From Ceratobasidium sp. AG-K (Eukaryota; Basidiomycota; Agaricomycetes; Cantharellales; Ceratobasidiaceae), in the NCBI GenBank assembly GCA_037039685.1, contig JAWNGF010000001.1, forward strand, positions 186,001 through 250,000: a DNA stretch of 64,000 nucleotides, written 5' to 3'. This document shows positions 1-64,000 of this stretch, one piece after another. The translations under genes were made by a program, and so were the position numbers. Below the pieces are notes generated by a model. That model searched no databases. It saw only the letters and a list, made by a program, of their open reading frames with translations, and was not told the DNA's origin. The number at the start of each line of letters is the position of its first letter. Position 1 is the first letter of the stretch.

Positions 1-1221
1 CGGAAGAAACCGCCTGGAGATGGATACCTCTCGTCGAGTGGGCAAACGTGGCGGACGCGGACGGATGGGAACATTGGCCGGTCAAGGGCGGACGATTCAT
101 CCGACGACGAGCCGGCGAATCTCGTTGCGGTTACCAACAGCCCTCGAACGATTGCTGTAGACAACCCTGTCCGCACACCAGCTCGAGATCCTCCTACCCG
201 CGCACCGCTCGGCCGCAAGCTGACCAAGGCGGACAAGGGCCAGACTCTCCGTGTCGGCCCACCCGAGTCTCCGAGCCGGACGAGGAAGCCATCATTGACC
301 GAGGAACACATTGTTACCCGCCAAGCCCAAAAAGAAGACCAAAACCAAGTCGGTCGATGGGGGCGTCGGTCGCAGGGGGAGCTTGAAGAGTAATACGAGC
401 GAGGCTAGACGTGCGAGTTCGGACATTGGGCGGACCAAGGAGCCTGCGAGTTTGATGGCCATTGTCGAAGGACCTGGGCTCGTTCTTCCCTCTGATTTAG
501 TCGCCAAGCGAGCCGAGTCGCCGCGGTTGGCTGTTCCACCTACGCTCGTTTCGCCTGCTACGACGGCAGGCACCCAAGCCAGTCCGTGCGACCTCGCCTA
601 CGCCTCTCAAGAGTGCGCTCAGAACAGGACACCCTCGCCTTTGCCTCCCACTGCTTCTCCTCGGGTCGTGTCTCCTGCCGCTCCTTCTCGAGTGGTGTCT
701 CCTGCCACACTATCTCCGCCTACCACCTCCCCTCCCGCTCAGTCTCCACGCAACAGCATCGTTGAATCGGTCTACGAAACGGCGAAGAAGATTTCGACGA
801 AGGGCGACGCGAGCGACGCGACAGCTTCTGGTCGTCCGCCCATTCCTCCCTCGCCTGGTGTTGCATTGATCTCCTTCAAAGACGGCTGGGCATTACCACT
901 TCCAACACTGCCGACTCGATCTCCACCGCCGGTCCACTCTCGGCCACGAGTGCACGCAAGAGCGTACGCATCAACCCAGACCCGCCAGAAATGAGTGCCA
1001 CACCCGCCGCAACGCCCGGTTCCGAACTCGAAGAGGAGCCTTCCTGGACCCGGGAAAAGCCCACACCTACACCCAGCACGGGTGGATGGACGAGCCGAAT
1101 CGGGAGAGGGTGGGAGGATAGCAGCGACGAGTCGGACGAAGAGTATGAACGCGTCCGACGCGCGTTGGAGAGTAGTTCCAAACACATGGAAGAGGTGAAT
1201 GCGGGCAAGAGCCGGCGGTAA
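1..1221 (+). CDS. 3' part of a gene for a Ser/Pro/Thr-rich, probably disordered protein; two apparent frameshifts
   Basis: An open frame starts before the window and runs in frame 1 to about base 325. Coherent coding then continues in frame 2 (about 325-895) and returns to frame 1, ending at TAA 1219-1221. The text is rich in Ser, Pro and Arg, with repeated VSPA-type motifs around 665-715, and the C-terminus is acidic then basic (DSSDESDEEYERVRRALES). No catalytic domain is visible. I see no GT-AG intron that would join the frames, so the two compensating shifts are either small indels in this copy, assembly errors in homopolymers (for example the A run near 328), or a young pseudogene. I do not recognise the family. 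It converges on the SUMO-like gene downstream. Confidence 0.5.
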
Positions 1222-1535
1222 TTTCTTGAATTGTATTCGTATTTCTTGGTTCATTCTCGGTGGATACATTTGTCTTAATCCCCATGCTCATTTTTATAGG
1301 ATAGATACTCTATTTGGATTGGGCCTTTCATTGTGTTTTACTCATTTATGTGTCTCAGTGTAGAAATTTTATATGATATTCGCAATGAACGAGGGAATGA
1401 GGTACATAAATATAACCATGCGTGCATGGGCGTGATAAAGGTATTTGAGTAGGCGCGGTCGACATTGGAAGGGCGGGGAACAGGGCATCTGGACTGCACG
1501 CGAAATTACGTCTGGCATCAAGGGATAGGCTTCAG
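1222..1535. other. intergenic space between convergent genes
   Basis: This is the short 3'-3' spacer between the Ser/Pro-rich gene (+) and the SUMO-like gene (-). It is AT-rich at 1225-1380, as expected for overlapping 3' untranslated regions. I see no further gene in it. Confidence 0.5.
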
Positions 1536-2664
1536 CTATGCGATAAAGGCACCGCCAACCTAAAACCAGAGTATTAGACGTGTACTTGATCCCGAAAAGG
1601 GGAGAATGACAGACCTGCTGGATATTCGCGTCAATCTCGTCCTTGTCCTCCATTTCATGCTATACGGGATCACATAAGCGACTGATATGCGGGGTTTAAT
1701 GGGGTCCAGATACCATTTTAGGCGTGTCCTCATTTTGCACGCGAGTTCCGTTGTAGAAAAATCGGAATGTGCCTGTTGGACGGTATTAGATGTAAAAATC
1801 GCTGACGTGTGGTATGTAAAAGGCTTGGAGATCGCAATGGACTTACCCGGGGCCTTGTTAAATTGTTCCTGGAGGGAGCGTTAACTAGGGGCGAGGGGGT
1901 AACATTGACCATGGCTTACGTGTGCCTTGTCAAACGCGGCTTTGAGCGGCTTGGTACGCGAAACCTTGAGCTGGAAAGCTACAAACCCCCCATAGCTGAG
2001 CGGACCGAGAGTACGACGCATCGGACCACTTACAAGGCCCTTCCTGGCTACGAATGACCAGCGCGATCTTGGACTGAGTGCTCTCATCTGCGTCCTTGGC
2101 AAAGTCTCCGCCTTCGTCCATGCTCATTTGGGTGTTCTGCGTCGCGAGATCCTCGTCCGCTTCCTGTTGCTTTCTCTGAGCGATTGTTATGTGAGTGTAG
2201 CAGAAAGTCTTACGACGGGGTACGCAGTGATAATTCCACCCTCTGGGATTTCGTGCTGGAGAGCGAGAGTAAGCGCAAGACCGATGATCAGGTAATTGGA
2301 TGCACCATTTTAGGCGTATGATCGCCTTCAAGCACCGTTCCGTTGTACTTGAATACCAGGGCGTCTATGAATAAAATTCGTCATCGGTCCACACTCAATC
2401 GACACCGACCAACCTGGGGTGGTGCGGAATCGTCCTGCGAGCCCATCAGTATAGAGGGGTTTTTCATAGATCAGTAAAACTCACAGCCGCAGCTTGAAAC
2501 ACCTTTCTCAATTGCGATACTTTTTTGACCGCCACTTTGACGTCGGCTAATTCATTTGTCAGCTACGGTCTCCGATCTAAACTAGGCCATCTACCTGCAG
2601 CTCCTTTGGAGTGCGTGATTGTAAGCATCATTTTTCCATCTTGGGAGGCGGGAACGTCGGCCAT
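1536..2664 (-). CDS. tandem SUMO-like protein (two ubiquitin-like domains, C-terminal Gly-Gly)
   Basis: Eleven exons on the minus strand: 2664-2595, 2546-2485, 2434-2414, 2364-2306, 2255-2214, 2175-2034, 1978-1920, 1868-1847, 1772-1714, 1659-1615, 1559-1536. Introns are 38-74 nt with GT...AG ends. The product is about 201 residues. Domain 1 (about residues 12-84) contains FKYNGTVLEGDHTPKM, and an acidic linker follows. Domain 2 contains FRFFYNGTRVQNEDTPKM, then EMEDKDEIDANIQQ-VGG and a four-residue tail AFIA. SUMO precursors end in the same way (QQ-x-GG plus a short tail removed by a Ulp/SENP protease), so conjugation of the mature form is plausible. The two domains share exon structure (59-nt exons 4 and 9, short exons 3 and 8, exons 5 and 10). 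Exon 3 is 21 nt where frame and its partner require 22, so one base seems missing. Rad60/Esc2-like proteins also carry two SUMO-like domains but usually lack the diglycine. Confidence 0.8.
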
Positions 2665-2937
2665 GGTGATGACAGATGAGGGGTGGATGAGGAGCAAATG
2701 TGAATCGAAAATACACACGTGACCGTAACTGAGCATGGTCACGTGGAACAATACGATTGCCAAAGCGAGACACACACAATCGTGCACTTGATTCGTCGCT
2801 TAAGTTCTCCAGATCGCAATATTTAGAGAGTATGCACATCGCCAAAGCGACACAAAATTTAGCCTCTGATAAATACAGTACTACACGATATGCCTGACTT
2901 GAACACAGTACTGCCCATCGCACGCGAGACCCTTGTC

Positions 2938-5900
2938 TCATAGCTCATCCTCGCTTTCAGGTTCCGGCTCAACATACAAAAGGGCTTCCCGAGTAATTCC
3001 CCTCATCTGATGGAAGGTTCTGAGTAAAAGCATAGGGACAGGTCTGGGAAATCTACTGACAACATTCTTGACCTGCTCAGCGCTGGGACGGAGCTGAGGT
3101 TCCCGTGCCCAGCACTGTTCAAGAAGGGCCCACAGAAGATTGCCACATATGCTGCGTGGAGGTATTTTATCCTCTGGCCTAGCTGGAAATCGCCTCCTGT
3201 TTACTACAGCGGTGTAGATGCTCCGATCTGGGACTTGATGAAACGGAACTTGGCCGGTGATGATTTCCTGACGAATCGAGTATCAGAGCATGAACCGTGG
3301 TAAAATTAGGCGGCTTTACAAGTATTGTCTGTAGGCGTTGGTCGTGAATACCTGGTAACGTGTTTAATGGACGATTGCCTACCATTCCGGGCGCATATAT
3401 ATCACCCGCGCGACTCACGGGACTTGATTCCCTGAGTATCTCCGGGGCCTAGAGGATTAAATGGTTAATCTGGTTTTGGGCGCTCAGAGAAACTCCTACA
3501 GTCCAGCGAACTGAGAAGCTGGTGCTCGCGGTCGTGGTGAATGAGACCGTTGACTCGGCGAGGTTGGAATTTCCAAAGTCAATCAGCATTGGGATACCTT
3601 GACTCGAGACAAGAACATTAGCCTTATGAAGCATTGTCAGTATTATAGGGTGAGGTAGGCACAAAATGCGTAACTCCTTTAAGATCACCGTGTACCTAGT
3701 AGTAAAGGTCAACAATCGAGATCAACCTGGAGTCCCAGGGAATTGTTCCCTCACAATATTCTGTGAATGCAGATATTCTAGCCCCCTGCATACGCCGAGG
3801 CTCTGGATTGTAATCATGATTTTCAGTATCAAGTCGAAGATGAAATGGTGAGAGGCCGATCTGTGACGATCACCTACCAGAGAGCATCGATCGGCGGAAG
3901 GCTCTTTGCTCAAATATGCGGTAATGTTTCCATGTTCAGCCCATTCAGACACCATAGCCAATCGCCCACGAAATTCGGAGAACCCGAGGAGTCGTGCCAC
4001 GTTTCGGTGCTGGCACTTGGACCACGCATAGAGCTCCTTGGCTGTGCGCTATGTAAAACCGTGTCGATGACTGGAAGGTACATGTGGGCCGTACAGAGAG
4101 AGCTACCTTTTGATACTTGCCAGCAGATAACGCATCCGCACTCAGCGGACGCATTGCTTTGATAACAACTCGGACCCCGCTCTCAAGAGTCCCAGAGTAT
4201 ACATCACCAAACCCGCCAGTGCCAACGGGATACTCGGAGCAGCTTCGAGAATTCAGGAGTGATGTGAGGTTCTTACACCCCCAATTCACAAGCAGCTCAA
4301 GAAGTTGTGAGAGGGGCTATGACCGGGCAGGTAAGATATGACTTTCAAATGGATGTGGGTACGAACGTGGTCGCTTGTTATGATGGGTGTGATCGACGCT
4401 GGACTCAAAGTCGGGATTCCAGTTTGACCTAAAATGGGGAAGGGATAATATAAGTGTGACGGGAAAGGCGAACTGAGTCCCACCATCTGACGGGGCCGCT
4501 GAATACTACGACATGTCATCGGGGAAGGTCAGCATTGCCTTCGTAGAAGCACGGCCTACTCACCAACTTTACACGGGATGTTGCAGTCAGCAATGATCAG
4601 CTTTGCTCGAGTGGTAGCCCATCCCACTCACTGCCTATACCCACAATATCGCAGCCAGCGATGATCAGCCTTGCTCGAGTGGTACTCCATCCTACTCACC
4701 TCCTATACCCGCAACGTCACAGTCAGCAATGATCAGCCTTGCCCGAGTGATAATCCATCCTACTCACCGGCTATACCCGCGAGGTCACAGCCAGCAATGA
4801 TCAGCCTTGCTTGAGTGGTAATCCATCCTACTCACAAGCTATACCCGCGACGTCACAGCCAGCAATGATCAGCCTTGCTCAAGTGTCAATCCATCCTACT
4901 CACAAGCTATACCCGCAACGTCACAGCCAGCAATGATCAACCTTGCTCGAGTGGTAATCCATCCTACTCACCGTCTATACCTGCGACATCACAGCCAGCG
5001 ATGATCAGCCTTGCTTGAGTGGTAATCCATCCTACTCACCGGCTATACCCGCGACGTCATAGTCAGCGGTGATCAGCCTTGCTCGAGTGGTAATCCATCC
5101 TACTCACCGGCTATACCTGCGAGGTCACAGCCAGCAATGATCAGCCTTGCTTGAGTGTCAATCCATCCTACTCACCGACTATACCCGCAACATCACAGTC
5201 AGCAATGATCAGCCTTGCTCGAGTGTCAATCCATCCTACTCACCGACTATACCCGCAACATCACAGCCAGCAATGATCAGCCTTGCTCGAGTGTCAATCC
5301 ATCCTACTCACCTACTATACCCGCGACGTCACAGCCAGCGATGATCAGCCTTGCTCGAGTGTCAATCCATCCTACTCACAAGCTATACCCGCGACGTCAC
5401 AGTCAGCAATGATCAGCCTTGCTCGAGTGGTAATCCATCCTACTCACCGACTATACCCGCGACATCACAGCCAGTGATGATCAGCCTTGCTTGGGTGGTA
5501 ATTTATCCTACTCACAAGCTATACCCACGACATCACAGCCAGCAATGATCAGCCTTGCTGGAGTGGTGATCCATCATACTCACCTCCTATACCCGCAACG
5601 TCACAGCCAGCAATGATCAGCCTTGCTCGAGTGTCAATCCATCCTACTCACCTCCTATACCCGCGACGTCACAGCCAGCGATGATCAGCCTTGCCCGAGT
5701 GGTGATCCATCCTACTCACCTCCTATACCCGTGACATTTTAATCACCAAGGGTCAGCCTTGCTCGACTGGTAATTCATCCTGCTCACTGACTGTACGCGG
5801 TGCACCGTCCGTGAAGGTCAGCCATATTCAAGCAGCGCTGGGCCCTACGTACTTTCTACTTTCCGGACCAAATTCAGACTATGTTAACCAATGAAATAGG

Positions 5901-6005
5901 AACGAATCTCACTGACCGGCTTTTTCTGTAAAGGATCATGTTAGACGTTCAGTACTTTGATTGGTACCTCTCGCTCACCCCCGAAGAGTGTGCACCCAGT
6001 TGCAT
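2938..6005 (-). CDS. protein kinase K1 (TKL-like) with micro-exon-encoded N-terminus
   Basis: The first exon (6005-5979) would encode MQLGAHSSG and abuts a GTGAGC donor. A 9-nt exon (KKP, about 5912-5920) and about 20 three-base exons down to 4562 follow. The kinase domain lies at about 4300-2938: Gly-loop GTGGFGDVYSG, VVIK lysine, EYLHSQNI, catalytic loop VHGDLKGAN, IDFGNSN, and APE in RWT-APEILRE. It ends in an acidic tail (EPEPESEDEL) with TGA at 2938-2940. HGD replaces HRD, as in the other kinases here. Family knowledge: TKL-like kinases are greatly expanded in Agaricomycetes and their substrates are mostly unknown. Odd points: one micro-exon (5312-5314) reads TAG, and I could not connect the last micro-exon to the kinase exon in phase. 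K1 may therefore be damaged or use another splice path. The kinase domain itself looks intact. Confidence 0.65.
4562..5790 (-). repeat. 68-bp tandem array 1 (intron plus one codon per unit) inside K1
   Basis: About 18 tandem units of 68 bp. On the minus strand each has a donor (GTGAGTAGG), a CTGAT branch-point-like motif about 27 nt before the acceptor, a TATAG acceptor, and exactly three bases before the next donor. The three-base slot varies between units (TTG, GCA, GAG, CCG, CTT, ACG, TCG and others) while the rest is nearly constant. Because 68 is not a multiple of three, plus-strand open frames across the array are rotations of the same repeat and should not be taken as genes. Confidence 0.85.
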
Positions 6006-6248
6006 GGTCGCCAGAATCACGGTTTTGCGTTAACGTATGGCACTAGCGGGGCTATTGAATTGCCTACCATGCTTCAATCTGGTAGTGGGGTAAGCCAGCT
6101 ATGGTGCTACTGTATGGATTGTTGTGGTTCCACGAGCGAGCGCCAGCTGCTGCCTGGGTTCAGGGTCCTTCCCCTCGCTCCCGGATGACACGTGATATCC
6201 CATGGCTGGTAATGTAACGGCCTCCTCCTCCTCATCCCACCGCCGAAT

Positions 6249-8130
6249 ATGAGCAACTTTGTCCAGTAAGTTCCTAACTCAAGTTCATATTTGAGTATTC
6301 CAGTATGATACTGCTTATCAGCGTTGGTCGACTGGCCTCTCTTGCCTCCCACACTCGGTACCTCCTCACTCTGCGCTCCAAGTCCCGTCCAAGCGACTAT
6401 CACCCACTCATCCTCTTCCGACTCTCGCCCGCCACTGCCGATGTTCCCGGCCTCTATGCCATGGAATCCACATGTCCTCATCTAGGAGCCAACCTGTCTC
6501 ACGCCGACGTCAAACTCGACCTTGATCCCGAAATAGACTCTACCAAAAATCGAAATTCTCGTTTGGCTCCCGAGGTCTCGTGATGCCGGGGACTATCTCG
6601 GCAGGCTGTAGATCACTCGCGATCGCTCGGGAGCGCTCAGGAGACCAACGAGCAATCAGCTCGTCCGGGCTCGTAAGGTCTCCCAAGCCCCCACGACCTG
6701 TTACAAGCTCGACGAGATTGTCCTTGTCATCACGAGACCTCACGAGCCAAACGATAATTTCGATTTTTGGTAGAGGAAGAGATGACTGTGGCTGTTGTGT
6801 GTCCCTGGCATCGCTACAACTTTGCCTTGCGTACTGGCGAGAGCTCGACTGGTCTCAAGGCTTCTGCTTACCCGGTTGAGCTGAGAGAGAAGGATGTGTG
6901 GGTTGGAGTGCCTGGGGAGGGGCTATGGGATGTGGTGGAGAAACGACCCATCTCGGAAGGTGTGTCTTGCTGCAACAGTATGTCGGAATCCAGAATCCAA
7001 TATGTGTCGCTTAGACTTTGTCGAGGCTTGTGATCGTCAACTACCGGATCTCGCTATTGCGACCACTGACTCTGCCTCTGACCCGATACCGACCCTTGCA
7101 AGCTTGGACATTTAAGAGGCCGAACCTGAACCGAAAACGCTGATGGAATGGGCATGTCGGATACTAAACACAGCCAATCCTGAGAAAAAGGCATGCTCGT
7201 TTTCCTTCTATTCTCCACGCTGCCATACACCATGTTATTCACCCCCATTCCCCGCAAGTATATTGACATCCGGATATTTTGCCCACCAGGTCGCCCTCAC
7301 ACGACGCGCGGCCGTAGCCTGGCGAACGGGCAAAATCACATCGACTGGTCAAAAAAAGTCCGACCTTCCCAGTCCACCCGACCTACCACCCCGAGAAAAC
7401 CTCGTCACTGTCGAACCCGGGCAGGTTGAAAAACGAGGGAAAGCAGGAAGTGAGCGAAGCCGAATCGCAATCTTGCATGCGTTGGCGAATATCGAGCAGT
7501 GGGCGTATGTGGCTAATTTATGACCGTGATGACAGCTGATTTCGCCGATCGGATTGATTTAGCGTAAGTAGTTGTATAGTTGGTCGAAACATGCTCAAGG
7601 ACATGCATAGCTGGGACATTAGTGCACGATTTGGATAGGTCAAGGTCGCACAGGGTGAAGCCAAGTGGGTATACGACCCTTTTGATGCTCAACATTCCCA
7701 GTCTTGGGTTATTCTCGCCCTCAAACTCCGAGTTAAGGGATGATATTAAATCTTCTCACAGGCATTTCTCTCCCCTCCCAGCCTGCCTCCCACAACTCAA
7801 CGCGTGCTATGGCCCTCAAGCCATCCGCGCCGGACAACGTGACTCCGCCACCGAAATCGTCCGCTCGCCATCAGCTTGCCCATGCACTGTCCACCCTGTC
7901 CACGAAGCTCGAGTACTGGACGTCATTCCAACCACGACCAACAAGTTTAAAGCGGCCTGTAATGCAAAGAGTGTCTAAGCTCTGGAAGTGATTCGTCGGG
8001 ACCAGGTAATGGCTCGTTTCTCTGAATGCTTGAAGGACTAAACTTGCAATTTTCCACGTGAGGACTATAGTCTGGAACAACGGGCACCGCTGGCTCACCT
8101 GGATATACGGATCGTCGAGCAGGGCGACTT
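6249..8130 (+). pseudogene. Rieske-DUF455 gene copy 1, inactivated
   Basis: This region is a close copy of the intact gene at 27971-30053, in the same order and orientation relative to its kinase neighbour. It keeps the start exon (ATG 6249-6251), the first Rieske ligand pair (CPHLGANLSHA) and the second (CPWHRYNFAL). Damage is clear. A 238-bp inverted-repeat element sits between the two Rieske motifs (6538-6775). An in-frame TAA follows the LASLDI segment near 7114. A TAG follows ARFG near 7637. The segment corresponding to the DUF455 DEA-HF motif is largely deleted near 7650-7740. Similarity is lost at about 8130, just before the copia insertion. The duplication includes the upstream array but not closely the kinase domain. 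Confidence 0.85.
6538..6775. mobile_element. MITE-like element with ~45-bp terminal inverted repeats
   Basis: The ends are inverted copies beginning CTCTACCAAAAATCGAAATT and continuing through TCGTTTGGCTC...GAGGTCTCGTGA. Comparison with the intact paralogue at 28250-28262 shows that these 238 bp are an insertion between GAAAT and GAGATGACTG. It encodes no protein of its own, so it would depend on a DNA transposase elsewhere. A target duplication longer than 2-3 bp is not obvious, so I do not assign a superfamily. Confidence 0.75.
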
Positions 8131-8295
8131 AAATTTGATTCCATCCCTGTCAATCAGGGTCCGGCCTTTGACGTCATTTATTTGGGTGCTTTGTGCCCGC
8201 CGACCAAGTCTGGCTGGCGTGGACCTGTAATGGTTGAGGCTGGAGAGATTGCGGCAGAAGCATTGACCCAATCAAAGTCTAAAGCTGGTGGTATG
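8131..8295 (+). other. open frame interrupted by the copia insertion (continues 20884-20934)
   Basis: If the copia element and one copy of its GTATG duplication are removed, the reading frame starting AAATTTGAT at 8131 stays open across the junction and ends at TGA 20932-20934. It reads KFDSIPVNQGPAFDVIYLG at its start and about 70 residues in all. It could be the tail of a gene disrupted first by the segmental duplication and then by copia. I do not recognise the family, and a chance open frame is possible. Confidence 0.25.
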
Positions 8296-8520
8296 TGTAG
8301 AAATAAGAATGTAGATATACAACTGAATGTATCTACAATGCTTAGCGCAGCCTGAGTAATGAGACAAATGAATATATTGGCTGTTGGACAACTACATTGT
8401 ACCAGCTCTTTATATACACGGGTGAAAACCAAAACAAGCGTAAGCAATGTACACATACGCTGGTCTTGATTGTACAGGAATGTTCTATGTGTATATACAT
8501 GTAAATAATAGATTTCAACA
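8296..8520 (-). repeat. copia 3' LTR
   Basis: 225 bp, TGTAGAAATAAG...TTTCAACA on the plus strand. It differs from the partner LTR at only three positions, each TG here against CG in the partner. It is preceded by the target duplication GTATG. Confidence 0.97.
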
Positions 8521-8531
8521 CTCCCCCTCAA
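8521..8531 (-). promoter_or_regulatory. copia polypurine tract
   Basis: On the element strand TTGAGGGGGAG lies directly against the 3' LTR. This is the expected position and composition of the plus-strand primer for reverse transcription. Confidence 0.85.
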
Positions 8532-8601
8532 TCAAGCAAGCGTACACATTCAACAAAATGAGTTAAACATTGGGAACTTCAGTATACACAAAAAATCAAT
8601 T

Positions 8602-9555
8602 TCAATTCCAAAGGTAATCATCCTCATCCATGAAAAGTTGTTGGCCCATAATGGATCCAACAAGATAAGCGAATTGAGGAGTTGGTAGTGCCTTGGTGAA
8701 GGCATCGGCTAAGTTGTCTTGAGTAGGTACGTATACCATTCAAATCTTGCCGTTGTTGATCGCATTGCGTACAAAGTGATGGCGGATGTTGATGTGCTTT
8801 GATCGAGCATGGTATTGCGACTCGGTCGTAAGTGTGAGTGCAGCAAGGTTGTCGGATGCGATCATTGTCGGGTCATTGGATGTGAGGCAGAGTTCTGAAA
8901 AGAACTGTCGGAGCCATAGAGCTTGAGTACTGGCCTGAGAGATTGCCATGTACTCGGCCTCCATAGTCGAAAGGGCAACCGTGGCTTGTTTCTTGGCGCT
9001 CCAAGAGACTGCTGTACCTCCGACAAGGAAAACGGACCCAGAAATCGATTTGCGATCGATAGCGTTGGATCCCCAGTCAGCATCCGAGTAACCTAGTTTG
9101 CCAATGTTGGCACTACTGCCCAATTGATAAGTGAGACCCATGTAAGATGTCCCCTTGAGATAACAAAAGACACGTTTTACAGCGGTAACGTGGGCAGGCC
9201 CAAAACAACTCGAAAATTGCGACAGGCATGTCACAGCAAATGCGATGTCGGGGCGAGTGCAAAGCGCCGCATACATGAGCTTTCCGACCATGGTAGCATA
9301 GGGGTAATTGGGGCGCTGTCCTTTGTGCTTTGCAAGGACAGTGGTCGGGCTGATTGGCGTGTCAGCAGGATAGGCATTGATGAGGCCAGCTTGTTCGACG
9401 ATTGAGTCAATGTATGCGGTCTGCTTAAGCACTAGAATGCGCTTAGAGCGTTCGCGCTCGATCTGCATGCCTAGAAAGTGTTGTACAGGCCCTAAGTTGT
9501 GCATATCAAACGTTGCAAGCAGTTCGCAGATGATGTTATTGGTATCTAGGGGTGT
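8602..9555 (-). pseudogene. copia pol, 3' part: end of RT and RNase H
   Basis: The frame continues exactly from the RT half at 16787 if the gypsy element and one GGTGT are removed (VITTP then LDT). Visible RT-end and RNase H motifs are HNLGPVQHFLGMQIERE, GKLMYAALCTRPDIA, GYSDADWGSNAIDRKS, and TVALSTMEAEYMAIS with the catalytic Glu. A TGA at 8740-8742 follows NNGKI where the conserved tail VYVPTQDNLADAFTKAL resumes in the same frame. This fits CGA to TGA. The natural end is TGA at 8602-8604. Confidence 0.93.
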
Positions 9556-10014
9556 TGTCATAAGCTTCTTCTTGGTGGCTATGAGACAAGCCGCGATGGA
9601 GAGTGGACAGCACTAAGACCTAAGCGACCTCTTGAACCGCAACACACTTAAGTGTCTGTAGGCTCTTGAGGGTAGGGGTGGTTCTAAGTGTCACTCAAAG
9701 GGGATGTTTTGACAAGACAAAACAAGCTGGGGTTACCGGGCTTGTTGGTCCTCTATATATATTCAAGAAGAGGCCGAGTCATAGAAGGCGCAGCCACACG
9801 AGTCACACAAAGCAGCCAAACAGGAGTGTCCATGTGAGTCATGCTGTATGAACAGACATGACTTGTACAAAGCACAGCTGCATTACACAAAGTAACAGGA
9901 AAACCACAAAGAGGTGGCAATGCGGCAGGAAAAGGGAAACAGAAAGTAACGTACACAGCCACAAGACAGGATGAGACGCAGACGAGTCCGATGGAGTGAG
10001 CAAGGCTCACGACA
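9556..10014 (-). repeat. gypsy 3' LTR
   Basis: 459 bp. It differs from the 5' LTR at 13 positions, all transitions, 12 of them at CpG-type dinucleotides. It carries the same TATA-like run (9754-9762) and the 12-nt segment complementary to the PBS (9717-9728). Confidence 0.97.
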
Positions 10015-10028
10015 TTACTCCCCCCTTA
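10015..10028 (-). promoter_or_regulatory. gypsy polypurine tract
   Basis: Element-strand AAGGGGGGAGTAA abuts the 3' LTR boundary. The position and purine content are as expected for the plus-strand primer. Confidence 0.85.
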
Positions 10029-10059
10029 AGGTCCATGAAGGGAACCTGAGGGGACCCAG

Positions 10060-10824
10060 CTACTGCACCCAGCAGTCCTTGTTGGTTTTCTCTACCAGAG
10101 CGTCCAGCTCGTCCTCCTTCTCCTCCGTCAGATCAATGGGGTTGAACACGGTATTACCCGGTTTGTCGCAGTGTTCCTCCCATTTCTCCCACATCTCCTT
10201 GTTGGTCCAGTCGGCTGTGGACCAGTCCATAACTTGTTCCTGCTCCTCTACATGTTCCTTCGACCATTGTCGTATGTCCAGCTTGACTTCCACCCACTGT
10301 GACACATCTGTTTCCTTCTCTTGCCACCAGAATGGCTTCCACTCAAACTCCTCCCTCTGGTAGCGCCCCCTCTCCATCCTCCAATCCGCCAGGTCCCTCT
10401 CAAAGTTCGCGTCCCATGCGTTGTTCCAACGAGGCCTCAAAGATGGTGGCCTTCCCTTGTAACCTGGAACCCATTTGCTGCTGTACGCCCCTTCTTGGCC
10501 CCACTCCACCACCCCAAGCATGTGGGTGGACAGCAGCACAACCTCTGAGACTTGAAAGGCGGCACATCCTCTGCATACAAATATGTCCTTTCATTGCAGT
10601 TGCATCCAAGTTGGCCACTTTTTTCCCACCCATTGGAATTCTCCCAAGCCCGAGTGGAGAATGTTGTTGGAGGCGTGGAATGGCATGCAACCGGGGCCTT
10701 GCTGCGATTGTTTAAAGACATAGAGGGCAGCTCCGGCGTCAAGGATGCACGCCGTATGAAAGGCCAGTCCATCAAGGACGCGGATGAGGTTGTTGCTGAT
10801 TGTGGAGCGGGTAACGGCGGGCAT
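10060..10824 (-). pseudogene. extra sense-strand ORF of the gypsy element (after pol)
   Basis: The frame opens with ATG at 10824 (MPAVTRSTISNNLIRV...) and would encode 254 residues, interrupted by TGA at codon 78 (10591-10593) between WMQLQ and KDIFVCRGC. The C-terminal half is very rich in Trp, Glu, Asp, Lys and Arg (for example EFEWKPFWWQEKE). I see no signal peptide or membrane segment, so an envelope-like role is not supported despite the env-like position. It overlaps the end of the pol frame in another phase. Product and function are unknown. It could be a domesticated or captured host segment, or an accessory protein of this retroelement lineage. Confidence 0.6.
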
Positions 10825-11258
10825 TGTGAGGAGCAAAAGAGATTTAGAGTGTGGAGAGTGTAAAGCGATTTGGAAGCTGAGCAAGTTTTGCAAGTTGGGT
10901 AGTTTTTGTGTTGAGCTCTCCCTTTTATACCATTTGGTTTGTAGTTTGAGGGTGTTGGCACTCCTGGGAATTCCTTCAGAAACTTCTTCATGATTCCTTT
11001 GAGATGTCCAAAATCTTCTGCTCGTTGTTCTGTGTCTTCTTTTGCATCGTATCCCTTCCATCTGACCCTATAGAAAAGCCCCTCTTTTGTCATTTTCCAA
11101 TTCACAATCTTTTCCACTTTGTATTCTTCCTCCCCTTCCTCCGTTTTCACCGGTGGAGGTCGGGGTTGGTTCCTTTGGAAATTAACGTCTTCCTTGTAAG
11201 GGCTAAGCAGGTTGCTATGGAAAACAGGGTGTATCTTCATTGTCTTCGGAAGATCCAT
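10437..11258 (-). pseudogene. gypsy pol C-terminus with chromodomain, shifted out of frame
   Basis: The text following integrase (MKIHPVFHSNLLSPY) leads into a chromodomain: EYKVEKIVNWKMTKEGLFYRV, then RWKGYDAKEDT. This is the module that directs chromovirus integration to modified histones. It is in a different frame from the rest of pol. Comparing the two frames suggests a single T was lost near 11247, inside the FE-LDLPKTMK segment. The open frame continues to 10437, past the recognisable domain, and its last part overlaps the extra ORF. Confidence 0.85.
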
Positions 11259-14200
11259 TCAAAGGTGTGACTAGAGACACATTTTTTGACTTTGAAAGGG
11301 CCGTGTTTTTTGTTGTCAAGCTTCTTGTTGGATCGATCCATTTGTATGTTTTGCCCATGTAGCCAAACTAGGTCTCCCTCTGTGTATTTGGGTGGTTGGC
11401 TTTCCTTTGTTTTGTTTCTATGCCATTCCATGGTTGCTTTGGCTTCATCCCAGATCTTCTGCCAGCTGTCTGCTTTGTTGTTTGCTTCTGGAGTGGTTGT
11501 TTCCTTTGTCGAGATGTTCCAAAGGGGTTCTCTGCCATAGACGATTTCAAAAGGAGTTTTTCCTGTGATGCTATGCTTTTGGTTGTTGTAGCAGAATTCT
11601 GCAATGGGTAGAAGTCTGGCCCAATTATCCTGTTGGTGGTTTACAAACGTTTGTAACCAAGCTTCCAGCCACTGGTTTATTTGTTCTGTTATTCCGTTGG
11701 TCTGAGGATGGTATGCTGTACTGAAGCTTGGTGTCGTGTCAATCTTCTCGTATAGAGCTTTTAGGAATTTGCTGTTGAACGTTGTTCCCCTATCTGATAC
11801 AGTACTTTGTGGGAAACCGTGAAGCTTCCATATATTCTCCAGGAAAATTTCGGCTAATTGTTCCGCTGTTGTTGATTCTTTACAGGGTATGAAATGTGCC
11901 ATGCGGGAGAATCGATCCACAACCACCAATATGCTGTCGCTCCCATGTGATTTAGGAAGTTTGGTAATGAAGTCGTATGCAATTTCTTCCCATGGACCCT
12001 TTGGGATTTCCAGTGGTTTCAATGGTATGCGAGTTTTTGTTCCCTTTGCTCTCTGGCATTGTTTGCATGAGTCCATGTATTTGTTCACTGTGGATTTTAG
12101 TCCTGGCCAGTAGTATCTTCTTGAGATGAGCTCCAGTGTGCGTGCGTGTCCTTGGTGACCGGCTATTGGTGAGTCATGGTGTAATCTCTTGATCTTCAAT
12201 CTTGTGTCCCTGTCTTCTGGTACATAGATTCTTCCATCAAACCAGAGAAGGTCTTCTTCAAAATTGTACTTCTTGATTCCTTCTTGCACTGATTTTGGTA
12301 GATTTCCCTTCTTTTTGCATAGTTCTATGATTTGGATAATGCTTTCATCTTCCGCTTGTACTTCTCTGATGTCCGCAATGATATCAAACTTCATGTCTGC
12401 AGAGAAACCCTTGAATTGTTCCTCCTTGATCATTACTTGTTCAGCTGTTGGAATGTTGCTATGGTTGCTCCTTCTGCACAGCAGATCTGGTTTTGTTGAA
12501 AGTATGCCTGGTCGGTATACAATTTCAAAGTTGTAGGATGCCAGAATCTGGTGCCACCGGGCATGGCGTCTGTTGAAGGTTGTTGCCTTCTTCCAATATT
12601 GCAGATTTTGGTGATCCGTGTAGATTGTGATAGGTTCCTTTGTTCCTTCCAGGTGCAAACGCCAGTGTTTGAGAGATTCAATGATCGCCATGAGTTCTTT
12701 GTCATGCACATCGTAATTCAATTGCGCTTGATTGAAGGATTTTGATAGGAAAGCAATTGGATGTAGGAATCCATCTTCTTGCTTCTGGGAAAGGATGGCA
12801 CCCATTGCCACACCGCTTGCGTTGGTTTCTAGGATGTAAGGTTTTTCTGGGTCAGGATGTTGCAATAGAGGTTCTTTGCAAATTTCCGTTTTGAGGTCAT
12901 TGAAGGCGTCCTGTTGTTCTTGTTCCCATCGCCATTTTGTGTCCTTCCTTGTTAACATAGTGAGGGGTTTGGCTAATCCGCTGAAGTTTGGAACAAAGCG
13001 TCTGTAGAAGTTTGCGAATCCCAAGAAAGCCTGTACTTGTTTGACCGTTTTTGGTTCTTTCCATTCCTTGATAGCCTTGACCTTCTCTTCTTGCATCGAG
13101 ATTCCTTCCTCGCTGATGCGGATTCCAGTGTAAACCAGTTTCTTGACAAAGAACTCGCATTTAGGGAGTTTGGCAAAAAGATTGTTATCCAGTAGAATCT
13201 TGAGTACCTTTCGAACATCTTCTACATGTTGCTTTCTGTCTTTGGAGAAGACAAGGATGTCGTCAATGTAGACGATGACGCATATATTGATCAGGTCGTG
13301 GAAAATGTGATTCATGTATCGTTGGAAGATAGCTGGCGCATTTTTTAGTCCAAATGGCATTACAATGTACTCATATAGCCCTTCCTTGGTTCGGAAGGCA
13401 GTTTTCCACTTGTCACCTTCCTTCATGCAGATATTGTTGAATCCCATACGCAGGTCTATTTTTGAGAAGATTTTTGCGTCCTTGATTTTGTCTAAGAGAT
13501 CTTCCATAAGTGGCATAGGAAATTGGTTGTCCTTTGTTATTTCATTCATTGGTCCAAAGTGTTGCACCAGCCTGAGTTCTGGAGGCCTTTTGGGGTTTTT
13601 TGGGTCTTGACCTTTTTTGACAATGAAGGTGGCAGCTGCTACTGGTGATTTGCTTGGTCAGATCTTTCCTGCGGCTAGTTCTTCGTCGAGGTACTTCCTA
13701 AGGGCAACAGATTCCACGGGTGAAAGTGGGATTGGTCTAGCCGGTTTTGGAAGGTCCACTCCTTCTATCAGGTCAATAGAACAGTCGTATGGTTGATGGT
13801 CTGGTATGCATTTGAACTTCTCCTTGCTAAAAACCTCCTTGAATTCCTTGAACTCTTCCGGTATGTCGTCAATTTCACCTGTCTTGCCCATGATGTGGTC
13901 TGTCCTCCATGTGATAGTTTTTGAGCGCCAATCAATGATCGGGTTAGCTTCTTCTAACCATCCTAGTCCTAAGATGAGGCATGTATCCCCAGTCGGCATA
14001 GCGAAGAAATTCTGCCTAAAGCTTTTTCCTTCCAGGTCAAACTTTAGATCGGCTCTGAATCGGATTTGATGTGGTAATTCTTTTCCCTGAATCCCAATGA
14101 CTTTCCTGGGTGTTGGTAGTTTGATTAGTGGTATGGCGTTGGAGCGCGCCCAGGAAATATCAATAAAGTTTTTTGATGCGCCTGAGTCAATAAGGGTGGG

Positions 14201-14332
14201 AATGGGTTCTGTGATTCCAGTAATGTTTGTGTGGACAACTGTTGATTGGTTTGTTGCTTTAAGGTACATTGTCTCTGTTACCGGTCCTTTGGTCTCTCCA
14301 CACACAGTTAGAGGGAGACCTCGTCTTTTCCC
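11237..14332 (-). pseudogene. gypsy pol: protease, RT, RNase H, integrase
   Basis: One frame runs from the putative slippage site. Protease has LIDSGASKNFI. RT follows, with catalytic VIVYIDDILVFS. RNase H shows LETNASG where the family has TDAS (first catalytic Asp now Asn), then KELMAI and YTDH. Integrase has the HHCC finger (HHDSPIAGHQGH...CKQCQ) and D-D-E residues in VVVDRFSRMAHF, VSDRGTTFNS and HPQTNGITEQ. A TGA at 13658-13660 interrupts GKI-PSKSP just before the RT core, where the family has Arg. The frame ends early at 11237 because of the one-base deletion. Confidence 0.93.
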
Positions 14333-16305
14333 AACTCTGGTTTGCTCTCAAGTTTCCCTTCCCGTCCCCTTAGATTAGGTTCCTCCTTCTTCCAGTCCTT
14401 TTCAGGGCATTTTGCTAGTAGGTGCTTGTCCGATCCACATTTTAGGCAACGTTTTGATGAAATTCTTGCTTTGTATACGTCGTCGGGAAGCCTTTTTGTG
14501 GAGCTGGAGGATGCCGCTGTTGTTTTTCGTCCTGTGGTGTTTTTGATGGATTGTAGTTTTTGGTCAATGGAGATTGCAATTGAGATCCACCGGTCCAGAG
14601 ATAGTTCCCACTCCATTCCATCTTTGTTAATTAGGGTTAACTCAAATCAGGCTAGTTTGGTTTGGACTTCAGGTTTCAGTCCTTCCTTGAATTGGTTAAT
14701 CAGAGCTTCCTGGCCCCAATTTACGTTGACTAATAGATATTGGAATTCTGAAGCATAGTTTGCTACCGAATTGTTCTGCTTGCATTTCTGGATATCGGCT
14801 TTGGCTTTAGCTTTCTTGTTTGGGTTGCTGAATTGTTCCATGAAATGGGCTTTGAAGTTTCTCCATGAGACTAGGTTTTTGTTATTTTCTCCCTGGTTTA
14901 GTGATTGTAGCAATACTTGTGCCCAATGGGTTGCCGCCTTGTTCTCAGATTTGAAGTTGGCAAGTGCTTCATGGATCCGTTCTTCATGAGAGTTGTATTG
15001 ATTGCCCAATTGAACAAAATAGCTTTCCATCTGTGTGATGAACATTTCGGCTCCTTCCCCCTTTTTTCCGTCAAAGGGTTCAGGTCGTGTGACCTTAGGA
15101 CGACGAGGTCCTCCACTGGTGTTAGAACTTTCTGTGAGGCGTTGGAGCCTCTGTTCCAATTCGTCAATTTGGGTAGATTCGGCTTCCGGATGTGATGGAG
15201 AGTTTGATCGTCTAGATGGATTTTCTGCATGTAATGATGCTTTGTCCATTTCTTCTCGAAGATTGTTGATAGCTTCTTGTATCGTGGTGATTCGCGTAGT
15301 ATTGGCGGTTCCTTCTTGTCGCAGGTTTTCCAAGCCTTGTGTTACGGCTTCATTCCATTCGAGTTGTCCTTGCCTGGTGGTATTGAGTTCTTCATGTACG
15401 TTGTTTACCAGTCCTTGGGTGTTTGCAACTTCATTTCAAATTTGGGTGACGTCTTGTCCGACTAGGAAAGTGTTATGTTCACTGTTTCTTGTGGCATTGA
15501 GAATATCCGTTAGGGTTACTTGAAGGGTGTTAATGGAATCGTTGAAGATCTGCTGATTGTTTGCTAGGACTTGGGTGGCTTGTTCTAACCCGTTGAGTCT
15601 TCTGTCAATCACTATTCTCATTCCGTTGATGACCCTTAAGAGTGCGTTGTGTCTTCCAAGGTGTAGATCATCAAGATCATCAAGATTGCCGATCACAGTT
15701 CTACTGCTGGAGCTGGAACTTGAACCAAGATTCCTGGGTGCGTCTTGGTTCTCAGTTGTTGGTTGCTGGGAATACCCTTGTGGTACATATGGTGGTGCAG
15801 GGTTTACAGGTGTCACAGCTTGGGAGTTTATTGGGATTGGGCCGGCATTGGTGATAGTGCCTCTGATCTGGGGAATTTGCGGAGCGTCTGGAATGTGTGG
15901 TGTAGGTGGGGGTCTGATGGGAACAAGGGATATGCCCCCATGAGCTTCCGGCTGCGGAGAAAAGAATTGTCTTCTGAATGCTGTAGGCCATAGTGGACAC
16001 GAGGGTCCAGGACTTGCGTTAGAAATAGGGATTTGAATTGTGGCTGGTGTGGGATCATCGGTGATATCTCCTGGCTCCCTATTGACAGCTGTAGCTTCTT
16101 CTTGGATGACTGAAACGTTTTCGGCATTGAACGTTCTGGGCATAGAGGCTTGACTCTGTGGACGAGACCTTGCTGGTCCTCCGGCCCATGCTTGTGCGAT
16201 GTCTTGTTCGTTGAGAGAACTCGTGGGTCTTGCAGCCCTGCTTGGTCCTCTCCTTGTTGACAGTGGTGTTGAGAGGCGTGATCCTGCGTCCTCCTGGATG
16301 GACAT
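14308..16305 (-). pseudogene. gypsy gag
   Basis: One frame of 665 codons from ATG 16305, interrupted by TGA at 15436-15438 and 14647-14649. The three open pieces share the same phase. A capsid-like region (EMFITQMESYFVQLG, WRNFKAHFMEQF) and a C-terminal zinc knuckle (CLKCGSDKHLLAKC) identify it. The ATG lies only 8 nt after the PBS. It ends at TAA 14308-14310, five codons after the GGGAAAA heptamer, and pol continues in the -1 frame. Confidence 0.9.
14326..14332 (-). promoter_or_regulatory. putative -1 ribosomal frameshift site GGGAAAA
   Basis: On the element strand the heptamer reads G GGA AAA in the gag phase, the canonical X XXY YYZ arrangement. Slipping back one base leads straight into the pol frame (AGA CGA GGT ...), 21 nt before the first protease codons. 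Gag stops shortly after. I have not modelled a downstream pseudoknot. Confidence 0.65.
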
Positions 16306-16313
16306 GGTTGATA

Positions 16314-16325
16314 AGCTTGTTTTGT
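16314..16325 (-). promoter_or_regulatory. gypsy primer-binding site, apparently self-primed
   Basis: The element-strand PBS ACAAAACAAGCT begins 2 nt inside the 5' LTR boundary. It does not start with the TGG expected for a tRNA 3' end. It is a perfect 12-nt complement of LTR sequence at 16489-16500, which lies about 34 nt downstream of the TATA run, where the transcript's 5' end is expected. Tf1 primes in this way from the 5' end of its own RNA. Confidence 0.7.
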
Positions 16326-16327
16326 AA

Positions 16328-16786
16328 TGTTGTAAGCTTCTTCTTGGTGGCTATGAGACAAGCCGCGATGGAGAGTGGACAGCACTAAGACCTAAGCGAC
16401 CTCTTGAACCGCAACACACTTAAGCGTCTGTAGGCTCTTGAGGGTAGGGGTGGTTCTAAGTGTCACTCAAAGGGGATGTTTTGACAAGACAAAACAAGCT
16501 GGGGTTACCGGGCTTGTTGGTCCTCTATATATATTCAAGAAGAGGCCGAGTCATAGAAGGTGCAGCCACACGAGTCACACAAAGCAGCCAAACAGGAGTG
16601 TCCATGTGAGTCATGCTGTATGAACAGACATGACTCATATAAAGCACAGCCGCATTACACAAAGTAACAGGAAAACCACAAAGAGGTGGCAATGTGGCGG
16701 GAAAAGGGAAACAGAAAGTAACGTACACAGCCACAAGACAGGACAAGACGCAGACGAGTCCAATGGAGTGAGCAAGGCTCACGACA
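16328..16786 (-). repeat. gypsy 5' LTR
   Basis: 459 bp, followed on the plus strand by the GGTGT target duplication. It contains a TATA-like run (16526-16534) and the presumed RNA start with PBS complementarity (16489-16500). Confidence 0.97.
16526..16534 (-). promoter_or_regulatory. TATA-like element in the gypsy 5' LTR
   Basis: ATATATATA on the element strand, about 34 nt upstream of the segment that pairs with the PBS. The spacing fits a polymerase II start. Confidence 0.6.
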
Positions 16787-19045
16787 GGTGTAGTGATGAC
16801 AAGCAAGTCGTCGACGTGTACAGCAATGATGGAAACCTGTAAGATACCAAGAGCAGTGCTCATGCAAGTGTAGATGCACGAGTCTGTAAGCAATGGGTGG
16901 TAGCCTATTGCGCATAGCTTGCCGTCGAGGGTGCGGTTCCAGGATCGACCAGATTGCTTAAGGCCATAGAGTGATCGGCGGAGACAAAGGACGTGGTCGC
17001 TGCCGTCCGAGAAGTATGGGATTTGTTCCATGTAGAGCTCTTCCGCAAGCTCTGCATGTAGGAATGCAGATACAACATCGAGTTGCCAAATGTCCCAATT
17101 GAAATGATTGGCAAGGGCAAGGAGGATGCGAATAGCCTCGAGGCGCACGAGAGGGGCATAAGTGTCTTCATAGTCTTGCCCAGGCTTCTGAGTATAACCC
17201 TTGGCAACTACTCTTGATTTATGGCGTGAAATCTTGCTGGTCTCGTCGCGTTTGCGTTGCATAACCCACTGGCAGCCTATAACGTTGGTTCCTGGCGGCG
17301 GACAGGGTACAAGTTCGAAGACCTTGAGTCGAATGAGGTTGGCAACCTTAGCAGCCATTGCCTTGCGCCATTCTTCAGCATCAGGTGATTGGAGAGCTTG
17401 AGCAACAGTCGGCGTGTCTTCGCTGTTGGCAGCACGACTAGCGAACGCCTGGTCGCCAATGCAAGTGTCGAAGGAGATTTCTTCAGCAGGCAAGTCATCA
17501 AGTACGCGAGAGGGCGTCAAAGGCGGCGTTAGAGGCAGAGGAACAGGAATAGGCAAGTGGAAAGGTTTGGGAGGGTCGTAAGAACAAATATGAACGTTGT
17601 CAAGGGAGGTTTCAAGTTCAGGGAGTTCGGCGATCGATTCTGTGCTCGCTTCCGATGGAGGATAGGCGAGTACGAGTGTTGGAAGATCAGCATATAGGTC
17701 GTGCCAATCGTCAGCGCAAAAGCTTGCTGTCTCGCCTTGCGGTTTAGGCTCTTCCTGGCCTTCGATCTTGATCGTTATACCGCCTCGTTCTTTCTCCAGC
17801 GAGATTGCAGGTGCATTCGGATTGCTCCGACGAGTCTGGATGCCTTGGCGCGTACTGTATGCATTTAGGCGTTCGAGTGACCGCGTAGTGGACAGGCGGG
17901 GAACACGAGGCATGAGAGTGCGAGTAGATGAAGATTTGAGAACAGGTGCGCTTTCAGTCTTTGGCTTGGGAGAGGGAGCTGAATGCGCTGGCTTTTGCTC
18001 CTGTTTTGTCTCTCCTTTTATACCGTTTTGCTGCTCCGTTTTCTCTGTTTTAATTTCGCTTTCTCCCCCTGTTTTTGCCATTTCTACTGGTCGTTTCGCC
18101 ATGCTGTCTTCTTCCTTCCTTTCCTCCCCCTCAGCAGGTGGAACGACCGGTTCACCCAGTTCTAAGTCGCCTGGCTGATCGCCTGATACCTCGGAAAACC
18201 TCGGAAAGGTAATATTCCGTGAGTGTAGTACCTTGGGTATGCCTTTCTTGTAGTAGCGCCAACTCTTGCCTTGGTAATCGGAAATTCCTGTAAATATTGC
18301 CTTGAATGTTTTTGGATCGAGTTTTGATCGTTCTCCTTGATTGAGTACATAACATATCGTTCCCCAAGGGCGAAGAATACTAATATTTGGTCGTTTCCCC
18401 CAGAATGACTCGTATGGGGTCAGCTGATATTGCCCGTGTACTTGGGTAGGCGTTCTGTTCTTCAGATAGCACGCATATGCGACTGCTTCATTCCATAGGA
18501 ATAGAGGTGCATTAGCTTCGATTAACATTGCTCGAGCCTTCTCGACAAGTGTTCGATTCAATCTCTCGGCGATTCCGTTTTGTGGAGACGAGTATGGAGC
18601 TGTTGTCTCCATTATTGTTCCTTTCTTTGCTGCATGGTCCTTCCAATCCTTGTTCACAAATTCGCCTCCATTATCGAATCGTATCCCCTTGATATTCTTG
18701 TCTTTTTGGGTGTTAACCATCGCCTCAAATGCTTTGTATTCATTGAGTGTTTCGTCCTTGTGTCTAAGAAAGCCTAGACGTGTAAAACGAGTCGCTACAT
18801 CTGTGAATGAGACATAGTATCGATATTTGCCTATGGAGGCAACTTTGGATGGTCCCCAGACGTCGGTAACTACTAATTCGCCTATTTCCTTGATTTCCGA
18901 CTTCGATTCCTTTGGGAACGGCCTTGTATGCGCCTTGGCTTGAGTGCATGTTTCGCATTCGAAGTCTAGTCCCTCTGGACTGTCTGCTACTTCCATTCCT
19001 TCTACTGCGTTCATTCGCTTTAGCCTCTGCAAAGTTTGCGCTCTG
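16787..19045 (-). pseudogene. copia pol, 5' part: integrase and most of RT
   Basis: Integrase motifs: CETCTQAKAH (zinc finger cysteines), VVTDVWGPSKV, IRFDNGGEFVNKDW and PYSSPQNGIAERLNRT (D, D, E). RT motifs: YEDTYAPLVRLEAIRILLAL, QLDVVSAFLHAEL, RRSLYGLKQSGRSWN and the catalytic VHVDDLLVIT. The gypsy element interrupts the frame about seven codons after that Asp pair. Between integrase and RT lies a long low-complexity linker typical of copia elements. The frame is offset by one base from the gag-protease frame at about 19045. Confidence 0.93.
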
Positions 19046-20578
19046 GCCCAGTATCTTGTGCCAATCGAACCAGGTTCGTCCCGTCTGTTTGTGTAGGACG
19101 ATTTCGTTGCTTTTGTTCGATTTTTCAGGTTGTATGCGATGTGTTTGGCAGTTCATATGCCATAGGCTTCCATTGGATCGCTCCGAGGACTTCTGTCCAG
19201 TCGCTATTCTATTTCCATCCTTGTTTGCTATTGTGAGTGTTTGTCCATCCATGTTAACGTGATAGCCTTCGTCGGTGACGAGTGAAAGGCTAATTAGGTT
19301 TGTCGGACATGTGGGCACGTGAGCAACATTTTGTAACGTAATGTTGGTGTACTCGGTTCCTTGTTTATTGAGGACGCTTCGTAAGTTTATTGTTCCTCGA
19401 CCTAAAATTGGTTCTCTTCCAGTTACGCCAGTTACAGTGCCTGTGGAAGGTCTATATTCGGTAAATGCGTCCCGATCTCGTGCTATGTGAGTGGTAGTGC
19501 CACTATCGGCAATCCAGGCCTCTGATGATCGGCTAATCATCGCTGTTTCATCAAGTGCGGCTGTAAATGCGTAGTTCTCGTCCTCTGGGGTGGAATCGGT
19601 GGCTATATGCGCTCGGTTAGGGTGTTGTTTGTTCCGAGGAGGTCTGTTGTATCGTTTGTTTTGCTGTTGTCCTTTGTGGTGCTGATTGTTTGCGTTATTC
19701 TTATGCGCTCCACCTCCCGGTTGCCGACATTCGGCAGCCCAGTGACCCGTGCGGCCACAGTTATTGCATTTGGTGTTCGATTTATCGATCGATCGTGTAT
19801 TCGGACGTGGTGGGAATGTATTTGACTTGAACTTGTTGTTCCCAGGCTTGTTATTGCCATAAAAGGCTGCGTGTGCATCGTTTTTAGTATTTCTTCTGTG
19901 AGCTTCGGCCATAATTCTTGCTCGTAAATCGCTAATCTGATTTGCTTGTATGTTTGCGTTCGTCCGATCGAATTGGAAGCTTATTGATTGCGTGAATGTG
20001 TCCCATGACTCGGGAAGGCTGGCTACAAGTGTTGTAATGAAATCGATCTCGGTACAGGAGCCGGGATCAATATCATTGATCTGCTGGAACCAGTCGCGCA
20101 TCTTGCGGACATGTTCCTCGATATCGTCATTCTCGTTCATCCGCTGACTGAAGAAGCGGCGGCGTAGTCCAATGAGCCCAATTGTCCCTTGGACTTGGAA
20201 TGTTGATGATAAGAGCTCCCACGCGTCAGCTGATCGTGTGCAGCCTTGTATATGCGTGAGCACATGGCCATCGACCCGTAAACGGATGTGCGATAGCGCC
20301 TTGCGGTCCAGTTTGACCCATTCGGTAAATGTACCATTATCGTGCATTTCAACAATTTCAGATGGCTGATTTCCTTCATCATCCTTGGGTGGTGTCACCG
20401 TGACTTGTAGTCGGTCAGGTGGGCATTCTTTGCTTCGATTCACGTATTGATATAGATCTAAATCGGTCAGTATATCTTCCATTTGGATTCTCCAAACGTT
20501 ATAGTTCTCAGTGCCACGCAGAGGGGCAATGCGGTGTAGGCTTGTGCTACCCGAGCTAGAAGTCGTCGCTTCTGCCAT
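18764..20578 (-). CDS. copia gag and protease
   Basis: ATG at 20578. Gag-like text (YNVWRIQMEDILTDLDLYQY ... RRRFFSQRMNENDDIEEHVR), a zinc knuckle CNNCGRTGHWAAEC, then a protease motif WIADSGTTTHIARD and a pre-integrase segment ending WFDWHKILG. After about 19045 the frame runs on without family text while integrase continues one base out of phase. That is consistent with a single-base indel, since copia elements normally use one frame. Confidence 0.9.
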   Translation of the reverse strand: MAEATTSSSGSTSLHRIAPLRGTENYNVWRIQMEDILTDLDLYQYVNRSKECPPDRLQVTVTPPKDDEGNQPSEIVEMHDNGTFTEWVKLDRKALSHIRLRVDGHVLTHIQGCTRSADAWELLSSTFQVQGTIGLIGLRRRFFSQRMNENDDIEEHVRKMRDWFQQINDIDPGSCTEIDFITTLVASLPESWDTFTQSISFQFDRTNANIQANQISDLRARIMAEAHRRNTKNDAHAAFYGNNKPGNNKFKSNTFPPRPNTRSIDKSNTKCNNCGRTGHWAAECRQPGGGAHKNNANNQHHKGQQQNKRYNRPPRNKQHPNRAHIATDSTPEDENYAFTAALDETAMISRSSEAWIADSGTTTHIARDRDAFTEYRPSTGTVTGVTGREPILGRGTINLRSVLNKQGTEYTNITLQNVAHVPTCPTNLISLSLVTDEGYHVNMDGQTLTIANKDGNRIATGQKSSERSNGSLWHMNCQTHRIQPEKSNKSNEIVLHKQTGRTWFDWHKILGQSANFAEAKANERSRRNGSSRQSRGTRLRMRNMHSSQGAYKAVPKGIEVGNQGNRRISSYRRLGTIQSCLHRQISILCLIHRCSDSFYTSRLS

Positions 20579-20638
20579 GGTTTCGGCTGTATCGATGCTA
20601 AGCGGCCAATAATCGATGATCTAGGTTAGTAGCCTTCT

Positions 20639-20653
20639 GCAGGGCTCATAACC
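20639..20653 (-). promoter_or_regulatory. copia primer-binding site for a half initiator tRNA-Met
   Basis: The plus strand reads GCAGGGCTCATAACC directly against the 5' LTR. This matches the anticodon stem-loop of eukaryotic initiator tRNA-Met (CAT anticodon), not a tRNA 3' end. Drosophila copia and yeast Ty5 prime from an internally cleaved initiator tRNA in this way. Confidence 0.85.
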
Positions 20654-20878
20654 TGTAGAAATAAGAATGTAGATATACAACTGAATGTATCTACAATGCT
20701 TAGCGCAGCCCGAGTAATGAGACAAATGAATATATTGGCTGTTGGACAACTACATCGTACCAGCTCTTTATATACACGGGTGAAAACCAAAACAAGCGTA
20801 AGCAATGTACACATACGCTGGTCTCGATTGTACAGGAATGTTCTATGTGTATATACATGTAAATAATAGATTTCAACA
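20654..20878 (-). repeat. copia 5' LTR
   Basis: 225 bp, followed by target duplication GTATG (20879-20883). It retains CG at the three positions where the 3' LTR has TG. Confidence 0.97.
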
Positions 20879-20940
20879 GTATGAGTCTGAGAGGATCTTG
20901 TTATGATGGGATGGTGCGAGTGGTAGTATCGTGATGTGGT

Positions 20941-22805
20941 GTCGTCCAGCCTGTTTCAGCGGCTTCACCGCGGGGCTATAGCCACGAGAACAGCTTACCC
21001 GGAACATGATAATATCACAACGTGTACAATCTAGCTAGTACGACTCGGAGGAGACTTGTGTGATAATAACGAAATATTTGACACCAATAGAGGAGCGTAC
21101 ATTCCATCATGCCATAGAGGCACGCCCCCGATGTTCACACAGCTAAAACCATGAGTGTCATCCTGGCTTGAAAAGTGCGAAAAACGACTTCCAGCACCCG
21201 AATGCGATAACTTAGCGCCCAGATCGAGTTTAGCGTCGATCTGCCTGCCGATTTGCAGCCACAAATCCAGACTACGACTAGCTTCGACCAGTCCCTCTTG
21301 GCGCGTGATACGGCTGATTCATCCTCCAAATACACGACGCTAGGGCAGAAACCATTACTATTAGTCTATTTAGCACCGTATCCTACTCACCCAATGTACC
21401 GCCACAAGAAAGACAATGTAGGTCAGTCCAGCTCGACCCTCGTTAGCCTGGGCCGCAGTGTGATCACAGTCGTTTGAGCTCGAGGACAGACCTGGCTTGG
21501 AAACCGCGTCCACAACCTTGGGAGAATGAGCAACCGGAACTTGCTCATCGCCTTGACAAGGCAGCCTTGTCGCCCATTACGCAGCCACAAAACCGAGCAA
21601 TCGCGACTTGAACGGTTCGGTTCCTGCCTCGACCTTCATTTATCCGCTATGACGACCAATCAAGTTCGGTTAGCCGAAGACACGCCTCGCAACTCACCGC
21701 GCGTAGCCTCGCCACGCCAAACGATTGGTCTGTCAAGTCCATTTAATTGCGGCCATGGAGTGCTAGTGGGGATTGGACAAAGGCGCCCACGAGTTGTCAT
21801 CGGTATTCGAAGCTGGTCGGCTCGGCTTGAAGCGCGTCGTTGCCTCATGTAGCAAGGTCCGGGGAAGTCCTGAAAAAGCGCGACGATCCCATCAGCCCAT
21901 CCATAGTTATCAACATAGACGGAGGGATGAGACTCAAGGTCTGGCCTGCCTGGGAGTGTGGTTCACCCGGCTCGTCTACCACTCTAGTGGATTGATTGGG
22001 TCTCCTCATGCACCACTCACGACCAAATATCCAAGAGATCAGATTCGAAGATCACCAGCTCGATCTACGTGAAGCGAGAAAGCCTTCGGACATGAAACGT
22101 CACTAGAATTTCGCTGCGGCAGGATTGACATCAAGACCATGGTCGTCGTGGTGAACTTCAGAAAGCGCCTATCATCAAACCTGAAATAATTTGGCTGATG
22201 TAATAGTGTCCTGAAGCGTCATTACCGAGCGAGCTGGGCTGACCCCAGATGTCGAGATTCGACGTGAGACTGCGAATTGCTTCAGATATCAATAATCGGG
22301 GTGCAGGCGGGTATAGAACTGCAGCCGAGACTCGCAATTGAATTTGTGGTTTCATTGCCGTGATTCTGCTGGAAGTGAGTCTACTGATACGTAGTAAATA
22401 CTACGGGCTGATGCGCTTGATCTACCTGTTCAAACCAATACCACAGCACTCTCAATGGGCTCGGAATCGATGTTAGCGGGGTATGATTGGTCATGCGATG
22501 TAGAGCCGGAGGAAGCCATAAACCTTTGTGACTGGCGATGTGGACATTCTCAGTGTATGCTTGTAAATACTCGCCATACGACTCCTCGGGTCGGTCAGAT
22601 CTGTAATTTATGCTCAAACGAGCTACTTATAATAAATATGGGGCAGTAATATTCGCACAACGCAAACATGCCAAGCCTCAACCTTACTACTTCACTCCTT
22701 CGAAGCCCGCATAGCCACACTTTATCCACCGGAAGACCCAAAGAAACTGCCCAGCCCGGTCAGCAGCAGAACGCCATGGCCTATCCGCCGATATATGGCA
22801 TGCCG
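20941..22805. other. no recognisable gene
   Basis: Short open frames occur on both strands but none carries family text or a convincing exon chain. It lies between the copia insertion and the 3' end of K2. Confidence 0.5.
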
Positions 22806-25800
22806 CTATTCGTCCATGTCCTCAGCCTCCGACTCTGGCTCCGGCTCAGGCAGAGGTTCAACATATGCCAGTGTCTCTGAAGTTACCAGACTCATCTGGC
22901 GCAGTGATCCTCTATGAGCCATTCCATATACAGCAAAATTTTGTATCTCCTCACCATATTCGCGACGTAGGACGCGGTCGGACGAAGAGGTGGCTCCTGC
23001 GACCAACAACCTTTGAGCAATGACCACAGGATGTTGCCACTGATACTGCGTGGGGGAATCTGAGCCTCTGGTCGCTTTGGTATCCTCTTTTTGTTAACCA
23101 CAGCCGTCACAACCTGGACGTCGGCAAGTCCAGTGAACGGAGACTGGCCAGTGAATATTTCCTTGGAGGGAAAGACTTAGTTAGTTCGATCAGTGACCGG
23201 TTGTGCACCTTACAAGTATTGTCTATTCGTAAACAAAAAAGTAAGATCCTATCACAGCCTCGATAAAATTGGTTATAAACCTACCATGCCAAGCGCATAT
23301 ACGTCAGCGGGACGACTAAATTGGCTCGTCCCTTGGAGAATTTCAGGTGCCTACCGAATGTAGGAGTTAATTGTTGAAAGAAAATAGCACGAAGAAATAC
23401 ATACGGTCCATCGGAGCGAAAAGCTAGCCGCCGACGCTGTAGTCGTAAATGAGACCGCCGATTCCGCCAGACTCGCATTTCCAAAATCAGTCAGCATGGG
23501 AACACCACTATCCGAGATTAATACGTTGGCCTCTCCAAGAGTTAGCATATATGTCTAGCTCAAACAGTGCATTACTCACTCCTTTGAGGTCGCCGTGAAC
23601 CTTACGTATTGATTAGATGCTGACGAGGCAGCACAATTTTTAAAGCAGGCATCATATTAATACTCACAATATGACTGGCGTGGAGGTAAACCAGCCCTTT
23701 GCATACGTCGGCACTCTGACCGCAATCGCTGTGAGTTGCAGTAGGAGTTTTCAATAAGCCAGTTAGACACACCAGTAAGCAGCGGTTGGCTGACGGATTG
23801 TTGGCCAGATATGATATCAGATTTCCATTTGCAGCCCAGGGGGATACCATAGCGAGACCACCGCGAAACTCGACGAATCCTAAAAGGGGTGCGACATTTG
23901 GGTGGTTGCACTTGGACCAGGCATAAAGTTCTTTCGCTGCACGCTACCGGACAAAGCGTGAGTGTGCACGGTGAGGAAGATCCCGCCCACCTTTTGATAC
24001 TTTCCAGCTGAATGTCCATCAGTACTGATCAGCCTAATAGTCTTGATGGCCACATTGAGGCCATCATTGAGTGCGCCAGAGTATACATCGCCGAATCCGC
24101 CATTGCCGACAGGATACTCGGAGCACCGTGCGGCGTCGAGACGGGTTGTTAGATTGTTGCAACCCGAACCCACAAGTAGTGAGATGATTTCGGGCAATGA
24201 CTGTTATCATGACACGTGAAACAGCCGCACTGTTGGGATATAGCACTTACCAGGTGGCTCGTGACAACAGTATTGGAAACACGAGTACTTGTAGATGGGA
24301 CGTCAGGGGAATGAGAAGGAGGCTAAGAGAAATAATGTGGACAATGATGCGGAGAAGAAGGTCAGTATTGCTCGAGTGGTAGCCAATCCTACTCACCAGC
24401 TATGCCCGTGACATCACAGCCAGCGATGATCAGCCTTGCTCAAGTGGTGATCCATCCTACTCACCTCCTATACCCGCAACATTGTAACCAGCAAAGGTCA
24501 GCCTTGCTCGAGTGGTAATCCATCCTACTCACCGCCTATACCCGCGACGTCACAGCCGGAGGTGATCAGCCTTGCTCAAGTGGCAATCCATCCTACTCAC
24601 CTCCTATACCCGTGACATTGTAACCAGCGAAGGTCAGCCTTGCTCGAGTGGTAATCCATCCTACTCACCGCCTATACCCATGACGTCACAGCCGGAGATG
24701 ATCAGCCTTGCTCGAGTGGTAATCCATCCTACTCACCTGCTATACCCGGGACATTGTAACCAGTGAAAGTCAGCCTTGCTCAAGTGGTGGTCCATCCTAC
24801 TCACCTCCTATACCCATGACATTGTAATCAGCGAGGGTCAGGCTTGCTCGAGTGGTAATTCATCTTACTCACATGCTATACCCGCGACGCCACAGCCAGA
24901 GGTGATCAACCTTGCTCGAGTGTCAATCCATGCAACTCACCGACTATACCCGCGACATCACAGCCAGCATTGATCAGCATTGTTCAAGTGGCAATGTATC
25001 CTACTCACCCGCTATACCAGCAACATTGCAGTCAGCGATGATCAGCCTTGCTCGAGTGGTAGCCCATCCTACTCACCCGCTATAACCATGACGTTGCAGT
25101 CAGCGATGGTCAGCATTTGCTCGAGTGGTAGCCCATGCTACTCACCAGCTATACCCGCAACATCACAGCCAGTGATGATCACCCTTGCTCAAGTGGTGAT
25201 CCATCCTACTCACCTCCTATACCCGCAACATTGTAACCAGCGAAGGTCAGCCTTGCTCGAGTGGTAATCCATCCTACTCACCACCTATACCCGCGACGTC
25301 ACAGCCAGCGAGGGTCAGCCTTGCCCGAGTGGTAATCCATCCTACCCACAAGCTAAACCCGCAAAATTGTAATCGGTGAGGGTCAGGCTTGCTCAAGTGG
25401 TGATTCATCTTACTCACATACTATACCCGCAACGTCACAGCCAGCAATGATCAGCCTTGCTCAAGTGGTAGCCCATCCCACTCACTTGCTATAACCACGA
25501 CGTTCCAGCCAGCAATGATGACCCTTGCTCAAGTGTAAATACATCCTACTCACCGACTATACCCCCGACGTCACAGCCAGCAATGATCAGCCTTGATTGA
25601 GTGGTAATGTATCCTACTCACAAGCTGTACCCGCAACATCCGGCCAGCGATGATCAGCCTTGCTCAAGTGGTAATCCATCCTACTCACCTCCTATACCCG
25701 TGACATTGCAGTGAGCAATGATCAGCCTTACTCGATTGGTAGCCCATCCTACTCACCCGCTATACCCACGACGTCACAGCCAAAGATAATCAGCCTTGCT

Positions 25801-27726
25801 CAAGTGTCAATCCATCCTACTCACCTCCTATACCCGCGACATCACAGCCAGCGATGATCAGCCTTGCTTGGGTGGTAAACCATCCTACTCACCCGCTATA
25901 CCCGTCACAGCCAGAGATGATCAGCCTTGCTTGAGTGGTAATCCATCCTACTCACAAGCTGTACCCGCAACATCCAGCCAGCAATGATCAGCCTTGCTCA
26001 AGTGGTAATCCATCCTACTCACCTCCTATACCCGTGACATTGCAGTGAGCAATGATCAGCCTTACTCAATTGGTAGCCCATCCTACTCACCCGCTATACC
26101 CACGACGTCACAGCCAAAGATAATCAGCCTTGCTCGAGTGTCAATCCATCCTACTCACCTCCTATACCTGCGACATCACAGCCAGCGATGATCAGCCTTG
26201 CTCGGGTGGTAAACCATCCTACTCACCCGCTATACCCGTCACAGCCAGACACGATCAGCCTTGCTCAAGTGGTAGCCCATCCTACTCACCGCCTATACCC
26301 GCGACGTCACAGCCGGAGGTGATCAGCCTTGCTCAAGTGGCAATCCATCCTACTCACCGCCTATACCCGCAACGTCACAGCCAGATATGATCAGCCTTGC
26401 TCAAGTGGTAATCCATCCTACAAACCTCCTATACCCGCGACATCACAGCCCGCGATGATCAGCCTTGCTCAGGTGGTAAACCATCCTACTCACCCGCTAT
26501 ACCCGTCACAGCCAGACATGATCAGCCTTGCTCGAGTGGTAGCCCATCCTACTCACCGCCTATACCCGCGACGTCACAGCCGGAGGTGATCAGCCTTGCT
26601 CAAGTGGCAATCCATCCTACTCACCGCCTATACCTGCGACATCACAGCCAGATATGATCAGCCTTGCTCGAGTGGTAATCCATCCTACCCACCTCCTATA
26701 CCCGCAACATTGTATCCAGCAAAGGTCAGCATTGCTCAAGTGGTAGCCCATCCTACTCACCAGCTATACCCGTGACATCACAGCCAGCGATGATCAGCAT
26801 TGCTTGAGTGGTGATCCATCCTACTCACCTCCTATACCCGTGACATTGGAATCAGCGAGGGTCAGGCTTGCTCAAGTGGTAATTCATCTTACTCACATTC
26901 TATACCCGCGACGGCACAGCCAGCGATGATCAGCCTTGCTCGAGTGGTAATCCATCCTACTCACCTCCTATACCTGTGACGTTGCAGTCAGCAATGATCA
27001 GCCTTACTCGATTGGTAGCCCATCCTACTCACCCGCTATACCCGCGACATCACAGCCAGCAATGATCAGCCTTGCTCGAGTGGTAATCCATCCTACTCAC
27101 CTCCTATACCCGCAACGTCACAGCCAGAGATGATCAGCCTTGCTCGAGTGGTGATCCATCCTACTCACCAGCTATACCCATGACGTCACAGCCAGCAATG
27201 TTCAGCCTTGCTCGGGTGGTAGCCCATCCCACTCACCGTCTATACCTGCAACATCACAGCCAGCGATGATCAGCCTTGCTTGAGTGGTAATCCATCCTAC
27301 TCACATCCTATACCCGTGACGTTGCAGTCAGCAATGATCAGCCTTACTCGATTGGTAGCCCATCCTACTCACCCGCTATACCCGCGACGTCACAGCCAGC
27401 AATGATCAGCCTTGCTCAAGTGTCAATCCATCCTACTCACATTCTATACCCGTGACGTCACAGGCACAGATGATCAGCCTTGCTCAACTGGTAATCCATC
27501 CTACTCACTAACTGTACGCGGTGCACCATCTGTGAAGGTCAGCCATATTCAAGCAGTGCTGTGCCCTACGTACTTTCTACTTTCAGGACTAAAATCAGAA
27601 TATGTTAACCAATGAAATAGGAACAAATCTCACTAACCCCCTTTTTCTGTAAGGGATCATGTCAGACGTTCAGTACTTCGATTGGTACCTCTCGCTCACC
27701 CCCAAAGAGTGCGTGCCGAGTTGCAT
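22806..27726 (-). CDS. protein kinase K2 (TKL-like) with N-terminus read from 48 one-codon exons
   Basis: Exon 1 (27726-27700) encodes MQLGTHSLG and ends at GTGAGC. A 9-nt exon (27638-27646, KKG) and 48 three-base exons from 27576 to 24397 follow, then a 72-nt exon (PPSHSPDVPS...VVTSHL, about 24255-24326) and the kinase exon beginning SLPEIISLL. All joins are phase 0. The decoded micro-exon stretch includes LERENELEAAREAARERE and is Glu/Arg/Leu/Ala-rich, coiled-coil-like. Kinase motifs: GNGGFGDVYSG, NVAIK lysine, ELYAWSKCNHPNVAPLLGF, GLVYLHASHIV, HGDLKG, MLTDFGNAS, and a C-lobe with LLKGCWSQEPPLRPTA. The tail is acidic (EPEPESEAEDMDE), stop 22806-22808. The family acts as cytoplasmic Ser/Thr/Tyr kinases of unknown substrate. 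The coiled-coil reading suggests oligomerisation (inference). Confidence 0.8.
24361..27515 (-). repeat. 68-bp tandem array 2 (intron plus one codon per unit) inside K2
   Basis: About 46-47 units, mostly 68 bp, a few 63-64 bp. The minus strand has donor GTGAGTAGG, branch-like CTGAT, acceptor TATAG (or TACAG), a three-base slot, and the next donor. Rare variant donors are GTGGGT (25345, 26693) and GTTTGT (26425). The slot holds GAG, CGG, CTT/CTG/TTA, GCG, TCG, CAA/CAG, CAT, GTG, TAT, AAT, ACG and GAT, with no stop codon in any unit. The slot is the most variable part of an otherwise nearly constant repeat. Confidence 0.9.
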
Positions 27727-27970
27727 CGTTGCCAGAATCAAGGTTTTGCGTTAACGTATGGCGCTAGTGGGGTTATCGAATTGCCTACCATGCTTCAATC
27801 TGGTAGTGGGGTAAGCCAGCTATGGTGCTACTGTATGGATTGTTGTGGTTCCACGAGCGAGCGCTGGCCGCTGCCTGGGGTTCAGGGTCCTTCCCCTCGC
27901 TCCTGGATGACACGTGATATCCCATGTTTGGTAATGTAACGGCCTCTTCTTCCTCATCCCACCGCCGAAT

Positions 27971-30053
27971 ATGAGCAACTTTGTCCAGTAAGTTCCTAAC
28001 TCAAGTTCACATTTGAGTATCCGAGTATAATCCTGCCTATTAGCGTTGGTCGACTGGCCTCTCTTGCCTCCCACACTCGGTATCTCCTCACTCTGCGCTC
28101 CAAGTCCCGTCCAAGCGACTATCACTCACTCATCCTCTTCCGACTCTCTCCCGCCACTGCCGATGTTCCAAGCCTCTATGCCATGGAATCCACATGTCCT
28201 CATCTAGGAGCCGACCTGTCTCACGCTGACGTCGAACTCGACCCTGATCCCGAAATGGAGGAGATGACTGCTGCTGTTGTGTGTCCCTGGCATCGCTATG
28301 ACTTTGACCTGCGTACTGGCGAGAGCTCGACCGGTCTCAAGGCTTGTGCTTACCCGGTTGAGCTGAGAGAGCAGGATGTATGGGTTGGAGCGCCTGGGGA
28401 GGGACTATGGGAGGTGGTGGAGAAACGACCCGTCTCGGAAGGTGTGTCTTGCTGCGACAATATGACTAAATCCAGAAACCAATATGTGTCGCTTAGATTT
28501 TGTTGAGGCTGGTGATCGTCGATTACCGGATCCCGCTGCCGCTACCAGTGACTCTGGCTCTGAGCCGATACCAACACTCGCAAGCTTGGACATTCAAGAG
28601 GACGAAGCTGAGCCAAGAACGCTGATGGAATGGGCATGTCGGATACTAAACACTGCAAATCCTGAGAAAAAGGCATGCTCGTTTTCCTTCTATCATCTAC
28701 GCTGCCATACACCATGTTATTCACCCCCATTCCCCGCAAGTATATTGACATCCGGATATTTTGCCCACCAGGTAGCCCTCACACGACGCGCGGCCGTAGC
28801 CTGGCGAACGGGCAAAATCACATCGACTGGTCAAAAAAAGTCCGACCTTCCCAGTCCACCCGACCTACCGCCCCGAGAAAACCTCGTCACTGTCGAACCC
28901 GGAAAGGTCGGAAAGCGAGGGAAAGCAGGAAGCGAGCGAAGCCGAATCGCGATCCTGCATGCGTTGGCGAATATCGAGCAGTGGGCGTATGTGGCTAATT
29001 TATGACCCTGATGACAGCTGATTTCGCCGATAGAATTGATTTAGCGTAAGCAGTAGTATCGTTGGTCGAAACATGCTCAAGGACATGCGCAGCTGGGATA
29101 TCATTGCCCGATTCGGATCGGTCAAGGTCGCAGGGGAACCCCTGCCACCCCAGTTCTTTGCTGACTGGGTCAAGGTCGCAGAGGACGAAGCCAAGTCAGT
29201 ATCTAAATTTTCGATTGTCAATATTACCGTTCTTGCGTCTTTTCCTCTCCCAAGTCCAAGTTAACGAATAGTATTAAATCTCCTCACAGGCATTTCTCCC
29301 TCCTCTCCGCCCGCCTCACACAGCTCAACACTTACTACGGATCTCAAGCCGTCCACGCCGGATTATGGGACTCTGCCACCAAAACCGCCCATTCATTATC
29401 CGCTCGTCTATGCATCATCCACCTCGTCCACGAAGCTCGAGGGCTCGACGTGAACCCAGTTACGATCAACAAGTTCAAAGCCGCCGGCGATGCAGAGAGC
29501 GTCAAAGCTCTCGAGGTGATCCATTGGGATGAGGTTACGGTTTGTCGTTACCATTCCGTGAAATAACATCCACGTGATCTAATGCAAGGTATTATAGCAC
29601 GTAACAGCAGGGCATCGTTGGTTTACCTGGGTATGCCGATTGCTGGGCGAGGACCCAGTCCAAGCGTTTCGGCGGGAAGTACGCGAGCATTTCTCCGGTG
29701 CATTGAAAGTGAGTCCACTGGGAAATTTCCCCCTACCCGCCGATAGTGTTCTCCGCGAATACATCCCACTTCGGTTCTCTCAATGATCCTCGTGGGAGCG
29801 ATCATCGGTAGATCTGGGTCCAGGCACTAACTTCGCTCTCTAGGGTCCATTCAACACGGTCGACCGAGCTCGAGCTGGAATGAGCCCGGACTTTTACGAG
29901 GATCTGAGGGGCGAGGCCACGGAAACCCACGAGCTCGAGGCTGGTGGCACTCGTAAAGATGAGGGGACGTCCCGACCCAAACTCGAAGAGGCGACGACCA
30001 AACCTGGGCAAAATGTTGATGCGGATGGCACCGTCGAGATATCGTACCGATGA
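27971..30053 (+). CDS. Rieske-type [2Fe-2S] domain fused to a DUF455 ferritin-like domain
   Basis: Multi-exon gene, ATG 27971, stop TGA 30051-30053. The first exon, MSNFVH, splices at GTAAGT. The Rieske cluster motifs are CPHLGADLSHA (about residues 57-67) and CPWHRYDF (about 86-93), binding iron by two Cys and two His. After a linker come the DUF455 signatures HALANIEQWA, WDIIARFGS, ADWVKVAEDEAK-HFSLL, VHEARGLDV, and DE-HVTAGHRWFTW, which carry likely di-iron Glu and His ligands. A short acidic tail follows. One intron starts GC (after PEKK, 28671) rather than GT, and the same is seen in the pseudogene copy. The pairing of an electron-transfer Rieske domain with a di-iron fold suggests an oxygenase-like or redox enzyme (inference; substrate unknown). 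It is divergent from K2, whose first exon lies 245 bp away. Confidence 0.82.
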
Positions 30054-30233
30054 ACCAATAACTCCTTATTGAAACCAACGTATCCTCGCCCTAGCGTCAA
30101 ACAACCGTATGCATATTACTCATTTTAGCAAACTGTCACAGTCTTGGTAGAGGTATGGATAATGTGTCCGCAGAACTGCATGTGTACAGCTACGAAACCA
30201 GCTACACCAATATGAAACCCATTTTGCCCCAAC

Positions 30234-33200
30234 TCATTTGGTCATCCGAAGTAGATGCTCGTAATCCCCGCTTCTCTTGCACATTTCGTGGAATACTCCG
30301 CCTTCTTTTTTGAGGAGATTGCTTGGTGTATCACACTCGACGACCTTCCCAGCATCCAGTACCAGAATTCGGTCGTTGTCTTCACTCTAAATCAGCGAGG
30401 ACCTCTGTAAGTATGCTTGTGCGGACTTACCGACCACGGTGCGCAAGCGGTGTGCAATTGTAATCAGGAGGTTATTTCTGAATTCCTCTCGGATAGTCTT
30501 TTGAATTCTAGGGCGTATAAATTAGAGCTGGTGGAAGAAATTCTCATAACTAGCTTACTTGGTATCGGTCTCAAAATCCACCTGTTGGAGGCCACTGGTG
30601 TTAGTATCATTTTCGCTCACTTTAGTAACTTGGAGATAAAACGCACCGAAGCAGTGGATTCATCCATGACAATGACGCTAGATTTGCGTAGGAGCCTGTC
30701 CATCAAGTGTAAATCAGCAACCAGGTCGCCATAAATAGCCTGTCCTACTTACGCTCGTGCCATAGAAACCAACTGCCTCTGTCCATGGCTAAGATTATTT
30801 CCACCTTCACTGACCGAGGTATCCAGGGTAAAGACGGTCATACTCGATCCAGCGGGGGCGACTCCAGGAGCAACACCACGCTCGGGCTTCTGCCTTAGTA
30901 CGGCCTCTTGGGCTTCTAGGTTGGGAGCCGGAGTATTAACAGCATCCTCAATCGCTGCAGCGCGATCAGCTACGAAGGATTGGGTTGGTGGGCTTGTCGT
31001 AGGCAGGTGGACACGTTGCAGGGCTTGGATACACTCGGCATCAGTGTATTCGCTGAAAGGGTCCTAGGTAGCGTTCTCAGCCGATGCAAAACGGCTGCCA
31101 GTCGGCTTGGGACCTACCAAGTTATCGCGGATGGTCCCTTTGAATAGTACCGCATCCTGAGGGATCAAGGTAAGTCGAGAGCGCTGGAGCCAAATGGTTA
31201 TTAGTCAGCGCGCTATCTAGTATTGGTAATATATAGTACCAGATCGTCCAAGCCAATCGTCGTAACGTCTGTGCTAGCAAGTCAGCATATATACCAGGAG
31301 CAAGAAATAAACAAACCAATGCCGTCCAAAATGATTTTCCCGGAGGTCGGATCGACGAACCTGAACAAGGCTAAAGCAAGAGTCGATTTGCCGCTGTGTA
31401 ATCTGCATGTCAGCATCCGAGAGTATGCCGATGTTTCAGGGGAACTCACGAGCCTGTCCTTCCTACAATACCGATCTTTTCCGAGGGCTGTAACAAGAAG
31501 TTTAAAGTAGTCTTCGGCTTGGCAAAAAAGGGCTTACCCGAGTAGCAAAAGTTATGCCATTCAGAACTGGGTCCAAATCAGCGGCATACTTGATAACAAG
31601 ATTTTCGACGACCAAGGCCCCCGTTGTGGCTGACGGCCAAGCTGCCGGCGGTCGACTTGACGGGATGACGGCCTGAGGTTCGGATGGCAGGTCAAGGTAC
31701 TCTTGTATGCGTTCCACGGAGTTCACTATTTGACCCGATTAGTGGAGGTTCGCGACATGTCTACGTTCTTACATGACTGTTCCAGCTCGGTCCAGAACCT
31801 GAGACCCCAGTACAACTAAAAACAGGTCAGAGGCAAGAAATGAGCCAAAGAACGAAGGAAAATGACTCACAGAGCGAACATATTCTTGTGCCTGGGTAAT
31901 CACGATGCCAACCAAACCAGCCGATGCGCCTCCTTTGATCGACCCAACTGTAGCAATGAAAACGGATATTGCGCCGAGCATATCAAACCTAACCAATAGC
32001 CACCTATTACACATCCAGTAGTAGTGTGTTGCAGTTTGGGTCAGATCGAGCTGCTTGTATACGTTGCTGAGGAATCCTCGTTCTGCCCCGAAGGCACGCA
32101 CTGCGAATCCCACGCGTCAGCTTCATATATCTTCTCAGGAAAGGCGGCGAATAACTAACCGGTCACAATGCCATTAAGTAATTCGCTGAAGGAGGATACG
32201 ACTGGAGATCTAGTCGTAGACTCAATCCGACGAAGATCCCGCGAAGCAGTCACATAACCGTTAGAGAACCAAAGATGGAGGTACGCAATCACGATAGCGG
32301 GAATGATGAAGTAGGGTACCGCATACACGATCGTAGCGATGGAGATAGTTAGGGTAAGGACCTGGGTCAGCACGTCGACCATGAAGGTTTGGATCCCTGA
32401 GAACCAAGAGATGAAGTACACGTAAAGTCGCTGACAAACGAAACATACCGTTGTCGATAGTATCCACATCTGCATACAAAATTTAGTCACCGGATACTCT
32501 GCCTATTGGTTTAGCTTACCTTTGCTAGATATGATTCGACAAAAGTCAGTCAGGGTTACAGTGAAGATCAACCTCCACTCACCTGAATCGATTCAAGATC
32601 CTACCCGAGGGTGTCGTGTCGAAGAAGCGAGTAGGAGACCGCATAACGGAACGCAACATCTTTTCGTACAGAGTACGTGATGCGCGTAACGTAGACCAGA
32701 TGTTGGGGATCTGACTGACAACATTGATAACCGAGATTGAGGTTTCTGTGCGTTTGTGAATAGGAGGACCCCGGAGGATATGTGATAGGCTTACGAATCC
32801 CGAGGTAGACCAAGAGATAAGGAACGACGTTTTGGCTCGCCGATGGGAACCCAAGATCTAACCAGTCGCGAGTGATCGTGATCCGAGTCTTGGTTTCATA
32901 GCTTTCACCCCAACCTGTCAAACCAGTAATTAGTGTCATCATTGAAAGGGCTCGTTATCTCATACGTTTGATCCAGAACTTCTGTAGGAGTTGAACTAAA
33001 GTGCAGTAGGTCAGATATTAAATTTCTCGTCTACTTATCGCATGTCTTGCCTATTTGATCGAGTGCCAGCAACAGCACCAATAGCCCAAATAGCCAATAT
33101 GAAGCCGAGGAAAGATAAGTCTTATAAACCTGAGCCTTCACGTTCCCGCTAGACAAATTAGCTGCATTAGCACCTCAAAGATACAGAATTTTATAACACG

Positions 33201-36200
33201 ATACGTACGTCGACTGGCTCTCCTCCTCCACCAGCTTCTTGGCAGGCTTTTTCTCGCTCTTAGCCTCGGTAATTGCGTGGGCGTCATCAATTGTCTCCTG
33301 TTCCGGGACCCCAAGGTATTCCTGGCTGGTATTCCGTGTAGCAACCAGGGTTCCCGACTCACGTAGGTGATTGGGAGTCCCTTGAATTTCGACGCGGCCG
33401 TCATTGATCTTGAAAACCCAGCCCGCAGCGGGAAGCGCGAGGTCAATATGATGGGTGACCAAAACGACGGTACGATTCTTCAGTAGGGGACCCTTGAGGC
33501 ACCTTTCGACAATGTGGTCCGCCGTATGAGAGTCGACAGCTGCGACGTTTCGAATTAGACCCAGTAACCAATGCGACAAAAAATTTAACATACCCGATAG
33601 TACGTCATCCAATAAGACAAACTGAGTGCGCGCATATATCGCACGAGCGAGTGCTACCCGTGCTTTTTGGCCACCCGAAAGCGAGACGCCATTCTCTCCG
33701 ATTTCCTGTTGTGGAAAGTGAGCTAGCCGGATATTAAACCCCCTAGAATTAACCCACTGTTTCGTCTCCGTCTTCGAATATGGCCAGATCGGGGTTGAGG
33801 GCGCATGCGCTGAGTGTGGCTTTGTAGCGTTCCTCGTCGAATGGAGTCCCAAAGAGGCTACAAATTGTTAGTCGAGCGGATTATACCCAAGCTAGACTAC
33901 TCACATGTTTTCCTTTATCGATTCTGTAAATCAAGCTCAGGATGAAATCGCGTAACATAAAGCCACAACTCACTGTGCTCCAACCAAGGCTGTTGAGCAC
34001 AATAACTCATGCTCAAGGGCAGGCCAGTGGTTTCATTCAAACGGGTTGGGTCCTTGGGAAGGTACAATTCGCCCCGAAGTAGATCCATTTCTCCCAAAAG
34101 CGCAGCGAGAACTGGAAATATTTAAGCACATGAATGCGAACGTGGACTTTAAACACTCACGAGATGATTTGCCGCTTCCAGTTGGACCGTAAACGACGGA
34201 TAACACGCCCTCAGGGAAGACGAGGTTGATATCTCGCAGTTCGAATGGTCCTTCTTCATTTCCGGGTTGATCTTCAAGTTCGGGTTCAGGGGCCGGAGCC
34301 TTCTTGCGTAAATGGAGGAAAACAAGAGTACGTGCCCAGAAAGACTCTTTGGCCGGAGCTGGCTTTTTCTCGGGTGCGGGATCGATCGAGGAACTTGTCG
34401 GCCAACGGAACGTCGCATCCTTGCAGCCGAGACGGGTTTCGACGGGTGCATGTGCTGAGCGCTTGAGTGATGAGACGTAGTCTGGAACCTCGTCTTCGGA
34501 GAGGTACTTGTCGATCCGCTGAACCGAGACAAGGGTTCGGACAGTTCTAAGGAAACGGAATTTATAAGTACGAAAATATAGAGAAGTAAATTGACATACG
34601 ACGCGACAGTCAGCGGCAACTAAAATGTATCAAGTTAGACCAATCTTTGATGAATAGAATAAAGCAGTCCACTCACGATTGACAAACTCGTACTCAAAAT
34701 ATGGAATATCCTCAAACACGGGAATGCGATATCCACAGTCAGCTCTCGCTTCGCCACAAGCGTGAAGCAGCTGAACCCGACAGCGGCAACGAGGACGGGA
34801 ACCAGGTCCCACACCATGCTCATGAAGAAGTTCGTGAGTTTGAGTTTGCTCAGCCACTGGAGCTCGGCCTGACGAGCGTCCAGGACCCGTTGGATCCAGC
34901 GAGACTCCCATGCGGAGAACTTGATAAATTTGATGCTAGTAATGGCTTCGTTCATCGCCTGCATACGACGGTCGCGCATTTCGGATACGGAGCGTTGATA
35001 GATCGAGGTGCGCTGAATAAGGAAATTGCTAACGGGGAGGGAGAGGAACATTGCCACATAGCCGACAAACGCTGCCCAGCCCATGAGGTTGTATAGGAGG
35101 AAGCAAGAAACAACCGCGCTAACGGGTGCGTCGTAAATGAACTGAAACCGAAATTAGTATAATTCGACCAAAAATGAAGCCAGGCTTACCGATCCGAGAG
35201 TGACGAAACGGGAGATCCACTCTGCGTCGGCCGCGATAAGGGAAACAATCTTGCCCACATCGGCACCGGAGGACTCTTGAGGCGGCTCTCCTTCCTTTCC
35301 TTTGCCCTTGCCATTCGCCTGGATGACCCCGGCCATGTCCTTCCTCTTCAGCGCCTTTTCATAGATGCTCGCTACAAGCTCGCCCTTGATCCGAACTGAA
35401 GCCCGGCGCGAAAAGTACAAGTGCTGAAGATCGGTCTGAGATTTGATTAACTGACAGAGGGCAGCGGCAATAGCGAAGAAGTAGGCATCGCTCCGGCGGA
35501 GTGGGCGGCCTATTTTATCCGAGGGCCGGTTTAGAACCGTGTCGATGGAGATGGAGGTGTAGAACCGTAATTCGTCCAAGTTCGGGCCGGAGGCAAAATC
35601 CCCCTCCTCGGGCTCGGCGGTCAGCGCTCGAAGAATTAGGTTCAGGAATACCGGGGGAGCAAAATCGAGGAAAGCCGAGACGACCTAAATTTTCCAATTT
35701 CCCAGTCAGAATTTGTTTGAGTTAAGCGACGAAAAGATGCCAACAGTTAGGGCCAGGTCAAGGAACATATCTCGGGCATTTGCCACTAGAAGCTTTCGAA
35801 GCAATGGCGAAGTTCTATCGTTTTGATTGTTGACATCATCTCTTTTTGGTGATTCTCGGAATACGCACTTTAATTGGGAAAATTGTCTCATTAACACACG
35901 AGTTCGCATCAAACGGCTTAGTTGCCACATGTCTTTCTCTCCAAGTGGTTGTCGAGCACCCAAGGCGACCAACGGGCTGACCCACGAAAAAGTCATCCAT
36001 TGCAATAGCGTGCAGTGATCTTCGAGCGCCGGGAAACGACCCTAATGGTATAATTTGTTAATTAGCCACAACGGTTTGGCTTGGTTTGGACGTACCTCGG
36101 CGTCCACTCTTGGCTCGCCCGAAATCTGTAGTGGCATGTTGATGATTATTATGATTCCTCCGACAGTCAACGACAAATCTGTGGCTCGGGCACCATAACC

Positions 36201-36963
36201 CGATTGAAGTCCGCCACTGGCAGACAATTCATACAATGCGACAGACGCTGCGAGAAACTGGGAGAAATACAGAACCAACAAGTCATAGTATGGAGTGCAC
36301 GACGGGCGGAGATTTGGGCGGAGGGCCGAGTAGACCCACGAAACCAGCACAACAGACGTGGTAGCTATAGTAAACACATTCGAGTCATTGGAAGTCGCCT
36401 GGCGGACCAAATGAATGGTCCATCCAACAATTTCGAGGATCGGGATCACAGTCAAGGCGATTTGGCGCCAGGATTGCGGTCGAACGTTCTTGGTGCCGGG
36501 GAGGAGAGGGCTTGATTCGTTGGGGAAATCTGCATCCGTCGTTGGGCCGGTGGCGGATGCGGACTTGGCTTCGGCAGCTTCTTCGGCAGCGAGAGCCTCG
36601 ACGCATTCGTTTGCTACGACATTGTATTAGCCTCTGAGCTTTTGTTTCACACTTTTGTTTGTTTGTATGAGACCCACTTATGAACTCGGAGAATATTGGA
36701 AGGTTCGGCGCGCGCACGCCAATGACGTGCAACGCACCAAGCAACACTATAAGCGCCGGTATTCCAACGCCGGTCACCGTACCAAGGGTACAAGTAATAG
36801 ACGTGGTGCAGGCTTTTATATCTGGTGGTAGCGACAGCATTTCTCTCTCGGGGGTGGTGTTGCTTGAGTGTCCGGCCTGATGGTGCAGGTATTTATGAGA
36901 CCGGAGAGGCAGTAATCCCTCTGATGCATCCGCACTGATCCCCGTCGGATCCTTATGCACCAT
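30234..36963 (-). CDS. ABC transporter, ABCC (MRP-like) full transporter
   Basis: A multi-exon gene from ATG 36961-36963 (MVHKDPTGISADASEG) to TGA 30234-30236 (SGDYEHLLRMTK). An N-terminal TM region precedes two transmembrane/ATPase halves. First ATPase: Walker A VYGPTGSGKSS (about 34180), signature GVSLSGGQKARVALARA (about 33650), Walker B FVLLDDVLSG. Second ATPase: Walker A IGIVGRTGS-GKST (split by an intron about 31390-31460), signature NNLSHGQRQL (about 30775), Walker B VIVMDESTASVDFETDT. The long linker between the halves and two complete sites fit ABCC transporters of conjugates or drugs in plasma or vacuolar membranes. Introns are short and standard. No clear inactivating lesion was seen, but I did not resolve every exon. 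Confidence 0.88.
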
Positions 36964-37549
36964 GTGGTTCCTCCTAATTCCACGCACGATCGGTCTCCCC
37001 GTCGGGCTTCTTGCTCTGGACCAAGAAACTCGTTGCTAGATTCGACCATCTTCTTGTGATTTCTGCTCGTTGACCCTGATATCGCACATAGCATTCCGGC
37101 ACGATAGGCCGGCGACTTCTCACGAACAGGACGGCCCCCGTTCCACGCTACCATACTCCAGCTGCTCTCAGAAATCGCGCACCTAGGAACGTTCACACCT
37201 GTCTTGTGATGACTTGGACGCCCACGAGCGATTTCTGACTTGTACTTTCTTGGCTCTAGTCTCCTCGGTGTCAGAGGCGTGATGAATTATGATATGGGCA
37301 CCGTCCGAGTCGGTTCGACAGTACAAACGCCTAAAGTTTCTAGCCGAGCGTAACCTGCCCCTCAGAAGCATACCTAGGTCCTGCAGAACCCATCTTACTA
37401 CTCGTGGCCAGTCATCTTTTCGCTCCTGACGAGTTTCTCCAACCAACATACTCCGACCTGGCGATGCCCCAATTCGATTCTCTTGTTCTACATAGGTTCA
37501 TTTTTCTCATGAATTAATTCTTTGCTACTCTATGCTCCTCCTAGCCCAC
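36964..37549. other. upstream region of the ABC transporter
   Basis: Presumed promoter and 5' leader of the transporter. I see no gene and no confident binding site. Confidence 0.4.
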
Positions 37550-37687
37550 ATGGCTTCTACTCCGCTGGTTCTGCGTTCGACGGTCCGGCGGCTGAACCGG
37601 GCCTCTAACCTTGTCATGACAGGAGCCAGCAGCCTGACCGAATTTCAGAAAGACGACTGGATGATCTTCCCTTGGGACGATCAGTGA
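37550..37687 (+). CDS. small ORF of 45 residues, unknown
   Basis: ATG at 37550, TGA at 37685-37687, reading MASTPLVLRSTVRRLNRASN and ending KDDWMIFPWDDQ. The composition is protein-like and it lies divergent to the ABC transporter, but it could be the first exon of something longer or a chance frame. No family recognised. Confidence 0.25.
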   Translation: MASTPLVLRSTVRRLNRASNLVMTGASSLTEFQKDDWMIFPWDDQ

Positions 37688-37817
37688 ACCACGGTAGCCC
37701 CGACTTCTGTACAGCCACCCACTTGTCGTAATAAATGCGCATTCGCGCTTTCAGAGCGTTCCAAAAGTTTGGAAACACGTGACCTCATCGGGCGAGATTT
37801 TGGGCGTGTCCTGAGCC

Positions 37818-38206
37818 TCACCGGCCATGATCATCATGTACGGCAAGAACAGCTGTGTATAATAAATCAATAGGATCTGCTATTATAAGTGCCAAATTCC
37901 TGTGATAAAATCGCCAGTCCTTGGCGAGTTTTAGGGCATACAGCCACCCTTCAAAGCGCTCTCGCCAGAGCAGTATAATGAGGAAACCGGGACCCCGGAC
38001 GACGTCCAGGATGGATAATAAAGCATAGGCGCCAAACAAAACCACATTGGGAGCGAGGATGAACTTGAGTACGAATTTGAGGAAGAATACGGGGACCGGG
38101 AGGAGCGTGAATGGCCAGGCTGCGCCGCATTCTTCGCCGAAAAGTTTCGAGTCTGAGGCTGGTGAAGAACATGCGCGTGGAACATAACTGCCCAGCCTAC
38201 TGGCAT
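37818..38206 (-). pseudogene. fragment of a multi-spanning membrane protein gene
   Basis: A continuous hydrophobic frame reads FTLLPVPVFFLKFVLKFI, then VVLFGAYALLSILDVVRG and FLIILLWRERFEGWLYALKL. These look like two membrane-embedded helices with a charged loop. Upstream and downstream frames do not give a full protein, so it is probably a truncated copy. Family not recognised. Confidence 0.4.
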
Positions 38207-38539
38207 ATTTGGAGAGACCTTCGTGGAGAAGTTTGTATTAGGAAAAGTCTTACAGCTTTCTGATGCGCGTTAGGACTGGAAGTTGAGAGTCGGGAGTTGG
38301 ACTCGGGACCCAACCTCCCAAGCTTGTACCAGCCAACGGCATGTAAGCTTGCCATTCTGACCAAATCTTTCTACACGCATATGTTTAGATATTTAGAGCT
38401 GCTGGGTTCCATCGATATCCCGCAGGATGTATATAAATTATATCACAGATTTGGACACCAACTTCATACGCTAACGAGTCATCGCAATTGTGGTTGGGAC
38501 TTGCGTTTGAGTTTCTCGGGGGTGAAAATTTTTACCTTG

Positions 38540-41500
38540 TCAAGTGTCAGCAATGCCCCAAGTAGGTGCACTGTATTGACTTACTACATCCCTGACTTCG
38601 GTCGCACTCGGACGCTCCCGTACATTGCGCGACCAGCAGCTCACAAGTAGGGACCAAAGCATGTTTCCAAATAAACCAGGGGGTATGTGGGACTCTGGGC
38701 GAGGTGGGATCTTCCCCTGATTAACGATAACATGGTAAAGGACGTTGTACTCCGTCTCATGGTACGGGACTTCCCCTGTAAGAATTTCCTTTTGAATTCG
38801 AATAGACGGCGAGAGCGCCAACGTGTTAGATTATCGGTTTGTTTTGATCGGAATCCCCATACCAATATTGTCTACGCGCATTTTAATTTTTTCATCGGAT
38901 ACAAGTTGTCGAAATACACTCACCATGCCCAAGGAATATATATCCCCGGCAAAGCTTCGCACCGCTTCCTGCTTGATAATATCAGGAGGCTGCCTCGCGT
39001 GATTCCATTAGCATATTATGACAAATGTGCGAGAATTGACCCACAGTCCAACGTAGTGTCCCGATAGCGGAATGAGATGTTGTCGTTATTGGGAGCGAGC
39101 ATTTATCGAGGAATGCGTGTCCAAAATCGCCAATCATCGGTACGCCAGCCTCAGAAACCATTACATTATTCTATGTACCGTGTGAGCCCTATGTCTCGGA
39201 GAAGTTTCCATCACGTACTGCCTTCAAATCGCCGTGTACCTGCGGTTAGTTGATGTAAATTCTACAGTTGGTGATTTCCTTGATAAGACTGACCGTTCCA
39301 TTATCATGCAGATATACAAGGCCGTCGGACACCTGAGTACTCTAACCAAGTCGCGCATAGGTTCCCAGAGGTGGCCTCGCTTGGATGTGATTTATGGCTT
39401 ACCAAGCTGCACCTGTTGACCCCTGGATTGTCTTGAATGAATTCCTGCAAAGTTCCGTTAGTTGCCCAAGGGGATACCATTGCAACCTTTCCGCGAAACG
39501 TGGCAACCCCGAGAAGCCGCAGCACATTGGGATGCTTGCATTTTCGCCATGTGTAGAGTTCACGAGCGGCTTTCTGGTTTGGTAGCGATTAGCCGCATCC
39601 AGATGCCTGCATACATATATGCTAACCTTTAAGACGCTTTTCTCGTCCGAGCCAAGTTCGTCGCCAAACTTTAGAGTTTTAATGGCGACCTGGGTCCCAT
39701 CAAGAAGCCTTGCCTTAAAGACGTCTCCAAAAGCGCCGTGGCGAGAATCATTCCAGCAGCTCCTATCAATGCGAGCTGATATGTCATCACATCCATGTTC
39801 CGTGAGCAACTCGATAGTGGCAGAAACTCCCTTGAACCCCAACCGGAGTCAGGCGGTAGCACGAGGTGATCTAAGATTGCTCACCGTTATAGGAGAATCC
39901 TGAGTACTGTAGTATGACGCATCGGAATCAGAATCTAATGCCTCATTGCCCCCCTGGTCATGGCATTGAGATGCTGTGGGACTCTGGGGGACGGTCTATG
40001 GCATGCATAGGATCGCTAGTTCATAGACTTGCCTCTGGACCAAGGTCCTGTCAACCGCGCGATTAGAAAGGATGGCAATTTAATAACCCCCAAGCTTACC
40101 GTTGGGGATATGTGATCCTGATCATCCGATGATGGTTCTGATATGTTATCGCTCTGCAGTATTTCAATGTGAGTCTAAGGTTATAAATTGGGCGATGGGC
40201 GTGGTTCGTGGTACTTTAACCCACCATCTAGACCAAAAGTCGCCATGGAAATGACAGTCAGGTGTTATAGATACGCGCAGAATGTCTTGACATCGAGTTC
40301 AGCATGGTCTCTTATCAACATCGCCATGCGAGCTCACCAGAGTTTGGGCGGTCTCTTAAATGGTAGGACATACTTCCTGGGAATCGAGATGACGTGTCAT
40401 AAGTCTGTGCTGAGCACTGGAATGGGACTAATTTGACTCACTGTCATCTATAAGGGGGTCAGATCAAAGTAATTAACAAACATTTAGACGTACCAGCTAA
40501 ATAACCCGAGTGAGACAGTTTGATTAGGTTCATAAAACTACTACGTGAGAACGCACTCGCTGGAGCAAATTTTTCAAAGTTCCATTATTGTATCGAGGTT
40601 TTTGGAAGCCTATATTAGGACTTACAAGCTGTAGGAGAGAATTTGAGATGTTGTCATAGAGGTTCACCACATCAACCTACAGCCTGACGGTTGTGAAGTT
40701 TTCAGTACGTTGAGCAGCAGCTTTGTTCTGGCGAGGAGCACTGACGTTCTATCCATTGTGGTTTGAGCGTTAAGTCAAGTATCAAAGGTCTATCATAACC
40801 AGTGTCACTTACATACTGAAATGATGGGTTAAGTTCCTGGCTGCGGAGAGAATGCCAAGGGATGGTAGAAGCTCACCATCTGTGGTTGTTCATTGGCGTA
40901 TGAAGGGCTACTAGTTTTGTTTAATAATGTGCTCTACTCACAACCTTTTTTTGGATCAGATTCAACGCAAGTGTTGGCAGAGGTTCAGAGAAGATGACCT
41001 ACGGCCTTCATTTGCAAAATATATAGTAACGATGCTAGAATGCCCCTCGGTATCGGGAAAATCGAGCTACTTACCGGCTATACGTAAGAGCCATAGATTC
41101 AGATGGTTAGTATACGAGTTTGCATGATCAAAATATGAAGCTTTACCATCTAAATTTACGAAACCGTTCCAGTGATTATGATCGTCGGTAGCAATAGTGG
41201 AATAGCTCACTCCCTAGATTTTGTGCAATTATATGCATAGAACATGTTCGGTTAAATTGAAACAGACCTCCTCAGGATTCTAAGTGAGCAATGGCAAATG
41301 TCGGGGTGATTGGGTCATCCTAGGAACTAGTTTTTATACTCACGCGCTAATGGAGCAGGTATGGTGGGTGTCCCCTTGCTTAAATGTGCTAAATGAATAA
41401 TTCACCTCCTATAATCATGCCAGAGGTAACCAGAAATCATAAATAGGCTTGCCCGGCAGGTAAGTGCCATCTCACCTCCTGATATTAGTGGATAGATTAT

Positions 41501-43049
41501 TGTAATTGCATTACGACCCCCAAAATTTTATTTGCTTACTTGAGGCTTTTCCGTGTAGTTGCGTATTCAGCCAGCCGATACTGAGGACTTTTTCATCCCT
41601 ACTTACAAGCTATTAAAGGGTTTATCAATCGGTGTCTAAAGGGGTTGGCACGAAGCATGGTCTGATTCTTTACTCACGTCCTGTTCAAGACATTGGTCAA
41701 TAGACCAACACCTCACTCTGGCTTTCAGTAACAAATACCTCCTATATAACTATTGCTCAAGGCAATCGAAAGCGGGCCGTTAGAGAACATACATGCTGCC
41801 AAAGTCTCTATTAAGAGAATTCCGCAGTACACTTCTCGAGACATTACTTACATCCTGGTTACGAAGTTTTACTAATGTCCTACTGCGTAAACTGCCCAGG
41901 TACTCACCAACTAGGTTATTAGTTTCCCCCATTGATTAAGCTCAAAACTCCACGTGATAGTACTATACTGACCACCTTTTGGGGTGTCAGCCTATCAGAA
42001 TTGGAGTACTCGTTGATTTGTACTAACCAACTACAGTTCACGAGGTTTTATTACCGGATGCAAACAGGATGTAAGATCACGTCGCACTTACATTCTATAT
42101 TATTGAAATGAGTTCCACCTTGCCTGATCAGTGAAATGCCTGTTTGCGGCTCACCAACTGTCGCCGTCAATTCATGAGGTTCAAAGGTTATGGTTTGAAG
42201 CTGGGGCAAACACTTACCATCTATCAATATGAGAGTAAGAACCCTTGACAAGCTGTACCCAAAACGTGTCAAAGCCTCGAATACGTACCCTCTGTTCAAA
42301 AAGAAAAAGCTCGATATTAATCACCGTACCTGCGGATAACTCACCAACTGTATGAGGCAACAATGTCAGTATGATACAGCGTATGCACTGGTTAAATAAT
42401 TACTCACTCCCTTGATCAAAACGAGTGTAGGTGACATTGTTGATTCAATCGACGTGTTCTCATTGAAATGAATCCAGGCTCACAAACTATAGCGTAACAA
42501 AGGAAAGAAAATCAGACCTGCAAGGTATTGCGGGAAGGAAATTAAAACTTACTCTCTGATTTTGCCGTCATATATTGTGGCACTAAGCATCAACCCAATA
42601 GATAACCGTGGACCTTACCAACTGAGGTTCCGGAAACACATTGTAAATCGACTTGAAAGTTTGCAGCGATCAGCTGGTACGCACCACCTTGAAACCACAT
42701 CATCCTCAACAGGTCAGATCATGGTGGCCAGCTGCAGCATTGCGGGAGTGGTTGCTTACAAGCTACATATTGTCAGGAGCGCAAAATTGAGGACTGCTTT
42801 GCACAGTAAAGTTCCTACTAACTCTTGTCTACATGAAATTCGTCGGTCAGGTTAAAAAAAATCAATTTTGAAGCATAAGGGGACGCACACCCTATAAGTT
42901 GGAATATAGGATCAAGGAAGAATATATAAGCAGATTGAAACATAAGACAGACGCAATGTGGCTCACCGGGTCAGGCTGTGGACGGATTCATTCAATAATT
43001 AAAGGCCCTCACACTACATTAACAAACCAGTTAGAGGTAAACTCACCAT
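38540..43049 (-). CDS. protein kinase K3 (TKL-like) with micro-exon-encoded N-terminus
   Basis: ATG 43047-43049 directly abuts a GTGAGT donor. A 9-nt exon (42967-42975, PDP) and about 40 small exons down to 40442 follow, nearly all 3 nt with some of 6 nt, then GAA (40374-40376) and a 15-nt exon (TAQTL). The decoded text includes LRFGLRMLNLVLDHED and EREGMPAVMYNALRL. The kinase domain has RHGAFGDVFKA, QVAIK, HPNVLRLLGV-type text, HGDLKA, GVPMIGDFGHAF, and a C-lobe ending SCWSRNVRERPSATEV. Stop at 38540. The introns (about 55-75 nt) show no repeat similarity to each other, unlike in K1 and K2. Exons between 40335 and 39850 are less certain. Confidence 0.72.
40442..43049 (-). other. diverged micro-exon array of K3
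   Basis: About 42 AG-(3, 6 or 9 nt)-GT cassettes at spacing near 65 bp. Examples of exon positions: 42889-42891 GGT, 42760-42762 CTT, 42685-42687 GTG, 42619-42621 TTG, 42484-42486 TTT, 41973-41975 GTG, 41540-41545 CCTCAA, 41075-41077 CCG, 40746-40748 AAC, 40494-40496 CTG, 40442-40447 ATGACA. Donors are mostly GTGAGT, GTAAGT or GTCAGT. No cassette I read contains a stop codon. Confidence 0.78.
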
Positions 43050-45164
43050 TCTGGTGTCTTGGTGATCGACGAAATTCTTCTACCACGGGAGTACCGGGAG
43101 TATTGATGAACTTGGAGCAGACTGGGTGGATATAAATACATATCGCCTGTGCAGCTCCCGGCCATTAGTGGCTAAGCAGGATCGATGAACTGCATAAAAA
43201 GCGAGGTTCCTTGCAGATCAAAGATTTTTTTGCGTTAGATCAATGGGATCCATAAACATATGGAAGGAGACCAAGGACCACGAGTGCAAACTCAATATAC
43301 CGGAGCGTTGGGTCACTTGAATGGAGCAATCGAGACCTCGTCTCGCCTGTTCAGTCAATCACACTCACCATTTCACTGCACGTGGAGGAGAAAATCCAAT
43401 TTCCTTCACAATACTCTTGGAAGCAGATCCTAAGCTATTTCATTTTTTTGCCAGGAGCTGATGCAATCTCATTTGTAGTTTGAGAATCGAGTACTGGATT
43501 GGCGCGTGACCATCCGTTATGGGCCACTGCGCTGCGCCGTCAATGGTTCGGGGATAGGGTTCCAACTAAACAAGAGACAGCGCAAGGCCGGAACGGCTGG
43601 TACAGAACTCCTGGTTAGTTGCCCCAGTGAGTTCGGAGATGCGCGGCGCTTCGAATCGGCAAAATTTAAACTAGTCTCTAAGCCAACCCCCCGGTGGAGT
43701 CAGTCCAGCAGCCCATCCCGAGAGTCAGGTGTCAATGCTTGAGCAAGAGGCGCACGGAGATGCACCAAGGAAGTCTCCAGGATCAACGCACGGGAGATTC
43801 CAGGCATTTTGATCACAGTGCTTAGACACATAAGGGTCCAGAATTAGCACAAAGTGGGCCGCGCACGAGAAGATGAGCGGTTACGCGTGAAATGCTATGC
43901 GCAATCTTCTAATACTTCATGCGTGTAGGGATTATCATTGGACCCACCCCCAGTATCGCAAATTGCCAACGATTGTGGAATCTCTGGCCTTGACGATTTG
44001 ATTGAACAGTCAACATGGTACAAATGCGTGGGGCCACTCGCCGTGTTAAGATAACAAGCCTTAATGCAAGTGGATTTTAGGTAGTATCGAAGACGGGGAG
44101 ACGGAAAAGGGGTCCATACATACACATACACGGACAAGGCTGGCCACGCGCGACGCCTGCGGCTCTCGCGCGCATACAGGTTAGCTAATCGCCACGTAAT
44201 GCGTACCATTACAGACAGTATCGCACGCTGGGCGCCGATGTGCGTCGTGCAATCCTATTTATGTGTACTGCAGCTCTGCTATGTATAATCTATATTGGTA
44301 CGGTATGCACGACGGTCCAAAGGTGTTGAAGTCGTCTGTAAAAAAGGGACGGACCTAATCGGCACTAATCGGCACTAATAACAATTGTCGCAACAGTCAG
44401 CGAGCCTAATTAGGGCCGATTAGTGCCGATTAGCGCTGGTTAGCCGGACCTTTTTTCAGACGGAAGGCTCGTTTGCAAGCGCCCGGCGCAAAAGAATCAC
44501 TCCGCACGCGGAAGCGAGGTTTGTTATACGCCTGCACGTGCTGTTGTGGAGGCCTTTGCCGTGTGAGTCATTGATTTCCATGTGCGGCGCCGGTTTGATT
44601 CTATATAGGCCTTTAGCCGTGGAATTATGTATTTATATGCTACGTGTAAAGCCTTGTTTATACAGTAATCCTTACACGCAAAGTGCCACTTGCATGCACT
44701 TCGCCACGCCTGTACCCTTTGTTCAGCTCCAAATTAGTAGCTGAAAACGCAGAAAGGATGTGCATACGAGAACCATCCACCTCGTGCGCAAGCTCAAAAC
44801 TTGAGTATTGGGCCTATTTGACTTAAATTTCGCTTACCCACTGCTTACACACCGACCTATCATCTCGAACTTGCGCGTCAACGGTGATTTTCGGCGCGTC
44901 GATGAGTCGCGAGACCCATTGCTGAATCTTGTGTCCTGAACTGCCTCTGCATCGTGACTTGAGAGTGACGCTAAGTGTAATAATTCAGGCGTGTTTACCA
45001 GACATTTTAAGTCAACATTTGGTCATTAATTAATACAGTCTTGCTATCCTGCCAACCTCAGAGATACCATTGCATCTACAGAACTACGTGCCCGTCACAA
45101 CTATTTTTTGGACCATTTCATGGAGGGTCTACACCCCAAAGACCTTCGTTGACAGAAAAGTGAT
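43050..45164. other. intergenic region between K3 and K4
   Basis: About 2.1 kb without a supportable gene. It contains the palindromic element at 44334-44461 and presumably the K3 promoter. Confidence 0.45.
44334..44461. repeat. palindromic element with inverted ends GTCTG(T)AAAAAAGG
   Basis: The 128-bp segment begins GTCTGTAAAAAAGGGACGGA and ends with the imperfect reverse complement ...CCGGACCTTTTTTCAGAC. Both arms carry the repeated motif TAATCGGCACTAATCGGC in opposite orientation. It would fold into a long hairpin and resembles a small MITE. No clear target duplication was seen. Confidence 0.55.
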
Positions 45165-48100
45165 CTAATCAGATCTTAGTTGTTTTTTCCAAGTCGGTAG
45201 TGTACTCGGACTCACAGCCTCCATAACCTCCACTGCGCTTGGACGCTCTTGTACGTTGCGTGACCAACAGGTCACAAGAAGAGTCCACATAAGGTTTCTG
45301 GGCATACTTGGAGGTATATGCGACTTTGGACGACCTGGCAGCTTTCCTTGATCGACAACGACGCCAAATAGTGCAGCGTCAGTCACATCAAAGTACGGGA
45401 TTTTTCCAGTCATTATTTCCTTTTAAATTTTAAAGTAAGCATTGCGTTGCTCGTAGTCCTGATGTGAGTATGTTGTACCAATATAGTCTAGTGGTTCAAA
45501 CCTCATTTATATACCATTAGGTTAAGCTACATAATTGACTTACCATTCCCAAGGCATACACATCTCCTGGAAAGCCTCGCTTAGCTTGCCGTTGGAGGAT
45601 TTCTGGAGCCTATGTATTCCACAATCAGTAGTGTAAGATCACTCGTTGGTAGAATTCTGCATACAGTCCATCGGATAGATCCCGGCCCTTTATGCGGTGC
45701 TGTGATTAGCGGCAGAGATGAATTACTCGGAAACGAATGTCCGAAGTCGGCAATCATTGGTATTCCGTCTTCACTGACCACAATATTGTCCTACCTACTA
45801 GTTAGCAATTTAAATAGCGGTGGCTTGAAAACCTACAGCTTTCAAGTCTCCATGTACCTGGAGCCAGATCCTCTTGTTAGCCATGGATAAGCATAGGTCT
45901 GTAATACATCTCACCGTTCCCTGTCCATGCAAGTATGCAACCCCTGCGCAAACCTGGATGATCTACCAGGAAATTAAATTACATAGTACACCCGATGCAT
46001 GCAAAGCTACCTACTATGTCCAGTCGGTTTACCAGTGGGTTCCTCCGGACGTATGCTTGAAGACTTCCGTTAGCAGCCCAAGGTGATACCATACCTATTC
46101 TTCCGCGAAAATTGGCAATGCCAAGGAGCTTCAACACATTTGGGTGATTACATTTCTGCCATATGTGAAGCTCCCGAGCTGCTCTCTATAGCAATGTTAG
46201 TTTAGCCGGAAAGATAGAGCGCTTACATGCCTTCACCTGTAGGACATCATAGATCTCATTTTTCCCAAGCCTCTCAAGAATTATTGGGGTTTTCACGGCA
46301 ACCGCAGCACCGTCAAGGAGCGTAGCCTTGTAGATGTCGCCACATCCCCCAGCTTGAATGTTCTCATCGTCATGCCGATCAACTTGTGGTGAAAGATCTT
46401 TGCAACCATGTTTTGTGAGTAGCAAAATGAGGTCAGATACCGACTGTACCACGTAAGGGTGACATTCTAATCCAACTTTGGTCCCACACTCACCGCTAGT
46501 TTTGGCACATCTGTCTCGTTTGCCGTTTTGAACGAGGCTTCGGAGCCGCAATCAGAGTCGCAATCAGAGTCGCCGTTCTGTGCCTGAGTCTGTCATTAAA
46601 TAAGACGATTGTCAGTTACCTGTGATATTCTATGGTATTTATGATCTATTATACACCCACTGTAATGAGCCCACATGTAGATAGTTCTGGCGTTATAGTC
46701 GATTAAAATTTCTTAAATAATTACATACCCGCTATTACTTCTTTCAGAAGCGATTTGACTAGTTTGTGATGCAAAAGCACATACCTTCTGTAGATTGATA
46801 TATCAAGCCTCATCATTAGCTCCTGCGAAAAAATCTGAGCACATGCCTTTTGCAAGTACTTCTGCATTGCGGAGGATTGTTAGTATCTGCTTTGGTACCT
46901 TTCGACACACACACACCTCCTGCAAAAAGCACCATGTAGCAGGAAAAACACTGGTGAGCCATTTTTCACTACTTACGTGCTATTTCAATCATGAAGCGGA
47001 GGAATTTAGTGGAGTTGGTGGTTGAAACATAGAGACTTGCTTTCTGTGGCCGAATATGTACTTGGTCAGGTTTCTCAAGACTCTCTGCCAGTAAACTACT
47101 GGAGAGTTCAACTTACAGACTGGCAACATTTTTCCACCAATTAGTATGTATACGCGGTTACTCTGGCTGATTTGAACTGACATCCTTGTAGTAGATCGTA
47201 AATCAATGTAGCCACAGTAACCGGTCAACCGGTTGGGACACTGTAGAAACTTACCTCCTGTTCAGGTTCCAAAGGACTATAGATCAGTCAGGCCGATCAT
47301 ACCCCATTTCGTGGCACCTACAACCTGTTTATTTTGTTATCCATTAGTTCAATGCTAGCGTGCAACTATATTAGTCTTACCACCTGCAGCCAGAAACTGA
47401 ACTAAGTATATCTAGTTGCAGCGTAATTTACCCACCCGCTATAATTGTGGTTATAATAACGTATGAAGAACTAAATCACCACACTATGAGAGTCCACCCA
47501 CCAGCTACATAGTGGTAAATCTGTCCAAAGGGATACATTACCCTTTAAGCGAGCACTCTCACCCACTAGATTGGAGGTACCCCACATCAATTGCCATTAT
47601 GTAGCTACTGATGTCAGTTTACTTACGGCCTGTCCAATAGGTAAGTCAAACTAGTTGCTTCACCGATCACAGCAACAGTTTGCGTCGTCACGTACATGCT
47701 GGGGATATGATTTCAGTACCCACGCATACAGAAAACCTAGCGTGAACACAACATACAATCTACCCCTGATAATCAGCATCGGTACCTATACTCTGAGGAA
47801 TGCAGTAATCCCACCATCTAGTTTCAAAGTCAGTAATTATTGTCATTTCTCAGCGGAAACAACTGATAAGTACTGTCTGTGCACCACGCAACCCTGGAAG
47901 TTAGAATTCAACTGCACATATTAATCAGATCGATAAGCGGACCTGCTATGGAAGATAAAAGTAGTTAGAAACATGTCTAGGGATACCTAACACTAGACAT
48001 TGAACACAACCTACCGGCGCAAAACGAAACCCCTCCAAGCACTTTAAGATAAACTCAAAGGTTCCTGGGGCCCTCCGGCTTACCCTCTGGCGTAGGTTGT

Positions 48101-50087
48101 GTTAGTAGGGTGATAGCTGTAGCTGAACTCCGAAACTAACTTTCTATTGATCGAAGTTCCGCCCGGATGTGAGCCTCGGTCATCTTAATGCTCCATGATT
48201 AGGTGGACACGTACGCTCTGTAAATTGTCTCGTTAGGTCAGGGATTTCTGTAACAACCGCAAAAGTGTAGCTACACAGTGCTTTGGCACTCTTGGTTTCA
48301 CACAATCCCAGCCGCTGGTACGGGAATACACAAGGTAGGAGATCCGACTCACTTCCTAGATTTTGAGGCAGGAGCCATTATCGGAAATCGTAAATCAACT
48401 AATTGCCACTCTCCGGCGCGTACCGTCTGTGATGAGGGCAACTTGTTTAAGCTGTAGAGTTCAAAACTATGGCAGGCTGCTCGTACCTCGGCCTTTGATA
48501 TGCTACAGTCAGGTAGAGCTAGACGGATTACATGCAACAAACGTGTTGCAAACGAAGTATTAGCCGTATGCTGAGGACATAGTGTAACCAAGACATTGGG
48601 TGAAAAGTGCTTATCTTCTACGATGTCGGAAGTCAAATAGAAACTTCAACACTGTCCCAAAATGGTAACAAATACAGTAATCACCATCTAGATTGGCGTT
48701 GGAATCTATGGTTGAGGGACATTGGTAACACACACCTCCTACCGATGGCCATCGCAAGTTAGGAGTGATTTGATCGGCTTGCCAGACTTATACTCACATG
48801 CTATCCACACATTAAGTAAATCGAGTGGCCGCACCCGTAACTGGACGGAGATCTGGGACTTACTGCCTACAACCTTGGCATCAATTCCAGATGCTTATGT
48901 CGCTGAGGAGAACCTTTGAATAGTTCACTGACCGCCTTAGGATTTGAGCATCAGAATGGGGGTCATCAGCAATTAACGCATTGTTGACAACGTACAATCT
49001 ACATGGAGTTTAGGAGCTGACTTTAGAACCGCTGATTCTAAGGGAGTTGCGGCACAAATGATTTGCTGTACAAATCACTTTGCGGGATGTGCCTAAGATC
49101 GGAACTTACACCCTAATCACAATTGTAGAACATTTTAAACGTCAATGAGGCATGCGTTTGTTTCCAACTCACAAACTATGCGCATACAGAACGCCATGTG
49201 AGAGCATGAATCCCCTAGGAATGAACGCAACCTACCATCTGGTTGATTATAGAGCGGAGTCCCACTATGAGTTTAGGAACATGTGGTTGTACGTCCCCCA
49301 CACGCACCTTCTATTATAGACCAATGTACCTCAGTAACGCGATGGTGTGGGAAGTTCATACCACCTACCAACTTGTATGGTGTTGAGTTCGACATGTCAC
49401 CCAAGCGCTTAATGTCGCACTTTATAGCTTTTACTTACCATCTATATGAGGGTATTTTTATAACAAATACAAGTGGATGAGTAACTTGAACATGAATCTT
49501 GCTCAGCGGACCGTGACTCACGGCCTACCAACCAACCCAAGCATTCTGAGCCCTACACCCAACGATCATAATGGAAAATGAACATACAACCTAAGTTGGC
49601 CCGTCCGTGGTCGGGAATCAGAATGCGGGATCTACAAATAAGGGGATTTTGCCTCACAAACTACGTTTTATAAAAGGCGCCGAGAGGGTTAGTCTCTTCG
49701 ATGAAGGCTAGTAGGGAAGGACTTGCCGCCTACGTCCGTCGGAGCGCGTGTCCATGTTACTTAGTTACGGAATTGAGGCATACAATATTGAAGCTTACGG
49801 GCTGCAAGGTAGCTCATTTGCTGTTTGGGCACTTTATGCATTGAGAAAAGCTCACTGACATTCCTCTATATAAGGATCGGCAAATGAGCCTTCATGGTTG
49901 GGCAATTAATGTCATCAGTTACACATACCGGCTATAACATGATTTACGAGATTCAGGAGAGGAGTCATCAGCTGTTCCTGTATTCTCGCACATATGCAGA
50001 CGCACTCGACCCAATCCCTCTCCAGAAGACTCCAGTGCGGGGGGTATCAGATCCCGCTAGCAAGGATATTGAACGATCACCTACCAT
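45165..50087 (-). CDS. protein kinase K4 (TKL-like) with micro-exon-encoded N-terminus, possibly decaying
   Basis: ATG 50085-50087 abuts a GTAGGT donor. About 45 small exons follow to 46725. Decoded text includes FVAMLKMFG and, after an 18-nt exon GFRFAP (near 48010-48027), QTMIHAWLRVVEDSQHE, which aligns with K3. Kinase motifs: AGGCGDIYKA (Gly-loop with Cys), AVAVK, HGDLKA, PMIADFGHSF, and a C-lobe VTCWSRNVQERPSAVEV. Stop at 45165. Possible damage: a TGA-containing six-base exon (49072-49077), a donor reading ATAAGC at about 48613, no clear second exon between 50085 and 49920, and a GC donor at 49720. It may be a young pseudogene or use other splice choices. Confidence 0.6.
46725..50087 (-). 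other. diverged micro-exon array of K4
   Basis: About 45 AG-(3, 6 or 18 nt)-GT cassettes. Examples: 47873-47875 reads ACA, and 47815-47817 ATG, 47757-47759 ATT, 47696-47698 CAT, 47627-47629 GCC and 47563-47565 TGG follow in order. One exon near 49724 is followed by GCAAGT, a GC-AG intron donor. Gaps of two unit lengths near 48555-48620 lack a good cassette. Confidence 0.68.
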
Positions 50088-51455
50088 TTCAAGGAATTTT
50101 ATGAGAAGTACGTCTTAGGAACACACTCAGTACAGGACAGCAAGTGGGGGCTTATATCTGCAGGAGGCTGCCACGACTGGCTACGTGGTGTGGGGTAGCT
50201 TTAAGTGGGCGCTAGAAAATATGGAATACGCTTGCGTGCTGTGGATCACGAGCGCACATTCCTTGACTATCCACACCAAGACTTTCAAAGCCCCTCTTCC
50301 CTGTGAAACGATGGTTTCTACCATGTTACTGTGACTCATGTGCTCAACCACGAATCAAGGGCAAAAATGACTCTACCAAAGGCTCTGGGATAAGCTGTGC
50401 AGTGCTTCTCGCTGAGAGGAAATTTCGCTTCCAATATGCTACATTCAAGTTCAATCTCCGATTTTTGTTTTCCCGTGCATCCGGTGGATGGGAGGCCCAG
50501 CTTGCTGTAGGAAATGACCAGAACCAGGAATGGCTATAAGAAAACTGTTTGGGTTCTGGAGACTTCGGAGGGAGGGGGCACGCAATTGTTGTGCTTTCGG
50601 AGCCCAGTGATGCTCGCGGTGTGAAAGCATGTGAGGTCTTCCAACCCCATAGGGACTTTAGAAGCCGGACGTTAACTTCTCCCTCCGAAGAGGTGGTACG
50701 CTTCATCGAGGAGATTATGCAACTGGAGGACCTAGTGTGTACCTCCTGTAAGGAGACAGGGCGGCGGAAAGAAATATTTCTGATGCATGACGATAGACAA
50801 CAGGAGAATTCATTTATAGAACGTGTATGCATAGTTGGTGTTGTTTTACGTGTCATTGGATGGAATGAGGGCTCTGCACTGGAGTCTGCGGAGGTGCACA
50901 GCCCAGCCATGTCCGAAAGCGTAGCGAGTAGCTGTAAGCGCTTCCCTAAAGCACTTCGGGTCTAACGCGGATTTTCACCTCCGGTGGCTGGTTCGGTTCG
51001 AATGCGCGTATATATGCCAATTGATGTAACATGCATCCGAGGACGGGCATACCTGGGAATCCCCACGCAAACCGATAGCAAAGGGGGCGAGCCGTTGGTA
51101 CATGAACTATGTCAGGCCATGTGGCTATGACCAAGGCGTGCCGACCTCGTGCGCTACAGGACCGTGGCGAGCAATTTATTTCGCGCTTATGCAGACTGCT
51201 GTGCAAACCACCAGTTGCGCCTTCGCTCCATCTTTCGCGAGTTAGGATATTCGCTCTGTCATCTACGCCAGCTGTGACCCGAAACAGTCTCCATCTCACA
51301 TCTGCCTAACAATACAGCGCAGTGCACAATGAATTAATGAGATTAGTCTTCGACATGATTTCTCATTGCTTGAAAGTTGAATCTACATATCCGCATCACG
51401 TAACTGTTTCGGAGATCAATACTACCGAGATGAAACGTTTGCATGCGAAGCACCG
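50088..51455. other. intergenic region between K4 and K5
   Basis: Overlapping open frames occur on both strands at 50344-50965 (up to 188 codons), but neither has recognisable domain text and they overlap each other, so I do not call a gene. It presumably contains the K4 promoter. Confidence 0.4.
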
Positions 51456-54400
51456 TCATTTTCCCTTGAGATTGTCGAGAGAAAACATCTTCATCTGACC
51501 AATTTATCAATGTTAACATGACTGTCACGGTTCAGGAGTCTAAACCTACCATCTCTCCAACCTCCATTGCGCTTGGGCGCTCCTGCAGACTCCGTGACCA
51601 GCAGCTTTCAAGCAAGGACCAAAGCATATTCCCAAATAACCCAAAGGGTATGTATACCTCCGGGCGAGGTGGAAATTCTCCCCGGTTAACAATCATGCCA
51701 TAAAGCCGAACCTCATCAATTCCGCTGTATGGGACTTCTCCTCCAATAATCTCCTAGTGAAACGAGTCAGGAGTAAGATCACAGCTTCGACAAACTTCGC
51801 GAGCACATACCAGAATCGTCTGCAGATGCGATATTACGGTCAGCCACCAGGAAAGCGAACTAATCGGTATAGTGTGTATACCATGCCTAAGGAATAAACA
51901 TCTCCAGGGTAGCTCCGTCCCATCTCTTGCTTTATGATCTCGGGTGCCTGTGCCGTAGTACGGCGTTAGAAACCGATAAACCCGTGAAAACACTCAACCC
52001 ACCGTCCAACGGAGAGCTCCCATAGATGAGTGAGACACTGCGGTTATCGGGACAGCGCATTTGCCAAGAAATGCGTGTCCGAAGTCGCCAATCATTGCGA
52101 CACCAGACTCAGAAACCACGACATTAATCTAATAATTAGACGAGCCCTGTACACGAAGATCAAGTGCTTACCGCCTTCAAATCGCCGTGTACCTGCATTG
52201 ATGGAATGTATCAGCTGACTTTCGTTGCCACAAAGTGCCAGGTGGCGGAAATATATCTACCGTCTGGTTTTCGTGCAAATATACCAGGCCGTTGCAGACT
52301 TGCGTACTCTGTTGGGACTGGTGAGCTACGCGCTTTACTGTGTGAAGCTCATGATTAGGGCGAACTGACTAAGCCACACCGATCGGCACTGGGATTATTT
52401 TGAATGTATGCCTGTAATGTTCCATTAGCCATCCAAGGTGATACCATTGCAACCCTTTCGCGAAACATGGCAACACCGAGAAGCGGTAGCACGTTCGGGT
52501 GCCGACATTTCATCCAAGTATGAACCTCGCGGGCAACTTTCTGTATTTGCTCTCAGATTGATTGGCGCTCATTGACTGTAGAGCATATACTCACTTGCAG
52601 ATCGCTCTTTTCATTCTTCCCAGGTTCAACGCCAATGATTGGGGTCTTTATCGCCACTACTGAACCGTCGAGGAGTCTTGCCTTGTGAATGTGGCCAAAA
52701 GCGCCACGTCGGATATTGCTCGGGCCGCCTTTGACGATACGGGATGACACGTCCTCACATCCGTGCTCTACCAGTAGCTTAATTATCGCCGGGGCCGCCT
52801 AAGAGTACAATCGCAATCAGGGGATCCAGGGATTTGAGCATTAAATGTGGAAAACCATACCACTGAATCAGAGGTAAATTCACTCTGAGCACTTTGAAAA
52901 GAAGCATTGGACTCAGAATCGGAGATGGTATCTTCCTCTTGGTCACGAGCGTCTTGTGCCGTAGGAACCTGAGAGGCAATGTGAAGCGCGCTAGAATAGT
53001 TGTGTGTATCCATCTTGCCTCTGAAACAGTATCCTGCCGACCAAAATGTTAGAGCAGGTCCTAGTTCGCGAGCCCAGGTCGCACTCACCGACTGGGTTGA
53101 ATGTGTTTGATTGGCCAGGCTCTCTTGCATCTGAGAATAGTCCTATGAAGCGTTCGTCGACGCGTCAAGTTACATGTATATTTGTCACTCTTTATCCATC
53201 ATTTTACTCACCGCCTAGGAAATACAGGTTTGCTATCACCCAGCGGGCATATACACGACTTATTCAAATACGTTTAACCAACCTCCAATTCCTAATGGAA
53301 TATATCGTAACCCAGAGGATAAGCGAGACCGATTTGAGTATCTGATCACGTGCACCCACCTCCTAGCCGTAAAAACCATCGTGGGAAAAGCCATGACTGA
53401 GTGTCCATTACTGTAGTGAACCAAAGCAGCTTACAAACTACAGTGCGGTCAATCCATGCCCCTCGAAGTTGAACTTTTAACGCACCGTCTAAGATAATTC
53501 GGGTCTCCTCGTTTGATTCAGTCACGTTGAGTATAATCATTGCAGACCTACCCGCTGTGATCAAAATTGACTCAGTCCTCCAATCTTTGGTAAGCCTATG
53601 TAGGCACTTACGATCTATTAAAGCATGAATTAAAGGGCGGCCTGCTATGTCGCTACTGCCAACTCACGAACTAAAAGTCCGAAATTCGTGGCCGGTTAAG
53701 TATCCGGACGCGGATTTTACGCAAGTACACGCTCACTCCCTATCCATCAGTCAATTATAAATAGGTAGGCATGTGCTCGATGCGCGCCCGATACCGTACT
53801 CACGTTCTATAAAGATCGCAAATTGTACGGAATAGTCACTTATCACCTTCTCCAACTCTTTCCACTTACAATCTTGTTTAAAATACGAGTACATAAACAG
53901 TATATGCAATGCGGAGATTAAAGCGACTCACAACCTTCATGTTCGCGCGGTGCACCGTTGGTGATGACTTCTACTTCGGAGTACAGAGAGCCTGCCTACC
54001 TCCTGCACCAGTGTACGAACCAGAATTCAGTAAATTAAGTCATAAAACCGGCTCTACATGAATTTGAAATCTCACAATCTGGACCTGTGTCATCCAACCA
54101 AGGCGACTTTAGGAAGCGCATAGGCGGCAGGGCTTTGGTCACATACCCCCTGTATTTTGGAACCTTCAGTCGATGGTATGGGTACTTGATTTAATAACCA
54201 ACGCTTAGCCCATCCTAAGATGGTTGTCAATACATCCAAGGCGATTATGCGATTTCGCAGGTAACCATTCACTCACATCCTAAGTTTATAAGACAAGCGG
54301 ATAAGCCTCACTACCACCAGATTGTCAAATCGGTAGCATACCCCTACGGCAGTGTTATATTGATTAGTAGACTCCCAAATGATCTTGTCTAGCATTTATG

Positions 54401-55976
54401 TTGTAACCCACCTCCTACCAAAGAAACATCTATCAGCTCGACAATCCGCTAGCAATAATCTCAATGCTCACTTCAGACTTATACGTGTGATTGCACGGTC
54501 AGCCAGTGGTTACTCGACTAGGCTTGTAAGTACATACAGCCTACAAGCAAAACTTGGTAAGTCACATTTCCAGGGGATTCGTCGTTCGATAATTCTTCGC
54601 TTACGTCCTATACCAGTGAAAATGCGGTTAACCCGTCAAACTCTCGAACTTGGCTCGTTAAGATACAGTATTACCATCTACAAAAGCTTCATAAGGCGCC
54701 ACAAGTTGCGAGTGAACAGAAATCATGGTGCGCGACTTACTTGCTACAAAACATATCGTTCTAGGAGTTTCAGCTTTAAAAACTGAAGGTCGCCACTCAC
54801 ATCCTGGTCGTCAAGGTTCGCATCTGCAAAATTGCGTACCCTACATAAGCACTCACCAACTGGGATTTTGCGTGCGCGCTAGGTAAGCTTGCCTTCGTAC
54901 GCTTTGTTTGACCCACTGACCATCTATGAACGTGTCAGTCTAGTCTCAATTATGAGAGCGGTGCTCAAACTCACGAGCTACGGTGTCAAATACCCCCGTC
55001 ATCATCCACACCCATACCGTGGAATGTAGTGCCACTTACATTCTGTTTCAATTGAAACGCGATTTGAGCAAGCGAATCCAGAAGAATCTTGGTCCAGGCT
55101 CACCGCCTAGAGGCACACAATTTGAAGCATGATCAACATCTGATATATAAGTAGGGTATTTACCGCCTATCATTTCCGCAAAGGCGGTCGCTGGATTAGC
55201 CATATGTCATATATTGGACTTTCGAGATATTTACCCTCTATCAAATGCAAAAGGGTTGATAAAGTTCAATAGCATTTCCGGATGCTGCTCACCAACTATC
55301 AAGTCACGCGCACGTCACTTGAGCCAGTCCTCCCTACGTTACCAAGATGATTACTCACCCCCTTGGTCAAAGTACCCAAGGTTCAGGAATCAAACGACCA
55401 TTTGTTATACGACTGAGACTCACCATCTGAGACACCACGAGAGATAGTGATTAGAAGAGCTGTTCGATTGGCAATGCGAGACGAACTTACCCTCTGTTCG
55501 CAGAAGTTAGTGCCAAGACAGCTTACGCACAGAAAGGTGTAATTTCTCGCCAAACGTAGCAACCTACCAACTGGGATCATTCAAAGGCCTGGATTCAGCT
55601 CAGAAGCGTGTGGCGTCGCACCAGTACTCACAATCTATAATACAAAATAGTGGATTGGTCAGCTCTCAATTAATAGTGGTTGTCTGTATGTTGACTACTT
55701 ACAAACTGTGGTTCATGGAATGGTTAATATCGAACAACCTATCATACCAGGTGTATCTTACTGACCCTTTGCTACAAGAAATGGTTAGCAAAGTACCAAG
55801 GTGTTGCGTCATTCTACGAGAGACATACCTTCTGCGAGTTGGGCCGCATCATAGACACACAGCGAGTTAGTAATTCGTGATAAAATTACACCTCTCTACG
55901 CTAACTCACCGGACTGGGCTGCAAAGTTCGCCCATTGGGATATATCGGTGAATATATCATGAGCTAGGCTCACCAT
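51456..55976 (-). CDS. protein kinase K5 (TKL-like) with micro-exon-encoded N-terminus
   Basis: ATG 55974-55976 abuts a GTGAGC donor. A 9-nt exon (PSP, 55912-55920) and about 42 small exons follow, mainly 3 nt. Decoded text includes LRMGLRAANLMLDQMD, 10 of 16 residues identical to K3. The kinase part has RRGAFGHIHKA, VVAIK, HGDLKA, and a C-lobe with GEFPPRPEVYIPFGLFGNML and SCWSRSLQERPSAMEV. A last short exon MKMFSLDNLKGK with TGA at 51456-51458 is my best guess for the end. Two exons of the array appear to be 2 nt and 1 nt long and together restore the frame (see findings). Confidence 0.7.
53089..55976 (-). other. diverged micro-exon array of K5
   Basis: AG-NNN-GT cassettes every 50-80 bp, for example near 55697 TTT, 55622 ATT, 55560 TTG, 55485 AGG, 55420 ATG, 55345 GGG, 55285 TTG, 55225 AGG, 55155 GCG, 55095 GCG, 55030 AAT, 54970 CTC, 54910 ATG, 54850 TTG, 54795 GAT, 54735 CAA, 54670 ATG, 54600 GAC. 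A nine-base exon (GAATTGGAG) near 53278 uses donor GTTGGT. Confidence 0.76.
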
Positions 55977-58900
55977 TCTGGGATATAATCAAGATAATTT
56001 CTGTCGGTCACGAAAGAATAAGCAAGGGTGAATGTCGACTTGGGGTAGTTGGGCGGATATACACCACTCGCTCTTTTTACTGGACAAGCACGGCCAAGCA
56101 GTGCTAAGAGAAGAGCGAAGATTCTCTAGACCAGACGATAGGTCCTCGCGTTAGCCGTGCTGTATTATCCCAAGTGTCTGGTTTCCTAGACAGAAATTGA
56201 GGGACGCGCTGTGGATGGGGGTCGGATGTACAGCAGATCATTCGGACGGAGCAGTCGAGGCTCCACCTCACTCATGCCACCCACGTTTACGATTTAACGC
56301 CACACCGGGTGACAAAGACAGCTATCGGTGCAATTCACCATGAGGTTGTATCCGCGCGAACAAACGGGAAATACTGATGGGTCATCACCATTGGCGAAGG
56401 GCAGACAACGATCAAGCCTCCCACTAGGAGTTCGAGCTTTTGTGAAGAGAGAAATATACAACGCTGATATCAAGCCATTAGACTATGTTGGAGTTTTATG
56501 CCCTTGCATTCATATTCGATGGGCTGCCAGAGTGTGGCGGCTCTCCGAGGCTGGCAGGGCCATCAGGAAGGAGCAATTTGCAACCAGACGATCACGTGCA
56601 GGGCCAGAGTCATCGTTCGGCCGTGGTTGATCGTAACCCTATTGCATGGATGAGCTTCTCGGGCTTCTTCGTTTGGCCGGTTGGGCTCACATCAACGCAG
56701 GTGATGGATCACAGGGCACTCAGCGCCGAGTGTGATGTACCAACCTCAGCGGAAACACGGCAAACGCCCATTGCGCGAGGAGATCCCAACGGAGATCCTA
56801 ACATGATGAATCAGAGCCACGTTACAAGGGCGCTGGTCGACACTTCTGTGTCGATTTCCCCAGACCACGTGCGTTCCAACTCCACCCCAACTCCCAACAG
56901 TCATTGCACATGAAGCGTACAGGACACGCATTTCACTCCAAGAGCTTCCAAGTCCTTACACAGCATTGGCCCTCTCGTGATGGGTTAGACCTTTGGTGGT
57001 CTATTGGCGCCATCCTGTACCAACCCCTTCGACGTGCTTTTGGACCCCCCCCCTCCGTAGTGGATATTGCCCATGTGCTCGTCATCCTACTTCCGGTTCC
57101 TTCTCTTCGCCTGACAGTACTCAATCGAGGCGTTTGTCAGCGCAAGCGACACTCCGACGTAGCCAGGTATGTTACCCCGGTCTAGGTTCTCGCACTGGCG
57201 GAGACATATTAATCGGTTACAGTAGACCGTGTCCAATGGAATATGAACATTGAGGTACATGCAAGATAGGCGGGCACCGAGTCACGCGGGCTCTGTGGAC
57301 TTTGTCTCTCCCAGAGGCCCTACGCGCGTTCACTTCGGTACCACCACAATGCTCCTCCACCCATTTTAGTTTGTTATGCCTTACCTTTCCTCACGGTTAT
57401 GCCTTACCTTTCCTCGCGGCGAAGCAGAACCCACGCCCAGTCAACCTTTACTTCCAAAACCGTCTCGTGTTCGACATGTATTGCCTCGTTTGCGGCTGCC
57501 AAATTCCGCGCCAAATTTGCCTCCAATCAGCTCAGCGACAGTTTGTCGTTGGAAGGATCCCTAGCCACGCCATTCGTGGCCAACGTGCTCCCTCAAACCC
57601 ACCCATATCTCTGGCTCGCCCAATAACGTCGCACCCCTCGCCGTCATAACATAATCCCCCACTGCCTCGACCTTTTGCCTTGCGGATATAAAGACAATCA
57701 CTTGCAAAAGCGTGGACCTACGCGACTCTGCTTCGGCAATTCAACAGCCAAAGCACGCCAACTTTTACATACCCGCAAGCGGTCTCGTCTCCGTCGTTGC
57801 TCTTGGCGTTCGCCCCCCAAAAAATTGCGAGCCCACGGAATTAGCCGCGAGCGACACCTGGCTCCCCTTTAGCTCCGCTCTGGAACCCAGCCCCCCTTTC
57901 CCAATCTACATAGTCGTCTGATGGAAAGTATCGTGGGTACCTATGCCTTCGAAAGGCAGATCCAATCAACGGAGAGTTGCTCAGGGCGAGTACGATCCAG
58001 TGACAGAATAAAAACTTTTGATAAAGATGCCTGAACTAGTCGAACTGGGTACCGGCAGATATGTGATAGAGAGTTATTGGCGGGCGGAACGGAGATCAGG
58101 CCCAAGGCGGGACAATGGAGAGGCGGGGAGGCATTCAACCGAGCGCTTTTGGCTCCAAGGACCGGGAGACGGATAGTAAAGCTGGTATCATGCGACGGTC
58201 GGCGACTAGCGAGTGGAATATCAGAAATGATAACTGGGGCCATCGATGTTACCATCAATGTTAGGGTGAACCACCACTGGACCTGGAGGATGAGATCATA
58301 TGAGAGGTGCCTCCTTTTGGGACGTATTCGTGCTATCGAATGTCATCATTGTATCGTGATAATGGCAACTTGAATGATTCTTTGCAAACAACTGTATCTA
58401 GGTATCTATGGAGCTTGTGGGTCGGTCCTTTGTGGGCGAAATTCAATTTCATATAAGTACAATTCCTCTGCCAGTTATGTGGCGCCTCGGCCGTCCCTCA
58501 GCAAAGATAGAACGATCTCCGGGGCGCGAAAGACCTGCGCATGCACCTTGGGAATTCCAAGCCACTTGGTCGCGGGACTCCCAGCACAGGCAGGAGCCCA
58601 CTTAGCGCTCTTGAGCGAGGCACTGGCTCCGGAGCGCTTGGCACAATTTCCGACTTTTACTGAGTCTGTAGGAATACATCTAGTTCCACTAGCTTAGCCA
58701 CCGTAGCGGTGGGCGAAAACCCCCTTGCTCGTCGAGGTTGCGCAAACGGTGAGGCGTGGAATCGCGTGGTCGCCGAGAAACTAGACCAGAGCAACGACTT
58801 ATATATCACTACATTGCTTCACTTGCCACCAAGGTACTAGCCACGCCCTTTCCCACTAGAACACAAATGTCCGCCCGCACCGACCACTGACCTTCCCACA

Positions 58901-60053
58901 TTTACCACGTGACTACAACGACGTGAAACCAGGGTGGGCGCGGATGTTCGGCCAGCTCAGCGCCGAGCAAACAAGCGCGCGACAAGGTACGCCCTCAGGC
59001 ACGAACCACCGACCCACAAAACCGGAAATAAAATAATTGGCCAACCGACGTCCCAGGGAAAGAAACACGTGGGTAACCACTATGCATGCTTGAGCGCCCC
59101 AGCGTATTGAGAAGCGTTTTCCGCACCGGCGCGGAGAGCGTTACAGGGTCAACCAGCAGTCAACGACTCTATCGAGGTTCGGACTGTGACGACCCCGGTA
59201 TGTTAGTGATAGCATAGCGGCCTGAGAAAGCGACATATGTATAGTGGTTTTTTGGGTTTTTTTTTTTACTGATTCACTTTCGCTCCCCTGTCCTATTATA
59301 TGTACATAGCATGGCAACGCAGTATGACGGTGCTTAGCAGAAACCGTTCCTTGGCTTGTGGTGCTAAGCCGCATATCTTCATTTGACGGTAATTCATGCC
59401 TCGATTGTCTTATAATTGACCACGCAGCCAAGCAGCTCGCCCGAAATCTCCAACACCACGATTCAAACAACCTTGTTGCAATCAGTTGCACAAGCCAGGC
59501 CGTCACACCCAAACAGGGCGTAGGCACCGCACGCGAATGGTTTAGGCCTGAGCTAGTTAAAATTCATTGTAACAATCAATTAGTTATGGAAGGTGATGAA
59601 GACCCACGCAACTGGTTGGACCTGGAAAGTGCCAGAGAGCGAAGCGAGTCTGCCTGAACATTCGGCAGCATATACATACTTTCCAGTCAGTTACGCATTC
59701 AGCGTTGCAGCAGTAGCCACGTCCCCGCGCCGCATCTACAAAACAGTATTTTTGCTCCTCGGGAATGTCTTATTCTCCCTGGGCCTCCCAGGCTCTCCCT
59801 AAGTATATGCTAATATACCAAGGGCTCCAGAGCCCCCAGGAAAAATGACACGTACCACCCAGGTCCTCCGGAGCCCTCGGGAGGAAGGGACATGGATAGG
59901 GAGATGCGGGAGCAAAGCCGGTTTTGTTATGTGGTCCATGAGTCCGACTATCGGTGGGCTATTATCGTGCATCGGTGCGTTCGACGTAAGTCTACATGTA
60001 ACACTAAGCAGGTAATGTTCATAAAATTCGTTATCTTCCAACACGCTCCACGC
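55977..60053. other. about 4 kb without a recognisable gene
   Basis: Short open frames on both strands lack family text. A direct repeat TTATGCCTTACCTTTCCTC occurs twice near 57374-57415, and a T run lies at 59263-59274. I see no array cassettes here, so the K5 array ends at 55976. Confidence 0.4.
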
Positions 60054-60570
60054 TGAGCCTGCTAGAGGGGCATATCCATGCTATCTGGTACACGCCTCGT
60101 TTTAGGCTCGAGCGATCGAACTATTCGCCTCTGGAGCTGTGTGGATGGCAGTCCTATCGGTTCTCCGTTTGAGGGGCACATGGTCCTGTCAACTCGGTAG
60201 CGTTGTCCTCGGATGGTACGAGAATTGTCTCGGGATCGAGTGAGAATATTATACGTACATGGGATCTGACAGGTTGCGTGTCCATTATCGGTATGTCCGA
60301 ACCTATCTCCCACGTTGTTCCGATCCGAGCCTAATTTACATGATTTTCGTAGATTCGTGGACGATTGCTGGGGATGGATGGGTCCTGGATCGCGACTCGC
60401 GACGACTTTTTTGGGTACCAGATAATTTCGCTCGATATATCCCGTCGCCATACAATACGTGGGTGATTGGGCCCAGCAGCTCTTCTCCAATAGGCTTTGA
60501 CGGTCCCCTCTGGGGGAGTAGTGGCACCGCTGCTATAATGAGGAGTGGTCCCATTTGCTGTTGCTTGTAA
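60054..60570 (+). pseudogene. 3' remnant of a NACHT/WD40-type gene
   Basis: Frames in succession give LLEGHIHAI, GTRLVLGSSDRTIRLWS, then VNSVALSSDGTRIVSGSSE followed by NIIRTWDLTG, which are WD40 repeat text. Next comes DSWTIAGDGWVLDRDSRRLF and WVPDNFARYI, the usual closing segment of basidiomycete NACHT-WD40 (NLR-like) proteins. The WD repeats are out of frame with each other near 60180, and no NACHT domain or upstream repeats remain. It is therefore a truncated, decayed copy. Stop at 60568-60570. Confidence 0.6.
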
Positions 60571-62967
60571 TATAAAATGCTTCGGAGTCCGTAAACAAAT
60601 GTATGATATGAATAAATGCCCCGTATAGATTAGCCTGACTATTATGTCGTTGGACGGACGCCCGACGACCGACAGTCTGAGGAGTGCTTCGCGTGTTTAC
60701 TATGAAAAGGAACAAGACAAGGAGACCGTTCCTTAAATCTCTAAATTCAAATGACCCGGGTGGTCAATCGAGCGGTAGTCTCACACTTAGTAGACAATGG
60801 TTTTTGAGTAATCGAATATATTTAGTAGCTGGAAAGACAACAGCCGGCTTCAATGTACTGATCCTGCACGATCATTTAGTATATAGTCTGAGTGGAATTA
60901 AGGCTGAGCCCACTCACAAACCAGAACGGACAAGCGGTAAGGCCTGGGACTAGAACACCTAGCGAATATGGAATCGCCCAGTATGGGAGCACTTGAACAC
61001 AGGGATTAGTGCTCTCGCCGTGGGTGACCAGACTCACGAGGTTTCCCTTTCGTAATTAACCTTATCCACCTTCCCATAGAAAATCACCAAGTAGCCGAGC
61101 GCGATGAGCTTTTGAAAAATGTGCAGGATAGATAGTAGGGCCGAGAATGATAGTCTGGGTCCGGTAGTCCAGGCAAAAGCGAGCTCGAGGAGCCAGTACC
61201 ATATTCTATACTAGGCTATTTCGCTGGGTGACACTGTGAGTTTGGGCGGGAATAAACCGCAAAGACTGAGGGCGAGTCAAGATTAACCATATTGTCACAA
61301 GGCGGTAATTTATTCGAGCGTAAAACCGAGTAGACTTGTCGTTACAAGGTAGTTGTAGGATAGTTTCCTCTAGGATATAGCTCATAGGTGCAGGTACGTA
61401 TAGGCTGAGTATTGCGAACCCGAGCCCAAGAACTTCGGGTGAGCATGAGATACAAGTTTTCGGTCAAAAGAGGGGGATCATTGATAGTCTAGGTCGTTTA
61501 ACTAGAGTACGTGCTCCAAGATTAGCTGTGTCGTTTAGTCGTACTAGTTCCAGGGAAACCCAAGGGCATAGATAAAGTATGAATGTTCTCTCATAGGAGT
61601 AGGGGAACTTGTTGCCGATGACGGCTCGAGCCAAGCCAAGCCAAATCCGACAGTCCAAGACCAGGGAGCCGACGCTGCAAACCAGCAGCCTAGATTAAGC
61701 CTGGTTCATTGGAGGATGAGGGCGAGGGAAAGAGAGGAGAGAGGACGGGAACACGAACACGTAGACACGAGGCAGAAAGAATCCCCGCAAAGCAAATTTT
61801 GTCGCCATGGCCAATGCGCGGAAATCTCAATTTCGGAATTTGTTATTTGGTCGATGGTCAGCAATTTGCAACGGGACTTCGTCACTTCCACCACAACTGC
61901 CATGAGTTGCTCCGACGTCTTCGTCCAAACACCGAGCCAGGTAGCTCAGAATGGATGCGAAGAGCTGCGGGATGAGTGATGTGCCCTTATAGGTGCATAT
62001 TTTAATCGATTTTCTCATCAATTTAGCTTACGTGTGGGGCAGGACACAAACATCCATATTGTAATCTTATCGATTGATCTATTTTAGACTTTGTACTGTG
62101 GTCAAGAGGGCCACTATTCGATCATTCAACTCTCGTGAGGTGCTGCTAATACTTTTTTGTGCCAAACTCCTGCTCATCTTCGCCCAGATCCTGGGTCCGT
62201 CTCGCGCTCGATATGCAACTAGGTCGCTCCGGCACGCTCCGGCATACGGATACTCCCCTGCCATACATTATTTGTTCCTCGGGCTACACGCCTTACCTTG
62301 CTAGTTTCACGCAAGCATAGAGACATTCTCAACTTCGGCTTAACTTGTCGCAGAATCATCTAATTCGAATTTGACCCACCTGGGACGACTTACGCGAATA
62401 CTGAGAATCAGACTAGCGAGCCGAGTAGCAACGCTCATGTTATCGCGGTTACTCTGCCCATAGTCTTGTGGCACGGTCACCCCGGCATAACCCACTGGCG
62501 CGATCCACCGCGAGTCCACAGCCAGGTGCCTAATCCTGACCACACCCCGCTTCGTGCACCTCTCATGGAACAATTATCAACAAAATTTCTCGCTCAATCC
62601 CCTCTACACTCAAGTTCGGGAGCATTTCTATCGTCGACTCTTTCATCACGCACCCTCGCCGCATTGAGATCCCAACTGCCGCGCCTTGACATTTCTCAAC
62701 CCCAATCCCAGCCGCTCACCCCTCATTTCGATGCCATTTCGCCTACCTACAGAAACAATAAATTCTCTCGGCACATGCGTGCGAATCGGCACGGCACGGG
62801 GCGCCACCCGCGTCCGCCAGAGTCCAGCATGTGTATTGTGCCACCTGGATCCACCACCGGGCCCCCGTTAATCATCCGTCAGATTCGGGGCGTGGTCTGG
62901 ATTGCAAGCCATTATGAAGTACACGACAGACTATTGAGGGGTGATTCGAGAGCTTAGAGCTCATATC
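60571..62967. other. no recognisable gene
   Basis: Only short frames. A plus-strand frame at 62466-62957 has Pro/Ser/Arg-rich text without domain features, so I do not call it. Confidence 0.35.
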
Positions 62968-63260
62968 CTACTCAGATTCGCGGCCACAGTGAAGGAATGC
63001 AATGCCGCCTGCCAGTGGGAATTGATTTTTGAGTATGCCTAAATAGTGAGCCTCGTATTCCAGTGGAGATTTTTGTACCGCAGCTATCCGTGAATACACA
63101 AGTTCCCAATATAGCACCATTGGTCCCGACAGTCCGTTATGCCATGGACTCTCAAGTCCAAGATCCGGATTTGTAACCGCGTGCAAGAAAGCATCACAAA
63201 CGTCAACACTCTGAAGTTGCGCGCGGGAATCGATTGAATTCTATTCTTTTTATTTTTATT
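62968..63260 (-). CDS. C-terminal part of an unknown protein gene
   Basis: The frame ending at 62968 reads LQSVDVCDAFLHAVTNPDLG, ESPWHNGLSGPMVLYWELVY and EYEAHYLGILKNQF, ending HCGRESE. The composition is clearly protein-like. The frame opens at about 63260, next to an AT-rich stretch, and upstream exons were not identified. I do not recognise the family. Confidence 0.35.
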
Positions 63261-63832
63261 TTAATTTTAAAACCTGTCAACTGTCCCTTGACGCATTTGC
63301 TGCTACAATGTTTCCTCTCGCGCCGCGTAAAGGTTCCTGAGCCATCGGGAAGCGCTCACGTCCCACACGACGCCATTTGCGTCATTTGAAGTCTTTGCGT
63401 CCGGGAGTGTCCTCAACTTGCCAACTCTGCGTTTCCGATACACGAATTGCCCTTGCTTATCGTTTTGATGATACCGTATTCGCTGGATGAGTAGCCTTGG
63501 ATTTACTGTAATTCCCCTTTTATCGTAGCTTACATTCCCTCGTCGCCCCCAAGCTGTAGAGAGACTCGAGCCGCTGAGTTACGGCACGTATGCGTACGTC
63601 CACACAATTACGACTCCCAGTTGGTCAAAACCTACATCAAGATAACACACAAGGCCGGTCGCAGATATGGGCCCTATGAATGTTTGGCACCGCTCTCGAA
63701 ATACACACAACACATCGCAAATTTATCAACAAGGCTTCAAAACACTGTGACATCCGTTACATGCACGGGCAGCAGAGATATCTGGCCCAACCGTTCGAAG
63801 AAGTCTTCCGCCGCACATCCATGTTTGGGCCC

Positions 63833-64000
63833 TCAAATTTCATCATCGCTGTCATCGTTTTCTTCAAAGGGCACCAGTTTATCTTGTGTAATCAATTTCA
63901 TCTGCTCACACTCGTGCTAAGGACCTTTGAAATTCGACTTGCTTGAGATCTACTCACGATATCCCTGACTTGGTGAGCGCTGGGTCGTTGCTTTGGATTC
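63833..64000 (-). CDS. kinase K6, 3' end (partial at window edge)
   Basis: The exon at 63958-64000 reads NPKQRPSAHQVRDI and ends at a GTGAGT donor, matching the kinase C-lobe end of K1 (QLRPSAEQVKNVV). The next exon starts at an acceptor near 63911 and encodes MKLITQDKLVPFEENDDSDD then EI and TGA at 63833-63835, an acidic tail like those of K1 and K2. The rest lies beyond the window, so whether it also has a micro-exon array cannot be seen. Confidence 0.7.

Follow-up and report, generated by a model that had tools for sequence, protein, structure and literature searches.

Can the start of a protein be written in a genome one amino acid per exon? This question is raised by a 64-kb window, the whole stretch of DNA analysed here, in which the minus strand of three kinase genes (K3, K4, and K5) carries AG-NNN-GT cassettes every ~50–78 nt, with GTRAGT-like donors. 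Array exons, their splicing, and their translation are predictions from DNA. On the strength of sequence comparison, it is very probable that K3 and K5, from a likely relative of Rhizoctonia, hold their first ~50 codons in ordered slots, mostly one residue and occasionally two to four per predicted exon, likely joined in frame to a kinase.

The architecture is similar in both genes. Starting from ATG-only first exons at 43049 (K3) and 55976 (K5), a splice model without a stop rule and without reference to the partner gene predicts 42–44 GT..AG introns on the minus strand, mostly 46–78 nt long, its donor and acceptor weights having been set by hand after inspection of these same arrays. Past the start codon, 36 of 41 predicted exons in K3 and 36 of 42 in K5 are 3 nt long. 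Introns span 46–78 nt in the stop-unaware models and 46–132 nt in the frame-aware ones. The K3 array (40374..43049, minus strand) continues into a 9-nt exon encoding PDP (42975), its remaining exons being 36 one-codon exons and exons of 6, 6, 12, and 6 nt (decoded MPDPGTRLVLRFGLRMLNLVLDHEDLPQEERNPEEGMPAVMYNALRLMTE; the last exons are model-dependent). The K5 array (53212..55976, minus strand) has its 9-nt exon, PSP, at 55918, followed by 36 one-codon exons and exons of 6, 6, 12, and 9 nt (decoded MPSPKQRFILRMGLRAANLMLDQMDASEE.DDGLSGIEVINGFIRTFEELEA). The shared ATG|GT start and 9-nt second exon, first noticed in a sequence-only reading, are thus reproduced by the splice model. In its stop-unaware form the model gives exon lengths of 3,9,3,6,3x19,6,3,3,3,12... 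in K3 and 3,9,3,6,3x19,6,3,2,3,12... in K5, the exceptional 9-, 6-, 6-, and 12-nt exons occupying identical ordinals. Exon 26 of K5 (54342..54343, minus strand) has only 2 nt as assembled and is therefore skipped by the frame-aware model.

Both arrays are followed by a linker and kinase exons. In K3 these lie at 38543..39995 (minus strand). The K5 linker (52860..53142, minus strand, right end approximate) forms one uninterrupted frame that continues the array in phase 0, reading DYSQMQESLANQTHSTQ...TAQDARDQEE..., and the kinase exons at 51535..52800 (minus strand) match PK_Tyr_Ser-Thr / Pkinase. Queries of joined exons without the catalytic-loop exon score above the curated Pfam cut-offs (K3: PF00069 87.1 bits, PF07714 85.4 bits; K5: 69.4 and 80.7 bits, respectively), and a DFG motif is read in the kinase exons of both. 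The K3 kinase query is matched by all five genes of the window; the group to which K3, K4, and K5 belong we take to be fungal tyrosine-kinase-like (TKL-type). Frame-aware models of K2, K3, K4, and K5 stay in phase 0 throughout and arrive so at the linker; because these models are forced to end in frame, that arrival indicates what is possible. K2 reaches its linker in phase 0 in the unconstrained model too, and the K3 array is open throughout in its unconstrained model.

A splice motif taken singly is short and frequent, and a regular series of such motifs might be spaced by chance. This reading has virtually no probability. Chain scores are 45.2 for K2, 23.2 for K5, and 19.6 for K3, whereas no chain of score 3 or more occurs in a Markov-shuffled control of 280,680 bp, shuffled once and scanned on one strand, so the recurrence of the cassette is real, and the peptide match between K3 and K5 was never equalled in 200,000 shuffles. 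Chance spacing is refuted by these two controls.

The strongest evidence comes from reading the slots in order. The decoded 16-mers of K3 and K5 are, on recomputation, identical at 10 of 16 positions, as had been quoted earlier. Over exons 2–28 without exon 26, 14 of 33 residues are identical (BLOSUM 65), a score reached by none of the 200,000 slot-order shuffles (maximum 46). The one-codon exons by themselves give 11 of 22 identical residues and a BLOSUM score of 50, again with 0/200,000 shuffles as good, and sliding the two genes by a single slot wrecks the match (scores of −24 and −30). The second codon position is kept best (22/33, vs 8.9 in shuffles). Changes between the two genes are conservative for amino acids over all 24 differing codons (P 0.0068), and borderline over the 14 differing one-codon exons alone (P 0.060). 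Counting synonymous changes alone gives no significant excess (P 0.11 and 0.26). Six-frame genome queries with the decoded peptides of K3, K2, and the L012 array returned no contiguous relative, an empty result that is uninformative when taken alone, and K3 residues 1–82 gave eight candidates in a protein collection, none at E<=10. The peptide homology is therefore read from the arrays themselves.

Conservation of the slots has to be weighed against that of the introns. K3 and K5 introns had been described as no longer resembling each other. This holds for plain identity, which shows no excess (0.69 over aligned columns in paired introns vs 0.72 in offset ones), but not for their order, since faint collinear similarity remains (when the order of paired introns is permuted with adjustment for length, 0/100,000 permutations reach the observed alignment scores). 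Because of this residual similarity, plain common descent could explain part of the slot identity. The order and content of the slots are nevertheless conserved in register while the introns have nearly lost their likeness; selection on one-codon exons, the explanation originally offered, is thus supported by these comparisons as the best account of the slot match, and the protein's N-terminus is probably encoded by exons of a single residue each. Intron profiles of the 68- and 112-bp units found no match in other arrays clearly above shuffled controls (68-bp best E 0.1, shuffled control 0.4), so these searches do not establish descent of the aged arrays from such units. By mean alignment score, the arrays closest to the K2 introns are L006 (0.018) and L014 (−0.026); the others score −0.065 or lower. 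Intron similarity inside the aged arrays is weak (z 1.9 in K3, 4.8 in K5, against a baseline of letter shuffles that does not preserve the branch motif).

Stop codons bear on whether the slots are read at all. One stop occurs in 382 slots, and none in 200 slots of the aged arrays, where 7.4 are expected (P 5.5e-4, slots assumed independent). Between near-identical aged copies, slot bases changed at 0/54 and 0/126 positions and intron bases at 30/1158 and 32/3479. The slot-versus-intron rate comparison proposed with the earlier claim therefore shows unchanged slots beside changed introns, but the difference is not significant and the comparison underpowered (~2.6 slot changes expected, calculated by hand, 0 observed, P about 0.08). 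Copies in L009, L010, and L017 are too alike to discriminate (slots 0/48 twice, introns 1/1091 and 0/1090). If the slots were maintained for splicing or RNA structure, the array being a non-coding splice or delay element, a G-rich third slot position would be favoured by the 5' splice consensus, and G does occupy it in 98/200 slots of the aged arrays. Such a role is improbable: order shuffles hold composition fixed, yet the match requires exact register, stops are depleted, the arrays are readable into the linker frame, and it is the second codon position that is kept best.

The other arrays of the window are less uniform. The K4 array (46657..50087, minus strand) begins ATG|GT at 50087 and holds ~41 one-codon exons; it can be modelled in part only, the stop-unaware model yielding long exons that contain stops. 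VHGDLK and DFG, and with them the catalytic HGDLK and DFG motifs, are read in its linker and kinase exons (45168..46589, minus strand). Across four comparisons the K4 peptide matches K5 best, though weakly (163/5000 shuffles as good), and both comparisons with K3 are at chance level. The young K2 array (24397..27791, minus strand; kinase exons 22895..24203, minus strand) consists of 68-bp units, each a 65-nt intron plus a codon, with 47 one-codon slots and 0 stops (decoded ...KLNRDTLERENELEAAREAARERELRERELSQYLVELRRSHEQAEAEL); the exons directly after its ATG are uncertain, one model giving a 57-nt exon with a stop and the other small exons. The young K1 array (4484..6070, minus strand; kinase exons 2941..4316, minus strand) has 68-bp units and 20 one-codon slots, one of which is TAG (5314-5312).

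That slot, the 2-nt exon 26 of K5, the K4 stretches that resist modelling, and stops in the second exon of the unconstrained models of both K1 and K2 would fit arrays that are decaying remnants without a current product. Decay is nonetheless very improbable, since the unconstrained K3 model is open across the array and aged slots are stop-free and unchanged between copies. The same irregularities also count against the one-residue-per-exon reading preferred here, as do the weak K4–K5 similarity and the model of the L006 array, which includes two exons whose lengths are not multiples of three.

Arrays were found in 8 of 20 regions sampled next to related kinases, and a search with the 112-bp unit gave six further array loci of 3–37 slots each. 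Genome searches with the two units return lower bounds: at least 59 matches to the 68-bp unit, all of those listed lying inside the window, and at least 128 to the 112-bp unit in nine clusters, of which seven were retrieved for analysis. Six of the nine clusters lie ~1.5–2 kb from one of the kinase matches listed, and three, all on contig C5, have none of these nearby. Young arrays are 68- or 112-bp minisatellites in which the intron is nearly constant and the slot up to 30-fold more variable. The slot/intron divergence ratio, taken from units of standard length, is 30 in L011 (20 units), 24 in L026 (34), 14 in L027 (21), 12 in L028 (15), 5.8 in K1 (17), and 3.2 in K2 (36). L027 and L028 have flanks identical at 1295/1300 aligned bases and hold 24 and 17 slots, respectively, each with one irregular unit.

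These young arrays could also be read in the opposite direction, as introns spread into a pre-existing protein by introner-like insertion or homogenised by conversion, so that the slots are old and the identical introns new. Pairs of identical introns with differing slots fit this view (62/85 in L026, 20/30 in L011, 2/4 in both L027 and L028, 2/3 in K2), and exons of 6, 9, and 12 nt are compatible with incomplete saturation. However, slot number differs between the near-identical L027 and L028, as unit duplication predicts, both units are distributed unlike a dispersed introner, the 68-bp one being listed in the window only and the 112-bp one in its nine clusters, and the six-frame queries found no uninterrupted form of the decoded peptides. 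Intron spread is accordingly a rather unlikely account. Arrays of different apparent ages in one genome make intron multiplication within coding sequence testable.

The preferred mechanism, then, is likely a frame-neutral coding array with one residue per unit. Each unit pairs a GT..AG interval with a codon, and the model's first exon is a bare start codon. The intervals would be spliced by intron definition, probably sequentially, because splice factors could hardly sit at both ends of a 3-nt exon simultaneously. Arrays gain and lose units, as comparison of the 112-bp L027 and L028 demonstrates and as K3 and K5 presumably did; the protein would grow or shrink by exactly one residue at each exchange with its frame intact, although neither of the unit lengths, 68 and 112 bp, is divisible by three. 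Slots in young arrays are far more divergent than introns, and selection and unit shuffling may have diversified them. Once array turnover ceases, introns would drift while purifying selection keeps the codons, giving the state of K3 and K5. Least surely, the array segment might give the kinase a rapidly changing handle for recognition or partner binding. It is a tentative possibility that the array generates diversity a codon at a time, unequal exchange and exon skipping altering this N-terminal handle by single residues with the frame intact. If so, alternative inclusion of phase-0 one-codon slots would yield a vast in-frame protein set from one K3-like gene, and the fungus may tune self/nonself or partner recognition with it. 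If the arrays are spliced as predicted, they represent gene structure at its limit, with tens of successive exons of one amino acid; the spliceosome would be able to string together 3-nt exons by the dozen, tandem repeats would be frame-neutral whatever their length as long as a single codon of each unit survives splicing, and gene finders may overlook N-terminal segments in a kinase family.

A literature search found no array of this kind, and several known systems share part of its features. Introner elements place near-identical introns in many genes that are unrelated to one another. The present arrays likewise have near-identical introns at many sites, but those found are confined to tandem arrays, with single codons in between, and most lie next to members of one kinase family. 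TAL effector repeats combine a constant repeat with a short hypervariable slot per unit, as young arrays do; the TAL protein is unrelated and its repeats are fully translated.

Micro-exon genes resemble the arrays in having many very small exons and, as far as the consulted portions of the sources describe them, a structure better preserved than sequence. Aphid bicycle genes contain many tiny exons, mostly of one phase, and encode divergent proteins; their internal exons are almost all phase 2, and one aphid gene has >100 microexons (consulted portion of PMC9168663). Schistosome MEGs have exons as small as 3 bp (PMC10526429, in part). Here, most array exons consist of precisely one codon, intron length is mostly 46–78 or ~109 nt, array exons are phase 0 in the K2, K3, K4, and K5 models rather than phase 2, the young arrays form tandem minisatellites whose codon is hypervariable, and the product is a kinase. 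MEGs combine short exons with introns up to 5 kbp and a secreted product, whereas K3/K5 introns are 46–132 nt and a kinase domain follows. Isolated 1-nt and 3-nt microexons are reported in excerpts on plants (PMC8831610) and Drosophila (PMC7392893), and two 3-nt exons in lipS of the fungus Dactylellina (excerpt of PMC5639578); in these excerpts they number one or two per gene, whereas here tens are consecutive.

A parallel in variation is offered by fungal NLR repeats, described in the consulted sections of PMC4986451 as near-identical, polymorphic in repeat number, variable at certain codons, and exchanged within a gene family; PKinase is among the domains annotated in fungal NLRs there. With slot/intron ratios up to 30 and 24 vs 17 slots in near-identical copies, the arrays would work like such hypervariable repeats without being members of that class. 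The NLR repeat, on that description, is wholly translated, whereas here one codon per unit would survive splicing, and the array–kinase gap of ~0.4–0.5 kb in K3 and K5 leaves no room for a NACHT/NB-ARC (NOD) domain.

The five kinase genes of the window (K1–K5, all on the minus strand) are matched by the K3 kinase query, and each begins with GT..AG intervals alternating with three-base slots, which are predicted one-codon exons. Cassettes are evenly spaced in the window arrays, and chains of this kind are absent in shuffled sequence. Among 50 intervals of K3–K5, chosen by Y at -3, R at +3, G at +5 and non-G at +6, donors carry T at +6 in 38/50 and A at +4 in 31/50. K1 and K2 are 68-bp tandem repeats in a tandem-repeat search, which listed no repeat over the K3, K4 and K5 arrays. 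At 44330–44470, between the K3 and K4 genes, visual inspection suggests a small inverted-repeat element, with AATCGGCACTAAT-type sequence in inverted copies.

A stop-unaware splice model combined donor, acceptor, branch-like motif, intron length and an exon-length prior; its weights were hand-set after inspecting these arrays, with no stop rule and no partner-gene reference. Part of the excess of 3-nt exons stems from this prior, which prefers them, whereas the even spacing, the lack of such chains after shuffling and the match between K3 and K5 do not depend on it. The best K3 chain from ATG 43049 (minus strand) is stop-free, with 42 introns of 46–75 nt, and reads M PDP G TR L V L R F G L R M L N L V L D H E D L PQ E E R NPEE G M P A V M Y N A L R L MT E. 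K5, from ATG 55976 (minus strand), reads M PSP K QR F I L R M G L R A A N L M L D Q M D A SE E, a 2-nt exon, D, DGLS, G I E V I N G F I R T F E ELE A. This model thus returns the opening described in the sequence-only reading, an ATG-only exon followed by a 9-nt exon 2 (PDP in K3, PSP in K5). It gives K1 and K2 a second exon of 57 nt with a stop, and K4 long stop-containing exons.

Frame-aware models, with stops barred and the end forced in frame with the linker (the segment between the array and the kinase exons), were obtained for 4/4 window genes tried. Counting the start codon, one-codon exons number 37 in K5 (42 introns), 37 in K3 (44 introns), 43 in K4 (46 introns) and 50 in K2 (51 introns). 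The K5 linker is a single open frame. The models disagree on the K3 array end, the K4 middle and the first exons of K2.

K3 and K5 agree in register. Exon lengths are equal at exons 1–25, 27 and 28, including exons of 9, 6, 6 and 12 nt. Exon 26 is 3 nt (GAG) in K3 but in K5 is assembled as 2 nt at 54343–54342, where the other exons are multiples of three. Over exons 2–28 minus exon 26 (33 codons), 14 residues are identical and the BLOSUM62 sum is 65, reached in 0/200,000 shuffles (highest 46). The 22 one-codon pairs alone give 11 identities and a sum of 50, again with 0/200,000 shuffles as high, and one-slot shifts drop the score to -24 and -30. Homology of the two decoded peptides, as opposed to chance, is upheld. 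The second codon position is kept best (22/33 vs 8.9 in shuffles). The introns had been described as no longer alike; plain identity of paired introns indeed shows no excess, but a length-adjusted permutation of alignment scores (0/100,000) reveals faint similarity. Given in-register slots and this faint likeness, K3 and K5 are best read from their sequences as sister arrays, intron by intron, whose codons outlasted the introns.

Selection on the one-codon exons, proposed earlier, is supported. In seven aged arrays, whose introns have diverged, 0/200 slots are stops vs 7.4 expected (P 5.5e-4 if slots are independent). Changes between K3 and K5 are conservative across all 24 differing codons (P 0.0068), with P 0.060 for the 14 differing one-codon pairs; synonymous excess alone is not significant among the differing codons. 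Across 16 arrays, 1/382 one-codon slots is a stop, a count that leaves out L032 and the close copies L007, L010 and L017. This one, TAG at 5314–5312 (minus strand), lies in K1, which may be broken or may skip the TAG exon. Slot and intron substitution was also compared in near-identical aged copies from elsewhere in the genome: slots are unchanged while introns changed in L006/L007 (0/54 vs 30/1158 bases) and L012/L032 (0/126 vs 32/3479), but with ~2.6 slot changes expected across both pairs the comparison alone is not significant. L006 and L007 do differ in one 12-nt exon, at a third codon position.

Young arrays combine a nearly constant intron with a variable slot. In the 112-bp minisatellites L011, L026, L027 and L028, standard-length units differ by 2.2–4.9% in the 109-nt intron and by 58–65% in the slot. 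The slot/intron divergence ratio is 30 in L011, 24 in L026, 14 in L027, 12 in L028, 5.8 in K1 and 3.2 in K2, and slots differ in 62/85 L026 unit pairs with identical introns. The flanks of L027 and L028 are nearly identical (1295/1300 aligned bases), yet their slots decode as YGELYRVRLYREYVYVEEYRYRYR and YGEYYRVRRGEYRYRYR, with one irregular unit in each; units are thus gained and lost, generally in steps of one residue. In L011 and L026–L031, slots associate with a few variants of the last 10 nt of the intron, mainly TATGACTTTAG and TACGAGATTAG/TACGAGAATAG, the latter accompanying TAT, GAT, GTT and CGG. One L011 unit near 4441 has no acceptor AG (..TTTATGTACGT), which would lead to skipping of its slot.

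The K3 kinase query has 159 matches in the genome. Arrays of at least 5 links stand in 8/20 regions beside near-top matches (L006, L007, L009, L010, L011, L012, L014 and L017), L007, L010 and L017 being close copies of L006 and L009; regions from a general kinase search had arrays in 0/5. The 112-bp unit of L011 has 128 genome matches in nine clusters including its own, and six examined non-L011 clusters hold 37, 24, 17, 5, 4 and 3 slots; 6/9 clusters lie ~1.5–2 kb from a kinase match among the matches listed. All listed matches of the 68-bp unit (59/59) fall in the window. L012 (minus strand; sense-strand 3498–7660) is an aged array; many of its introns are ~100 nt long, and its codons include several TGG (W), as in T W T W Q G Y I ... 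T-W-T-W and Y-I also occur at the start of L011. At L006 6900–9500, an adjoining kinase gene has no detected array; larger open frames, which judging by eye may be MATH-like, lie upstream where the array would stand. Some listed K3-query matches pair up by score; equal-scoring kinase matches are found inverted, at mirrored positions on one contig (C8, C3, C4, C6; e.g. C8 ~620 kb), as if from inverted duplications or two joined haplotypes.

The sequences show the layout, the register match, the difference in unit number and the variable slots of young arrays; beyond this, each intron is predicted to be spliced out, removal would be ordered, and the array would be translated, its product possibly serving as a fast-changing handle. 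The best protein match has 56% identity; the best named relatives are from Rhizoctonia solani and Ceratobasidium (35–39% identity), which probably places the genome in their family. An abundance of tyrosine protein kinase signalling has been reported for R. solani AG8 (PMC4014442). Isolated exons of 3 nt or 1 nt have already been described (PMC8831610, PMC7392893, PMC5639578); arrays of one-codon exons were not found in the literature searched (leading results of longer listings, subscription journals thinly covered). In how it would work, the array most resembles the hypervariable repeats of fungal NLR domains described in PMC4986451; unlike those repeats, just one codon per unit would here reach the protein.
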